From contig OX359247.1 of the NCBI GenBank assembly GCA_947179485.1, positions 6,291,060 through 6,355,059 on the forward strand: a DNA stretch of 64,000 nt, in the 5' to 3' direction. Origin of the DNA: Allacma fusca. Lineage: Eukaryota > Arthropoda > Collembola > Symphypleona > Sminthuridae. A model generated the notes under the pieces. It was not told where the DNA came from, made no database searches, and saw only the letters and a list, made by a program, of their open reading frames with translations. The position numbers were made by a program, and so were the translations under genes. Shown here one piece after another: positions 1 to 64,000 of the stretch (position 1 is its first letter; each line of letters opens with the position of its first letter).

Positions 1-43
1 GGGTATTACGTCCAACCGATTGTTTTTTGAAGCCCAGCGGATG
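1..43 (+). other. Partial exon at window edge
   Basis: The first 43 bases end in a consensus donor (ATG|GTAAGT). One frame stays open, but the piece is too short to identify. It could be the 5' untranslated exon of the zinc-finger gene at 310, or the end of an exon from a gene outside the window. The open frame ends ...EAQRM. Confidence 0.3.
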
Positions 44-309
44 GTAAGTATAATATTTACTGAAACAACAATATAATTGTGTATTTACATGTAAGTAAAC
101 CTGAATTGAATTGAGATTGAATTAATAATTACGCAATCCTTACAACCTTATAGGTCAACTGTTGAACTTGGAATTTCTTTGGGCTAGAATTGCGGAATAG
201 CTCACTTGTCGATTGGTAGATTCCAGTCTTGTGATAAAACTAAAAGCCAAGGTGTTACAACCATTTGAAGACTTTAAATACGTGTCTCTTCAAAAATTTG
301 TTAATCACA

Positions 310-3231
310 ATGGACAAAGACATTCAGCCGAACTTTCAGGCAGATGTAGTTCTGATTACTGGAATTAGTGATCAGACACAGCCGAACACTGCGAAAGAAT
401 ATGTCATCGAGGAGCTGAATACTGAACTTGGATACACTAATACTGCCATTGACACCTCTGGAAATCAGGACATGATAATTGGACAGTGCCTAGTTTGTTA
501 TAGAAAAGTTGACTTTACCCCTCATAAATCACCCTTGGACCAGTTTAATGATCTTCTTCAAATCTTTCGAATCTCCATGGCTTCCTTTAAGGGGATGCAA
601 AAGAGCGACGAAGTATTACCATCACAGTTGTTTTGCGCTACTTGCACCGAAGACATTCTGACGGCTATGGATATTTTGGTCAGAATTGAGTCTCTTCAGA
701 ATGATTTGAAAATTGTAACAAAGTTCCTGCAGCAAAAGCTCCTGGGAAATCAGGATTTCAGTACCGATGGGACGGATAATACAAAATGGATTAGTAAAAC
801 GCGTCGAGTACTTACTCAATGTAAAATATACTTACCTTTATATACAATGCAAAATTACTTTTTAAAATCAAAATTAACCTGTAGTTTTAATTAGTTTAGT
901 GTTTAGAGCATATAAAGACTTTAAAAGGATGTAATCTTAAGGTTTATTCCTATTTCCATCAATGAAAATATACATAAAAATTAACTTTCGCTAGGTTTTT
1001 CCTCTTGTGAGGTTCCTATCAAGCCCGAGAAGGATGTGGCTCGGCATATCCAGCGAAAATTACGAAAGCCACGCTCAACACCCACTCGCAAAATCAAAAA
1101 GGCATTAAATAAGCATGGAGATCTTTTTTCTGAAGGGGTACTTAAACCTGAGGACAATGCAAGCGCTGACGTTGACGTTTCCCCAAGTGTCAGTGAAGAA
1201 GAAACGGAAATTAATAATTATTTGAGTTACAGTGATTCACAAATTAAAGAGACCTGTGGGAAGAGTCAGAATGGAACAGACGGTTTAAATCAAAATGGAA
1301 TAATTCTAAAAATCAAGCCAAAGAAGAAACTCGCGAAATTGCTTAATTCTCCTATGGAAACGAATAGCCCTCGTAGTGTAGCCCCAGCGTCTTCATACAG
1401 GACCTACAAGGATGGAAAAGTTATCTCGCTCGATTGCCCGTACTGTAAAAAAAAACTTACTAGGGAAGACTTTTGTTTGAAGTCTGGCGAATACATTTTT
1501 AAATGCCCCTTCCCAGAGTGCTGCGATCGAATCATGACAAATTTTATCCATGTAGTAAGACACCACGAATCCCTTTGTCCATCTATGCCCCAAGCCTTAT
1601 ACTCAGGGAAGCGAAAGCGGAAAAGATTGCATTTGAAGAAAGCTTTAGCTGATGGGTCAGAAATATCCCATCCTTGGGGTAAAGGGTTTATTCATAATGA
1701 ATACAAGGAGGTTGTGGCCTTCGAATGCCCTCAGTGCCAGATTAAAATGTCTTATTCGGACTTCCAGACTGAATCTGGAGTATTTATTTTTAAGTGTCCA
1801 TGGGTATCTTGTAGTAAAACCACAAAATGCTTCTCTAATTTGTGCATCCATCATCGAGCTCACTGTGTAAATGGGTATTCTGTAGGAAGAATCGAATCCC
1901 TTAATAAGAAACCTCGGATTAGTCGTATATCTTCCAAAGAGCTTTCTAATGAAGAACTTGGATCAAACAAGGGTCTGGAATTCCCTAAAGCTGGTCCCTT
2001 AGTTTCCTTTGAGTGTTTTCGCTGCGAAAAGAAACTTACGTATAGCGAATTCTTGAATGTGGATACCAGCGCTTATATTTTTAAATGCCCCCCAACCTGC
2101 TGTGATAAGGTGTTTTCCTCATTCCCAAATCTAGCTAAACATCATGAGGCACAGTGTAGACGTAGACCTATTGATGTCCCGGATACTGATGTCAACATTC
2201 CATCGGATCACATATCAACAGAGCTTAAACCCCTAGTTGGTCCAGAGCCGTCAAATAACAATGCTAACATAGCCGGTCCACTAAATTCGTTTGAGTGCAA
2301 TTATTGTCATAAAGAATACAGACGGGAAGATGTTCAACAGAACTGTTCTGGAACTATCTCCTACAAATGTGACTTACTAAATTGTGACAAAGCATTTCCA
2401 ACGTTCATTATACTTCAAAATCATCACGAATCAACATGTCCCAAGCGACCCGAAGATGCTTTCGCTTGTAATCTTTGTGATAAAAAATTTAAATCGTCAG
2501 GTAACATGCGGTCACACATGATAAGTTTTCACACTCACAAATATGAATTCTACTGTGAAATATGTGGGGCGGGTTGTGTTACCAAATCCACTTTTTACGC
2601 TCACATGAGAACTCATGTTAACCATAGGAAATTTAAGTGTCAGCACTGCCCAGCAAGCTTCAAGAAAAAGGATCACCTTCAAAATCACGAGACAAGACTA
2701 CATACCACTGACCTTCCTTTCATGTGCGGTACCTGCGGTCGACGCTTCAAAGTCCGACAGGGTTTGAGGCAGCATGAACAAAATGTACACAGTTTGGACG
2801 GACCATCAATTTGTAAGCTCTGTAATAAAACGTTTGCTAGCGCAGCGTATGTTCAAACCCATATAAGGACTACTCATATGAAAATGAGGGACCAATCTAA
2901 AAAGAACCAATCTGTCGAACCCGGTGACACAGATGGTCATGATAATGGTAATAAGCGTAAAAAGAAAGACGTCGTTGATAGCGGCAGGAAGCGGAAAAAG
3001 AAAGTCAACGTTGACAGTGGTAGTAATAGTAGCAAGCGTAAAAAGAAAGATAACGATGATGGTGACAGCAGCCGTAAGAAGAAAGTGAATGATGCCAGTG
3101 GTAGCAAGCCTAGAAAGAAAGCTATAAAGGTTGCATTATTCAAGAAGAAGAGTCCCATGAAACCCGAGAAGTCTCCACAACGGGATGTGGATGTAGTTGT
3201 CGACGGGGTTTTTACAGACGACATGGGTTGA
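310..3231 (+). CDS. ZAD and C2H2 zinc-finger protein 1 (915 aa, two exons)
   Basis: Exons 310-820 and 995-3231. The phase-1 intron splits a Cys codon (T|GT). The ATG at 310 has the context CACAATGG and is the first ATG; the frame is open upstream but without an earlier ATG. Residues 60-112 are a zinc-associated domain (ZAD) with C60-x2-C63-x45-C109-x2-C112, normally a dimerisation module in arthropod zinc-finger transcription factors. Residues about 318-655 hold four tandem copies of an unusual module of about 50 residues: CxxC, then C-x4-C, a short spacer, and a paired His and Cys (HHxxxxC). Residues about 662-798 carry five ordinary C2H2 fingers. The C-terminal 115 residues are Lys/Arg/Asp/Ser-rich repeats (several KRKKK blocks), a likely nuclear localisation tail. 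The product is probably a nuclear DNA-binding regulator; target genes cannot be read from sequence. A paralogue with the same ZAD spacing and intron position follows at 4104. Confidence 0.9.
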
Positions 3232-3415
3232 CAATGCCACAACATTAGTAAATTTATTTGTATTTAGTACTCATAGTTACTTTAAATTACACACACATAT
3301 ATATATCTATATAATTATATATTAATTATATCTAAAATTTATTATACAACACATATCATTATCATATCTAACTCAAACATGTTAATTTTTCGAATCTACC
3401 TGCAAGGAATCGATA

Positions 3416-3421
3416 AATAAA
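3416..3421 (+). terminator. Polyadenylation signal of zinc-finger gene 1
   Basis: AATAAA lies 185 bases after the stop codon, in AT-rich 3' flanking DNA. It is the first strong signal after the gene. The cleavage site was not determined. Confidence 0.5.
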
Positions 3422-3891
3422 AATACGTTGAATGCGCGTAAGTAATCATTTTGACATAACTGGAAACTGAAAGAGCTCTGTGCCTTAGGGTTATTGTAAA
3501 TTCTAATTATTGTAGGTTCAACCTTCAGAGTGACATAAGCGGACCCATACATATGTTGGTGTACTTACTAAACGTAAACTTACTTTAAATATTATTATTT
3601 TATTATTATTAAATTCGTTAAAAAATGTTCTTAACAGAAATTACATTGAGTACATCATTTGATCATTTTCTGAAGCTGACTAGATGGGCAAATACATACT
3701 ATTTAATGGCGGGAAGGATGAGTAAATATGACCAGACTTTTATATGCAGTCTTGTCGCGCGGTTCTTTCTTATTGGTGTACGAATTCCTTTAATAGACAC
3801 TGACACATTATTTGATGGTGTAATTTGTAATTTCCAACTTTTAAGGGACCAACTAGTCTTCCCCGTTAAGTTTCATTATTTTCATTGACAC

Positions 3892-3964
3892 TAATTTTGG
3901 GCGTATAGAGATTAAAATCAGTCACTCTGTTAGGGCAAAGGTTTAATTTATACGCCCAAAATTA
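3892..3964. repeat. Perfect 16-bp inverted repeat (hairpin)
   Basis: TAATTTTGGGCGTATA at 3892-3907 is repeated in perfect inverted form at 3949-3964, with a 41-base loop that itself contains ATTAAA/TTTAAT. It may be a very small MITE or a cruciform element in the upstream region of the second zinc-finger gene. No clear target duplication was found. Confidence 0.7.
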
Positions 3965-4103
3965 TCCATAAGCATCGCGAACATGTGAGATGTGAAGTGA
4001 AGTATTCCAACCAAATTACTGCACCCGGATGTTAACTATAATTATTACAGCAAATCAGTAAATTTACTGTGTCTACTTAATTTATTTCAAAGTAGTTCCA
4101 AAA

Positions 4104-6404
4104 ATGGAATTTGCAAAATATGTTCCCACACTTCCTACAATTAAATCTTGTGACGAGTTCCAACTTCCTCAGGTGACATTAGAGGAGGTCACTGCAGTAA
4201 AGACTGGCTTGGAGAATGGGAAGGAAGAATGGAAGGGTCGGTGTTGGGTATGTTCAAGTCCGCTGAAGTCATCCCCTGAATCCGATGAAGAAACGGTTCT
4301 CAATGTTTTTGAAGACTTATGTACCATATTAAATTTCACGTGCGTAACATCTCCGGATGTCAATAAGGAGATAAAGAATACGGACATTTGCAAAAATTGC
4401 TCGGACTCTGTAAGGACCTGTAGAAATATTCTTCGGCACGTACAGCGGCTGCAGAGGAAATTTAAGGGGATACAGAATCAGCTCAAAAAATATATTGTAC
4501 AAAGTTATAGCATAATTGAACGGGATGGTAGTTGTGATCAGAAGGACACCAAAGTTTGTGTTAAAAAGACCATGGTACAATGTAAGTTACAATGAGAATG
4601 CTTTGATGAAGTACGTATAGTAGGTATTTAATTTTGTCCGGTTTCGATTCCACCAATGGCACTCGAAATTTATCGTTTTTGTTATTATTATATATTTCTG
4701 CGGTAAGAGTGTCCGATTAAATCACCTATTGTTTCTGGATCTTGAAATTCATTTGTATGTAAATGCATTTTTGACCTTTTGTTTTTGCAAGGTTGGAGTG
4801 AGTGTAGAGTTGATGTGGCCCAACTCGCGAGGGTGGATGAGAAATTTTTGGAAAAGGGTAGTAATTCCTGCGAGAAGCCCAGGCGACGGCCAGGTAGGCC
4901 TCCTAAAAAACGAAAAGTTGACAATATTGACATAAAATTGGAGCTACCATTGGTAACAAATGACCTGGATATGAAGTTACTGGTTGGAAGCACAAAAGAA
5001 AATGAGAGATTCAATGAGCCTGATCCAGAATTAGAAGAGCCGGATTTTTTTGAAGAAAACGTGACATCAGAAATTTCGTACGGGACAGCCACTGATTGGA
5101 CACCCGAAGTAGATGATGATAAGTTGCCCAGAAAAAGCAGTAGTCTAGTTGATGATAAAAAGTCTTTGAAACAACCATTCAAGTGTGTGAAGTGTGGAAA
5201 AGTGTATCGAACTCAAGTATTTTATAACGCTCACATGGAAAATCATCCGGAAGAACTGCCATTTCCATGCGGACAATGTGGTCGGAGATTCTCTATGAAA
5301 CAACGATTAGCTGTTCATGTTCGTAGCTCTCATGGGGACAGCCGGACTCATAGTGACAAAGACAGATTGAAAACTATCGATAATTGTCCTCATTGTGGCC
5401 TAGAATTCGTCAGCGTAGAAGATACTGGAAGTGAACCTCCAAATGACAAGATTAATTCCGATATTCCCAACAAAGTAGTGCCTGGCATAAAACGAGTTTA
5501 TAAAACTGAGAAACAAAAGCGCAACCATATCCGAGCTTGCAAAGAAAATCCCGTGGTCAAGTCAAAATCCTCAAAAGATACGAGGCTACCTTGCGACCAA
5601 TGTGAGAAAACATTTGTTACCTCTGCAGCACTTAGAAGTCATATAGCAAGTATTCATAACAAATCATTCAAATTTTGTTGTGATATTTGTGGCATGGGCT
5701 TTCAAGTGAGTAGTATGCTCCAGAGACATGTGGAATTTGTTCATTCAACAGAAAAAAAATTCGAGTGTGACACATGCCACGTGAAATTCAGAAGATCCCA
5801 TCAGCTCTTTTACCATCAAAGAAGACACACCGGGGAACTTCCATACATTTGCGAATTTTGTGGAAAGGGCTTCCATGTCCAAGAAAAATTGAGACTGCAT
5901 ATAAAGATACACTCTGAAAAGAAGACAGTCCCGTGTCCGAAATGTGGAAAGTTGTTTCTGTGCAAGCAATACGTTTCAAATCATATTAGTACATTTCACA
6001 ATAAAAGTAGAAAGGGTCGCATCTACAGAAGGAATCCAACTAAGAAGCGTCCCGAAGACATCGCCAAAGTCCAAGCAGAAGTTATTACTTTCTCCAGAAA
6101 CGAAAATTCCAAGAAAGCCCTAGTCATTCGCTCTTCTCAAGAACAACATTTAGAGAATACTACAGAGATAGATCTTCTAGTGGCAGGAGACGAGATAAAT
6201 TCCAACAAGTGTGTAAGCCAAATGATAAATTTAGGAAAAGTCCCCATTGGAATCGCAGAAAATGCGGTGGCTGTCCAGGAAACTTCTATCTTAGTCGAGG
6301 AAAAGGAGTCAGCACCTGATGACCTACATACCACCTTGCAGGAGAAACCCCCCGAATTTATTTTTGATGGCAACAACTATGTTCTAGAGTACATTGTTTC
6401 CTAG
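4104..6404 (+). CDS. ZAD and C2H2 zinc-finger protein 2 (696 aa, two exons)
   Basis: Exons 4104-4581 and 4792-6404, again with a phase-1 intron splitting a Cys codon. The start ATG has the context AAAAATGG. The ZAD has C47-x2-C50-x45-C96-x2-C99, the same spacing as in the upstream gene. Exon 2 opens with a basic segment containing PGRPPKKRKV, which reads as an AT-hook core (GRP) merged with a nuclear localisation signal. Seven full C2H2 fingers follow: two near residues 203-258 (first FKCVKCGKVY), then a run of five after an incomplete CPHC finger. The C-terminal 130 residues are acidic and finger-free. Likely role: nuclear, sequence-specific transcription regulator that dimerises through its ZAD. 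Identity to a named insect gene cannot be claimed from sequence alone. Confidence 0.92.
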
Positions 6405-6512
6405 ATCCACCAAAAATAGTTACTATTTCTGTACACATTTTATAAACTTTTAAATGTATATTGATTTTACTACTATGCATTTTAAAAACTAATCACAAAT
6501 GTAATTTTGTTC

Positions 6513-6518
6513 AATAAA
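6513..6518 (+). terminator. Polyadenylation signal of zinc-finger gene 2
   Basis: AATAAA lies about 110 bases after the stop codon at 6404, at a typical distance for a compact arthropod 3' untranslated region. Confidence 0.6.
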
Positions 6519-6544
6519 ATCTACAATAGTTTGCCATTACCTTT

Positions 6545-7290
6545 TAAGTATGTAAGTATACAAAGGAAGAAACAATAGCGTATTACAATTCGGACAAAAA
6601 ACACACCAGCTTATGTACTTACAAACCGGGCTAACGTAGACTTGTAATTTGAGGTCGTCTTTCCTGCTATCAATCAAATTACGGGTATCAAAAGTTGCAG
6701 GTCAGTTCAGTTATAGTACTTGAGTACTTGACGCAAAACAAAAATTCGCCTGATTGTATTTCTACAACATTTCTAAGTAATTATAATAACTTATACCCAT
6801 GAGTCTTGTCATGGGCCATAGCCATGACCTATGACATCTTTAACCACCTGTACAGTTAATTATTTAAATATAGACATCTCTAATAATTATTGTAAATTGT
6901 AAGTAAGTATCTGCTTCAATTGGGAATAAGATTTCGTTAAAAAAATTAAAGTGGTGTAGCGCTATGCCAGCGTAAAAACAAGCACCGTATGGTTGCGCCC
7001 TCTGCCGTGATTAGTGGAAATAGAACCAAAGCAGTGGACAGAGAGCACTGCCTGACTCACTACTCCAATAACTAGTGGCCACCGATAGAGCCATACAGCT
7101 ATGCTCTTGTATTCCATAACATGAAGTCATTATAATAATTTACAGATGAGCTTGGCTTTACAGAGTAGAACACTGCATTACTTTTGTAAGTACTCGTATT
7201 GAAAAGCATTGCCCATCGATTTTGCAGTTACTTTTTTTAAAAAACTTACAAAAGGCAAAATTACCGATCATTCACGATTCATTATCTGTC
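6545..7290. other. Intergenic region before PUF60
   Basis: No coding content is recognised. A segment near 6986-7106 has weak inverted ends (GTATGGTT / AGCCATAC) and could be a decayed MITE. The PUF60 promoter should lie in the right part, but no clear core element was identified. Confidence 0.4.
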
Positions 7291-7299
7291 ACTCGAGAA

Positions 7300-7393
7300 G
7301 CAAAAGATTGTACGTTGTTTAATTAAATTGTCTAACATTATGAATTAAAAATAGTATTTAGCATACCGCCGGAAGCAGCACCAAATCAAGCGG
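7300..7393 (+). other. Probable 5' untranslated exon of PUF60
   Basis: A consensus donor (CGG|GTAAGTAA) begins at 7394, and the next acceptor (TTGCAG) is at 7763, just ahead of the exon with the PUF60 start codon. The only nearby ATG is followed at once by a stop, so this exon is taken as non-coding. Its 5' end is a guess. Confidence 0.4.
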
Positions 7394-7839
7394 GTAAGTA
7401 ATTTAAATTCGTTTGTTTCTTCCTTTATTTAATGGATTACAATTAAGTACTTACTATATACCTGTAATATTCTAATCCACTAGTTATAAGTGAACTGGAT
7501 GTAAACGTTATGGAAAGTATTTCAGTAGACATTTGAATTCTGGTATTACATGTAGAAATTGCTCTTCAAATGTAACGTGTATTCATTGTGGTTGTTGAAT
7601 TTGATAGAAAGTACTTTTCAATATTTTAAGAGCAGTAGGGTCGACTTTAGTAAGGAATTGATTTTTTTGATTATAGCCGTGAAATTTTCAAATAATTCAT
7701 ATGGCGGAGTTGAATTTTGAAGTGGTGTTGCATATTGATTTCCTGAATTTTTGTTCATTGCAGTTTGGCAAATCTTGAGGTACATTCTTCACCAGCATTG
7801 TGCGTTTGTTGGCATCACCGGCTCAGCTGGATCACCATC

Positions 7840-10800
7840 ATGGTGTCTATCTCGAATCCCTCGTCGTACGTGGATCCGCTTCTGAGGAGGCAGAAGATTG
7901 AGGAAATGTCACCCGAAGAGTTTATCTCAATTCCTATAACTGATTTAAATCAAAGTGGACCGTTGGTTGCAGGTTAGCATTTGGGTAGCAGTGGATATGT
8001 TATAATAGACAAATCTTTGTATCTTTTGCTTGTAGTTCAAGTAGTATGTTTTGCATTATTCGGGTGTTGGATTTGAGAGCTTGAACTCTTAGTACTTCAG
8101 TTTCTTTTAGAATGATTGTTTGCTTACGGAAGAATAACGAAATAATGAGTGATTGTATCAATAATGGTATTATAATATAATGAGTGAATGTAATCAATCG
8201 ATTGTTTATGTTCTTTTCATTTTTTATGCAGGTCCAGGTGCAAAACGAGATGTAGCTGCCAGTATACTTGGTGTTGCTTTGCCTAAGCTAGAGAGGAGAG
8301 ACCAAGATTATATAGCCAAAGGAAAAAAATATGCAATGGAACAAAGTATCAAGTATGTCCTCATGAAGCAGACTCTGGCACATCAACAGCAGGTAGTAAA
8401 CTAACTAACTATTGAAGCCATGTCGCGTTTAGTGATATTTCCGCCGCACTTAATTTTTATAGTTGAGCCTTGAGCGAAGTGTCTGCAGATGTTCTGTTCT
8501 GTTTAGTTGGTTAATTTTAGAATGTCTCATCCATTGCCCTTTTGGATACACAAACTTGTTTTATTTACTTTGGATAAAATCTTAAAGTAGACTAATGAGT
8601 TTTTGTTTTCCCTGGAGCTCATTTTAGTTTGCATGGGTTTCGTGTAAGCTTTACACCCAAGTATGATTTGTACTCATGTATGATTTGTACTCATGTATGA
8701 TTTGAGTAAGCTGTATTGCTAGCATTTGAGTTAATTTTCATGGTTCGAATTTATTTTCTATGGGTTTATAATTTCATCCCGATTTGAAGATGGTTTTAGT
8801 TATGTTAGAGTGATTTGAGAGCGAGCGTTAGTAAAATAAAAAAGGTTAAGGGATCCGTCCGGCCTTGTGTATGTAGAGCTGGTCGGGAGTTCGGCTACCA
8901 TCATTGGGGGGTAGCTCATTCTTCGGAAGTGCGGTGCCCCCTATTCTGGCAACGAGAGCCAACATATTAAATTCAATTAGACCCTTGGGGTCGAGAGTAG
9001 AACCCAGGACGAATACATTTGAGCCAGATTCTTCCCAAGTAAGTTTATCCAGCTTTGTTGATTGAGCATTTCCTTGCTCTTCTATTGCACAGTCTGCCTA
9101 CCTTTCGACATAAAGTTACTAACTTATAATTACAATATTCAATGCTATGCTAAAGTAGTACATTTACTGAACCAAATCATACTGAATTCATGCAAGCGTC
9201 TTGAGACGTGGTTGTGTCGTCTTTTTGGTGTATTTAATCGTTGGATGATTGTTTGTACCCAACCAAAGAACGATTGCTGATGATGACCTCGCCTTAAACT
9301 AAGCAAGCTGTTTAGAGTACGAAGGGGTGAGTCAGCCCTTTAACTGGATTCTTTATCTCATTGTTTGGTTTGATTTTAGCAAGCGAAATCTTTGCAAAGG
9401 CATCAAGCTCTTGTTCTTATGTGCCGTGTTTACATTGGGAGTATTAGTTTTGAACTCAGAGAGGATACCATTCGTCAGGCCTTTGCTCCGTTTGGTGAGT
9501 TCGCTATGCTGATAACTGGCATCATAGTATCACACATTAATTTATCATACTATTTTTTCCCAATGCAGTGCTAATGCAGTTTTCTTTACTTAGGACCAAT
9601 CAAGACCATCAACATGTCCTGGGATCCAGTGGCTCAAAAACACAAGGGGTTCGCATTTGTCGAGTATGACTTACCGGAAGCTGCCCAGTTGGCTTTGGAA
9701 CAAATGAATGGCGTAATGATAGGAGGACGGAACATAAAGGTAATCTGTTACTACATTTTGCTACAATTTATAATTTTATTGACGATTGTGAATTTTTTAA
9801 TGAATACCTTAATTTATATTGTGCTGAATTTTATTTCCATTATAGTGTGGAAGGGATACACGGATTAAGTTTTCACATATGGACCAAGTGATTGACGATC
9901 TCATGGAAGAAGCGAAGGCTTACCATAGAATTTATGTGGCATCCATCCACCCAGATCTAACGGAGGAGGATATTAAAAGGTACTGAAATCGTATACTCAA
10001 ATAGTTTGGTTTAAAACAATTAATTTGGAATTTTACACTATAATACTTTTGATACAGCGTTTTTGAAGCCTTTGGTAAGATTAAGGCTTGCAAATTAGCA
10101 CCTGGACCATCTCCTGGAAAACATCGAGGTTACGGTTTCATAGAGTATGACACTGCTGAAGCAGCCGCGGAATCAATTACCTCGATGAATTTATTTGACC
10201 TGGGAGGACAGTATCTGCGCGTGGGGAAGGCCATCACTCCTCCAAATGCTTTACAAGCGAATCCTGGGCAAAGTCAAATGCCTCAAGCTGCTGCAGTTGC
10301 TGCTGCCGCTGCTACAGCTAAAATTCAAGCTATGGAAGCTGTTACTAACACTGCAGCAGCTTTTGGTCTAACGAAAGAGGAAACTCTGACCAGCTCAGTC
10401 ATGGCTGGGATGTCACCCACGATTTCAGTAATGCCTGTAGGAGTGCCAGGCATACCAACAGCCGTCCCCGGGGTAATTAGTCAGCCACAGTTGGTATGTT
10501 GGTTCACCTTTACATAAACTCTGATCACAATGATCACCGCTAGTATTTGAATTTAATGTTGTCTAAGAAAATCATTGTATTTAAAGGTAACCCCGAAGTT
10601 AGGAAGTTTAAGCCTTTCAAACGCCCCAACAGTAAGCCCAGTGAACTTGCCACCGCCTGGAATAGCCATGATTCCAGCTGTAGGTACAATTACTCCTATT
10701 CCAAGTGTCACACCGTCAGTTGCTAGTGTTTCTGGTTTCGGCCAGCCTGCACCTGCTCCAGTTGCAGCTCCAGTTGGCATCCCTCCCGTCTCGTCTCTTC

Positions 10801-11452
10801 CACAAGCAACATCCATGTCTCAAATTGCACCAGTTATGGTGGCATCACCTTACCAAATGCCGGGAATTACCTCATCTGCTGTGGGAGTTCCACCCCCAAT
10901 TGACAAGCCAAGTCTTCCAGGGCAAGAGTCCAATTCCACACGGGAAGAACTTGTCAAACGGCTTGTTGAAGAAAATGAAAATTTGAGCATTTCAGCCCAG
11001 GAAAATGTTTCAATAAGGGGACAAAGCGCAAGACATGAAGTAATGCAGAGATTGATGAGACCGGAGAGTTCCCCAGTAATCGTTCTTAAAAATATGGTCG
11101 AACCCGAAGACGTTGATGATTCTTTACAAGAAGAAATTATGGAAGAATGCAGTAAATTTGGAACGGTTGAACGTGTTCTGATATACCAAGAGACCCAATC
11201 TGAAGAAGATAACGCTCCTATTGTGGTGAAGATATTTGTTGAATTTTCCAATGCAAGCGGTAAGTTACGCGTAATATTTCTGTAAGGTTTCTATCAATCA
11301 TCATATTATAATTGATCTGATGATTCTAACTTTTGTTTGCAGAAGCGGAAGCTGCCAAGAATTCGTTAAATGGTCGGTTTTTCGGTGGCAAGGTTGTAAT
11401 ATGTGAGATTTACGAGTTTTCTATGTACATTAATCATGACTTATCAGGATAA
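7840..11452 (+). CDS. PUF60: Poly(U)-binding splicing factor PUF60 / half pint (635 aa)
   Basis: Eight coding exons close in frame: 7840-7972, 8232-8392, 9380-9494, 9594-9739, 9846-9979, 10058-10493, 10587-11259, 11343-11452. PUF60 (FIR; Drosophila half pint) binds poly-U/polypyrimidine tracts with U2AF and acts in 3' splice-site choice and transcription. Seen here: the N-terminal helix [20 protein letters not shown]1 with [11 protein letters not shown] and [17 protein letters not shown]2 with [11 protein letters not shown] and [13 protein letters not shown], ending [16 protein letters not shown]; an Ala/Pro-rich linker; then the ISAQEN..SIRG..ARH segment and the C-terminal UHM-type RRM ([15 protein letters not shown]), ending in EIYEF...DLSG. 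Vertebrate PUF60 is about 560 aa; the extra length lies at the N-terminus and in the linker. The segment after RRM1 differs from the usual GRPSNIGQ stretch. Intron 8393-9379 holds a GC-rich patch (8840-9050) of unknown nature. Confidence 0.95.
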
Positions 11453-11459
11453 GTAATCT

Positions 11460-13079
11460 CGAATTATTCAAGTTATGGGCCCTGTTCAAATTGTCTGCTG
11501 TAGTTTTTCAATGTGGGATATTTGTTTTTGTAAGCATTTCGTGCATACTTAACAACATTTATGTAGCCGCAATGCAGAAAGTTGCAGAATTCGATACAAA
11601 AAATATTTTTACTACATCTGCACTGTCCAAAGGAACTTCAGAATAGATAATATTTATTAGTTATTTATGTGTAATATATTTTCTGTTTTATATTTTATAA
11701 AGTTAATAATATTAATAAGATTCCTTGCACAGAGTAAACGGTAACAATCTCGAGAAAAGAGATTATACGATCGTTACTGTAGCTTGCAGGTAGCCTAATC
11801 CTAATACTGTAACCTGTAATTTAGGGTCTCGACAACTTTTTGATTTACTAACTTGTGCAAACTCCATACAATCGTTGTTGTAAATAAACTACAACTTCTA
11901 AAAGCTCAATTAGTATATATACTCCGCGTTTGTGTGGGATAACATGCTTTTGAGTGAGTGCATATTTAATAACAATTAAAAAACAATGGCACGCATCAGT
12001 ATTACAATTAATTGTCATAGTTCAAACATTCCCCGTTTAATTGAAAATTGTATTATTAGTTATTACATAGTACAGGTACACATATCTCCGCTTTTCGATT
12101 TGTAATTATGAACAATGTTAATTATTCCCTTTTGCTGAAACAAATTGACAAGGAATCTTGGCCAGTGTCCAACCTTCGTACGGTAAATTCTACATAAGCT
12201 AACACACTGGTTTTCGTACAGATAATACCCAGAATTTATGGTACTTTAACCCGGTACTAATTTTTAGTTTACGAAGTTACACAAGCCTTAAAACCAACTA
12301 GTCTTCGCAGGTGAACAAATTGTAATTCAGGAAATACTTTATAAAAACAAAAGTTATGAACGTGGGAAGTCGTGTGAGCCAAATTTTTCATTGCAATTTT
12401 CACTTTACTATTAACCTTATTTCTTAAAAGATGACTGCTAGTTGTAAATTACAAATAGCACCTAGTATCAATAGTCAGTGAATAACATCCTACAGAATAT
12501 ATGCTTAAACATCTGTGAAGAACTTTGAATCTTCGAATGTCTAACTACAGTATAAATTTAGTTCACGTGATAACTAAATATTAATTTAAAAGATAAATAA
12601 TGACACATTTACAAACCCCAAAAATAATTAAGAATCAGATTTTCTATAAAATAATGAATACACGCGCAGGCACGTTACAAAAATGGTTAATGTTTCCAAA
12701 AAAGTTAACACGTCGAAGTTACTTCTACTTTGCCGGAACTATTGAAGTATATTCGGTATCCAGATGGCTCTAATGAAAACTATGATAATCATAGTTATTG
12801 CAATATCTCTGTGGATACAATTATGCTTAAATTAAACTGCTGTCCCAGAATTTATACCAAAACACAAACATTTGACACATGGGGCCAAGGGGAACAAACA
12901 AATTCGATAAAAGCGATTCGCAGAAGTTAAGTCTTAGTTGAATTTCTTGAGTTTAATAACGGCTTGATCAGTTCTTGATATAGTCAATAGTATGTTGACT
13001 GCATTACTGCATATTTTTGGTAGGATGCCAATTCTGCATATGTACGAATTCGTGGGATTAGTTTGGCTAACCATCATCA
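11460..13079. other. Convergent 3' flanks of PUF60 and ZFPL1
   Basis: The two genes converge here. The stretch is AT-rich and holds their 3' untranslated regions. The short frame at 12730-12930 has no recognisable features, and no repeats were noticed. Confidence 0.5.
11883..11888 (+). terminator. Possible polyadenylation signal of PUF60
   Basis: AATAAA lies 430 bases after the PUF60 stop codon. It is the first canonical hexamer seen in the 3' flank; earlier variant signals could be used instead. Confidence 0.4.
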
Positions 13080-14830
13080 CTACTCTATTTCATGATGAAG
13101 CGGTGGCCCTTCACCAATCAATACATTAGGATTAGCTTGTGGAATGAAATTATCATCGTCATCGTTTCTTCTGCCGAAGAGTACCATGAGCAGAATAACC
13201 AAGACTATTATAGATAGGATTACGTATAAAGCTCGACGTCGATTCGCTCGCCTTTTCCCTGCTGGAGCAACGTTTCTAGAATTTACAAGGAAAACCCGGA
13301 TGTAAGTTCAATTTCAGTCGTCTTACATACAATAAAATAACGTCAACTCTCATATTATATAACTTACTTTAGCCACCTCGACAACGACTCAAAGGGCGAA
13401 CGACGTCTGTACTTATTATCATCCTCATCAACAAGCAGTAACTCACAGTCGTTGCTACCGTCATTTCGGATTGATTTCCTTGGATTTTTGGGGGGAATGG
13501 AATCTGAAAAATATTTTAAACTTGTTCGTCATTCAAAATTATTGTGAACTCTGTAACAGTAACATGATCTCATAAAATTCGAACAAAATCCAATCTGCTG
13601 AAGACTTACTAGCATTGTAGTGTCCGGCATTACCATAGCTGTTATTCAGTTTATTATACCCTGCCTGGCCGTCTTGTGCATGAGAGTGGGTCTCGACATT
13701 GGAATGACGGTGGAACTTCGAACTTTCATAGACAGCACTGCCATCAGAAACATCGGATCGCTGGTCGGAATCTTGACTCTAAATAGATACAAATGAGCAA
13801 AATACTTCAAACTTTATTCGTCTATCTAATTATTATTCATCCTATCAATATACTCAAAAATCTTAATGTAGACTCACAAGATGATATGGACGTGAGGTAC
13901 TATCGTTAGGAATCCCATTGCTAGATATTTTCTTCACGGGGACAATTTCTTCATCCAACTAAAATGTTCCAAAACAAAGACTAATCACATGTACCTCTTG
14001 AATTATAAAAATTACATCAGAAACCTACTAGATAAAACAATGCTCTTTTGTTCTAATACCGCTTTATTCTAACATATTCCAAGTCATACTCCAACACTAT
14101 CAAAAGCGGTACATTTTTCAAAATTAAAAACCACTATAGTTTCATATTATACCCCACACTAACAAATCATCAGAAACCATTACAAATCTCTCACCAGTGC
14201 AAGTCCTAATCCAGCCCTAGCCCAATTCACTTCTCCCATTTTCTCTCTCAAAACATCCGCAATGGGGGAGATTTGATTGAGAGCTGGAAAAAGGCACATT
14301 TTCCTACAAACTGGACAAGTATAGCCAGCTGGAGCAGTTGTCGGTGGCAAAGACCTTGCCCAGGAATCCAAACAGTCCCAGTGCACAATATCTATCAACA
14401 GTAACAATAATAATTACAAACTACACCGTAAACAAAAATCTTCTTAATTCAAATCTTCTACTTAATAAGTATTTTTTTAAAAAAACAACTTACGAAAACA
14501 TAGAAGACGGACTGTGTCCCTCTCAGCTAATTCATGTTCACATAGGACACATTTGGAAGAATAAACCGAATCCGTAATCCAATTCCTGTACGTGTCCACG
14601 ACGCACTGTCAATTTCAAAATTGAATTTAAAAAATATTATATAAATTATCACCATCATTAACAAATTACAAAATATTTAACACAAAGTTATACAAGCTTT
14701 GATCCACAAAATCAATTTTAAAACTTACCTTAGAATGATTGTTCATCAAGCAATGCTCGCAAACATTGACCCTATGCTCGTAACAAAATATGTTCGTTAT
14801 TTTTCGCTGTGGACATTTACACAACCCCAT
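13080..14830 (-). CDS. ZFPL1: Zinc finger protein-like 1 (ZFPL1), Golgi membrane protein (330 aa)
   Basis: Seven exons close in frame on the minus strand: 14830-14729, 14605-14494, 14391-14195, 13958-13878, 13778-13610, 13503-13368, 13275-13080. The N-terminus [20 protein letters not shown] and the following CEHCLMNNH are the ZFPL1 signature of an N-terminal B-box-like zinc finger. It is followed by a RING-like finger ([25 protein letters not shown]) and the block [12 protein letters not shown]. The C-terminal part has the basic stretch [18 protein letters not shown] and one membrane segment ([19 protein letters not shown]), then a short acidic tail. In animals ZFPL1 is a cis-Golgi tail-anchored protein that binds the golgin GM130 and supports Golgi integrity. 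Length is close to the human 310 aa. The Ser/His-rich linker (exons 4-5) is lineage-specific. The start is fixed by the conserved MGLCKCP. Confidence 0.94.
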
Positions 14831-15597
14831 AATTACTGTGATGATCCCAACAAGGATTCAAACAACTAATTTAAAGATGTAAACAAATTCTCAATTAATT
14901 CCGGACGTCTGAGCTACTTTTTCATTTATATGGCACCAACTGCTGTCACCAAAACACTGTCGCTACAACAGCATTCCGCTCGGAAGCCAATGCTATTTAA
15001 CTCTGAAATGTATAATGTGTAATTAAATTTTCAGAAAGCCACTATTTAATTTGTTATTGTAATTTCAGAAGGGGCCTCTCAAGCGAAGAGTGAAGAGCCA
15101 CATAGACAGTAGACACAGACATAGTCCACAATATACAATATACAAAAGAATTTTAAAAGTGACACGTCAATCCTATCTCGTCCGCCTTCGAACATCTTTC
15201 CAGTTCCAGCTCAACTAAAAACCTCTACATCTTCCCGTCCCAAATCGCCCCAACAGATGGCAACAGTTCAGCTTCCCTCCAATGCAATACAAGTTAATAT
15301 TATTAAATTATTATTACTTTTATCCATATTTTTTTAATCAAAAAATAAATTAAAATTATTACAATTTGTTTTTGTCTTGTGATGGTTTTGATTGAAACAA
15401 AAACAACAGTATTACAATTAAATTTTGAAAAAAATGTACACTAGTGAAGGAACATAAAATGAAAGACAGAACTTCAAGAAATCCAATAGCATAAACGTTC
15501 TTCTCAGGGGTTATATATATACACAAGTAGCGATGTGATGAGAGAGAAAGTGTGCTCTATTCTTACACTATGCATAAAGTCTCTGGAAAAAAAACAA
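14831..15597. other. Upstream region of ZFPL1
   Basis: This contains the ZFPL1 promoter, but no TATA box or clear initiator was identified. From about 15290 the DNA is very AT-rich. No coding content was recognised. Confidence 0.4.
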
Positions 15598-15710
15598 GGA
15601 AAGTTTACTGACAAAAATTAAGGAAAGTTTACTGACAAAAATTAATGAAAGTTTACTGACAAAAATTAAGGAAAGTTTCTGAAAAAAAAAACAAGGAAAG
15701 TTTACTGAAA
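15598..15710 (+). repeat. 24-bp tandem repeat
   Basis: About four and a half units of GGAAAGTTTACTGACAAAAA plus TTAA, starting at 15598, 15622, 15646 and 15670. The last units carry an A-run expansion and deletions. No protein-coding frame is implied. Confidence 0.85.
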
Positions 15711-16059
15711 ACAAAATTCCTGTGAACAATGAAAAAATTAAACCAGTAATTTAATAATAGCCATTGTATGGAACATTGTTATTTTTATTCAAGGTCATTA
15801 AAAAAAGTCATTGATGGCATAGTTGGGTAATAGTAAAATATTTCAAAAATGCGGACCAATGTACTAACTGTTTCGTAAGAGATGATCAGAAGAGCGTTTT
15901 AAATCCTGCTATTACGGTTACTATAGTTTGATAAATTAGTTGAAATGTCTTAGAATATTCTGTTTGCAGGGTCTATAAAAGTTATTGAAGACTTATTGTT
16001 TCTATAAGATTTATTATTGCATCCAAGGAAAAAGTTACAATAGGGACTTTTTGTGACAG

Positions 16060-16269
16060 CTGACATCAAACAACAGTGACGAATGCATTGAAAAACAAAA
16101 CAGCAATGAGAACCATTGTTTATTAGAATGTGTTTTTAGGAACAAATGGCAACAATCATTGCTGGGAGCCTCAACAAACGAATTACACGATAAAGTTGTA
16201 AATCTGCCGGAAGCCTGCATGTCAATTTTAAAGCACACAATGAATTTTAGCAGTGAGATTGTGGGGTAA
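16060..16269 (+). other. Candidate exon with C-x3-C motif, unrecognised
   Basis: After an acceptor-like TTTTTGTGACAG the frame stays open for 69 codons and ends in TAA at 16267-16269. It contains NHCLLECVFRNKW and LPEACMSILKH, so Cys residues spaced C-x3-C and then C 28 residues on. This faintly resembles a stretch of an odorant-binding protein, but the C3-C4 spacing is shorter than usual and no partner exons were found. It may be a solitary degraded exon. Confidence 0.2.
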
Positions 16270-19200
16270 AACTATAAAATATTTCTACCGTTCCAGAGTC
16301 ATCGTGTTAGATAGGATTGTAGTAATTTAAGGCTAGCTATACTTATATGAGGTGGACGACATCATAGGGATGACTTTCACCAGGGGATTTTGATAGTTGC
16401 CTTCAAGTAATGGGATTGCACTGGCATATAAATTGATATAAATTGGTCCTATACATTTGTGGTATTCGTTATCATTACAAGGATTTACGTTTAAGAAGTA
16501 ATTGGAAGTAATATTTAATGACTGTCACTTACTAATTACTACAAGTATTGTCGGTTCAGTCGGTTGAACTGCCTATAAAATACCCCAATTGGGAAAGTAC
16601 GAACTCTACACTTCAAAACGTATCCCTTGCTAATTGTAATCAGGAGTAGGCAGAGATGTCTTGTACTGTATGTCATAAGCAGTACATTTTGACTTTGCTA
16701 TTCGAATAAGTGGGCCACAAAAGAAATGGTAACGAAATTGAGAATCTTTACAAGTAACAGTCTTTTAAAGTTTAACTGTCGATTAATCCCTGTAAATTCC
16801 GAGACTAACATAAATATGAATTATTTGTATTTGTGCCTGCATTATCTTCTTGCTTTATAATTAAGAATAAGTGTGAAATGAAACATCACGCGTCTATACT
16901 ACATATAAAAAGCGGGTCTGAAATATTTGATCACAAAATAACTATTGAATCAATCACTCAAACCTTGTTAGGTCACCCGAATCAACACTAAGCCAGTGAA
17001 TTCTTTAACCATTGTACAGACAGCGAGATACATGAAAATCAAACATATGATTAGCTTGACCTACTGTTCCGACAGTTCTTAAGAACTGGTGTGAATTTAC
17101 TATAAACATAGAATAATGAATCAGTCTGGGAACTGTACGTTCTGCTCATAATACATACATAAGTAGCTTGAGTACATGAATGCAACGAAAATTATTGTGT
17201 CGTGCAATTCCTTTTCTTTTGATCCATGTTTTTACAGCACGGTGCTCAATATGGGAAGTAAAATCTAGTTGTTATTTGATTCGTTGGGGAAGCTAACCAA
17301 CAGAGAAAGAATAAATGTCAGCTCAACACCCAAAGGAATACAGTGTTCGAAGTATTTAGTATTCAGGTAAACATTGAGCTTGGTTAATGTGACACTAGGA
17401 CACCTACGTACACATTTACTTTGGGAAGGCTGCTACTGAAATAGTAATTAGTTTATTTCTTCCATGTAGATACTACTAGCAGTGCTTTCACCTGGAGAAG
17501 AAATTCAAAGCAAATACATGCATATTACATGTACTCGGACTGTGAAAGATATACAAGGGCCCTTGCATGTCCATTCATTTGCAACATAATATCTGTATGT
17601 AGTATATATGCATGCATTGCAGCTTCGTATGAAATTAAATTTGAACTGGGATTTATACATCAGGAGAAATGCAGGTGTGGACTTCAAATAGTATTAAGAA
17701 TACTGTATTGCTAACTATATAATTTGATACAGGAGAAAACGTGATTGGTTCTATAAAGCCTTGTGCACACCGATCCCACCACGGTTTAATCTCATTAATT
17801 TATGGATTTGCATGTACAAATAATACTTTACCCTGAAGGGATTCTTGTTTCACGGACATTACATGCTTCCGTAATTAGTATACCATGTGCATGTATCTAT
17901 GTAGATACTGATACGAGTAAGTAAATGTTTAAGTAGTTGAACTTCGATGACACGTGCGTTCCGACTTCCCTATTCCATTACACGTGTCTATATAGTTCCA
18001 ACGTGACTTCGAGTCCGTCTTTAAGTATGGCTTTCCCAATAATTATTTGCATATAAAGTCGGAAAAGTTAAAACAATATGTCCCAGAATAAAATTCAAAT
18101 TTGAATCTCTTTGAGTGCAGACTATTCAAAGGGATTAATCCGTGTGACTGGTAAGTAACAGAGCCTTACACGAAAGGATGTAACCATATTAATGTCATAG
18201 GGAGCTTATTAAATATTGTCACTCAATAATGTCTATAGAAAAAGGGACCGTCTCCAGACCTCACAAGAACCTACAAATAAACATTTAGAATTATATATTT
18301 GACTATGAAGTTTCAAAATATAGGAGATACAGAGGTTCGGTCCCACACGAATCTATTGGGAAGAGGAGAAATTAGCGTGGAGAGAGAGAGAGGAATTTTC
18401 AAAAAAGCATGCGTTGTCTGAGGCACTTGCAAAATTATTGACGGGAAAGTCTCGACGACCAACTTTTCGCAAAATGAGGAGCGCAAACTCTGAGAACTCT
18501 CTTTTGTTACTTCTTTGTGCAGAGGGTCTTTTAGCGGCTTGTGGCTTTCACGTATTTTGGTGGGCTACAACTCTTTTCCCAAAAGGAAAGGCAAGTAGAT
18601 CTTTTACATTTCTTTCATTCTTCCATGTGTTTGGAACGTACGTATGTATGCATGAGCACGTATTTCTTTCCCACGCAGTCCTCAGGAAAACCTCACGTAG
18701 TGTATGACATAACTTCCTATACTTATACATGGACATGTACGTACCCACATATACATCCCCTGACAATGAACACATGGAGTGAAGGAGAGTTCAACAGCGA
18801 CAGCAGTTTAACTCATCCACAGGAGCTTTTTCCCAAAAGCTATAAAATACTCCCGTATGGTCCACATATGAGGGTATTAAGATGCCGGATTTTTTTTTCT
18901 TCTGATACCATTTAAATGCATAGGAGCCTACGAAAAGTTTTTCTCTGTCCAGCTCATACATGACATCAAGAGGGACAAAAATATTCGAATCCTTCATTTT
19001 CCGAGTTTATTTAGTCTAAAACACACCCATTGCGAATTGCGAATCCAGTAAGTAGCATTGCAGTAGTAAATTGATATTAATTGCTTGCAATTAAAATACC
19101 TTTATTTACCGGGGAAAAGTTAAAAAGCAATTTTTTATAAAATTTGAATACATCTAAGTTTCAAACCTCCCAGTACATAATGAGAATTGCTGCTTACAAT

Positions 19201-21833
19201 TAATTAAAAGTCGTTTTATGGCTTTTCCTACGAAGTACATTCCTATTAGCCCCGGTATCTGTTAGCTAATTATTTATGGAATATATTGTCGGACAGTTTG
19301 ATTCCTCTAAGGCATGTCGAAATTAATTTGCTAAATTCTCATAGGGAAAAAATGTTTGCATTAAAATTGTGTAATCTATTGACTCATACATATGTTTTAC
19401 TGCTGTTTCTGCAAATTATTTCCCTGAGATACTGGACCTCAGTTATGAAAACATTATATAAGAGTATTGAAATAACAAGGAATCTTTCATTATTTCCAAG
19501 TTCATTGGATTGCATGAATTTCTGGGGGGAGAAAAATTACATGTGGGATATGGCAGGTACCTCAAACGCTACACTATAATGCAGACTTACAAAAGCTGAC
19601 GAGCTACCATTCAGTTGGAAGCCAGAGTTGCTTATAAGTAATTATATAAGTATGTACCTCAGGCCAAAGGAAGATCCTCTCAGCCTGAGCTGCGTGTTTG
19701 GGCTTCGAATGTAATATGTGTGTATGGGAAAGTCGGGAGACGGATTTTGGTGGGCTTGTTCGGAGGATAAAATCGCCCGCTTTTCCCTCGCTCTTGACAG
19801 ATCCACATTGGGCACCGTACCCGCAGCTTCCTTTCATCTGGTCTGGTACAGAGCCAAACCGGGACTTGAACGTCAACTGTACAGAGTTATATTGGGAGGG
19901 AGTGCATTTGTCACTCGTACATTTCTCATACAATTATCTCAAAAAAGTTTTGATTTCTCCCAGAGAATTCAAAGGCGACCAAATAGTTTTTTTCAGGAGA
20001 TTCTTTTTTACCCCTTTTGTGGAAATTCAGAATAAGAGTTCTGCGTGCGAGTTTGACAGATTACTTCCGCTGATAAATAGCTCGTTTTTTGACGTCAGAC
20101 TCGGTCATAAATCAAGTCATTCTAAAACTTGGGTGTACTTGTCCTCCGAAAAGTTCCTACTCATCCAGAAAAGTAACTACGAATCATCTTCGCACCTCCA
20201 CATGTGCAACCTTCAACTTGGTACTTCCAGGTTCGCATTTTAATAAACTTTTGGTCAAGTTCGAACTCCAAAGAATTCTCATATAGTCAAGGATATTTGG
20301 ACCAGTAAGCTCTCAACAGTTCTCTCCAAGGTAAGCGTACAAGTTCTGGAATTTCCAAATATTTTCGAGCACATTAGAATTCAGGGGCAAGGCAATATTT
20401 CCCCTTCGACAAGAGGCATGCACCCTTTTAAGATTTGAGGCAATGACAAGGAACTGAAATTCCTATTGGTCCTCTGAGGCCTTTAAGTATAAAATTGGAG
20501 AGAGAATCCTTCACGCGTGTACTACCCAATCGATAGATCAGCATCCATTTCACTTTAAAATGCTTCTCAGGCTAGAATTTATGGGAAGCAATAAATTTTA
20601 GCACTTCCATCTGCTCAGTCAGAGGGAAAGCAAACAGATTTTTCCTACAGTCTTTGGTGCTTAAATACGACGGGCAAACATAGGACTCCTAACAGTGCCC
20701 TTTCTTCAGTAAACCCACAAAGCGGATTGTTTGTGCAATGCATTTCCTTTATTTTACAAGTCTTCCATGTACGTATGTATGTTTGTACATACACGGAATT
20801 CTAGAAACCCTCCAGTAATAATAAAGGTCTCAGAATCCAATTGGAATCAGCCCACACATACGCACACAGTCAATTCAAAATAGCTGTTTACCCATGGTAG
20901 GTTTACGTATTCTTGAGGTTAATTAGCAACATTTTAAGGGTAGCTGGATACATACCCACATACCTACACGTAAGCACCTTGTTAGAATTTGTAGTTGTAT
21001 ATATTGTAGGCAATCCATCAATTGTGATCCATAGCCGGTGATATGTGTAGTAATCTGTGTGTACTATAGATACAACAGACTCTAACTCCGTATGATGACA
21101 GACGTAAGATGTGTTATAGACAAATACATATTTAATTAAATTTTCGACCGGGAAATTCAGGAAATCTTAATACAATCAGATTGGGTGTTGCAGCAGAATT
21201 GATTTCGCTTCTCGAAACTGTCTTTCAGGTTAGGATGATAAAGACAGGAGGAGATGAAAGGGAAGAAGAGCATGTCTTGAAAATCAAATTCGCTAAAAGT
21301 ACATATCCAGACTGATCCATAGGATTATGTTGGTTGAGTAAATATATCTACATAAGTATGTACACAAGTTGTCCCTATACACATATAGGCACAAGATTTG
21401 GGGAACTCATTCATCCTAGTATTGCCAAGAAAATGCTGAAATAGCTGTGGAGCCAGCAGCAAAAGCTTTTCTTACATAATTTGAAAGATACACTGTGGAT
21501 TGCTTATCCCCTGGCGTTTCCTCCTTTTTCTTGTAACACGAATTCAGTTCACATCACATCTGAGATGGATGTTTATGTGTATGTACATAGTATGCCCGTA
21601 CATAAAATGATGCTTCTGCATAAAAAAAGTGAGAGGCTCCAAATGGGATGGCGTTAAATAATTTAAAAACACTGTCTCACACCGGCAGCCCTGTGTCATT
21701 GCAGTGACTCCATATTTATTTTCCCTTTACGAATTCCAAGCGCACTATCCCTATAAAAAAAGTAAACTCCTGTCTTTACGATTAATATAGTTAAGTGCAA
21801 TATTGCTCGTAAATAGATTGAAATTACTCCTGA
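16270..21833. other. Gene-poor region
   Basis: No supportable gene was found in these 5.5 kb. Open frames occur on both strands around 18414-18915 and 19604-20243 but overlap each other, lack splice partners and show no recognisable motifs. The stretch has scattered short runs of TACATA/GTATGT. Confidence 0.5.
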
Positions 21834-21841
21834 GTCTTTAC

Positions 21842-22772
21842 TAGTGTTTCTGATCGAGTTCGGGCAACTCGAGGTTTCGAGTTCGAGTCGGGTTCGAGTC
21901 GAGTTCGAGCCTAATATTTTTGGTACCGTTTGCTTTCGAGTCGGTTTCGGGTATCAAGTTTTCGACCCGAAAAAATCGGGTCGAGTTTGCAAAATCTACC
22001 GGTCCCTACCAAAACTCGAAAGTAAAAACTTATTTTGGAATTATTGATTCATGTTACCTTAACAATAAAAATTGGCCTTCCTGCCACCTCTGATTTAAAA
22101 AATATGCAGTTTTTGTGGATAACATCAAAGAAAGTCTCTGTACGGAGCAAGTATTTGTACATGACCTTATAACACTCCTCATACCTAAGTTTTATTAGCG
22201 TACGAAGCTAAGTACCCTAATATGGCAAGGATGACGCGTGAATTCTTGGGTATTCCTGGCATTCCTATCGCGCGTGCTTTTTCGTTGGCTCGACATTTTA
22301 ACACTGAAATATGGCTACTCAAGTAGATACGATATGGAAGTTACCTCTTTTAATATCGTGGTTAAAGTTGGCATATAACAAGTTTATCGAGACAACAATG
22401 AAGATCATTACGGAGGGATGGCCGGTTGTACCAAATTATAATGAAAATTTGAAATTATAATAAAAAAAAATTAAAACGACACAGTGATTGCTGCATTACT
22501 GTATTTTGCTTTTACAAAAAAAAATGCTTTGTTTGATGCTCATATTTCGGGATTGTGTGATGTTGTATTTTACGTAAATTTGGTGTCTGGTTTCGGTTCG
22601 AGTTCGAGTCGATTTCGGGTATAACATTTCTTAACGGTCTCGGTTTCGGGTACAAAAAAATTTCCCGACTCGAATGTCCCGAGTTCGAGTTCGAGCCCAA
22701 AAGTGGAGTTTACACCGGGTTTTTGTTTCGAGTCGAGTCGAGCCCAACTATTTGTTACCGATAGAAACACTA
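21842..22772 (+). mobile_element. hAT transposon relic with 8-bp target duplication
   Basis: The element is flanked by the direct repeat GTCTTTAC at 21834-21841 and 22773-22780, the 8-bp target duplication typical of hAT elements. Its ends are inverted (TAGTGTTTCT...; right end AGAAACACTA). Just inside each end lies an array of TCGAG/GAGTTCGAG motifs, in opposite orientation at the two ends. The middle keeps a decayed plus-strand C-terminal transposase piece near 22206-22326: AKYPNMARMTREFLGIPGIP followed by IARAFSLARHF. This matches the hAT dimerisation region (YPxLAxMAxDxLxIP...ERxFS), with the usual Ser-Glu-Arg degraded. It is non-autonomous at 931 bp. Confidence 0.85.
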
Positions 22773-22780
22773 GTCTTTAC

Positions 22781-24291
22781 ACCAGCGAGTTGAGAGCAGT
22801 ACACCATTTTTCCTTTCACAACACTCCCTTCCTTCCTTCCTTCCCTGCCCTTGTATAATCATTCAATATTAAAGAGCTGTTTGTACCCGGAGGGTTTATT
22901 GTCTTTACAATATAACGGTCATATTTACTGTAGCATGTTCTGGAAGTTTCAAAACATTGCATTCGATAATGGGATTTCGAAAATCCTCGTATGAAGCATA
23001 TATCCTCCGGCTATAACTTGAGATTACTAGAAAACGTGTAATAATTGCAAATATTACATTCGAAATACTGTAGTAGCTTGATATTTCTTCCCCTGGAAAT
23101 CTAGAACTGGCAGGGGAATAGATTGAAACCAGAAATAAATATAACATTCGAAATACTGTAGTAGCTTGATATTTCTTCCCCTGGAAATCTAGAACTGGCA
23201 GGGGAATAGATTGAAACCAGAAATAAATATAATTTGATATTATTGATTTTGAATTGTGAGTGCGAGACTGTGAAACATTATATCACATCCAATGACAACT
23301 CCATGGGGGTCACAGGGTTCCGGACTTGAAATTTAATTATCTGAGATAGGCAGGATCCAAAGATGAACTTGTGCCGTGTACAAGGAAGGAAAGCATACAT
23401 CCCGTCAGTTGTTACAAAACACACAATTATCGTTCCTGTATAGAGTCTATTGAAGTCTGTGTGAGCATAAAAGTTTGACTCGTTTTGTGAACGCTATAGC
23501 GGAGCAAACGGCCTGAATCAAATTGTGGAAGGTTCATGGAATAGATAGAGTTATGTACATCTATGTATATCTGCATATATAATGCAAGGCTACAGTTTTC
23601 TGTTTTAGAGATGGTTAGGGAGTAAAAGGATACATAACCTGCCGGTCGTATGAGTCTCTGAGTCTCGATCGTGGGGAAAGTAGGACTCTGAGACAGCGGA
23701 ATATGATTACGGAGATGCTCTTGGCTTCGATTCTATACTTCCTTCCATCAAATTTGGGTCAACGCAAGAGTTTTCACAGCATCTGACCTGATTTCTTTCT
23801 AGCGTGCAGTCTTCTGGATATGTCTCTTTTTACAATTTCCGTGACCAACATCTTGTTGTAAAACATGCGCGAAAAGGGAAAACAAACCTCGGAATTCCTG
23901 CTAGATCAACAGAGGAATAAATAATGGGACGTTCCTCGATAGCTGGTGCTCTGCGGATTTTCCTTCTACATATGTTCCCTATCAATCCCTCAAAACATCC
24001 TAATAATTTGGTATAGATTTGCCTCCAAAAGGTTCTATAAACGCATAAGTTAGTGTAAACAAATGCATTCCGTATTGAGACACAGCACACTCATTCCAGT
24101 TCAATTGCATAGTCCTGCATGATTTTTCTAGTGTAGAAAGTATCTGAAGGAAATTGGTGATTGTAACACATTTTATGGATGTATTTTGGTCCTTCTCATT
24201 TCAGAGAACGGGGTTAGGAAGTCAAACGGAAGGAATATATTAGGACGAGAGACAGACAGACGGAGGGGTTCATCGAAGAAGAGGAAAGAAA
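22781..24291. other. Upstream region of the InaF-motif gene
   Basis: Contains the 88-bp tandem duplication at 23056-23231 and otherwise no recognised content. The promoter of the InaF gene should lie in the right part; no TATA box was identified. Confidence 0.4.
23056..23231. repeat. Perfect 88-bp tandem duplication
   Basis: The 88 bases from 23056 (ACATTCGAAATACTG...) are repeated directly at 23144-23231 with no differences seen. This indicates a very recent local duplication or an assembly artefact. Confidence 0.9.
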
Positions 24292-25911
24292 ATGAGTCAA
24301 CAGTCGGGTAGTGGCCAGAGCTGCTCCGAGGACTCCACGGAGTCTCAAAGTGGGTCAACGTCCAAACCGAAAAGCGATTTTGGGAAGAAGCACCGCAAAC
24401 TAGTGCGAATACTGACAGTCATCGCGTACATTATCAGGTATTAGTTGGAAAATTGCGTCAAATAGGTTCAGTCAACTTTGTTTTGCTTCTCTGTTCTGTT
24501 TTCTGTAAGTTGCTCATTAATTTCCCTCAACCTCAATCCCTTTTGCAATTCATTTGCTCAGAATCGTTCCTTGAGCTTCTCGGCTCTCCCATACATGGGT
24601 GGTGTGCATTTCCAAAGATTGTAGTTAATGATGCCCTACCATAGTGTTCTCAGAATCACCGTGTAAAAGTGTTCACGATGTGTATCCATCTATGTATCTA
24701 GTGGAAACATTGCATTAGTAATTCATCCTGGAATAATAATCCACCACAGAATGAAGTCTTCACTCCCCAAACCTGTAGCCACAGTCCACAAATTAGTTTA
24801 TTTACAAGGCTGTCATCTCATACTATGCTCTTTCCCCTGGACTTTTATGACTAGTACTTTCCCTGTTTTTACCCCTCCAGTAAGTTCCAGATGACAGTTT
24901 AGAATGAAGTTTTGTAGTCTTTGGCAACGTATTTGCATCATGTAGGAAACCTCATCCCATTGAGTCAGGCGACACTCTCATCAACAAGTTTCCTAGTTTC
25001 CCCTAGAGATGAAGTAGTCTGAGTATGTTACAAGTAGTCTTTGGAAGTTCCTTCTGGGAATCCTAAATGTTCCAGAGTCCCATTTAACTAGATACATGAA
25101 TTTGTGTATAGAGATAGATACATTAAATGCTTAGGACAGGGATGATTAAAGTCTCCATAATTTACGAGCAGCTTTGGAACTCCGTAAAAAAGCTAATAAC
25201 TATTGAGGTACATATGGGAGATGTTCCAGTTTGAGTAGCCCAATGCAATGTTCCGTACCTTGAGTGTCTGCATAATTAGTTGGTATTTTTTATGTATAAT
25301 TATGTATCAAAGGCTGAGCCTTTCACGTATGTATATATAGATATACATATAGTTACGTGTTCGTGTGTGTGTGTGTGTGTGTGATGGATGCGGGCTGAGC
25401 CACTCTGTAGGTTTTTGGTATTAGTAAGAAATGAGGAGGAACAAATTGGATTCGATGGATATTTCATAATTATTTCAGTGTATCGACGGCAGCAGTCCTC
25501 CTTAGTGCATACTACGTTTTTCTTTGGAAGCCGGCAACTTCGAGCTCCGCAACCGAGTCTCCGACCACACTGGCTATGGCAAGATACTCACACACTCTAA
25601 GTCCTTCCTCCTCCCATGGTTCACTTCGATACAACTCGTTTGCTCTACCTGCCTCACAGTATGTTGATAAGCACGCGAGTTCCTTCAAAACCAGGAAAAG
25701 TATGTACCACTACGGGAAAACTAACTACCCCCAGATCCCCACACCACAAGGACTAGTGCAACACTATGAGGACAGCACTACTCCTTTACCCGCATCACAG
25801 ACCAGTTCCCAGGGCACCCCTCAGATAGACCCCACTAACAAAACTAACGACGGCACCAAAGCCCCCATCTCTGAGATCATGAATGTCTTGTCCCCCTCCA
25901 AACGCGTGTAG
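24292..25911 (+). CDS. InaF-motif single-pass membrane protein (192 aa, two exons)
   Basis: Exons 24292-24437 and 25479-25911; the intron splits an AG|T Ser codon. The N-terminal 30 residues are Ser/Gly/Gln-rich. Residues about 33-67 form the InaF motif: basic KKHRKLVRILTVIAYIISVS, then a hydrophobic helix and YYVFLWKP. The helix predicts a single membrane pass. The Ser/Pro/Thr-rich C-terminal domain of about 125 residues is not recognised. In Drosophila, inaF-encoded small membrane proteins are needed for TRP channel function in photoreceptors; vertebrates have INAFM1/2. Here the role as a channel accessory subunit is inferred from the motif alone. The start is the first ATG in a good purine-rich context (AGAAAATGAG). 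Confidence 0.8.
25363..25383 (+). repeat. (GT)n microsatellite in InaF-gene intron
   Basis: About ten GT dinucleotides interrupted once by TC, located 96 bases before the second coding exon. Confidence 0.9.
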
Positions 25912-28900
25912 CCCATCATCTCATACTCAGCCTGGTCCACAGGCTTTGAATTCAAAAAAAGCATAGTGTCAAAATGAGCAATTCCTTTATATCTTTGGGA
26001 TTTTTGGAAAATATTATCCCTCCCCCCCCCCATTGACCATTTCATGTAATTAAATAATTATATGTAGATGACAAAGCATTCTAGATTTTTCTACGAGACT
26101 GAATTTCTTCTACGGGAGGGTGGGAATGTGCGTAGGTTTTACACGTAATTTATTAAATGTTACATAATCAACATGATATTTTAAATTATTGTGTAATGAG
26201 CAGTCACTATCACTATAGGTTCACAGATTACATCTCATATTTCCGGCAGTTCAAGATCAAGTTAAACAATTTAGGTACCTTTATACTGACATGAATTGCC
26301 GAGGGATTTTAGTAATTATCTATTTCCCCCCCCCCACTTTATTCCTCTATTGGTTTGAAAAGTTTGGGCATTGTTACTCTTCAAGGTTAGCATATACATA
26401 TATGTCAATGTCAAGTCAGAAATGTCTTTCCACATGAGATATTTTGGAACGTTTTATAATAATGTCTGATGATAAGCTAGGAATTCGGAGAAAGGCAGGA
26501 GGGTCTGGTTTGTTACATCAAGCTCTATGCACTTAATTGTCATCCAGATTGTTTAAATAGAAGATACAAATGTTTTATAACTTTAAATCCGTGGCGAGTG
26601 GCAACGATTCCAATAAGCACATACATATAGTTTACATTGCAGAAATAGGTAGATACATAATTACTTTAATTTCATTGTAATACATGTGCAATTAACTGCC
26701 TCTATCTTTCCTCTGTACCTAAAGTTGTACCGCTGGAGGAGGAGTTAAAAGATTGCACAGACTATCAAAAATATGTAGCACTTTGTGCAGTATAATGTTA
26801 TGTGACATCATGTACAAGGACATATGCATGTAGCATCCTCCAGGATTATATTCGGTATTTCTCTAACATTGTATGAATTTATATTCTCGTGCTCTTGCTC
26901 ACGGCTCAGAAATTTTAAATTGATGACAAATTCTCACCCTGAACATTGCATTGTCAGTATAGTGAACTCTATCCCCACAGTTTATTTTGTTTCCTGTACG
27001 GAGTTTTCCTTGCAAAAGAAAACTTGTTTCCTTACCCTTGAATTTTCTGGTTGACTAAGAACGACAAAAGGAGGGCGTTCAGGGAATTATTTTCTGACAA
27101 GGAAAATAGCAAATTAAATTACGGCTCGAGACGACAGACGATTATCACAGAAGCCTCTTCATGTATTCTCGTGATCCGGCGGTGAAAACATTTGAAGGCT
27201 TTCGGGATTTTATTTGGCTTCAGCTACATACTACAATACGTCAGCATCATTTGAATAATATTCCAAAATATTATCCGAATGTGCAACGTGATTTCATGGT
27301 AGTAGATTTACGTATCTACTCCGGACTTGGTAGAATTCAGAATTCGTCGTGAGGCAATGTTCAAATGAAATAACTTGGTATCCTCTGGAAATTTCCTCAA
27401 TAAAAATTTACGCGTTCCTGGGCAGAGTGGCCATTAAGGTACAGGGAATTTTACATTCACGGAGGAAGTGAGCCAAAAAAGTCATCATATGCTTCAAGTC
27501 TTATAAGTAAACACAGTGGTTCCCACGTTGTATGTATGTATATAAGTTTCCCCCCGTTCTGAATTCACGTGTGAGTACATCCATGTCTCTCTCAAAATTC
27601 ACATTTCAATTTACTTTGTGCCAGTACATCATGGACTTATGTATGTACATGTGTATATATGTACCCTGGGAGAAACCCGAAAATGACTGGAAGTAAGAGG
27701 GGAAATTTTATGTAGAAATATTGAGGCATTCTAGATTGAGAGTACAGATAAACAATGCAGAAGCTCCGTATGGAGCTTCTAGATTTTATTTTGCAAGCAT
27801 CGGCACTAACTAAGTTGTAATTATTTTTAAAACGTGTAGGTTTGAACCAATGCAATGGTTTAAAAGCCTTGAATATGTTGTTAGCTCTGTTAGCAAAATT
27901 ACTTTGATAATCACGTTTGAAATGATCTCTAGAACGGATATACACCTGACCATATAGTTTTATTATCTTGTTTACACATAATTACATATGTTGTGCAATG
28001 TAACGGCTAAAATGAAAGCTCGATTCGTGTGAAATGAAAACTTACTGGAAAGATTTGTACCAAGGCTATATTTAATTATATATATGTATATACATATATA
28101 ATGATTTATTAATAAAATGTCAAAAACGTTTGAGACCTTGAGCGTTAGCGAAATGAATTCTTGGATTGGGAAACACCACAAAGATTATTACCATAATAAG
28201 GGCTGCGAGGATTTCTTATACATTCATATACACACTGTGTGTCTCTCTATGTCCTGTGTAATTATATATGTACATATGGATCCCTTCCTAAAATTAATTT
28301 CCTCACATCTCTGAGCATACTGCAGTAGAACTACAGAAATAGAATTCATAATTGCTCCAGGCAACTACATTTTAATGCGATCCATGAAAGCATAATAATT
28401 AATTAGTTATTACATGGAAAGACCTACAATTCTCTAGGAAGTGATTCATTTTGCACCCTTGAGTAATTAGTTCAAATTGATGGGAAAATCTCACAATCAG
28501 CATATATAAGTGGCAATACCAAAAATAATGGCACAGGATTTAACAAAATAACCCCAAGCTTTGAGACCAACCTTTCAGATCCGAAATTTTCTAACCGCAT
28601 GTCACCCCCTGAAGTAACATAGATTTTCCCTGGAAGTTCAAACATAGATTTGAAATGACACCCACGGGGATCAGGTGAAACATGGTGAGGTTGGAAGAAA
28701 AAAAACATTTAATTACAATATTTTGCTTCCTTTTTTGTGTGCCGCACTCTCAACTTTTATTCCGCACGCTGTAATGGGTTGTTTACCAATTAATTATTGT
28801 TGCCTAAAATCCTCCCCATAGCAAATCTGATGCACGTGTCCCCAGTGGGATTGCCAAGAATTCAGGTAACTTGATGCCCATTCCATTTTTTGTACTGTGT

Positions 28901-28941
28901 CTATGATACCATCCAAAAACTTTTTATCGGTTCTCTCTTTT

Positions 28942-28983
<42 letters not shown>

Positions 28984-29374
28984 TCCTCTCTCCCGTTCAC
29001 TTTGTGGGTCATTTAAATTTAAACTAACATGCACAAATCTTGAAACACCTGACTTAATCATCTGAAATGAAATAATTACTTGTGCAAGTATTAGTAGATG
29101 TAGAAACCCTGTTTAGAAGATGCTCATCCAAAGAATTACTTTATTAGTGTATGAGCAGGGAATAAAAGTTCTCTTTTAGTGGTAACTTTAAAATCCATAA
29201 CCTCGTTGGGTTCTCGAGGGAGCTTTCTCTGCCCTATTTGTACACATACTGTACGTTTCCCTGAGGCCCTGTAATATTTACTGTAGAATGCAAGCATGTG
29301 CCGAGTATATCTATAGTGTAGCCGGTTGGACTTTACTAAATCAAGCAATTCATCAGAATGTGATGGTTATGTAG
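25912..29374. other. Region without a supportable gene
   Basis: Contains the 3' flank of the InaF gene, a C8-10 tract near 26020, TATA/CATA-rich runs and the CT microsatellite. The 63-codon frame at 27161-27352 has unbiased-looking composition but no known motif or splice partner. Confidence 0.4.
28941..28981 (+). repeat. (CT)n microsatellite
   Basis: An almost uninterrupted CT run of about 40 bases preceded by a degenerate pyrimidine tract. Confidence 0.95.
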
Positions 29375-29836
29375 CTCCTCCGAAATCTGAACGACATCAC
29401 CCGATGTGAACTGTACCAAAAGACGAGGAGGATCAAGGAGGACGTCGTCTTCTATGAACAGCATGTGAACTGTCCGAAGGCCGGAAGTAATGAGAAGGAG
29501 ACTAGGTCGAAATGTAACGTTACTTACTGTAAACTTAGGTGCAATAAAGCCTACTTCAGTAGTAAATGTTTCCCTGGGAATCTCCCTCCAAAGAGTATTG
29601 CTCCCGACACCACAACAGCAGGTGCTTTCTTTCCCGCAGAAATCGATTACCCGGCTAGATACAGTCATATAAATGTGTCCGCGTTACTGGAAAAGCATGC
29701 CTTAGTACGAGTCAATGTGGCATCTGTGATTATGGGAAGTGCCTCAAATATCAGCAAGTTTTTTGATGATTGTAATAAATTTCTAATCAATTCCACTACT
29801 AACCTTACAACAACACATGCTCACAATAAAGAGTAA
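29375..29836 (+). CDS. Cys-rich terminal exon of an unrecognised protein
   Basis: After an acceptor (GGTTATGTAG) the frame runs open for 153 codons and stops at 29834-29836. It includes NDITRCELYQKTRRIKEDVV, YEQHVNCPK, SKCNVTYCKLRC, SSKCFPGNLPPK and HALVRVNVASVIMG, with eight Cys, and ends in an N/T-rich tail with NST and NVS glycosylation-type sites. The Cys pattern and the short hydrophobic strand near the end recall extracellular parts of DEG/ENaC channels, but the second membrane segment is absent, so this is only an impression. A competing frame on the opposite strand (29336-29668) is less protein-like. Upstream exons were not found. Treat as a probable partial gene. Confidence 0.4.
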   Translation, partial: LLRNLNDITRCELYQKTRRIKEDVVFYEQHVNCPKAGSNEKETRSKCNVTYCKLRCNKAYFSSKCFPGNLPPKSIAPDTTTAGAFFPAEIDYPARYSHINVSALLEKHALVRVNVASVIMGSASNISKFFDDCNKFLINSTTNLTTTHAHNKE

Positions 29837-30953
29837 CAACGCTGAACTCTGTACATAAAGTGCTACACTCAACAACATGCTCTGTATAATCTGTTCCAAA
29901 CACGGGATCTTCCATGAATCCATTTTGGAAAGTTTCGAGAGTTGCTTGGAATGTATGGTTTATTCTCTGTGATATATTTTTCAAATGACATGCTTTGAGA
30001 TGACAATGCATTTTTAGCTCATTTATTTTTTGGGACACAAAATAAAATGGTCAGCTCTTCTGGGGTAAATAAAATATATTAATCATTACATCATTACAAG
30101 TAAGTGTATAGTCTGTATGAATGATAAATTATTACAATATTTTACATTGTCAAATGTATGTCTGGACAATTATTACCCTGGAATTATTCCAGTTATTAAA
30201 TTATGTAAACAAATTCAAGTTAAGCTACCACATACATACATAATTATATGTGTACATACGTACATAAACTACTGTATTCGCAGGAGCCTTTTGGGGAAAA
30301 GTGCGAATCCTAGTCGACTACAACACTTTATATTACTTGTATGGAAACGCTCTTGACTTTTAGAGCGTACATCTGTAAAAAGACATAATTCTAATAAAAA
30401 CGGCAATCTGTTTACATCATGTGGAAAATATAGCCTAATTATTCTGCAAGGGATTATTCTTACGTAATAGTGTCATCCACATATGTGCATGTAATAAATA
30501 CAGAGTTACATAATAATTATGGAATTACATAACAAATAATTTGCTAAATTATTAGAGCACAACAAAGAGCTTTCACAGTCTAAAAACATGCTATCAACTT
30601 ACAAATTACTATCCCGACTCGATTCCGACCTTGACTCTCGGATTACAAAACAGATATGTACATATAGGATGCTGAAACCACATCTTCTCAACCACAATCT
30701 CAATCTGCATGCCTGGATATGAAAGGAACTGAGTGACTACAAACCTCCCAAGCTCCGGGATAATGAAATACCATGGATGATTTAATAGCCACAATTAGTA
30801 CGTACATAATTGAACGCAATTAAATGCTATGACAGGTGAGCAAAAACAAGATGACAACGGAATGCTACCAGTAGATAAGCTTTCTTTTTTTTGTGGGAAT
30901 CATTAGGATGAGCTGTTCCGTATGAGACTTTCTGGATGAGAGGAAAATAATAA
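29837..30953. other. Region without a gene
   Basis: AT-rich 3' flanks of two convergent transcription units. No repeats or motifs stand out. Confidence 0.4.
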
Positions 30954-33900
30954 TTACAGAGTACAGTGATAAACTTGTTTCGGGTTGGGATACAGGGAGG
31001 AGTTGTACCGCTCATTGACGCTATAATGACAGTGCTGAGGGTACCATGGGGTCTCCGTTCGGTTGTAGTGACAATCAATTGAAGTCATAGCAGGGCATTC
31101 GTAGAATTCCGGGATGACTGCTGAAGAGTAATGGTAACTCATGGATTGGGCCCAGTTCACAAAGCCCACTTTCATGGCTTTCCTCACCCGTTTTGCTGAT
31201 CTCCGGAACTCCTGGAAATAATAACAGATATCAAGTGCTGTTCCAGTCCCTTTATCATTGTACTGTGTGAATTTAAATAAAATTCTTCTTGACATTTATA
31301 TAATAGGGAATATTGATTCTGTGCATACATTGCCTTTACGTAAGCCTCAAACCCCTGTGAAGTATGTATTTGTGAATGTGATGTAAATACAAATACATTA
31401 TGTACATATCCCAGTTGTAAACATCATTATGTAGTTTACAAAGATTTTTCCCTGCGAATCCGTTATTTCCTCTTCAAGCATATTAGTTATTACACTTTTA
31501 CAGATTCCACTCCACTTCATCTTCCTATAAAAGCTCTAAGGAATTTAGTAGGTGAAAAAGGGTATCGTGTAGTAAGTTTTAGTAAAATAAAATATTATGT
31601 AAATTCGGGAAAACATACACAGCTTGTTGATCTTCTTACAGTATCAATAACTTCAAAATATTTATGAACAATCCCTCAAAACGTAATTTAGTGACGCAAG
31701 AGGAGAGGTTGACTATAATTTAGCATCATTAGTACAGTCTCCCTAACTTTTAGACCAAGCGTACTAATTTTCTTATAATCCTTTGAGCGTGCTCAAACTT
31801 TGATTTAAAGCTACAAGGATAAAGTTCAGGGCGGACGAGTTACGCTGGCTGGATCCAAATATTTACGGAACGAGAGATCTGAAAAGTATCTATTTCCAAG
31901 GAAAACGACGCAATATGTTGATGTACAGTAGGAGGGGATGCATAAATTGAATTTAACAATCCATACTCACCTGGAGCTGTCTATTTAGCTCTACTTTCTA
32001 TGCTTCTGTGAAATGTCTACCTGCGAATTATCCACTTCAAACTTATTATACTGCTTTCCTCGAAATCTTCTTCCCACACAATTTCCGTATCTTTCAAGGG
32101 ACATAATGGGACAGACGGCATTACGTCGTGTCTAGTTTACAGGATCCGTATCATTCCTCATTCCACCTCACCTGCCTTTGCAAACCTCGAAAACTAGTTA
32201 GTTCCTAAGTAGATACATACATACATATCTATGCACACGTTAACAAGGCTTACATACATACATACATACATTGGCTCTGAGACAGATACAAACATTTTCC
32301 GAATTGAAATATTTTGGTGAACATGGGTTCTGAATAACCACAAGCAAGGAATTTAATTCCGCAATAATAATTATTGCATCCAGCTTGTGTAAATACTTAT
32401 ATACCATTACTTTAATTTTAATTAACTAGATACTTCCAGCATGTTTGCGAAATACCTTGTAGGAATAGAAGGAAACTGTAACGTGTCACTCAAGGCATTT
32501 TCTGCAAAAGAAATATTTCAAGGGGCTCTTATTACGATACCAGATTTTCCTAGTTTAAATCCCTACCTCAGGTTTAATTTGATTCCAGATAAAAACATTG
32601 TCTCGGCAGCAAGATCAAAACCGACAATTCAATAGCAAAATTCTCTTTCATACCAAGGTCGAATGGTTAATTATAAACGATACGCTGAAATCCTTACTGG
32701 TAGAATTTGAGCTTATATTATAAGAGGAAGATAATTACCTACATAATTGGGTAACCTCCAACATATTTACCCTTAAAGGCAATTATACCAACATGGTACA
32801 TTCCCAGAAGTTGGCACGGTTCGAAAGAAGGAAGAAAAAAAGTACAGAGTATGAAGAAATAGTTTCCCCCCACCCCTAGTTTATGCAGAAAGGGAAAACA
32901 TTACATCCTTTTTCAAGTACCTATTTGTTTACACGCGAAATACCAAATTATTGAAGTATATGTAAAAAACTGAAGTGGCAAATTCTGAAAAGTCAGTAAC
33001 GTTTTCGAAAGAGATTGACAAAAAGCAGATTTCTCAAAAACTTGTGCTAAAATGTGGGTTATAATATTTGTGAGTGTATTTTTCTCAGGAAATACGGAAT
33101 CTTTTCGTTGGAAAAACCTCCTGCAAGGAGAAGTTTTTCCAGTAGATATACATATATGTAGATATATACAATATGTTTGGACGTGGTGGTCCTAATTACC
33201 ATAATTCAATAAGTATAAAAGGCTGCAGGCTCCGAATGAATTGTCAGAAACGTTTCTAAAAATACATTAATAAACATTAAATTGTGGGTGTTAATCCGAA
33301 GAAGATCGAAGAGGTAATTAGCCGATGGGCTCTCCATACATGTGCTGTGCTTCTCAGGATTTTTAATTTTGCTCCAAATAAGCACAAATCATATTTTCAC
33401 TTTTTCCAAAACTACTTCTAATTTTACTCCATTTCTTCGATCGCAGTATCGAGATCGACAGTGTTTGGCCTAGAGGGATAAAACAAGCTAAAAAAGACAT
33501 GGGACAATATATGCATAAACATTGGGAATTGAATAGAATTGATCAATCCTCCTCACATGATCCAGGGGGCTAAAGGGTATCTTGGAACCCGGTGTATGAT
33601 TAATTCCCGGAAGTATTTGATGAAAATATTTCAGTAAACCAGGGGTTACAAAGAAAGTCGTAAGAGTTATAATGAATCCCATTCTACAGGATATTTTCAA
33701 AGAATACTACATATGTACATACACGTCGGATATGTGTACTTGGTTAGAAAGAGTAAGCCACCCAAGAGTTCTAAAGGGGAAAGTAAAGTGTAATTAAAAT
33801 CAAGAAAATCAAATCACTCCTGTGTAGTAGAGCCTGGGACATGTATTGTAGCTCATTTCCAGCTCCAGCCCTTGACAATGAGAAAAGTACAAGCGTATAC

Positions 33901-35616
33901 TTACATATGTCAGTTGCTTGTGAAAAGTGATATTCTCGGAAAGTATTGGGTTACTTGCTTGTATGTACGTGCGCTTCGTTTATCCCATTATTAAATTTTT
34001 GAGAACCCTCCCCAGAACAAAAGAAGCCCAGCTAAATTAAAAAACAATTAAATTTGAGCTACCATTAGCACTAAAACTTTTCAATTACCAATACCTTTGA
34101 TCAAATAAGGAAGGATTTAGTTTCCGGAAAGAACCCCCGCAAGGATAAAACAATTTAACTAAGTCTCAGGAAATTTTTCCTACCAAAAGTACTAACTTGA
34201 GGGATATTCTCTGCCGCTGCATCTTCTCTTCTCCTATGCCGGAAATTGTGGAAAGTTTCCTGCTCAAATGACTGACTGTATACCAAAAAAGGCTTCCAAC
34301 CCAGGGCTAGGACTACAATAGCCACAGAAGTTCAACACCCTCTAACAATGAGGCTATTACACCTAATGGGAGATAAATTGTGACAAATAAGTTGGAATAA
34401 CATTCCGTAAAACCCTTAAAACTCTGCTATTCCCCGTACAGGTCCAGGATGTCAAAAGGTAACCAAAGATCAGGCATAACAATTTCTGGGACTACACAAT
34501 AGTTCCAGGTTATCATGTAGTAACTTTGTATAGGTACCTATAGCAAATTACATTGTCCATGGGAACATAGTTCCTCCTTATATACTACTCTCATGTATAA
34601 TAGGAATTCTTACATTAATACATAATAAATAAGAAAGAAAACTTTGGAATCCCAACGGCTTCCGCAAAACGTACATATCTATATCTACATAAGGACGGAA
34701 ACAAACGAGTTGTAAATATTTGCTGAGAACCAAAGCCCCAGAAATATTTAATGAGTTTGAGGAAAGCAAGATTTCTAGCGCAGGGAAGTATAATAACCAC
34801 ACAAGAGTTTGCAACTTCAATGATGCATGAAATTGATTGTTGATTATCTCCAGTAATGTGGCTTAGTTTGGGAACACTTACCCCAAGTGAGAGTTTTTTC
34901 TTGGGAATTTTTATCATTGCAGCATCAGGAGCAGCAGGGAGGCTGACAGAATTCCCCTGGTTTTGATCTCCCTCTCCACAGCCCTTATTCCCCGTTGGGC
35001 TGAAGCACTCTGAGGCAGTTCCGTTGGAAGACTCATTCCTCTCATGGAGCCTACATGCTGAGCATTTGTTGGTGTCGTTAGAAAGTGACATCGGCCTGTA
35101 AGTAATTCCATCCTCCGCATCATTGGCTGGCGTCGAAGGATAGTTGCTATTTACTTCTAGTTCCGTCCGGGTGATTCTTTTCCGAATGTCATCCCCCATA
35201 ACATTTGATGACGGGCTGGGTTGACGGAGGTCTTCAAATAAAATCCTATCGATATCATCATCGTCGTCTTCGTCAGCTCCGAGCAAAGCAACGCCCTGAC
35301 AAATGTCAACTTGAACTTCTAACTGGTGGTCTGGAGATGACACATTTCGCGGCATTGGTGCTTCCTTCCTTGATGCCGACCGAGGGGGGATGTCAATTGA
35401 ATTTTCCTTATCGGAAGTAAGTAGCTCATCATTTAGCTGATCATCGAGAAGTTGACAACGTGACGAGCTGTTTCCCTTTCGCTTCAGTCGCCCGGAGGAC
35501 CGGAATGCTAGAAATTTGTTTGATGTTGCAGGGGAATCATTCGCTTCGGAAGAGACTTTAGACTTTTTTCTTTTCAATGAACTGAAAAAACGATTCATGC
35601 GTCGTCCCACGTGCAT
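30954..35616 (-). CDS. Unrecognised protein (about 330 aa, two exons)
   Basis: Exon 35616-34882 (245 codons) ends in a consensus donor (GGG|GTAAGT), and exon 31211-30954 (86 codons with stop) follows an acceptor (TTTCCAG). Both junctions are phase 0, so they join in frame across a 3.7-kb intron in which nothing else was recognised. The first ATG gives MHVGRRMNRFFSSLKRKK. The N-terminal half is basic and Ser-rich. An acidic stretch (DEDDDDDIDRILFEDL) is followed by a Ser/Asn/Thr-rich part and IKIPKKKLSLG. The C-terminal exon is distinctive: basic EFRRSAKRVRKAMKVGFVNW, then Tyr/His/Cys-rich sequence (YECPAMTS, CHYNRTETPWYPQHCHY, YNSSLYPNP). Family unknown; the disordered N-terminus with a compact C-terminal module suggests a regulatory or adaptor protein, which is inference. 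A further small exon in the intron cannot be excluded. Confidence 0.6.
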
Positions 35617-35639
35617 GTTTTTTTTTTTACTTGACAAGG

Positions 35640-38330
35640 ATTCAATTTCGGAGATGATTTTTTTTTCTTTTCACTGGAAATATATCCCCCTGCTCACTGA
35701 ACACCGTTTGGGAATTAAAAACTAATAAATAATTCCAAGAACCTACTCTTGGGACTTTTGATTCGAGGCTATATACCTACTCACAGTAGTCCATCATTAG
35801 GAACTACAATATACAGAAGTATCTATCTCAGTAATTGTTTGATCTCGATGTTAAAGTGTATCTATACTTTTGTGAAAGTAGGGGAGTGTGAAGGAAATCC
35901 AACTTTTAGCTTATTTTTGGAAATGAACCTTGTATTCACGCATGAAAAAGAGCAAAACAAACATATACGAGCGCACTTGAAAGTTTCCGAGGCTCACAAC
36001 TTTACTAATGTAGGGCCTTGTGAATGAATGCAAGTTAATTTCTATCTTTGGGTCCCATACGCCCAATAAGCCTCTATATGTTCCGTATCTGTGTTGAGTG
36101 TAATGAGTATTTGAACACGGGACTGCTGTCAGGCCTTGATTTTAGATTAGTTTCAATTTACAATGATTAAAGGCACTTCGCTATTGAAGTATTCTCCTCC
36201 CCCGTAGCTCACTTGCCTGGCAATAATCCTTGCATGGACAAAGGTGCTATCGTTGGTATTTCCAAATAGTACCATGCCTGACTCCATTGAGGAATAATTC
36301 ACTGGGATATTTGTAACTATACTTGTCTTTATCAGATAATTTTTAGTGCCGTAGAGTCCCCTCCCCGGAATTCAGGTAATATGTTTATAGGGACAGAGAT
36401 CTGGAAGGGGAATTAATTCTGGAATAATTTTTATTGACTAAAAGTATACAGTTTCTGCGTCGTTTCAGCTTGAGTAATGTGATCTAGTTTTGTCACGAGG
36501 TGACTGTGCCTTGAGTCTGTATCTTTTTTATTGTGTCTTATCTACAGGGTCTTTTGATAAACAACCAGGATTGGATTTGTCCTGTTCGTCTCGGAGCATT
36601 TATGTGTTTCCCCTTCACGTTCTACTACATAGTACATATGGTGGGTCTTGTCTGTGTGAGTTAAAGTGTATCTATATATCTGTAGGCTGTAGAAAACAAT
36701 TATTATTGAGTCTCTGGATTTTTTGGTTGAGTCTTGGATCGGATGAATTACGCACACACAAATTCTGTTCATATAATTATATGTGTACGCTGTGCAAGAC
36801 GTATTAAAGGTTCTTGGAGGAAAGAGAGAATCCGTCCTGGCAAAGTTTCTTACTCACTAGAACATTGGGTCTTTGGTCCTTCCGTACTAATCTGCAGATC
36901 TTTTGGGTTCTGGGTGACGTCCTATTTTATGGAACTACGTTTTAAACTTCTATTCATGAATGGAGAATCTTTACGGTTTGGAAACACTTTGGTATATTAT
37001 CTGTTCGAGAGAAGATCTCTGGTGAATGCCAAGCATTTACTGAGATACAAATTCCCTCTCACACATGCATATACATATACGTATTGCACACTTTAGAGTA
37101 TCTACTACAGTAATAATTACTGTACTTCAAGTAGAAATAAATGATCCTGGTCTTATAGTACTACTGTTGGGACATGAGTTTCAAAATAAATATTGGACAT
37201 GTTGAAGACTGGGATGAAGCTATCCGTCCACACGTATATAATAGGAGAAGGAAGGGAATGTACAAATATTTTGGATGTGGAGGGAAGAATTTAATGACAG
37301 ACTCTGTAAAGGTGAAATGAGATGAAAGGGTTAAACCAAAGCAGACCTTAACCTCCGGAATGTTACGGATGCGTTTGGATTAACGTGTTTATTATTCTAA
37401 GACCGTGTCTAACGTCCATGCCAAAAGCATAACGTTCACTTTTATTTCTTTCCACAAGGATATTTACCCATACAAATGGGAATGGCTTGTGTATAGATAC
37501 TCCCTCGGAAAATACATTGGATCTGACCGAATTACTTTAGTCATGATGACTGCAGTGAAGGCATCCCAGCACTCCCAGCAGTGTGCAGATTGGGGATGGT
37601 TACAAATATACATACAGAGAAACGTATACATGGAGAAAGTCATTAAAATGACTACTTGGAGGATCGGATGTGCTCAACGTTGGGAACATAGCTAAACATC
37701 AGTTTTTATTGTAAACCTTTTGCTACTAATATCCGTACTACTCATGTTAATGTTTGGGATATGAGAGAGAAGGTAAAGTCAAGGTCTTTTTCTTTAGCAG
37801 CGTATTAGAAATAATGACAGTACTTAATCCGCGAGATGAAATTGTTATTTTGAAATAATAATAACTGGATTGAGCATGCACAGTCTAAAAATCATCATGG
37901 GTTTTCTCATATTTAGCACGTTGTAACTCTCTCTGCATTGGTCCAAGTGATAATCCGGAATCCCTGCAAAGATCATTTGCATTGCTTTCAATGCCAAGCC
38001 AGCTCCACGCGAGCTTACTATAAGGACAGAGAAAAGGTGGAATAATATATTCATATTTCAATCATGAAATATGCAATTATACGTGTAGCCTCCCGGTCAG
38101 TGTAAATATGCAAAATTGTACTCAGTGCTTATGTACATACATGTATACAACATACAACTACATATGTATATAAGTTTGCTGAAGTGCAATTATACCGGAC
38201 TATTTTACAAATACTTTCTCTAATTTCACCGGGCAACGTGACTTTCATTTGTGCGTCACACGATAATTTAATTCTATTAACTTAAAAATATGAGCATATA
38301 TTTTTAGCCAAGTTCATGGGGATCATGATT
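35640..38330. other. Region without a supportable gene
   Basis: Several short frames on both strands (for example 36490-37096) overlap without motifs or splice partners. This is the upstream flank of the gene ending at 35616 and the outer flank of the PHR inverted duplication. Confidence 0.4.
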
Positions 38331-38709
38331 TAAGAGCATTTGCAAGGCTTAACCAGATTAGCCTATCCACATGTAAGCCACATTTTGCAATGATTTCAAT
38401 GATCCAATTCTACGGGTGCTCTATTACTGGAAAATTGTGTCCGATGGTCCTGACATTTCCTGTGTTGGGTAATTTGTCATATGATTATAACAGTACTCAA
38501 AAATCAACTCCAAATATTATTGCATTGCATTGGTAATGGCAGTAAAGAAATGGAATTGTTCTATACAGGTAAGTTAAAACATATCATCAGGGTTATAGTG
38601 CAAATTTACATTCTATATTGCGTCAACAACATACATACAACTAATTCCATTCGATAATTACAACTAAATACATGAGTATAATACATTATATAAAAACAGC
38701 AAATTCTTG

Positions 38710-39540
38710 CTATAAAAGGACGTATTTAATTTCGGGCATTTGCTTGGAACTTGAGTAGAAATCAAAGATGAGTCCTCCCGGTTGCCTGTAGTCAGGATAG
38801 ATCTTCCGGCACAAGGAAGTCGCGGGACCCTGTTTGGAATATATATCTGTGTAATAACTTGTACAGGAGTTGTGCCCGTTGTAACAATATTTTGTTGACA
38901 TTACAGATTCATGAACTCATAAACATAAATGAGGAAACTGAGCGAATTTTTTCGGAAATAAACAAATGCCATACTTACATTCAGCATGAACTCAATGCGG
39001 ATCCAAGTTTTCGCAGGGCAACGGAGAGGTTCATCAAAGTCAATGTAGAAGAGTCGATCCTGGTAGGCTTCAATCGTCCTGTCCACTGAGGTCATCAGTC
39101 TCCGACTCTTTGCCGAACTCAAGTCTGCCACCTCATAAACGTTGAACTTAAGGCGGTAGACAGCCGAGGATGTAGCGTAAGGCCCGTAGAAACCAAGGCT
39201 TGTCACCCCAACGGGTTTTGTTGCTTTAAATCTGGAATTAAAAGTAAAAATTGTATTAAATTATTATCACCCTCTTTGAACGGGTCAATATTTGCATTGT
39301 ACAAATGAAAGGACTCATTGAATATAAGTGAGTATTATCATCAAGTGATACTTACGTCACGGAGAAGGCCTGGTTACTGAAGTCTTGGTATCTGGTTGTG
39401 TCAATTTTTTTATAAATTTGACTGAATTTCTGTTGGGGAGTTGTGAAAGGGTCGTCCATAATGCTCCACATGGTAATATCTGACAAGTGATTTAAGGCTT
39501 TCGGACCTCGGACCAGCGTGTAAACTTCGTTACCCGGCAT
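38710..39540 (-). CDS. PHR-domain-like protein A (185 aa, three exons)
   Basis: Exons 39540-39356, 39231-38979, 38829-38710; the first junction splits a codon after its second base, the second falls between codons. The start is MPGNEVYTLVRGPKAL. From residue 50 the protein follows the PHR fold pattern known from Pam/Highwire/RPM-1 and BTBD proteins: RYQDF...AFSVTFKATKPV, then TSLGFYGP, VYRLKFNVYE, KTWIRIEF, FDFYSSS and the closing KQMPEIKYV, which parallels the typical GQIPELIFY end. Unlike BTBD1/2/3/6 there is no BTB domain and unlike Highwire no RING; the gene encodes little more than one PHR-like domain. No signal peptide, so probably cytosolic; partners unknown. It is nearly identical to copy C (MPG versus MPS, CPA versus CPE). 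Family call is from pattern, moderately sure. Confidence 0.8.
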
Positions 39541-39704
39541 GTTAATTTATGAGAGAAGAATAAAATTAGCTAAAAACGAGTCTAACCAATACCAAACAAA
39601 AAGGTAAATATATTATTGAAGGCTTCTCAGGTTGAAGTAAATTAAGCGTGAGCAGACGAGGAACGTTTAGTAAAAGATGACTTCGCTCAACCTGGGTGTA
39701 ATTC

Positions 39705-39712
39705 CTTTTATA
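39705..39712 (-). promoter_or_regulatory. TATA box of PHR-like gene A
   Basis: TATAAAAG on the minus strand, about 165 bases before the ATG, with a conserved upstream CTTCAAGACAC and downstream GAAGTCATCTTTTACTAAAC (initiator-like TCATCT). The same arrangement occurs at copies B, C and the pseudogene. Confidence 0.75.
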
Positions 39713-39899
39713 ATCTCTGTGTCTTGAAGAGTGAATGACCAGATGTAATGAGTTTATTTCAAAATTTATTCATGAGAATATTTGCGCATCAGCTCATATT
39801 TAGTTAATTGTAAGCACGTAAATACGTGTCTGCAGTAACTACATACATCGCTTTCTTTGCCTAGGAAATTACATGGAATTAATTTCTCGGGAAATGATT

Positions 39900-41030
39900 T
39901 CCCAGGCATATATGAACTAATAATACTCGGGTTACCTTGGATTGATAAGAGTTCAAATAAATAAACTTGTATATGTACAGCAACTACTACAAGTACAATG
40001 GATTTAAAGTAAGTAACATTTCCGCGTTAGTGATAACATAAATTTATTGTTACTATGAAATAAATCTAATTTCCCTGTAATTTTGGTATTGATTAATACG
40101 TTTGGAGGAAATACGGATAGCAGATATTAAGCTTTATTTAAACTATTTTCCTGCCTAAAACAATTAATTATCTACTTACTCATTCGTCGGAAATAATTTC
40201 AACAAGGATGACAATAGACCATTCGTCGGATAATTTTTATGTGTGAACATACAACTTACGTAGTTATTGTACAATTACTGGCATTCATATTGCAACTAGG
40301 TAACGTAGCATTAATAATTATTTGTGAATTAAAATGGTGTTAAATACTTTGATAATATTACTTATTTTTTGCTAAAAATGAAATATATTTTTATATAGAA
40401 ACTACGTCTTGTAGTTTCATAGTCAGCCTGGCATCTTACGGATGAGTACAACAAAATACTTTGTGTTTTTCGTTTACTCCTCTGATTATACCCCTCCGTA
40501 ATCACAGATGGAAATGTTCTTTTAATTCGGAAAGAAGTGGTATCTACATAAAGTATTTAATACAGTTTGTCAAACTTTTAGCATATCATTGCTCCTTGCC
40601 CCTTTTATTGTTCCGGTAAGGTTAAATCTAATTTTCTGAATAATCTTATTTAATTCGTACATGAGGATATACATTAACAAGGGCTTCCTGATCCATGGGT
40701 CTCATAAATTATTATATTTTTAACTTTATCTTTACTGCATGTCGATTATTGATTGCTGCCTGTCGAAAGCTCTAGAATAAAAGCAGTCGAGTTTCAGATT
40801 AGGCACCTTCCATTAAAATAACATTATATGGGTTTCAATAACTTGATCAATATCATTTTTTCCGTTTTTAATGTTACAATAGTTTTACGACATACGTATG
40901 AATCATTTCTGAAATTATACATATGTCATAACATCGACCCGTAGTGAGTTTTATAGAACTGGAAAAACTGACTGGCAGGGGTCTTTACTCGTACCAACTT
41001 TTTAAGTGATTATGTGATTATGAGCTTCCA
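39900..41030. other. Spacer between PHR-like genes A and B
   Basis: AT-rich, no gene and no clear repeat unit recognised. It lies within the loop of the inverted duplication. Confidence 0.4.
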
Positions 41031-41580
41031 CACAATGACCTTGTAGCAATAGGGTTTGAACTTTCAAACCGTTAGGAGTGCAATAATTTCCTGCAGGGTT
41101 TTTGCCAAGTCCAATTAAGTTTTTAAAGAGATACACTTCTAGAGATCCGTCTACCAATTTACACATTTTGAGACATTTTTTTCATCTGTGAAAGAAATCC
41201 ATTTTTTCCGAAACTCAAACAGCTTCCAATTTCAGTAGTTGACTTCAAATCGAAAATTATTAGCATGAGAAAGTTGGGTTCTTTATTAATCGTTCAAAAC
41301 TGCTGAGGAAATGTATACATTCATCCCTCTCCCAGTTTTACGTAATATTTAATTAATAAATAACCCTTTTAAGGATTTAGAGTATTATTGACACTTAAAG
41401 TTAACAGGAACGCATACTAAATATGCGTTAAATATGTTTCATTACTAAATATGTTTTACAAAAAATATAAACCGAAATTTCTATATCTAATTATATTAGA
41501 TAACATTACGAGATACTATTATTAATAATAATAGAGATAATATTATTAATATTATTGTAGAAATGGCGTCATAGTCATAA

Positions 41581-42427
41581 CTATAAGAGAACATATTTAA
41601 TTTCAGGTATCTGTTTGGAGCTGTTGTGGAAGTCGAAACAAACACCCTCACTCGTGTAGTCAGTGTAGATCCTGCGGCAAACAGAAGTGACAGGACCCTA
41701 AATTCAGAAAGACATAATATAATATACCTGTGTTTTTGTAATGGAAATAAATAAAAGAATAAGTATAAACATCCTATTATAAAAAGATTGTAAACATACG
41801 TTCATCATGAATTCAATGCGAATCCAAGTTTTCACAGGACAGTAGATCGGGTCATCGAAGTTTGCATAGAAGATTCTATCCTTATACGCTTCCACTCTCT
41901 TGTCGAAAGAAGTCAGGATTTTCGGATTCATTCTGGATGTCATGCTTGCCATTTGGTAGATGTTGAACTTAAGTCGATACACTGCGGAGTTCTTTTCAAA
42001 AGGTCCAAAAAAGCCCAGGGCTGTCAAGCCGATAGGTTTTGTCACTCTGAATCTGAAACCAAGATTAAAACACCGTGTAAAATTATTGTAAGCCTGTTTA
42101 TTATTAATTATTGTTCAAATGCCGGCTTGTCTCACTTCGAAACTTATTATAAACAAAATATTGTTCTGAGACTAGTTCGAGCTTGCCAAGATGCTGATGC
42201 TGCTTTTACAATTTGTAGGTACTTAAATAGAATTGAGCTTACGAAACAGAGTAGGCCTGGTCAGTGAAATCCCCGAAACGGGCAGTGTTAATGGTTCTCC
42301 AGAGTTTTACCATTTTCTCCTCGTCGGTCGTGATAAGGTCGTCAAGAATGGCACGCAACTTCTCGTCAGAAACGTTTTCTGCGGCTTTCGGACCTCGGAC
42401 CAATGTACAAACTTTGTTGCTCGGCAT
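41581..42427 (-). CDS. PHR-domain-like protein B (184 aa, three exons)
   Basis: Exons 42427-42243, 42052-41800, 41697-41581, with the same exon lengths (185 and 253) and phases as genes A and C. Begins MPSNKVCTLVRGPKAAENVS. Conserved PHR-like positions: ARFGDF, SFRVTKPIGLTALGFFGP, VYRLKFNIYQ, KTWIRIEFMMN, CFDFHNSSKQIPEIKYVLL. It is clearly diverged from A/C (about half to two thirds of residues shared by eye), especially in the first exon. All splice sites are canonical (donors GTAAG and GTATG). It sits between the arms of the A/C inverted pair, in the orientation of A. Function as for gene A is unknown. Confidence 0.8.
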
Positions 42428-42592
42428 GTTAATTTATTAAAGAATAAGACTAGCGAAATGTGAGGTTAAGGAGTCAAAAATGACAACACAAAAAGTAAAT
42501 ATTATTATTGACTGTTTCCCAGGACGGAGTAAGTTAGCTGTGAGTTGTTGCCGGACGTTCAGAAAATAATAGTTTTTCTCAAATCCGGTGTA

Positions 42593-42600
42593 CTTTTATA
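42593..42600 (-). promoter_or_regulatory. TATA box of PHR-like gene B
   Basis: TATAAAAG on the minus strand, about 170 bases before the ATG, preceded by CTTCAAGGCAC. It matches the promoter layout of the paralogues. Confidence 0.75.
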
Positions 42601-43010
42601 CTCCCTCAGTGCCTTGAAGGGTGAATCATAAATTTTAATGAATTAATTTTAAAGATAAAAAAATTTGCGCATCGATCTGTGTGTAGTATTAATTGTAAGC
42701 ATGGATTTGTTTATGTCTGCAGGTACCTTAGCTCCGTTGTATCTCTTTTTTACGTGAGAAATTGTGTATAAGCTAATTTCTCGGGAAAAATGTTTCCCTG
42801 ACATTTGATAAAATGTTTCCCTGTTGCTTTGTTAAATAGTGGTAAATTTAGATGAACTACTAATAGCCAGATTACCCTCTTGATTGACAGAAGATCTAAT
42901 AATATTTCGTTAGAACTGTCACTACTGTATAAGTAGAATTGATTGACAGTTGACAGTAACAATTTCCACTGCAATGATAACATAATTGTTATTTGAAAAT
43001 AGCCACCCTG

Positions 43011-43439
43011 GAGTTGATATTATTCCAGTTAAAACGTTAAGTTGGTGAAAATATGACTCGAAAAATAATCGTGAATGAAATCATTCTCCTGTCGGAGACT
43101 GTTGGTACTTACCTGTACATATCAAGACTGTTATTTTTATGAATGAATGCCGAATGGGCTACAGGACATTGTATACGACATGTATGTATATAGGAAGGAG
43201 GTGTATTTCATTAATGATAAATTAATATGGAAATTAAGATTAGATTTACAATTTATTTTATCACCCTTACACAAGAAAACAATGTTACTCTCCAGCAACT
43301 GGAATTATAGTAGCAACAGTACAACTTTAAATCTTTGTTTATTTTAACTCACCAACCCTCGGTAATCTTATTTGCTCGTCCGAGATTATCATCAGTTAAC
43401 AAAACAATCAGGAAATTTATGTTGAACTCGATACATGAG
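43011..43439. other. Spacer before PHR-like gene C
   Basis: No gene recognised; the frame at 43147-43347 has no motif. The right arm of the inverted duplication starts near 43440. Confidence 0.4.
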
Positions 43440-43618
43440 AAATTCAATTCTCGAGAAATTAATTCCATATAATTCCGTAAAATAAAACGGCGTAATTAAA
43501 GTTACTCCAGTTATGTACGTGCTTAACACTGAGACTAAATATGAGCTGATGCGTAAATATTTTTATCTTCCAAATAAATAAATTACAATTGGTTATTCAC
43601 ACTTCAGGGCACATGGAT

Positions 43619-43626
43619 TATAAAAG
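43619..43626 (+). promoter_or_regulatory. TATA box of PHR-like gene C
   Basis: TATAAAAG with CTTCAGGGCAC upstream. About 30 bases downstream lies GTCATTTACT, a plausible initiator (TCATT), giving a predicted 5' untranslated region of about 140 bases. Confidence 0.75.
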
Positions 43627-43790
43627 GGACATCAGGGGTTGAGTGAAGTCGTCATTTACTAAACATTCCTCGTCTACTCACGCTCAATTTACTTCAACCT
43701 GAGAAGGATTTAATAATAATATTTACTTTCTTGTTTGGTATTGATTATACTCTTATTTAGCTAATTAATTTTATTCTCTCATAAATTAAC

Positions 43791-44533
43791 ATGCCGAGTA
43801 ACGAAGTTTACACACTGGTCCGAGGTCCGAAAGCCTTAAATCACTTGTCAGATATTACCATGTGGAGCATTATGGACGACCCTTTCACAACTCCCCAACA
43901 GAAATTCAGTCAAATTTATAAAAAAATTGACACAACCAGATACCAAGACTTCAGTAACCAGGCCTTCTCCGTGACGTAAGTATCACTTGATGATAATATT
44001 CACTTATATTCAATGAGTCCTTTCATTTGTACAATGAAACAATCGAAGAGGGTGATAATAATGTAGTACTATTTTTACATTTAATTTCAGATTTAAAGCA
44101 ACAAAACCCGTTGGGGTGACAAGCCTTGGTTTCTACGGGCCTTACGCTACATCCTCGGCTGTCTACCGCCTTAAGTTCAACGTTTATGAGGTGGCAGACT
44201 TGAGTTCGGCAAAGAGTCGGAGACTGATGACCTCAGTGGACAGGACGATTGAAGCCTACCAGGATCGACTCTTCTACATTGACTTTGATGAACCTCTCCG
44301 TTGCCCTGAGAAAACTTGGATCCGTATTGAGTTCATGCTGAATGTAAGTATGGAATTTGTTTATTTCCGAAAAAATTCGCTCAGTTATATATACAGATAT
44401 ATATTCCCAACAGGGTCCCGCGACTTCCTTGTGCCGGAAGATCTATCCTGACTACAGGCAACCGGGAGGACTCATCTTTGATTTCTACTCAAGTTCCAAG
44501 CAAATGCCCGAAATTAAATACGTCCTTTTATAG
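43791..44533 (+). CDS. PHR-domain-like protein C (185 aa, three exons)
   Basis: Exons 43791-43975, 44091-44343, 44414-44533. The product is almost identical to protein A: MPSNEVYTLVRGPKAL, TSLGFYGP, VYRLKFNVYEVADLSSA, KTWIRIEFMLN, then LIFDFYSSSKQMPEIKYVLL. Both copies are intact with consensus splice sites, so both are probably expressed. A few silent and replacement differences, and more in introns and flanks, argue against a simple assembly duplicate. Being arms of one palindrome, A and C are candidates for gene conversion. See gene A for the family assignment. Confidence 0.82.
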
Positions 44534-44895
44534 CAAGATTCTCCTGTTTGTATATAATTATACTCATGTATTTAGTTGTAATTATCGATTGTAATTAGTT
44601 TTATGTATGTTATTGTTGCAATGTATAATGTAAATTTGCACTATAACCCTGATGGTATGATTTAACTTACCTGTATAGAACAATTCCATTGCTTTACTGC
44701 CATTACCAATGCAATGCAATAATATTTGGAGTTGATTTTTGAGTACTGTTATACATAATCATATGACAAATTACCCAACACAGGAAATGTCAGGACCATC
44801 GGACACAATTTTCCAGTAATAGAGCACCCGTAGAATTGGATCATTGAAATCATTACAAAATGTGGTTTACATGTGGATAGGCTAATCTGACTACT

Positions 44896-45530
44896 AGTAC
44901 CAGTATATAACAAAAGTTTTCTAAGACGTTTATTTCTACAAAGGTTAACTTCCGTTAATAAAGCTCAATTTCAATTTTATAATTTATAATGTGTAGTACC
45001 GATAGTAAATGTTCGTCACTCGGAGATTTACATACATTTTGTATGCGCTAAGCGAAGCGACAGCCACTTTTGTGATGTTGTGGAGCTTGCTTGTCTGACC
45101 GGACGATAACTGCTGAACCAATGGCACCATGCAACTTAAATTTGTTGTACGTGCAGATTTAAAACTAGTACTGTAAAAGAGTGGTAGTGGTGGAGAGGTG
45201 GTAGTGCGAGTGTAGAAATTAAAAGTTAAAACGGCTTACGAATCAAGCCCTGTCGCAGGGACTTATTGTATGCCTAAATCGTTCGCGCTTATTTTAGGAG
45301 TAACGAGCGGAGCTTTAAATAAACGGACAGATAGCGCTCGTTAATAATAAGGATGTACGAAAACCGAATGTACCTGAACGAGATTGCGTCATCCGCTAGA
45401 CCTCCAAAAAGTAAATGAGGTAACGTACATACACATACCAATACATTCTACAGAAACAGGGAGGGAAAGCTTAGACCATCTAATGTCTGATTGGTCGTTC
45501 ACATTAAATTCTCTTTTACATCAACTATTA
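44896..45530 (-). other. Left flank of the Helitron, hairpin-bearing
   Basis: No gene. Contains CCCTGTCGCAGGG at 45249-45261 (5-bp stem, TCG loop) and a 9-bp inverted repeat TAACGAGCG / CGCTCGTTA within 45301-45343. This may be the 3' terminal region of the Helitron (read on the minus strand), but a clean hairpin-CTRR end was not located. Confidence 0.4.
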
Positions 45531-45628
45531 CTAGCACTGCACAGCCAGCTATTGCTGGCTCAAAAAGGCAAATGTAAGTATCGAAGGCAGTAAATAGTTG
45601 TACGCAATAGCTGGCTTTGCAGTGCTAG
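45531..45628. repeat. 24-bp inverted repeat downstream of the Helitron frame
   Basis: CTAGCACTGC...GCTATTG at 45531-45554 is repeated inverted at 45605-45628 with one mismatch, 50 bases apart. The left arm overlaps a second small hairpin (AGCCAGC-TATT-GCTGGCT). It lies 43 bases past the stop codon of the Helitron protein and may be a terminal or transcription-end structure of the element. Confidence 0.8.
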
Positions 45629-45670
45629 TATAAGCTTAATATCCGGTAAAATGTTAAATTTTATTGCAAA

Positions 45671-48600
45671 TTATAATATTTCGGGGTACACACAATTAAT
45701 TGTATAAGTACCATTCCCTGGACCCTGTAGTTCCCCCTGGTCCTCAGTTTTATCCACAAATACTTTTACATTGTCTCGAGAATTGGCTCTAGAAAATGCT
45801 ACATAGAGTTGACCATGAGTAAAAACGGGTTTTGATAACCAAATACCTACTTTACTAAAACTTTGACCCTGTGACTTGTTTATAGTCATGGAGAAGCTTA
45901 GCTTGACAGGAAATTGCCTCCTTCGTAAAACAAACGGGTATTCACCCTCATTTGAAGTTAGTGTAATTCGGGGAAGAAACATGGTTTCCCCTTTCGCCCT
46001 TCCTGTTAAAACATTAGCAAATATAAGATTCTCCTTGAGTTCTGTAACAATCAAACGTGTACCATTACAGAGACCTCTCTTCGTATTTAAGTTTCGGAGT
46101 AACATAATAATTGCTCCGATTTTAAGTTTTAGAAAATGAGCAGGCATTCCATTCGGATTAATTGAGTTTAAATACTCTACAGGATAATTCTGTACATCGC
46201 TTTCATTGGCACTATCAACTGTATCTGCACTGCAGTAACATTTCTCTACCCCTGACAATAAGTCTAGGACTTTATCATTGATTTTCGATGAATCGACATT
46301 GAGAGGACACAATATTGCCCTATTGGCATAATCTTCTATGTTTGTAGGAGTTATGCCGTCAAAAATCTCGACAATTAAATTACTATTTGTAATAAGGTTT
46401 TGGGGAATTTCCACCATATCATCTTTATCTTTAATTCTCTTGTTGAGCTTACCGTCTCCAACCTTTAGAATCCAATCAGAAAAGTCCATGTCATACCGTG
46501 CTCGCATATTTACATTCAACTTAAAAGTTGAGAAACATTTCCAGTTAACACTGCTTTTGATATTTGATTCAATTATTGAAATTCGATTCCCACGTTTGAC
46601 AACATTTAAAATTTGTCGAAAATCCCCTCCAAGAATTATTAATTTTCCACCAAATGGTCTATTATTATCCATAATTTCCTGTAGAAGCCTATTAACTACA
46701 TCCAAACTGTACTTGCTTGCCATCGTGCATTCATCCCAGATTATTAACTGAGATTTGCGAATTCTATCCGCCTCCACAGAGTTAACTCGCATTGAGGACG
46801 TGGTGTCCTTGTTTGTATTCGGAGGTATGCAAAATTGAGAGTGGTAAGTCCTTCCACCTTTCAAAAGTGTAGCTGCAATTCCCGTTGAAGCAACTGCAAT
46901 CGCTATTCCTTGCAGCCCGTTAAACAGATGTCCACGTACATAACACATTAATGTTTCATACACAAAGGTTTTTCCGCTCCCCCCAGGGCCATTTAGATGA
47001 ATACAATTGTTTGTGTAATTATTCGATTCAATTGCCTTTATTGCAAAATTTACCACTTCTTTCTGCTGCTCGTTCAGCTTCTCATAATTTGCTGCAAATG
47101 AAATTTTTTCTTCGTCAATGTCATAAGACTCATACATTGTTGATGTCATGTAGCCTTGTAGTTTTGGCATTCCAAAATCTTTTTCACCAGATTTTTTGTG
47201 CATTTTAAAAATGCTTTCAATTTCATGCAAGCATAATTGCTCGGCAACGTTTTCAGTGTGATCACGACGAAAGTCTTCAATAAGATGATCTTTATAGTGG
47301 TTAAAAATATCTATAGCGCTTGAAGGAGAGCCGAAAACACAAATAATTGCAAAAAGTTGCCGCAACTGCTTAGGCATTTGATATACTATTGCCTCGTTCA
47401 TAGCATGGTACCATTGCTCATCATTTTCCACTAAGTTCAATTTCGAACATGCATCTTGGAATGAATCACATAAACGTCCATCTACAGTTCTTAAATCATC
47501 AAATGATGTAGCTCCCCTTTTGTGGAGTAAGAGTAATTTTATAGCGTATTTTTGTATATTTGAAGGGCTCACATTAAACATGCGGCCGATAACATGCGGA
47601 TCATATCCGTGACAACGTTTTTTCCAAACTTTGCACTTCTTCATTGTTATTGGATCAGTTCCATCTGTGAAACAGTAGTAATTAGGTATATCTGCATAAA
47701 GATATTGCCTTGCATTCACATCTTGTTCATTCAACTTAAAATAAGCAGATAGATTAGAATCTTTTACATTTTCTAATGCCTGTGCTTCATCACCATCGCG
47801 ATAGTACAATGTTTGCTCATTCGGTTCATGAACATGTAGACGATAAATGGTGTGAGATTTGTCCTGCATCCAGAACCCAAAAATCCTCCACATTGCTTCC
47901 GGAGCGCTCACATATCGAGCATTTATGTGTTGGCTTATTTCATCTACATTGACTGTAGTTTCAGTTTCATTTAAAAGCAAATCAGCACAATCATGACCCT
48001 TGTAAACGTACTTGTAGATGTACTTTACAGCTTTAACAGAAGAACAAACTTCCACATTAATATGACAATTATACTTAAGCAATAAGTATGGGTTATGTGG
48101 TACCACATGTTGGTTTGTAAATTCATTTCCTCCCTTATGAAACTTAATTCCACTATTTCTGCGCTTGTACAACGGGAACCCATCAACACCTGTATCAGTG
48201 ACATTACAAAATTCTTTAGGAAATCGTTTGGTACAAATACCATTACGCATACATTTTTGGGAACATGGTCCGTGAAGCATATGCGTTGTTACTGCCTCGT
48301 AAAGCTTAGGTTGCGTTTGTTTACATGGAATTTCGGCTGAGACGATTTTGTCCACACAATTAGGATCTTTCAGATCTAAATCCCCACCTATCCATAAAAT
48401 GTGGGCGTGAGGAAGGCCTCGTTTTTGAAACTCAATTACATACACATATCCTCTGCATTTTCCAAAAATTCCACGCTTGGTAATATCTTCAATTAACTCC
48501 TTTAACTTTAAATTAAAAACACGTGCAACGATATCAGGTCTATCTGATGGTTGTTGACCTGGCAACAAATGTGCCATTATTTCTTTCCATTTCGGATTGC

Positions 48601-50461
48601 AAGTCATAGTAATAAATAAATCCGGTTTGCCAAATTTTCTGACAATCGCCATTGCATCCTGATATCTTTGTTGCATATTTCTGGGACTGCCAATGTAACT
48701 TGATGGAAATATGACAGTACGGCCAACTCCTTTTCCAGTTGCAGCTGCTCTGTTTGTCACATATTCTTGAACAGAAGAATATGTATCCGCTTTTAATCTT
48801 TTTTGATTATATCGCAAAAAGTTCAGCCTATTTGCTTCCATTCTGCAATACCAATCCACCATCAATTGGTGGGTTAGTTTTCCACCAGATAGCAAGTGGT
48901 TTGTCTGGTCTTTTCGTATTTGTAAATGAAAGCTGAAATACATCATTTCAGTAATTTTTGTTTTCCCATCACTGGTTTTCAATCCATAATTCCAGCCTAT
49001 CTCCCCTGTTGGGAAAAATAAGGGATAAGTAAGTCCATCCAAGAACTCATTGAGAATATTAATATTTTTCATTCTTTTTTCCTCTCTCAAATAAACTCGG
49101 ATATCCCGTTCAAATGGAGGTTCGCCCTCGTCATTTGTAAATACCATAGCAATTTCGTTAGCTTTGGCTACGTTGTACCTTCTAGGGTCATAATTATTAT
49201 TTGTCGAAATTTTCATTGCAAGATTTTTTGTATCTTTTCCGGCTGATTGCATTTCTTCCTCTACTTCTTTGAGCATTCTGTAGCAAGCAACTAATTTATT
49301 ATTTGCCTCCATAAATGTGTGCAAAATTTGTAGCACTGTATCTTTACACCCAGAATTAGCTGGGTTTTCCATTCTGTATGATGATGCTATCTCACTATCA
49401 TACACATACAATTGAGCAAACTTTGGATTGTCACCCTGTTTTGGGTACAATGGTCCACTACAATGATACAACTGACCATGAAGGCGGAAAACATATGGGC
49501 CACCTAGCATAGGCTGTACGTTTCCACCGCAAGATGCCATTGCAATAGCAGAGTTATATGAACGAATATTTTCCATAAAATGTTTTTCCCGAAAGAGTTC
49601 TGCCACAGTTTCGTGTGGAGGCTTCATTGGAATCAATGTATCAATTTTTCCATGATGGCAGCAAGTCAAAAAACTCAAGAATTTATTTTCACCGGATCCG
49701 TTAGATCTGCCCTCTTCTGCAAAATGCAATGCATGACAGTTTCGGCATTCTTTATCCATATTTCCGATATTATATTCGGTAACATCGCTCTCATCAATAT
49801 TGATTGTCAGACCACAATATTCGGTTTGTTCAAGTGTGCGCCTATTTGCTGTTAGCCTACGAACACGTTCGGTCTCGTTTATACATTCCCGAATAGGAGC
49901 ACGGTAGTTTTGTAGATTAGTACTCAAAACCTCTCGATTTTCAGCGTAATTTGCTCTCCGAGTTACAATAATAATTGAATGATTCTCAACACGATAATCT
50001 CGCAAGTTAGCACTCAAGGTTTCTTGGTTTTCAGCATAATTTGCTCTCCGAGTTTTATTTATACTTGAGTTATTCTCAGCCCTGTAATCTTGCAAGTTAG
50101 CACTCAAGGTTTCTCGGTTATCAGCGTAATTTTCTCTCCGAGTTTCATTTATACTTGAGTGATTTTCAGTGCGGTAATCTCGCAAGTTAGCACGCAAGGT
50201 TTCACGATTATCAGCATAATGGGCTCTGCGGGTTTCATTAATACGTGAGTTATTGTCGGCACGATATTGTCGTCGTGAAGCATTGATAACTTCTCTGTTG
50301 CTGGCATAATTAGCTCTTCGAGTTGCTAGATTACTTGCGGTAGTGTGCGCTGGTTGAGCAATTTCTGCAGTATCATTATCGAACGAAACCTCGTCATTAA
50401 GACCATGGCGTACATTCGAGTGCATAGTCTGCTTACGACTTCTTTTGTTCGCGGGATTCAT
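45671..50461 (-). CDS. Helitron Rep/helicase protein (1596 aa, intact)
   Basis: One uninterrupted frame from the ATG at 50461. Residues about 40-200 are 30-residue repeats (ETRRANYAENQETLSANLRD type). The Helitron-like N-terminal domain follows; then the Rep domain with GKPDLFITMTCNPKWKEI, the HUH motif GLPHAHILWI (H685, H687) and the catalytic tyrosine region KYIYKYVYKG (about Y814-Y820). The C-terminal PIF1-type helicase has Walker A GPGGSGKTFVYE (1158-1169), Walker B IIWDECTM, and LYVAFSRANSRDNVKVFV near the end. Rep nicks and joins single strands and the helicase unwinds, giving rolling-circle type transposition. All key motifs are intact, suggesting a recently active autonomous copy. It lies next to PHR-like gene C. 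Host PIF1 is excluded by the fused Rep domain. Confidence 0.96.
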   Translation of the reverse strand: MNPANKRSRKQTMHSNVRHGLNDEVSFDNDTAEIAQPAHTTASNLATRRANYASNREVINASRRQYRADNNSRINETRRAHYADNRETLRANLRDYRTENHSSINETRRENYADNRETLSANLQDYRAENNSSINKTRRANYAENQETLSANLRDYRVENHSIIIVTRRANYAENREVLSTNLQNYRAPIRECINETERVRRLTANRRTLEQTEYCGLTINIDESDVTEYNIGNMDKECRNCHALHFAEEGRSNGSGENKFLSFLTCCHHGKIDTLIPMKPPHETVAELFREKHFMENIRSYNSAIAMASCGGNVQPMLGGPYVFRLHGQLYHCSGPLYPKQGDNPKFAQLYVYDSEIASSYRMENPANSGCKDTVLQILHTFMEANNKLVACYRMLKEVEEEMQSAGKDTKNLAMKISTNNNYDPRRYNVAKANEIAMVFTNDEGEPPFERDIRVYLREEKRMKNINILNEFLDGLTYPLFFPTGEIGWNYGLKTSDGKTKITEMMYFSFHLQIRKDQTNHLLSGGKLTHQLMVDWYCRMEANRLNFLRYNQKRLKADTYSSVQEYVTNRAAATGKGVGRTVIFPSSYIGSPRNMQQRYQDAMAIVRKFGKPDLFITMTCNPKWKEIMAHLLPGQQPSDRPDIVARVFNLKLKELIEDITKRGIFGKCRGYVYVIEFQKRGLPHAHILWIGGDLDLKDPNCVDKIVSAEIPCKQTQPKLYEAVTTHMLHGPCSQKCMRNGICTKRFPKEFCNVTDTGVDGFPLYKRRNSGIKFHKGGNEFTNQHVVPHNPYLLLKYNCHINVEVCSSVKAVKYIYKYVYKGHDCADLLLNETETTVNVDEISQHINARYVSAPEAMWRIFGFWMQDKSHTIYRLHVHEPNEQTLYYRDGDEAQALENVKDSNLSAYFKLNEQDVNARQYLYADIPNYYCFTDGTDPITMKKCKVWKKRCHGYDPHVIGRMFNVSPSNIQKYAIKLLLLHKRGATSFDDLRTVDGRLCDSFQDACSKLNLVENDEQWYHAMNEAIVYQMPKQLRQLFAIICVFGSPSSAIDIFNHYKDHLIEDFRRDHTENVAEQLCLHEIESIFKMHKKSGEKDFGMPKLQGYMTSTMYESYDIDEEKISFAANYEKLNEQQKEVVNFAIKAIESNNYTNNCIHLNGPGGSGKTFVYETLMCYVRGHLFNGLQGIAIAVASTGIAATLLKGGRTYHSQFCIPPNTNKDTTSSMRVNSVEADRIRKSQLIIWDECTMASKYSLDVVNRLLQEIMDNNRPFGGKLIILGGDFRQILNVVKRGNRISIIESNIKSSVNWKCFSTFKLNVNMRARYDMDFSDWILKVGDGKLNKRIKDKDDMVEIPQNLITNSNLIVEIFDGITPTNIEDYANRAILCPLNVDSSKINDKVLDLLSGVEKCYCSADTVDSANESDVQNYPVEYLNSINPNGMPAHFLKLKIGAIIMLLRNLNTKRGLCNGTRLIVTELKENLIFANVLTGRAKGETMFLPRITLTSNEGEYPFVLRRRQFPVKLSFSMTINKSQGQSFSKVGIWLSKPVFTHGQLYVAFSRANSRDNVKVFVDKTEDQGELQGPGNGTYTINCVYPEIL

Positions 50462-50489
50462 GTTTTGCCTTTAGAAGAACAGGTGTTGT

Positions 50490-51245
50490 CTTTAAGTCTG
50501 ATTGTGTCTGTGAGCAACTTTAAAAGATGCAAATTTTCTTTAAAAGACTGATTTTGTCTTTAATAGACTGGTTTTGTCTTTAATAGACTGGTTTTGTCTG
50601 TAAAAGACTGAATTTGTCTTTAAAAGACTGATTTTGTCTTTAATAGACTGGTTTTGTCTTTAATAGACTGGTTTTGTCTGTAAAAGACTGAATTTGTCTT
50701 TAAAAGATGCAATGTTTCTTTTAAAGACTGATTTTGTCTTTAATAGACTGATTTTGTCTTTAATAGACTGATTTTGTCTGTAAAAGACTGAATTTGTCTG
50801 TAAAAGACTGATTTTGTCTGTAAAAGACTGATTTTGTCTGTAAAAGACTGAATTTGTCTTTAAAAGACCGATTTTGTCTGTAAAAGACTGAATTTGTCTT
50901 TAAAAAGACAGGTAATTGTGTCTTTAAAAAGACAGGTAATTGTGTCTTTAAAAAGACAGGTTAATTTGTCTTTAAAAAGACAGGTTAATTTGTCTTTAAA
51001 AGACAGGTAATTTTGTCTTTAAAAAGACAGGTAATTGTGTCTTTAAAAAGACAGGTTAATGTCTTTAAAAAGACAGGTAATTGTGTCTTTAAAAAGACAG
51101 GTTATTTTGTCTTTAAAAAGACAGGTTAATTTGTCTTTAAAAAGACAGGTTAATTTGTCTTTAAAAAGACAGGTTAATTTGTCTTTAAAAAGACAGGTTA
51201 ATTTGTCTTTAAAAGACAGGTAATTATGTCTTCAAAAAGACAGTT
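50490..51245. repeat. Two adjoining tandem arrays with GTCT/AGAC units
   Basis: From about 50490 to 50900 the unit is about 20 bp (AGACTGATTTTGTCTTTAAA with variants). From about 50900 to 51245 it changes to about 24 bp (GACAGGTAATTGTGTCTTTA plus AAAA). Every unit is bordered by GTCTTTAAAAAGAC-like inverted pairs, so each can fold into a small stem. More than 30 units in total. The array lies immediately upstream of the Helitron start codon. Confidence 0.9.
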
Positions 51246-51249
51246 AAAT

Positions 51250-51890
51250 AAGCAATGCAGCGGAAAACGGAGAAGAGCAGCTCCTATCTCGGCAAGCACG
51301 GAAGAAGAAATGAACTGAGTGTGAGTGAGTGGTGTGAGTGGTGAGAAACGGCGTGGCAAGTGTGCGACGGCTGCGTGGTTTTCGTAGACCAGCTATAGAA
51401 ACAGACGCAACGTATGTACTTACGTAGCGTATATAAGGCGCGGTTGCATATGTGGAGTCAATCAGCTGAGCTTCGGCTTTCTGAACTCATAGACACAGGC
51501 AAGCCGATGAGTGTATATGAGTATATATACATGGTATATATGGTATATGTATATACAGCAAGCAAGTCGAGAAGAAGAGCTGAACTGAAACTCTCTAACT
51601 CTGTTGCAGAAGAGAGCTTTTCCAGTTCCAGCTTGCTGTGTTTCTCGGCTTGCTTACTTCCTAGCTTGCTGTATATACCACCGGCTTGCTTCGCTATATA
51701 GTGAAATAGCATCGTACATAGCGGCTTGCTTTACAGTGACTGAAATGAGCGCGCGAATATTTGATTCTTACGACCACTTTCACTTTCACTATCACTATCC
51801 ACTCCTTCAAATTAGAAGAGAGGATATGCCACACGAACTCGCACCTGGTGATGTAATATTGTTCGTGGGTCAGTGGGTCAAAACAGTTTA
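51250..51890. repeat. Dispersed repeat with TATATAAGG and GCTTGCT motifs
   Basis: Contains GTATATAAGGCGCGG (a TATA-like box) near 51428 and a distal part (TTTCTCGGCTTGCTTACTT, then GCTATATAGTGAAATA) that recurs at 63190-63880. Function unknown; it may be an LTR-like or MITE-like family. No protein-coding content is supported. Confidence 0.5.
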
Positions 51891-52194
51891 AACGACCTCA
51901 AATTGGCCTCAGTGAGTCAAGAGAAGGTCCTGACTTCAAATTTACCTAATTGAGTCACGTGGAGTTTCATGACCTCACATTGACCTCAGTGGGTTATAAA
52001 AATTGAGTTACAATTAGACCCAGGACCAGAGTTTGATCTTATTGATTTACAAGTAGTCCCATTGCTTCAATTTGATATCAGAGGGTCAGTAGTATTCCCA
52101 TGACTTCAATTCTGCCTCGTTGGGTCATAAATATTTTATATACCTCAATATTACCTCACTAACAAGCAACCCTCGCCACTAACTGGTTTCTTGG

Positions 52195-52810
52195 CCTCAG
52201 GTTTAATATTGGTCACAATGGGTTTCTTGACCTCATATTGACCAATATTGGTCACAATGGGTTTCTTGACCTCATATTGACCAATATTGGTCACCATGGG
52301 TTTCTTGACCTCATATTGACCAATATTGGTCACCATGGGTTTCTTGACCTCATATTGACCAATATTGGTCACCATGGGTTTCTTGACCTCATATTGACCA
52401 ATATTGGTCACAATGGGTTTCTTGACCTCATATTGACCAATATTGGTCACCATGGGTTTCTTGACCTCATATTGACCAATATTGGTCACCATGGGTTTCT
52501 TGACCTCATATTGACCAATATTGGTCACAATGGGTTTCTTGACCTCATATTGACCAATATTGGTCACAATGGGTTTCTTGACCTCATATTGACCAATATT
52601 GGTCAGAATGGGTTTTTGACCTCACGTAGACCAATATTGGTCACAATGGGTTTCTTGACCTCATATTGACCAATATTGGTCAGAATGGGTTTTTGACCTC
52701 ATGTTGACCAATATTGGTCACAATGGGTTTCTTGACCTCATATTGACCAATATTGGTCAGAATGGGTTTTTGACCTCATGTTGACCAATATTGGTCACAA
52801 TTGGTCTCTT
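52195..52810 (-). repeat. 39-bp tandem array, left arm
   Basis: About 15 units of TTGACCTCATATTGACCAAT plus ATTGGTCACAATGGGTTTC. Each contains the perfect 16-bp palindrome TGACCAATATTGGTCA. Because 39 is a multiple of three, frames stay open on both strands; the minus frame reads VTNIGQYEVKKPM repeatedly. Units at the left (51880-52150) are increasingly degenerate, as expected at the decaying edge of an array. Confidence 0.95.
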
Positions 52811-52934
52811 GGCCTCAGATTCATCCATTCGTGCAACGGCTGGTTTACTAGTCGTTGGGTCAAGAAACATAAAGCAAAGACAAATTTTGTCAGTGCAAAT
52901 TCCTTCATTTTTTTACATGCAGAAATGTTTTAGA

Positions 52935-53480
52935 TACAAATTGTGACCAATATTGGCCAATCTGAGGTCGAGATACAAACTGTTACCAATATTGGCCAAT
53001 CTTACTTCGAAAAACCAATTGTGAACAATATTGGCCAATTTGAGGCTGAAATACAAACTGTTACCAATATTGGCCAATCTTACTTCGAAAAACCAATTGT
53101 GAACAATATTGGCCAATTTGAGGTCGAGATACAAACTGTTACCAATATTGGCCAATCTTACTTCGAAAAACCAATTGTGAACAATATTGGCCAATTTGAG
53201 GCTGAAATACAAACTGTTACCAATATTGGCCAATCTTACTTCGAAAAACCAATTGTGAACAATATTGGCCAATTTGAGGTCGAGATACAAACTGTTACCA
53301 ATATTGGCCAATCTTAGGTCGAAAAACCAATTGTGAAGAATATTGGCCAATTTGAGGTCGAGATACAAACTGTTACCAATATAGGCCAATCTTAGGTCGA
53401 AAAACCAATTGTGAACAATATTGGTCAATCTGATACCAAAATATCGATTGTGACAAATATTGATATAGGCCAAGAAACTA
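52935..53480 (+). repeat. 39/78-bp tandem array, right arm
   Basis: Alternating 39-bp units forming a 78-bp higher-order repeat (ACCAATATTGGCCAATCTTA... then AACAATATTGGCCAATTTGA...). In inverted orientation the units align with the left array (shared CCAATATTG, TCACAAT, GGTTT, CCTCA). The plus frame reads VTNIGQSYFEKPIV and related 13-residue units. Confidence 0.95.
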
Positions 53481-53674
53481 ATTGTGACCATTATTGGTGA
53501 ATTTGCGGTCAGAAACCAGCCATAAATGTGTCATTCATTTAATATATCACTGATTTTCGAAAATAGAAATTTCTTATGGGATTTTGCTTTCCTTGGGACA
53601 TTGGGCCAGGTACCTAATCTCACAAAATTTCATTCTGATCCTGAGTGGGAATGTGGCGAGGGTTACTTGTAAGT

Positions 53675-53870
53675 TGTAAGGGAGCGTTCACAAATGACGT
53701 CATCAAATTAGTGGGTGGGTGCTAACGGGAGATGGTGATGTTGATGACGCAGTGGTAGGGTGGATTTGACCGAATGATGATGTCATCAACCGACGAATGT
53801 TACCAACGATTTTTTTGCTTAACCGTTAACAGTTTTGGTAGTTTGATTCAACCTGCTTCGACTTGCTTAC
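53675..53870. other. Short-repeat flank with GACGTCAT motifs
   Basis: Starts GTAAGGGAGCGTTCACAAATG followed by several TGATGACGTCATCA-like palindromic motifs. A related start (GTAAGGGTTCATTCACGACG) occurs at 61882. Possibly the end of an unclassified transposon family. Confidence 0.3.
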
Positions 53871-53878
53871 TTGCCGAA

Positions 53879-55573
53879 AATGCCTAAAATGCCCGGCATT
53901 TTCAAATTAAGACATTTTCAGGGCATTTTTAGGCATAGATGGGCGTTTTTCTCCCCCTCTGCCTCTTTGTGCGAGGGATGGAATATAGCCTGCTCACACT
54001 CTCCCTCGTCATCGATCGAGCTTCACGTTACGGGTTGTCCTCGTCCTCGCCCTCGTGAGGGTCTACTTTTAAAATACACCCCTTTCCCTCGCACTCATGA
54101 GGGCCCTCGTTATTTTATATTACACTTAAATAACCCCCTACAATTTCCTACAATACCTGTGCCTTCAAATAACTTTTTCGCGGACACTTGGTTAAAATAT
54201 GACAACTTCAATATTTGTCGACATTCCCCTAGTTCTGCACGTACGGAACTTTTGGTTAGCTTAGAAAGTTTATAAAATTTCCTACAACCTAACGTTCAAA
54301 ACAAATTGTAAAAAAATTTTTGTTGAAATAAACTACTGTATTTAAAATAGTGCCCATTATTGGTGCAGGTTTTACCCAGGTATTTGGGTACAGGTACATA
54401 TTAGGTTTCGTGGTTGACATAATTGTAAAAAGTAAAAAAACTTGCAAAATTTACAATGTTTTTTCGATTTTGTCCTGAAAATAACGTAAAAAACAAGTTT
54501 AAAATTCTAATTCATCGGTAAAAGGTACCTGTCTGCCTTACATTTTAATTGTCGGCAAAATGGAAAACATTCAGTAGTCAAACTACAATATTTTGTTATA
54601 AAAGACATTTTTGTTGGTCTTTGACAATAATTCTTCATTATAATCGATTCAGTAGCTCAGAAAACGGCTATTATTTATCAAAGCTGTTTTCTACGTCTCC
54701 GGTTAATAAACTTAGTCACAAATAGGTTCCATAACCTCAGACCAGTAATATTCAATAGTAGGGTCTGACAACAGCATTAATCAAGTATAAAGCCCAGGTG
54801 CCCTGGTTTACAAACGACCATCTCCCCGACACCCTAAAATGAAATTTTTTTCTGGAGTTGAATATGAGAAATTTTAACCTAAACAAGAGGACCTTTTACT
54901 TTTAAAAATTAAAACTGGGATTTTTGTTAAGGGCCATAAACCATGTACCTAAGACGTTATGAAGTTGGTCTTTCTACAGAACAATATATTGTCGTGAACA
55001 GCAACTGCTCCAAGTTGCTGTTTGTCCATCAACAATATTTATAGTTTTGTAAATTTTAGATTATTGCTTCCTATTTTACGCAATGCTTAATAATGCTTTC
55101 CATAACTCAATACTACTGACTAGGATCATTACGATCTGGGATTCCCTCTGGATAAGACGTAATACATTACTGTTTACCTTTGTGAATTCCACTACCAACT
55201 CTATTACCACTATTACTATTACTAGTATATACTTCTACTATTACATTACTTCTACTACTACATTACTATTAACGAAGTTATTATTCTTGAATAAATTGTG
55301 CTACTTTTATACATTGCTGAGCTACGTCACCCCTCTTGATTGTTACAATATATATGATTTTCTCACAAGGATTAAGGTAAGAGAAGGTCATGAGGGCTTA
55401 CATGTGTACTCTGCTCCCCCTCTTTCATTCACATTCTTTTCATAGGTCCTCTCCCTCACGTTCATGAGGGCGCCTAAAATCAACGTGTACTCGCCATCAC
55501 CCTCGCAGTTTGTGAGGGCGAGGACGAGGGAGAGGGAGAGGCATCCCTCAATCCCTCGTGAGGGTGCCCATGT
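53879..55573. repeat. Region bounded by inverted CCCTCG-rich arrays
   Basis: Left array near 53990-54115 and right array near 55440-55570 consist of CCCTCG/GAGGGC motifs; 16 bases (CCTCGTCCTCGCCCTC) are exactly inverted between 54039-54054 and 55514-55529. Outermost ends CATAGATGGGC (53934) and GCCCATGTATG (55567) are also near-inverted. The architecture resembles the three hAT relics in this window, but no 8-bp target duplication was found and the interior has no recognisable transposase. Confidence 0.5.
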
Positions 55574-55581
55574 ATGATCCG

Positions 55582-56165
55582 TACGGATGAAAATTCAAAT
55601 TTTGCCTCTTGACAAGGAGAGCGTAAATGTACCGCGTTATTCATTGTTGTCGTTTTCATTTGCAATGTAATAAGTATTCATTTCAAGATTGATCTTTGCA
55701 GCAATTATTTACACTCATTTTATTCATTAGGACATTAATTATATCTCAAATTGTTAACACCGATCATTATGGCAAATCGAAGCAATGTTGACGATTGTAG
55801 AAGCTCGAGGATTCCTATACGATCCATCTCATCCTCTATTTCACAATCGAGATAGTCGAAAATTTGAAAGGTTGAAATTTTGAAGAACTCCCAAACAACT
55901 CGTCGAATTGTTGGGGAGTAAATCGTGTTTCTTTGTGAAAACGGTCTGGATATTTGTTGTGCTTTTTATCAAGTTTAACTTGATCGCCCAATCTTGACCG
56001 GAGTTTATTCATAGGGTGAACCCAATATTTGCGCTTCGTTTTATTAGACTTTTGCCAACATAATAATGCTGCTATCGCTTTTGTCTTTCGAAAAAACAAG
56101 ATCCCATTTTTGATTTTGCATAGCAAAACATTGCGCGTAGTGTTTTCATGTGATTTTCATCCGTA
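55582..56165 (-). mobile_element. PIF/Harbinger-type element remnant
   Basis: A 13-bp inverted repeat (TACGGATGAAAAT) at 55582-55594 and 56153-56165 encloses the transposase remnant below. The size of about 580 bp shows that most of the element has been deleted. Terminal assignment is tentative because the outer flanks also carry CATCCGTAA-type repeats. Confidence 0.5.
55836..56126 (-). pseudogene. Harbinger transposase/HARBI1-like N-terminal fragment
   Basis: The minus frame includes AIAALLCWQKSNKTKRKYWV, HPMNKLRSRLGD and RFHKETRFTPQQFDELF. The KRxYWVHPxN block followed by a FxxxTRF...FDELL helix is characteristic of the N-terminus of PIF/Harbinger nucleases and their host derivatives (HARBI1, ALP1). 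The DDE catalytic domain is missing and the frame ends shortly after DELF; there is no ATG at the start. A dead fragment. Confidence 0.75.
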
Positions 56166-56700
56166 AGTTCTATTTCATTGGGAATGGAAGTTTTGACTTA
56201 CGGACGAAAAACGTCTTACGGATGACTTCGTCCGTAACCGCAAGCATTTTGGTCCGTAACCGTAAGAAACATTTTTCATTGTAAAGGGTGCTTAACAGTG
56301 TTTCCTATTACCGATCGCAAAAGCCTTGGCTGAGGCCTGCAGTAGATGATATTTATTTTTTCCAAAAAAAGAAACTCCTATATTTTTACCAACCTGGCGT
56401 TTTACGGGTGGCTAAACAACATGTATCAGTATTCCATTGATGGTCAAGATTAAATCTTATTTTCTTTATAATATTTTAATTTTTGCGTGACGAATGTGAG
56501 GATATGTTTTAGATCAACCCCATTCTAATAGAATTGCAAACGTTTACACCATTTGTAAGTGTCTAAATACATATTATGTCCTCATGCATGCTTATATAAG
56601 TCAATTGGAAGGAATTTTAAAAACAGGAAAACGTCACGCCAAGCATCTCGTCCATACTCGCTAATTTGTTTATGCGAATCTCTGACTTGTAGCTTTCCCA
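56166..56700. other. Repeat-flank region
   Basis: Several copies of TCCGTAA/TTACGGA (56158-56275) and no gene. Confidence 0.4.
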
Positions 56701-57227
56701 CAAACACACGCATTGCAATACGGTTCCAAAGTGTTTCAAAACTTAAGGAGTGCAACAATAATTTCATCCTGCGTTTTTGCTAATATTCCCAATTTAATTG
56801 AAAAAATATAATTTGAAATACTTCTGCAAACCCATCTACCAAAGTAATTTATTACATAATTTTATAAAGTTTTTCCTTGGATGACAGAGAGAAAAATGTG
56901 TTATTTTCGAAACTCAATCCATTTCCAGTAGTAAACTTAAAATCAAACATCATTAATTTGAGAAAATTGATTTCTTTATTAATCGTTCAAAACTTTTGAG
57001 GAAATGTATACATGTATTCCCGTCCGTTTTACTTAATATTTAAACAATAAATAACTCATTTAAAAATGTGAAAATATGGAAGGTTAAAAGATTGTTATTA
57101 TCAAATAAAGTTCAAAGTAACGCATAGTGAATATTGAGAATCGAGTGCACCAAAATATATGATCATAATGTCTGCTAATTGTATTAGATTACATCATGAA
57201 GTCATGAAGTACTTAAACTATTGCACC

Positions 57228-57350
57228 GGGTGCCTCAAAACATTGTTCTTCCCCCTAACCCATATAAGGTGCAGCGGGAAAAAATATTCGCTTCCCCAGT
57301 TTGTAGTAACTTTCTTTCCAGATCTTCCAAAATTTGTTCCATCCCTGTAG
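57228..57350 (-). mobile_element. MITE copy 1 (about 120 bp)
   Basis: Starts GGGTGCCTCAAAACATTGTT and ends CCATCCCTGTAG. It is an inverted copy of 59088-59205. Ends are imperfect inverted repeats (CTACAGGGT type). Confidence 0.7.
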
Positions 57351-57488
57351 TTCGGAAACTCTGGATACAGTATCAGATAAGTGGAGGATGTAGTAAGGGA
57401 GTTTCTTGGGGAAATCATATTTTGCAAATTTTTAAATTTTTCTCTTTTAACATTATATAAAAAATATAACTTGACGCTTGTTTGGAGA

Positions 57489-58320
57489 AAATTTTAAAGG
57501 CTTTAAAACGAGCACAATAAGAGTTTCCTGCGTTGACAAGACGCCGCGAAAGAGAGAAGCAAGATTTAGCCACAAAGTTGTAAATCAACTTCACAATAAA
57601 ATCCGAAAACAAAACGTTGATTAAATACATAAATTGAATTCGTGCCAAGTGCTTCAATGATTTCTTCTATTTAAAGTAATTAGCCACCTTTTGACCTCGG
57701 TAGGAGTCATCGACATGACCTCGCCGATTCGAAATGATGTGCGTATTCCTCTATTTTCGTATAATGTGTCAAAACGTTGTATTCCTAACTCTTCCAGGCG
57801 TATTCGAATTGTTTACTTTTGACGCTTATTCCGTAATCAAAATTGGTAACGAAGAGAATACTGTGCTAAATTTACAAAATTAACATTCTGTTAAATTGGA
57901 ACTGGTACCAAAATTCACATTACGTTTCGATGCGTTATGTCATGTTCAGCACAATGTTAATTTTTGTATCAATTGTACCTTAGTGAACAATTCGAATACG
58001 CGTGGAAGAGTTAGGAAATACAACGTTTTGACCCATAATAAAAAAAATAGGAGAATAGGCACATTATTTCGAATCGGCGAGGTCATGTTGGTGACTCCTA
58101 AAGAGGTAAAGAGGTGTATAATTAATAGAAATAGAAGCAAGCATTAAAGCACTTGACTAGAGTTCAATTTACTTAATCATACTTTTTGCTTTCCGATTTT
58201 ATTGTGATGTTGATTTACAACTTTGTGGCTAAATCTTGCTTCGCCCTTTTGCGGCGTCTTGCCAACAGTAAACTGTTCAACGCAGGGAACTATTAGCGTG
58301 CTCGTTTAAAAGCCCATTAA
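57489..58320. repeat. Long hairpin element (two 330-bp inverted arms)
   Basis: The left arm (57489-57814) and right arm (57984-58320) are inverted copies, roughly 85-90% alike by eye, around a spacer of about 170 bp. Matching landmarks are GCAAGATTTAGCCACAAAGT (57566) against its complement near 58222, and CGTATTCGAATTGTT (57799) against GAACAATTCGAATACG (57985). A transcript across it would form a long double-stranded RNA. The small frames inside are by-products of the symmetry. Confidence 0.85.
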
Positions 58321-59087
58321 TTTTTTTACAAAAAATCTTCATAGTTTATTTGATCAGTTTTCCCATGAAGCTGTTGACTATGCTCCACTTTCCTGAGCAC
58401 ATCGTGTGCGTGAACTTGTGGAAAATATGGATGTATGTATGTTCTATACTTACAATGAGAGAATTTTGTTGTACGAATGTTATGTATTTGTGAATGTGAG
58501 AAAAAACTATAGGAGCACAAAGTAAAACTGATTGTAAGCAAGCACAAGCGAGTGTAATTTTGTGAAATTCAGATAATGTGGCTTGAGTTTAATATACTCT
58601 TAGTTAGTCAAATAAAGCCAATCAAAATTACTATTAAGCCAATTATATAATAAAATAGCTAATGTGACAAAGTCCAGTGTAGGCCAGGAAACGATCAGTC
58701 TTTAAGCAACAAAGTTGGGATTCAAAACTATTAGTAATTTGTCACTACTAATTGTAAGGTTGACACAGGTTTCAATTACTGAGAACTTGACTTGTACTTA
58801 TTATACTGGAGAGTTGCTCTCACCCGTACTGTCTAATTAGTTCTGCTGGTACGAAGATACAAGGCCTTAGGATCCACTGGAAAAGGCTGATGACTTTCCT
58901 CAGTCAAAGGTGACTTGGGTAAACGGTTGACCAATTGCTGGAGATATGACCCAAGCCAGGAACAAATGTTCGATGGTTATTGGTAGTACAGCCAAGGTTA
59001 TTGATAGCTTGTACATTAGCGTTAAGCGAAATTTACATGAGTCAAAACTAAAGATACTGTGCATGAACACATCGCGGGGTTTCTGAG
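58321..59087. other. Region without a gene
   Basis: Sequence between the hairpin element and MITE copy 2. No coding content or repeat was recognised. It belongs to the 2-kb insertion that interrupts the duplicated PHR block. Confidence 0.4.
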
Positions 59088-59205
59088 CTACAGGGTTGGC
59101 ACAAATTTTGGAAAATCTGGAAAAAAAGTTGGGGAAGCGAATATTTTTTTCCCGTTGAACCCTATATGGGTTAGGTGGAAGAATAATGATTTAGGCACCC
59201 TGTAG
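59088..59205 (+). mobile_element. MITE copy 2 (118 bp)
   Basis: Begins CTACAGGGTTGGCACAAATT and ends TTAGGCACCCTGTAG, so its ends form a short inverted repeat (CTACAGGGT / ACCCTGTAG). Inverted relative to copy 1; together they border a 2-kb segment containing the long hairpin. Confidence 0.75.
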
Positions 59206-59219
59206 AGTGGGTGTTATAA

Positions 59220-59992
59220 CTATCAGAGGACATGTTTAGTTTCAGGTATGTATCTGTTTGAAGTTGTTGTGGAAGTCGAAGATAAAACCCTCGTTTGTGT
59301 AGTCGGTGAAGATTTCGCGGCATACGGAAGTGACAGGACCCTATCAATGAAATTCAGTACATGTCGGTATATATGGAAGTGTTTCTAATGGAATTAAATC
59401 AGATATAAAAGTAATTATGCATGTTTGTAGTATAGACATCCTATCCACATCACTGTCATCACCTATCTGAATCACAAAATCCAGATATTTTAATTGTAAA
59501 AAGATTGCAAGCTTACTTTCATTGTGAACTCAATGTGAATTCAAGTTTTGTCAGGACAGTTAATAGGTGTATCGAAGTTTGCATAGAAGATTCTGTCCTT
59601 ATACGTTTCCACCCCTCTTATCTACAGAAAGCAGGATTTTACGATTCACTCTGCATGTCTGGCTTGCCATCTGGTAGATTTTGAGCCTGAGTTTTGAACC
59701 CAATAGATTTTGTTACTCTGAATATCAAACAAAGATTATGTATATAAGGCATATAAGAATTGCTTTGAATATGCGAAAACATACACTCAAAACGCAGCTT
59801 CATACTGAATCGAATTAGTAACGGTTAAATAGCCAGTGTTAAGGGAAACATTGTGTTAATCTAGAACAAGTACCGTCTGTATTGTTGTAAGCATTTAATA
59901 TTAATTGTTGTTCGAATACTGGCTTGTCTTATCTCGAAACACTATAAACAAATATTATTCTCGAATGACCAGTAAACGTTGTTACTGGGCAT
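59220..59992 (-). pseudogene. PHR-domain-like pseudogene D
   Basis: Orthologous in layout to gene B. The start ATGCCCAGTAAC at 59992 survives, but most of exon 1 is deleted. Exon 2 (about 59704-59518) lacks a segment of roughly 55 bases covering the LGFFGP region and has substitutions. Exon 3 (59342-59220) has an insertion (CAGATACATACCTG) that shifts the frame before the terminal PE(I/T)K block. Upstream, the TATA box is still present at 60151. It is non-functional as a protein. Confidence 0.85.
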
Positions 59993-60150
59993 GTTAATTT
60001 ATTAAAAAATCAAGTTAAGTAAATACAGGGATTACCAATTTAAAAATTACAAGTAATTATTATTGTTGGCTGTTTCCCAGGTCGGAGTAAGTTATCTGTG
60101 AGTTGTTTCCGGGCGCTCGGAAAATAATGGTTTCACTCAAGGCTGTGTGC

Positions 60151-60158
60151 CTTTTATA
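60151..60158 (-). promoter_or_regulatory. Relict TATA box of PHR pseudogene D
   Basis: TATAAAAG on the minus strand, preceded by CTTCAGGATAC, in the same position relative to the start as in genes A-C. Confidence 0.6.
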
Positions 60159-60448
60159 ATCCTGCAGTATCCTGAAGAGCGAATGATCAATTGTATTACA
60201 TTTATTTCAAAGATAAAAATATTTGCGCATCGACCTATTGTATATGTAACATTAATTGTAAGCATGCATTTGTCTACGTCTGCAGGCACCTTAGCTCCGT
60301 TGTATCTCGTTTTTCCATAAGAAACAATGTATCAACTAATTTCTCAGGAAAAATATTTCCCAGACATTGAGTTTGATAAAAGGTTATATCGATCAATTCA
60401 TCCATATCCATAATTATCCCATATTGTTTTGTTAATAGTGCTTTTAGA

Positions 60449-61350
60449 CAGGGACGGGATATCGGAAAAATACGGATTTAAATGTGGATTCGAATACTTT
60501 CTAATTTCGATTTCAATTTCAATTTTTTTTTTAAATACTTACAAATTTGAATTCCGATACGGATTCCAATATATTTGAATACTTCCTGAATTTGGATTCC
60601 GATTCAAATACTTTTCGGATATTCTTACAAAAAATGGGAATTTATTCAAAAGAATAATTTAATCGCAAAAATATAAGCAATACATAACACATTAAGTTTT
60701 TTCAAGGCAAAATTACCACGCAAATCATTTATTATAAACTTGAGCACAGAAAACACACACTCAGCACTCAAAAGCAAGGAGTGATCCCATAACAATTCTA
60801 AAAAATTGGAGTAATTTGTTAACCTGTCTAACTACTTTTCGGATAAGTTCCTTCTAACAGTATTTGTAAATCGATTTGTTTGATAACACATCGTAATTAC
60901 AATGTACTTGAGAGCAAAATTTAAGAAGTGAGAAACTTGATTAACTTATTGTTAATAGTGGTTAACAGTCCTGTAAGACCGAAACTATGCAGCTATCTCA
61001 TCCTGTTTGCAGGAATTTTTACAAAAACGGGCTTCAACTCACTGTCCATTAACATGCATACACTTTTCGTTTACCAACCGTTCGGAACTTCGCTTTCAAA
61101 AAACGCTTCCTATGAACTTTTTCTCGCACGTGGCAATATAAAACCCAATGAAATCGATACTTTATTGGAATCGGAATTCATAAAAAATATTCGAATACCG
61201 ATTCGAATACCCTTGTTTTTATTCGAATCCGATTTTGAATACAAATACCTCTGAGACTATTTTTCCGATTCCAATATCGATTCGGATACCCGAACTTTTT
61301 GAATATAATTCCGATTCGAATTCCGATTCGAATTCGAATTCCCGTCCCTG
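60449..61350 (-). mobile_element. hAT transposon relic inserted in the PHR duplication
   Basis: Flanked by the perfect 8-bp direct repeat CTTTTAGA (60441-60448 and 61351-61358). Terminal inverted repeats are CAGGGACGGGA / TCCCGTCCCTG with one indel-like difference. Both ends have arrays of GATTCGAATxC motifs facing inward. On the minus strand near 60800-60646 a decayed transposase C-terminus remains: LLLSAECVFSVLKFIINDL, the hAT dimerisation motif SAxxExVFS...L. 902 bp, non-autonomous. The homologous site near 42840 in the first duplication copy is empty. Confidence 0.9.
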
Positions 61351-61721
61351 CTTTTAGATGAACTACTATTAGTCAGATTACCCTTGATTGACAGAAGGGT
61401 CTGTATTTTTGAAAACGGCCACCGTGAAAATCACTATTTTTTAAAAAACTTTTAGAGGGGCCCATCGGATACACAATAAGATGAAAAAAATTCCAAGCAA
61501 TTTTTTTCCGCTAAATCTCAATAGGAAGGTCAAAAACCCGAAAAAGCCCGAAAATTTCAATAATTTTTAGCAGCCTTAATAACTCAAGTATTTTAATTTG
61601 GCATGCGGTTTAATTGTTACAGCAACCTAAGGTTGCTTTATGATTTTTTCGGACAACGTGGGATAATTATAACGGATTTAAAAAAAAAATTACATTACAT
61701 TTTTTGCTCATTACGGATTTT

Positions 61722-61840
61722 TTTTCACGGTGAGCACAACGTAATCTGCATAATTTTTTTGCTTTAAAATGTTAAGCTTCATATGAACGACGAATCAAAA
61801 TTTTAAAAAATTGCGTATTACGTTGTGCTCACCGTGAAAA
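61722..61840. repeat. Perfect 24-bp inverted repeat
   Basis: TTTTCACGGTGAGCACAACG plus TAAT at 61722-61745 is repeated exactly inverted at 61817-61840, with a 71-base loop. A third partial copy (CACCGTGAAAA) is at 61421. Probably a small transposon or hairpin remnant. Confidence 0.8.
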
Positions 61841-62185
61841 CAGCAAAAAACCGACACGGGCATTTTGTATACATACATACGTAAGGGTTCATTCACGACG
61901 TCAGTGACGGGTGGATTGCATGTGTGTACATACAGCAAGCATGCAAGTATTGCTTGCTTGCTAAAGTAGACGAGGAGAGGAGGCTTCTGTTACGCAATAC
62001 ACGCGCAGCGCCTTCGAGGTAAACAGAAAGCCCTATCACGCTCCATTCTTTGGGGCCGTGCCGCAGCACAACTAGTCCCAAATATATTTTGTGATAATTT
62101 GGGATTGGTTTGTTATAGCCCAATAATATTTGGTCTCAATATTACCCACACTATTTAAATTGTATGTATGTACATTACATGTACA

Positions 62186-62388
62186 CTAGTAAAAGCCCCG
62201 TGCTTCGCACAGGAGCAATTACTTGTGTAAATAAATAGTGTAAATAATAAAAGTGTAAATAGCAATAGATCTCGTATCAATGCCTGTCGAGAAGGCTTAA
62301 TATTAATATCGCGCTTCGCCAGGCAAAGTAATCTCATATAAGACGTGAACTATTAACTGTAAGAATAACAATTCGTTTTTATATAGGT
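62186..62388 (-). mobile_element. Non-autonomous mini-Helitron (about 203 bp)
   Basis: Read on the minus strand, the 3' end has a stem-loop (CCTGTGC-GAA-GCACGGG, one G-T pair) at 62196-62213 followed by GCTTTTA and CTAG next to T: the classic Helitron end (hairpin, CTRR, host T). The 5' end begins CTATATAAAAACGAATTG at about 62386, like the common arthropod Helitron start TCTATATA-AAA. No coding capacity. It carries no obvious sequence link to the autonomous Helitron at 45671-50461. Confidence 0.75.
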
Positions 62389-63060
62389 TGGCAATTCATA
62401 TTATTTATAATATTAATAATATATATTATATATATTATATATAATTGTTTTATTTATTCAATCAAAATATTATGGGGCAACAGCTTCCGGCCCACTAAAG
62501 TTTTCTCTCAAACTCAATATTTGGCTATACACGTGGAATTTAACTAATCGCTTGATCAATTTAATACCAACGTCGTTATTAAACCTTGCTGTTGCATCAC
62601 TGTATGGTGCTTCACCCCTTAGTGGATCAGGACAACGTACTGATCAAATATGATCTTTTATGTTATAATAATTTGTATATAGATCCGTTGTACCGCAACA
62701 TTGTAACTGAAGCCTCAGACGTTCGACCCACTGATTATTTAAAATAGAAAAAAATGAAAGGATTTCATATTAGCGCAACACATTTAACTTGCTATAGTTA
62801 CTAAAGTCCATGGTTCGTAAAAATCAATCCTTACTTCCTAATGATATTTTTAGGGATATAAAGATCAAAACTCTGGATGCTAAGGCTTGTAATTATTCTT
62901 CCTAATAAGAATCCCACACGAATGTGAACTAAGTTCAGCCATTAAAATTCTCCTCTTATCAAATTATTCAGTACTGTAACCGAACGTAGTTTTTATCACT
63001 ACCAGTCGTAATTTAATCCAAATTTGATGATTTATGTCTAATGTTTATAATAATTATGGT
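62389..63060. other. Region without a gene
   Basis: TATATA-rich stretch at 62405-62450, then unremarkable AT-rich sequence. Confidence 0.4.
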
Positions 63061-63062
63061 TA

Positions 63063-63890
63063 GCGCTGTTAAATGATAATCTAAAGTGGCGTAATATTGC
63101 GAGCTTCCAGTATGCTGCAAGCAGTTGGTATATGCCGAGAAGATCAGCGAGCTGAGCGAGATGCAAAACCTCTCCTCTGCGGCAGAGTTTCAGCTTTCAG
63201 CCCGCTGTGCTTCTCGGCTTGTTGCAGAGATGCGCAAAAGAAATAGCCTTCCTTCAAGCCTTCGAAGGCGAAAATTCAGTACAAATTTCCCCTTCAACAT
63301 ATCTTAGAATAAAGCCCTCTAAAAAATCTGCCTTCCTTCACCCTTCCTTCCAAAATATTTACACTCGTTTTTGCCTTCAGCCTTCTTTTTAAAAATAGCC
63401 TTCCTTCAATTTTAAACTACAACATCGCTTAAAAACGTTTTGCACCAGCAGGATTCAGTGCAGTGAAGAGAGCGGGCACACATTGTCAGTTGTGAGTTCA
63501 CGAATTGACCGCATTGTTGCGCGAGCAGCAAAACGTCGTTTCATATGCTATGCTTACACGTTATAGATATGTCGTGTACCTGGAAGCCTTCACGGCCTTA
63601 GAGGGCTAATATTTAGGAAGCCTTCCTTCACAATCCTTCATTGCTAGTTTTTGTGAAGGCTTCCTTCAGCCTTCAGAAAAAAGTATCCCCATCCTTCCAT
63701 TCCTTCTGCAACGTTAAGAAAGTTACCTTTCCGCCTTCAAGTAAGCCTTCTTGGAAGGCTAGCCTTCGAAGGCTGCGCATCTCTGGCTTGTTGTGTATAC
63801 CATCGACTTGCTTGGCTATATAGTGAAATAATATAGTACATACCGGCTTGGCTTGCTATATAGTGAAATAAGCCGGGAAGGTTTGAATTC
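63063..63890. repeat. Dispersed repeat family, copy interrupted by hAT element
   Basis: 63113-63224 and 63786-63890 together resemble 51465-51725: CTGTGCTTCTCGGCTTG...then TGTATACCATCGACTTGCTT and GCTATATAGTGAAATA. The hAT element at 63225 sits within the GCTTGTTG part, so this copy predates that insertion. Confidence 0.6.
63225..63785. mobile_element. hAT-type MITE with 8-bp target duplication
   Basis: Flanked by the perfect direct repeat GCTTGTTG (63217-63224 and 63786-63793). Terminal inverted repeats are CAGAGATGCGCA / TGCGCATCTCTG, exact over 12 bp. Next to both ends are dense CCTTC/GAAGG motifs (for example AGCCTTCGAAGG). 561 bp with no transposase remnant, hence a non-autonomous element of the hAT superfamily. 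Confidence 0.9.
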
Positions 63891-63946
63891 GTGAAATAAG
63901 CCGGGAAGGTTTGAATTCGTGAAATAAGCCGCGAAGGTTTGAATTG
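63863..63946 (+). repeat. 28-bp tandem repeat
   Basis: Three units of GTGAAATAAGCCGGGAAGGT plus TTGAATTC, starting at 63863, 63891 and 63919; the third is slightly diverged. It lies at the edge of the dispersed repeat family. Confidence 0.85.
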
Positions 63947-64000
63947 TAGTACAAACGCGCGAAGGTTTAAATCAACAGAAGTGCTCAATAATAATAAAGG

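Follow-up and report, generated by a model that had tools for sequence, protein, structure and literature searches.

The 64,000-nt stretch analysed here (the window) belongs to chromosome 3 of Allacma fusca, a springtail, and contains a palindrome and associated genes (Table 1). As described in the first-pass annotation, two near-identical three-exon genes, A and C, lie in inverted arms of about 1.5 kb, and the loop of about 3.5 kb between the arms carries a diverged paralogue, B. The products of A and C are both 185 amino acids long and identical at 183 of 185 residues, and the 184-amino-acid product of B shows 56–57% identity to them. Alignment of the arms showed 94.5% identity between segments 38354-38859 and 44889-44383 and 89.2% between segments 38936-39904 and 44386-43436, and in the repeat search the two arms were recovered as ungapped pieces of 85–99% identity. 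An assembly artefact is unlikely to be the source of the palindrome, because the copies are inverted, the arms are 89–95% alike, the flanks differ and the HiFi assembly has a QV of 58.7. Scans of the 64-kb window with Rfam (gathering threshold) and for tRNAs gave no match.

Table 1. Positions of the palindrome, genes and pseudogene in the window
Feature	Coordinates	Strand	Remark
Left palindrome arm	38354..39904		Carries gene A; repeat search and arm alignment
Right palindrome arm	43436..44889		Carries gene C; repeat search and arm alignment
Outer arm segment	38354..38620		Genome matches in arms A and C only; missing beside F
Gene A exon 1	39356..39540	-	Start codon to phase-2 intron
Gene A exon 2	38979..39231	-	First part of PHR domain
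Gene A exon 3	38710..38829	-	To stop
Gene B exon 1	42243..42427	-	
Gene B exon 2	41800..42052	-	84 full codons modelled (AlphaFold2)
Gene B exon 3	41581..41697	-	To stop
Gene C exon 1	43791..43975	+	
Gene C exon 2	44091..44343	+	
Gene C exon 3	44414..44533	+	To stop
Pseudogene D	59226..59992	-	B-like; exon 1 reduced to its first codons, exon 2 internally deleted; interrupted by an in-frame stop
Upstream region of D	59974..60385	-	77% identity to B upstream region

A search of the whole genome, as proposed in the first-pass annotation, showed that the family is indeed expanded, with eight intact stand-alone PHR genes, six of which (A, B, C, E, F and G) are located in one 63-kb cluster on chromosome 3 and two (I and J) on chromosome 2. 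The proteins are 156–201 residues long and have one PHR domain each. Identity between the chromosome 2 and chromosome 3 genes is about 24–28% over exon 2, and the stand-alone type, judged from these comparisons, is old enough to be present on two chromosomes. The original observation was confirmed and the family found to be larger than first described, while the interpretation given with it is partly supported. A fourth, broken copy inside the window, pseudogene D, had been overlooked in the first pass. The candidate C10:60270696 was rejected as a further stand-alone gene, since a BACK-like stretch lies upstream of it; it was counted as BTB-BACK-PHR-like, and a BTB was not found in 10 kb. A search of viral contigs with protein C revealed no relative. 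Among the papers listed in searches of open PMC papers, none dealt with a stand-alone PHR family. Databases may list 'PHR domain-containing' proteins of other invertebrates.

The assignment of the single domain to PHR, proposed from the letters of the window, was examined by Pfam scans of B, C, E, F, G, I and J (A, which differs from C by two residues, was left out). The result showed that PHR is the top match in all seven proteins, with E values from 2.5e-4 to 5.6e-7. Four of them exceed the curated PF08005 (PHR) cut-off of 23.6 bits (F, 24.4; G, 26.2; J, 28.2; I, 30.7 bits) and three fall just under it (C, 22.3; B, 23.1; E, 22.1 bits). For the proteins of the palindrome, the Pfam check proposed at first pass gave PF08005 as the best match of C (E 2.2e-4) and B (E 1.2e-4), with scores 1.3 and 0.5 bits under the cut-off, respectively. 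No other Pfam family matched the scanned proteins above a cut-off. When the PHR part of the six chromosome 3 proteins was compared by hhalign with that of four BTB-BACK-PHR genes from this genome, the homology to these clear-cut PHR domains extended along the entire domain (E 3.4e-8, 121 columns), and the score was reached by none of 200 column shuffles; taken singly, only C9 of the four was significant (E 4.6e-7). The PHR landmarks of this genome are kept: R-(Y/F/L) close to the beginning, (G/S)-F-x-G-P, and a terminal Q-(I/M/V)-P-E-I. Sequence searches of the PDB returned no PHR chain with C (up to E 10), B (E 10) or the six-member profile (E 1), and RAD1 and the other PDB matches were too weak to be taken as relatives. 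Among 998 structures compared with the gene B exon-2 model, mouse MYCBP2 PHR domains ranked second and third, a result that covers half a domain only and is tied with others; Foldseek gave no match to this model at E 0.001, and there was no PHR among the 50 matches listed of 780. The Pfam and hhalign comparisons indicate that the stand-alone proteins are carriers of divergent PHR domains.

In the protein tree, with the root placed at the midpoint and a long branch to C9, all eight stand-alone proteins fall into a single clade (98/94), which is grouped with C9 (100/99), a BTB-BACK-PHR gene located on X2. The stand-alone genes have their intron 1 (phase 2) and intron 2 (phase 0) at aligned positions that are shared by C9 and C12, C10b is consistent with this and the arrangement in C10a differs; the splice sites were read from DNA only, the intron 1 acceptor of C9 being weak and the intron 2 acceptor of C10b uncertain. 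For I and J, the acceptor of intron 1 may be located six bases further on. No convincing BTB or BACK was found close to the stand-alone genes in the chromosome 3 and chromosome 2 regions. The best BTB/BACK matches, both short, had E values of 0.041 (124-kb chromosome 3 region) and 0.047 (30-kb chromosome 2 region), the latter reaching 0.012 without composition correction and lying downstream of I and J. As controls, the same queries recovered BTB and BACK at all four BTB-BACK-PHR loci, in part as self-matches, and the reported lack of a BTB partner is borne out. The Pfam BACK model did not match the stretches named BACK here, which we take to be BACK from their position between BTB and PHR and their mutual likeness. 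An "LVRG" motif marks the N-terminal exon that the stand-alone genes have in common. Exon 1 (residues 1-62, including the first PHR residues) is similar between chromosomes 3 and 2 (E 6.7e-5, probability 64%, 0 of 100 shuffles), and the idea that it is a BACK remnant was discarded after the score was reached by 34 of 200 shuffles for residues 1-47 and by 95 of 100 for exon 1. The simplest origin would be the 3′ end of a BTB-BACK-PHR gene without BTB and BACK, with a new start and a stretch of about 46 residues containing the LVRG motif added at the N-terminus of the PHR end.

The likeness of A and C is restricted to the gene body, since their coding sequences are 99.3% alike and their upstream regions about 76%. 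In the upstream quartet, 24 of 26 informative sites (24:1:1) group A with a block-duplicated copy, a′, and C with F, whereas in the coding sequences A and C agree against F at 17 sites, C and F against A at three, and A and F against C at none (Fisher p 9e-8 for the shift in pattern). The arms are thus more alike than their age implies, and the upstream grouping despite the identity of the gene bodies suggests that the arms have undergone gene conversion with each other. The palindromic A-B-C block would have been copied to give a′-E-F, and arm-to-arm conversion would afterwards have kept the A and C gene bodies alike, a sequence of events that is well supported by these site patterns. The A-C identity might instead stem from C (or A) having recently been duplicated in inverted orientation, which would agree with the 135 bp at the outer ends of the arms, which are 99% alike and end abruptly, with the outer 267-bp segment, whose only genome matches are the two arms (it is therefore not a dispersed repeat), and with 17 sites among 374 upstream columns that A and C share against F, the other two patterns having 29 and 50. 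However, in a′-E-F the corresponding places are occupied by upstream regions of the A type and the C type, so that the two positions are older than the block duplication, and together with an upstream likeness below that of the coding sequences this makes recent duplication improbable.

PHR has been proposed as the substrate-recognition module of BTB-BACK-PHR proteins (PMC1257465). Of the decoy and adaptor functions suggested at first pass, the decoy reading is tentatively favoured. The stand-alone proteins would fold as a PHR beta-sandwich and bind the same type of partner as the BTB-BACK-PHR adaptor; without BTB they could not themselves recruit the partner to Cullin 3, so competition (as decoy or buffer) is their most likely action. 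This competition would be for the ligands of the full-length adaptor, with the palindrome keeping up dosage. To the whole explanation, that a stand-alone PHR family arose from the end of a BTB-BACK-PHR gene, underwent arm conversion and acts as decoy or buffer, we assign a probability of about 0.5. A stronger version, in which ancient springtail decoys consisting of a freed adaptor end with its own N-terminus spread over two chromosomes, have their dose and sequence maintained on chromosome 3 by conversion within the palindrome and titrate the ligands of their parent, is unlikely. If the favoured explanation is true, a substrate-recognition domain of a ligase has become free-standing and been amplified as a gene family, and natural competition with the parent adaptor could be tested directly in springtails.

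The same proteins might be new two-part adaptors in which the LVRG stretch brings an effector, perhaps another ligase or scaffold, to PHR ligands. The conservation of exon 1 between chromosome 3 and chromosome 2 members, in a form that is not recognisable BACK, is in line with this. Nevertheless, gene F has lost 29 residues in frame and is still under purifying selection against A and C, and comparison of A/C with the B, E and G genes shows greater variation in the N-terminal part than in the PHR part, which renders such an adaptor doubtful. A neofunctionalised soluble beta-sandwich, unrelated to ubiquitin, that binds some new partner, possibly in a single tissue, is conceivable if somewhat unlikely: the strong divergence from other PHR domains seen in the borderline Pfam scores and a TATA-like box in eight of nine aligned upstream regions (absent in G) speak for it, and the retained PHR landmark residues count against new ligand binding. 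Two pseudogenes and a promoter remnant in the chromosome 3 cluster would suit decaying or artefactual copies without function, yet the eight reading frames are intact, all 12 introns modelled in the six chromosome 3 genes have GT-AG boundaries, and 14 of 15 chromosome 3 gene pairs show purifying selection (pN < pS, p<0.01), making loss of function very improbable.

The stand-alone proteins resemble BTB-BACK-PHR proteins of the BTBD1/2/3/6 type (PMC1257465) in the C-terminal PHR domain, the two intron positions and phases and the tree grouping with C9, but differ from them in the lack of BTB and BACK, the other N-terminal part, the clustered copies and the strong divergence. PAM/Highwire/RPM-1 proteins have RCC1 repeats, two PHR domains and a RING (PMC2627918). 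The stand-alone proteins share with them the PHR domain, the solved domains of mouse MYCBP2 being those ranked second and third, in a tie with others, for the half-domain model, but their short length and single PHR place them outside that family. X1 carries a Highwire-type gene that has two PHR regions, its RCC1-like frame being recognised by eye only. With the palindromes of the human Y and of Folsomia candida, as portrayed in PMC5490193, the locus shares inverted arms with paralogues and a mosaic pointing to conversion; unlike these, the Allacma fusca arms are only about 1.5 kb long and autosomal. The A-C mosaic would be a small autosomal springtail case pointing to arm-to-arm gene conversion, in contrast to Folsomia candida, whose palindromes, judged by their Ks values, gave no support for concerted evolution according to the same paper.

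The palindrome described in the first-pass annotation, in which inverted arms of about 1.5 kb carry near-identical three-exon genes around a 3.5-kb loop with a diverged paralogue, was borne out. The arms were 89–95% identical and the loop between them measured 3.5 kb. The PHR-like genes A and C, each with three exons and encoding 185 amino acids, differed at 2 of 185 residues, and gene B within the loop encodes 184 amino acids that were 56–57% identical to A/C. The modelled introns were GT-AG. According to the assembly report, qeAllFusc8.1 rests on 80-fold PacBio HiFi data with a QV of 58.7 and has 95 scaffolds totalling 392.79 Mb, with chromosome 3 (66.08 Mb) as the scaffold N50 and X2 at 48.07 Mb (PMC10427803). 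The genome searched here comprised 91 contigs (392.74 Mb), including C10 (chromosome 3; 66,084,411 bases), on which the window spans 6291060-6355059, C8, C12 and C5 (chromosomes 2, 4 and X1) and C9 (X2; 48,059,808 bases).

Further copies were also found: D, E, F, G, H and a′ on chromosome 3, and I and J on chromosome 2. The chromosome 3 cluster extends beyond the window, with matches within C10:6329.7–6392.5 kb. Pseudogene D has lost exon 1 past the first codons and carries a deletion in exon 2 and an in-frame stop; pseudogene H, outside the window, is D-like, with the same kind of losses in exons 1 and 2. Also outside the window, remnant a′ keeps roughly ten codons from the start of the gene, preceded by an upstream region of the A type. 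In gene F, 29 codons of exon 1 are deleted in frame and the PHR part is intact. Genes I and J are distant relatives that share the three-exon plan of the chromosome 3 genes and a related first exon. The family thus includes at least eight intact genes, at least two pseudogenes and at least one remnant, these counts being lower bounds because the search scores best candidates only.

Coordinates of the palindrome arms and of the stand-alone PHR-like genes
Feature	Location	Strand	Product	Remark
Left arm with gene A (strand of the gene)	window 38354-39904	-		inverted copy of right arm, ~1.5 kb
Right arm with gene C (strand of the gene)	window 43436-44889	+		inverted copy of left arm, ~1.5 kb
Pseudogene D	window 59992-59226	-		broken fourth copy, overlooked in the first-pass annotation
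Gene E	chromosome 3 cluster, outside window	-	184 aa	
Gene F	C10:6369838-6370596	+	156 aa	
Gene G	chromosome 3 cluster, outside window	-	184 aa	
Gene I	C8:56160978-56161703 (chromosome 2)	-		found with B as query
Gene J	C8:56162748-56163463 (chromosome 2)	-		found with B as query

Selection tests covered the six intact chromosome 3 genes (A, B, C, E, F and G). The results showed that pN was lower than pS at p<0.01 in 14 of 15 pairs, with NG86 omega of 0.06–0.29; the A–C pair has four differences only. Despite its exon 1 deletion, gene F is under purifying selection in its PHR part.

Blocks A-B-C and a′-E-F correspond in order and orientation, and their spacers match. Comparison of A, C, F and a′ upstream of the genes gave 26 informative sites, of which 24 place A beside a′ and C beside F; the alignment was used from column 121 onward, a′ lacking homology in the 120 columns before it. 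At coding sites, in contrast, 17 unite A and C against F, 3 unite C and F against A, and none unites A and F against C. The corresponding numbers were 34, 8 and 13 over 699 columns of coding sequence, introns and start of the 3′ flank, and 17, 50 and 29 over 374 upstream columns, a shift between upstream region and gene body with a Fisher p of 9e-8. Given these opposed groupings, the A and C positions both seem older than the block duplication, and the likeness of their gene bodies is best explained by later arm-to-arm gene conversion. The Folsomia candida genome is reported to contain 11 palindromic collinear blocks, for which Ks values gave concerted evolution no support according to the authors (PMC5490193). 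A TATA-like box (TATAAAAG or similar) was present in eight of nine aligned upstream regions (A, B, C, D, E, F, a′ and H), with a GATGCGCAAAT-like stretch farther upstream in most of these; the upstream region of G aligned poorly there.

Four PHR genes with BTB exons, C10a (4.48 Mb), C12, C10b (59.83 Mb) and C9, were found in the same genome (BTB called by Pfam in three and by tblastn in C10a), with BACK-like exons separating the BTB and PHR parts. Another PHR gene, at C10:60.27 Mb, has a BACK-like stretch upstream, and no BTB was found within the 10 kb examined; a Highwire-type gene on X1 contains PHR pieces and a frame appearing RCC1-like by eye. Reading the DNA against the protein alignment placed a phase 2 intron of C9 and C12 at the residue of the family's intron 1 and a phase 0 intron at its intron 2; the introns of C10b were consistent with the family's, and C10a has neither. 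In a midpoint-rooted tree with a long C9 branch, the eight stand-alone proteins formed one clade (98/94) that grouped with C9 (100/99). On the simplest account, the family would derive from the three exons at the 3′ end of a BTB-BACK-PHR gene. The first exon carries the LVRG motif and is common to the chromosome 3 and chromosome 2 genes (score reached by 0 of 100 shuffles, over residues 1–62 and hence including the first PHR residues). It does not resemble BACK (score reached by 95 of 100 shuffles), which makes its N-terminal part an apparent trait of the stand-alone family. BTB/BACK queries gave no convincing match in the 124-kb chromosome 3 region (best E 0.041) or the 30-kb chromosome 2 region (best E 0.047); the same queries recovered their own source loci and one another.

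One proposal is that Cullin 3 ligases recognise their substrates through the PHR domain of BTB-BACK-PHR proteins, and topoisomerase 1 is described as a binding partner of the PHR-like region of BTBD1/2 (PMC1257465); another study, which used larger C-terminal fragments, cites Cullin 3 binding by BTBD1 (PMC3002306). A PHR-only protein would retain ligand binding and lose Cullin 3 recruitment, and could therefore act as a decoy, one of the two roles suggested in the annotation. The conserved first exon would also allow the other, an adaptor role; gene F suggests that most of the N-terminal part of exon 1 is dispensable.

Several other elements lie nearby. A Helitron reading frame of 1596 aa (Helitron_like_N and PIF1 helicase; window 45674-50461, minus strand) separates gene C from pseudogene D. 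A 936-bp element, presumably a recent hAT-type element by its looks, with ends TAGTGTTTC...GAAACACTA, occurs at window 21840-22775, with an 8-bp repeat on its flanks, and, inverted and 100% identical, at C10:6389549-6390484 near gene G. A 39-bp satellite forms two arrays of opposite orientation at window 52205-53462, and C2H2 zinc-finger genes occupy the left end of the window (1036-6404).
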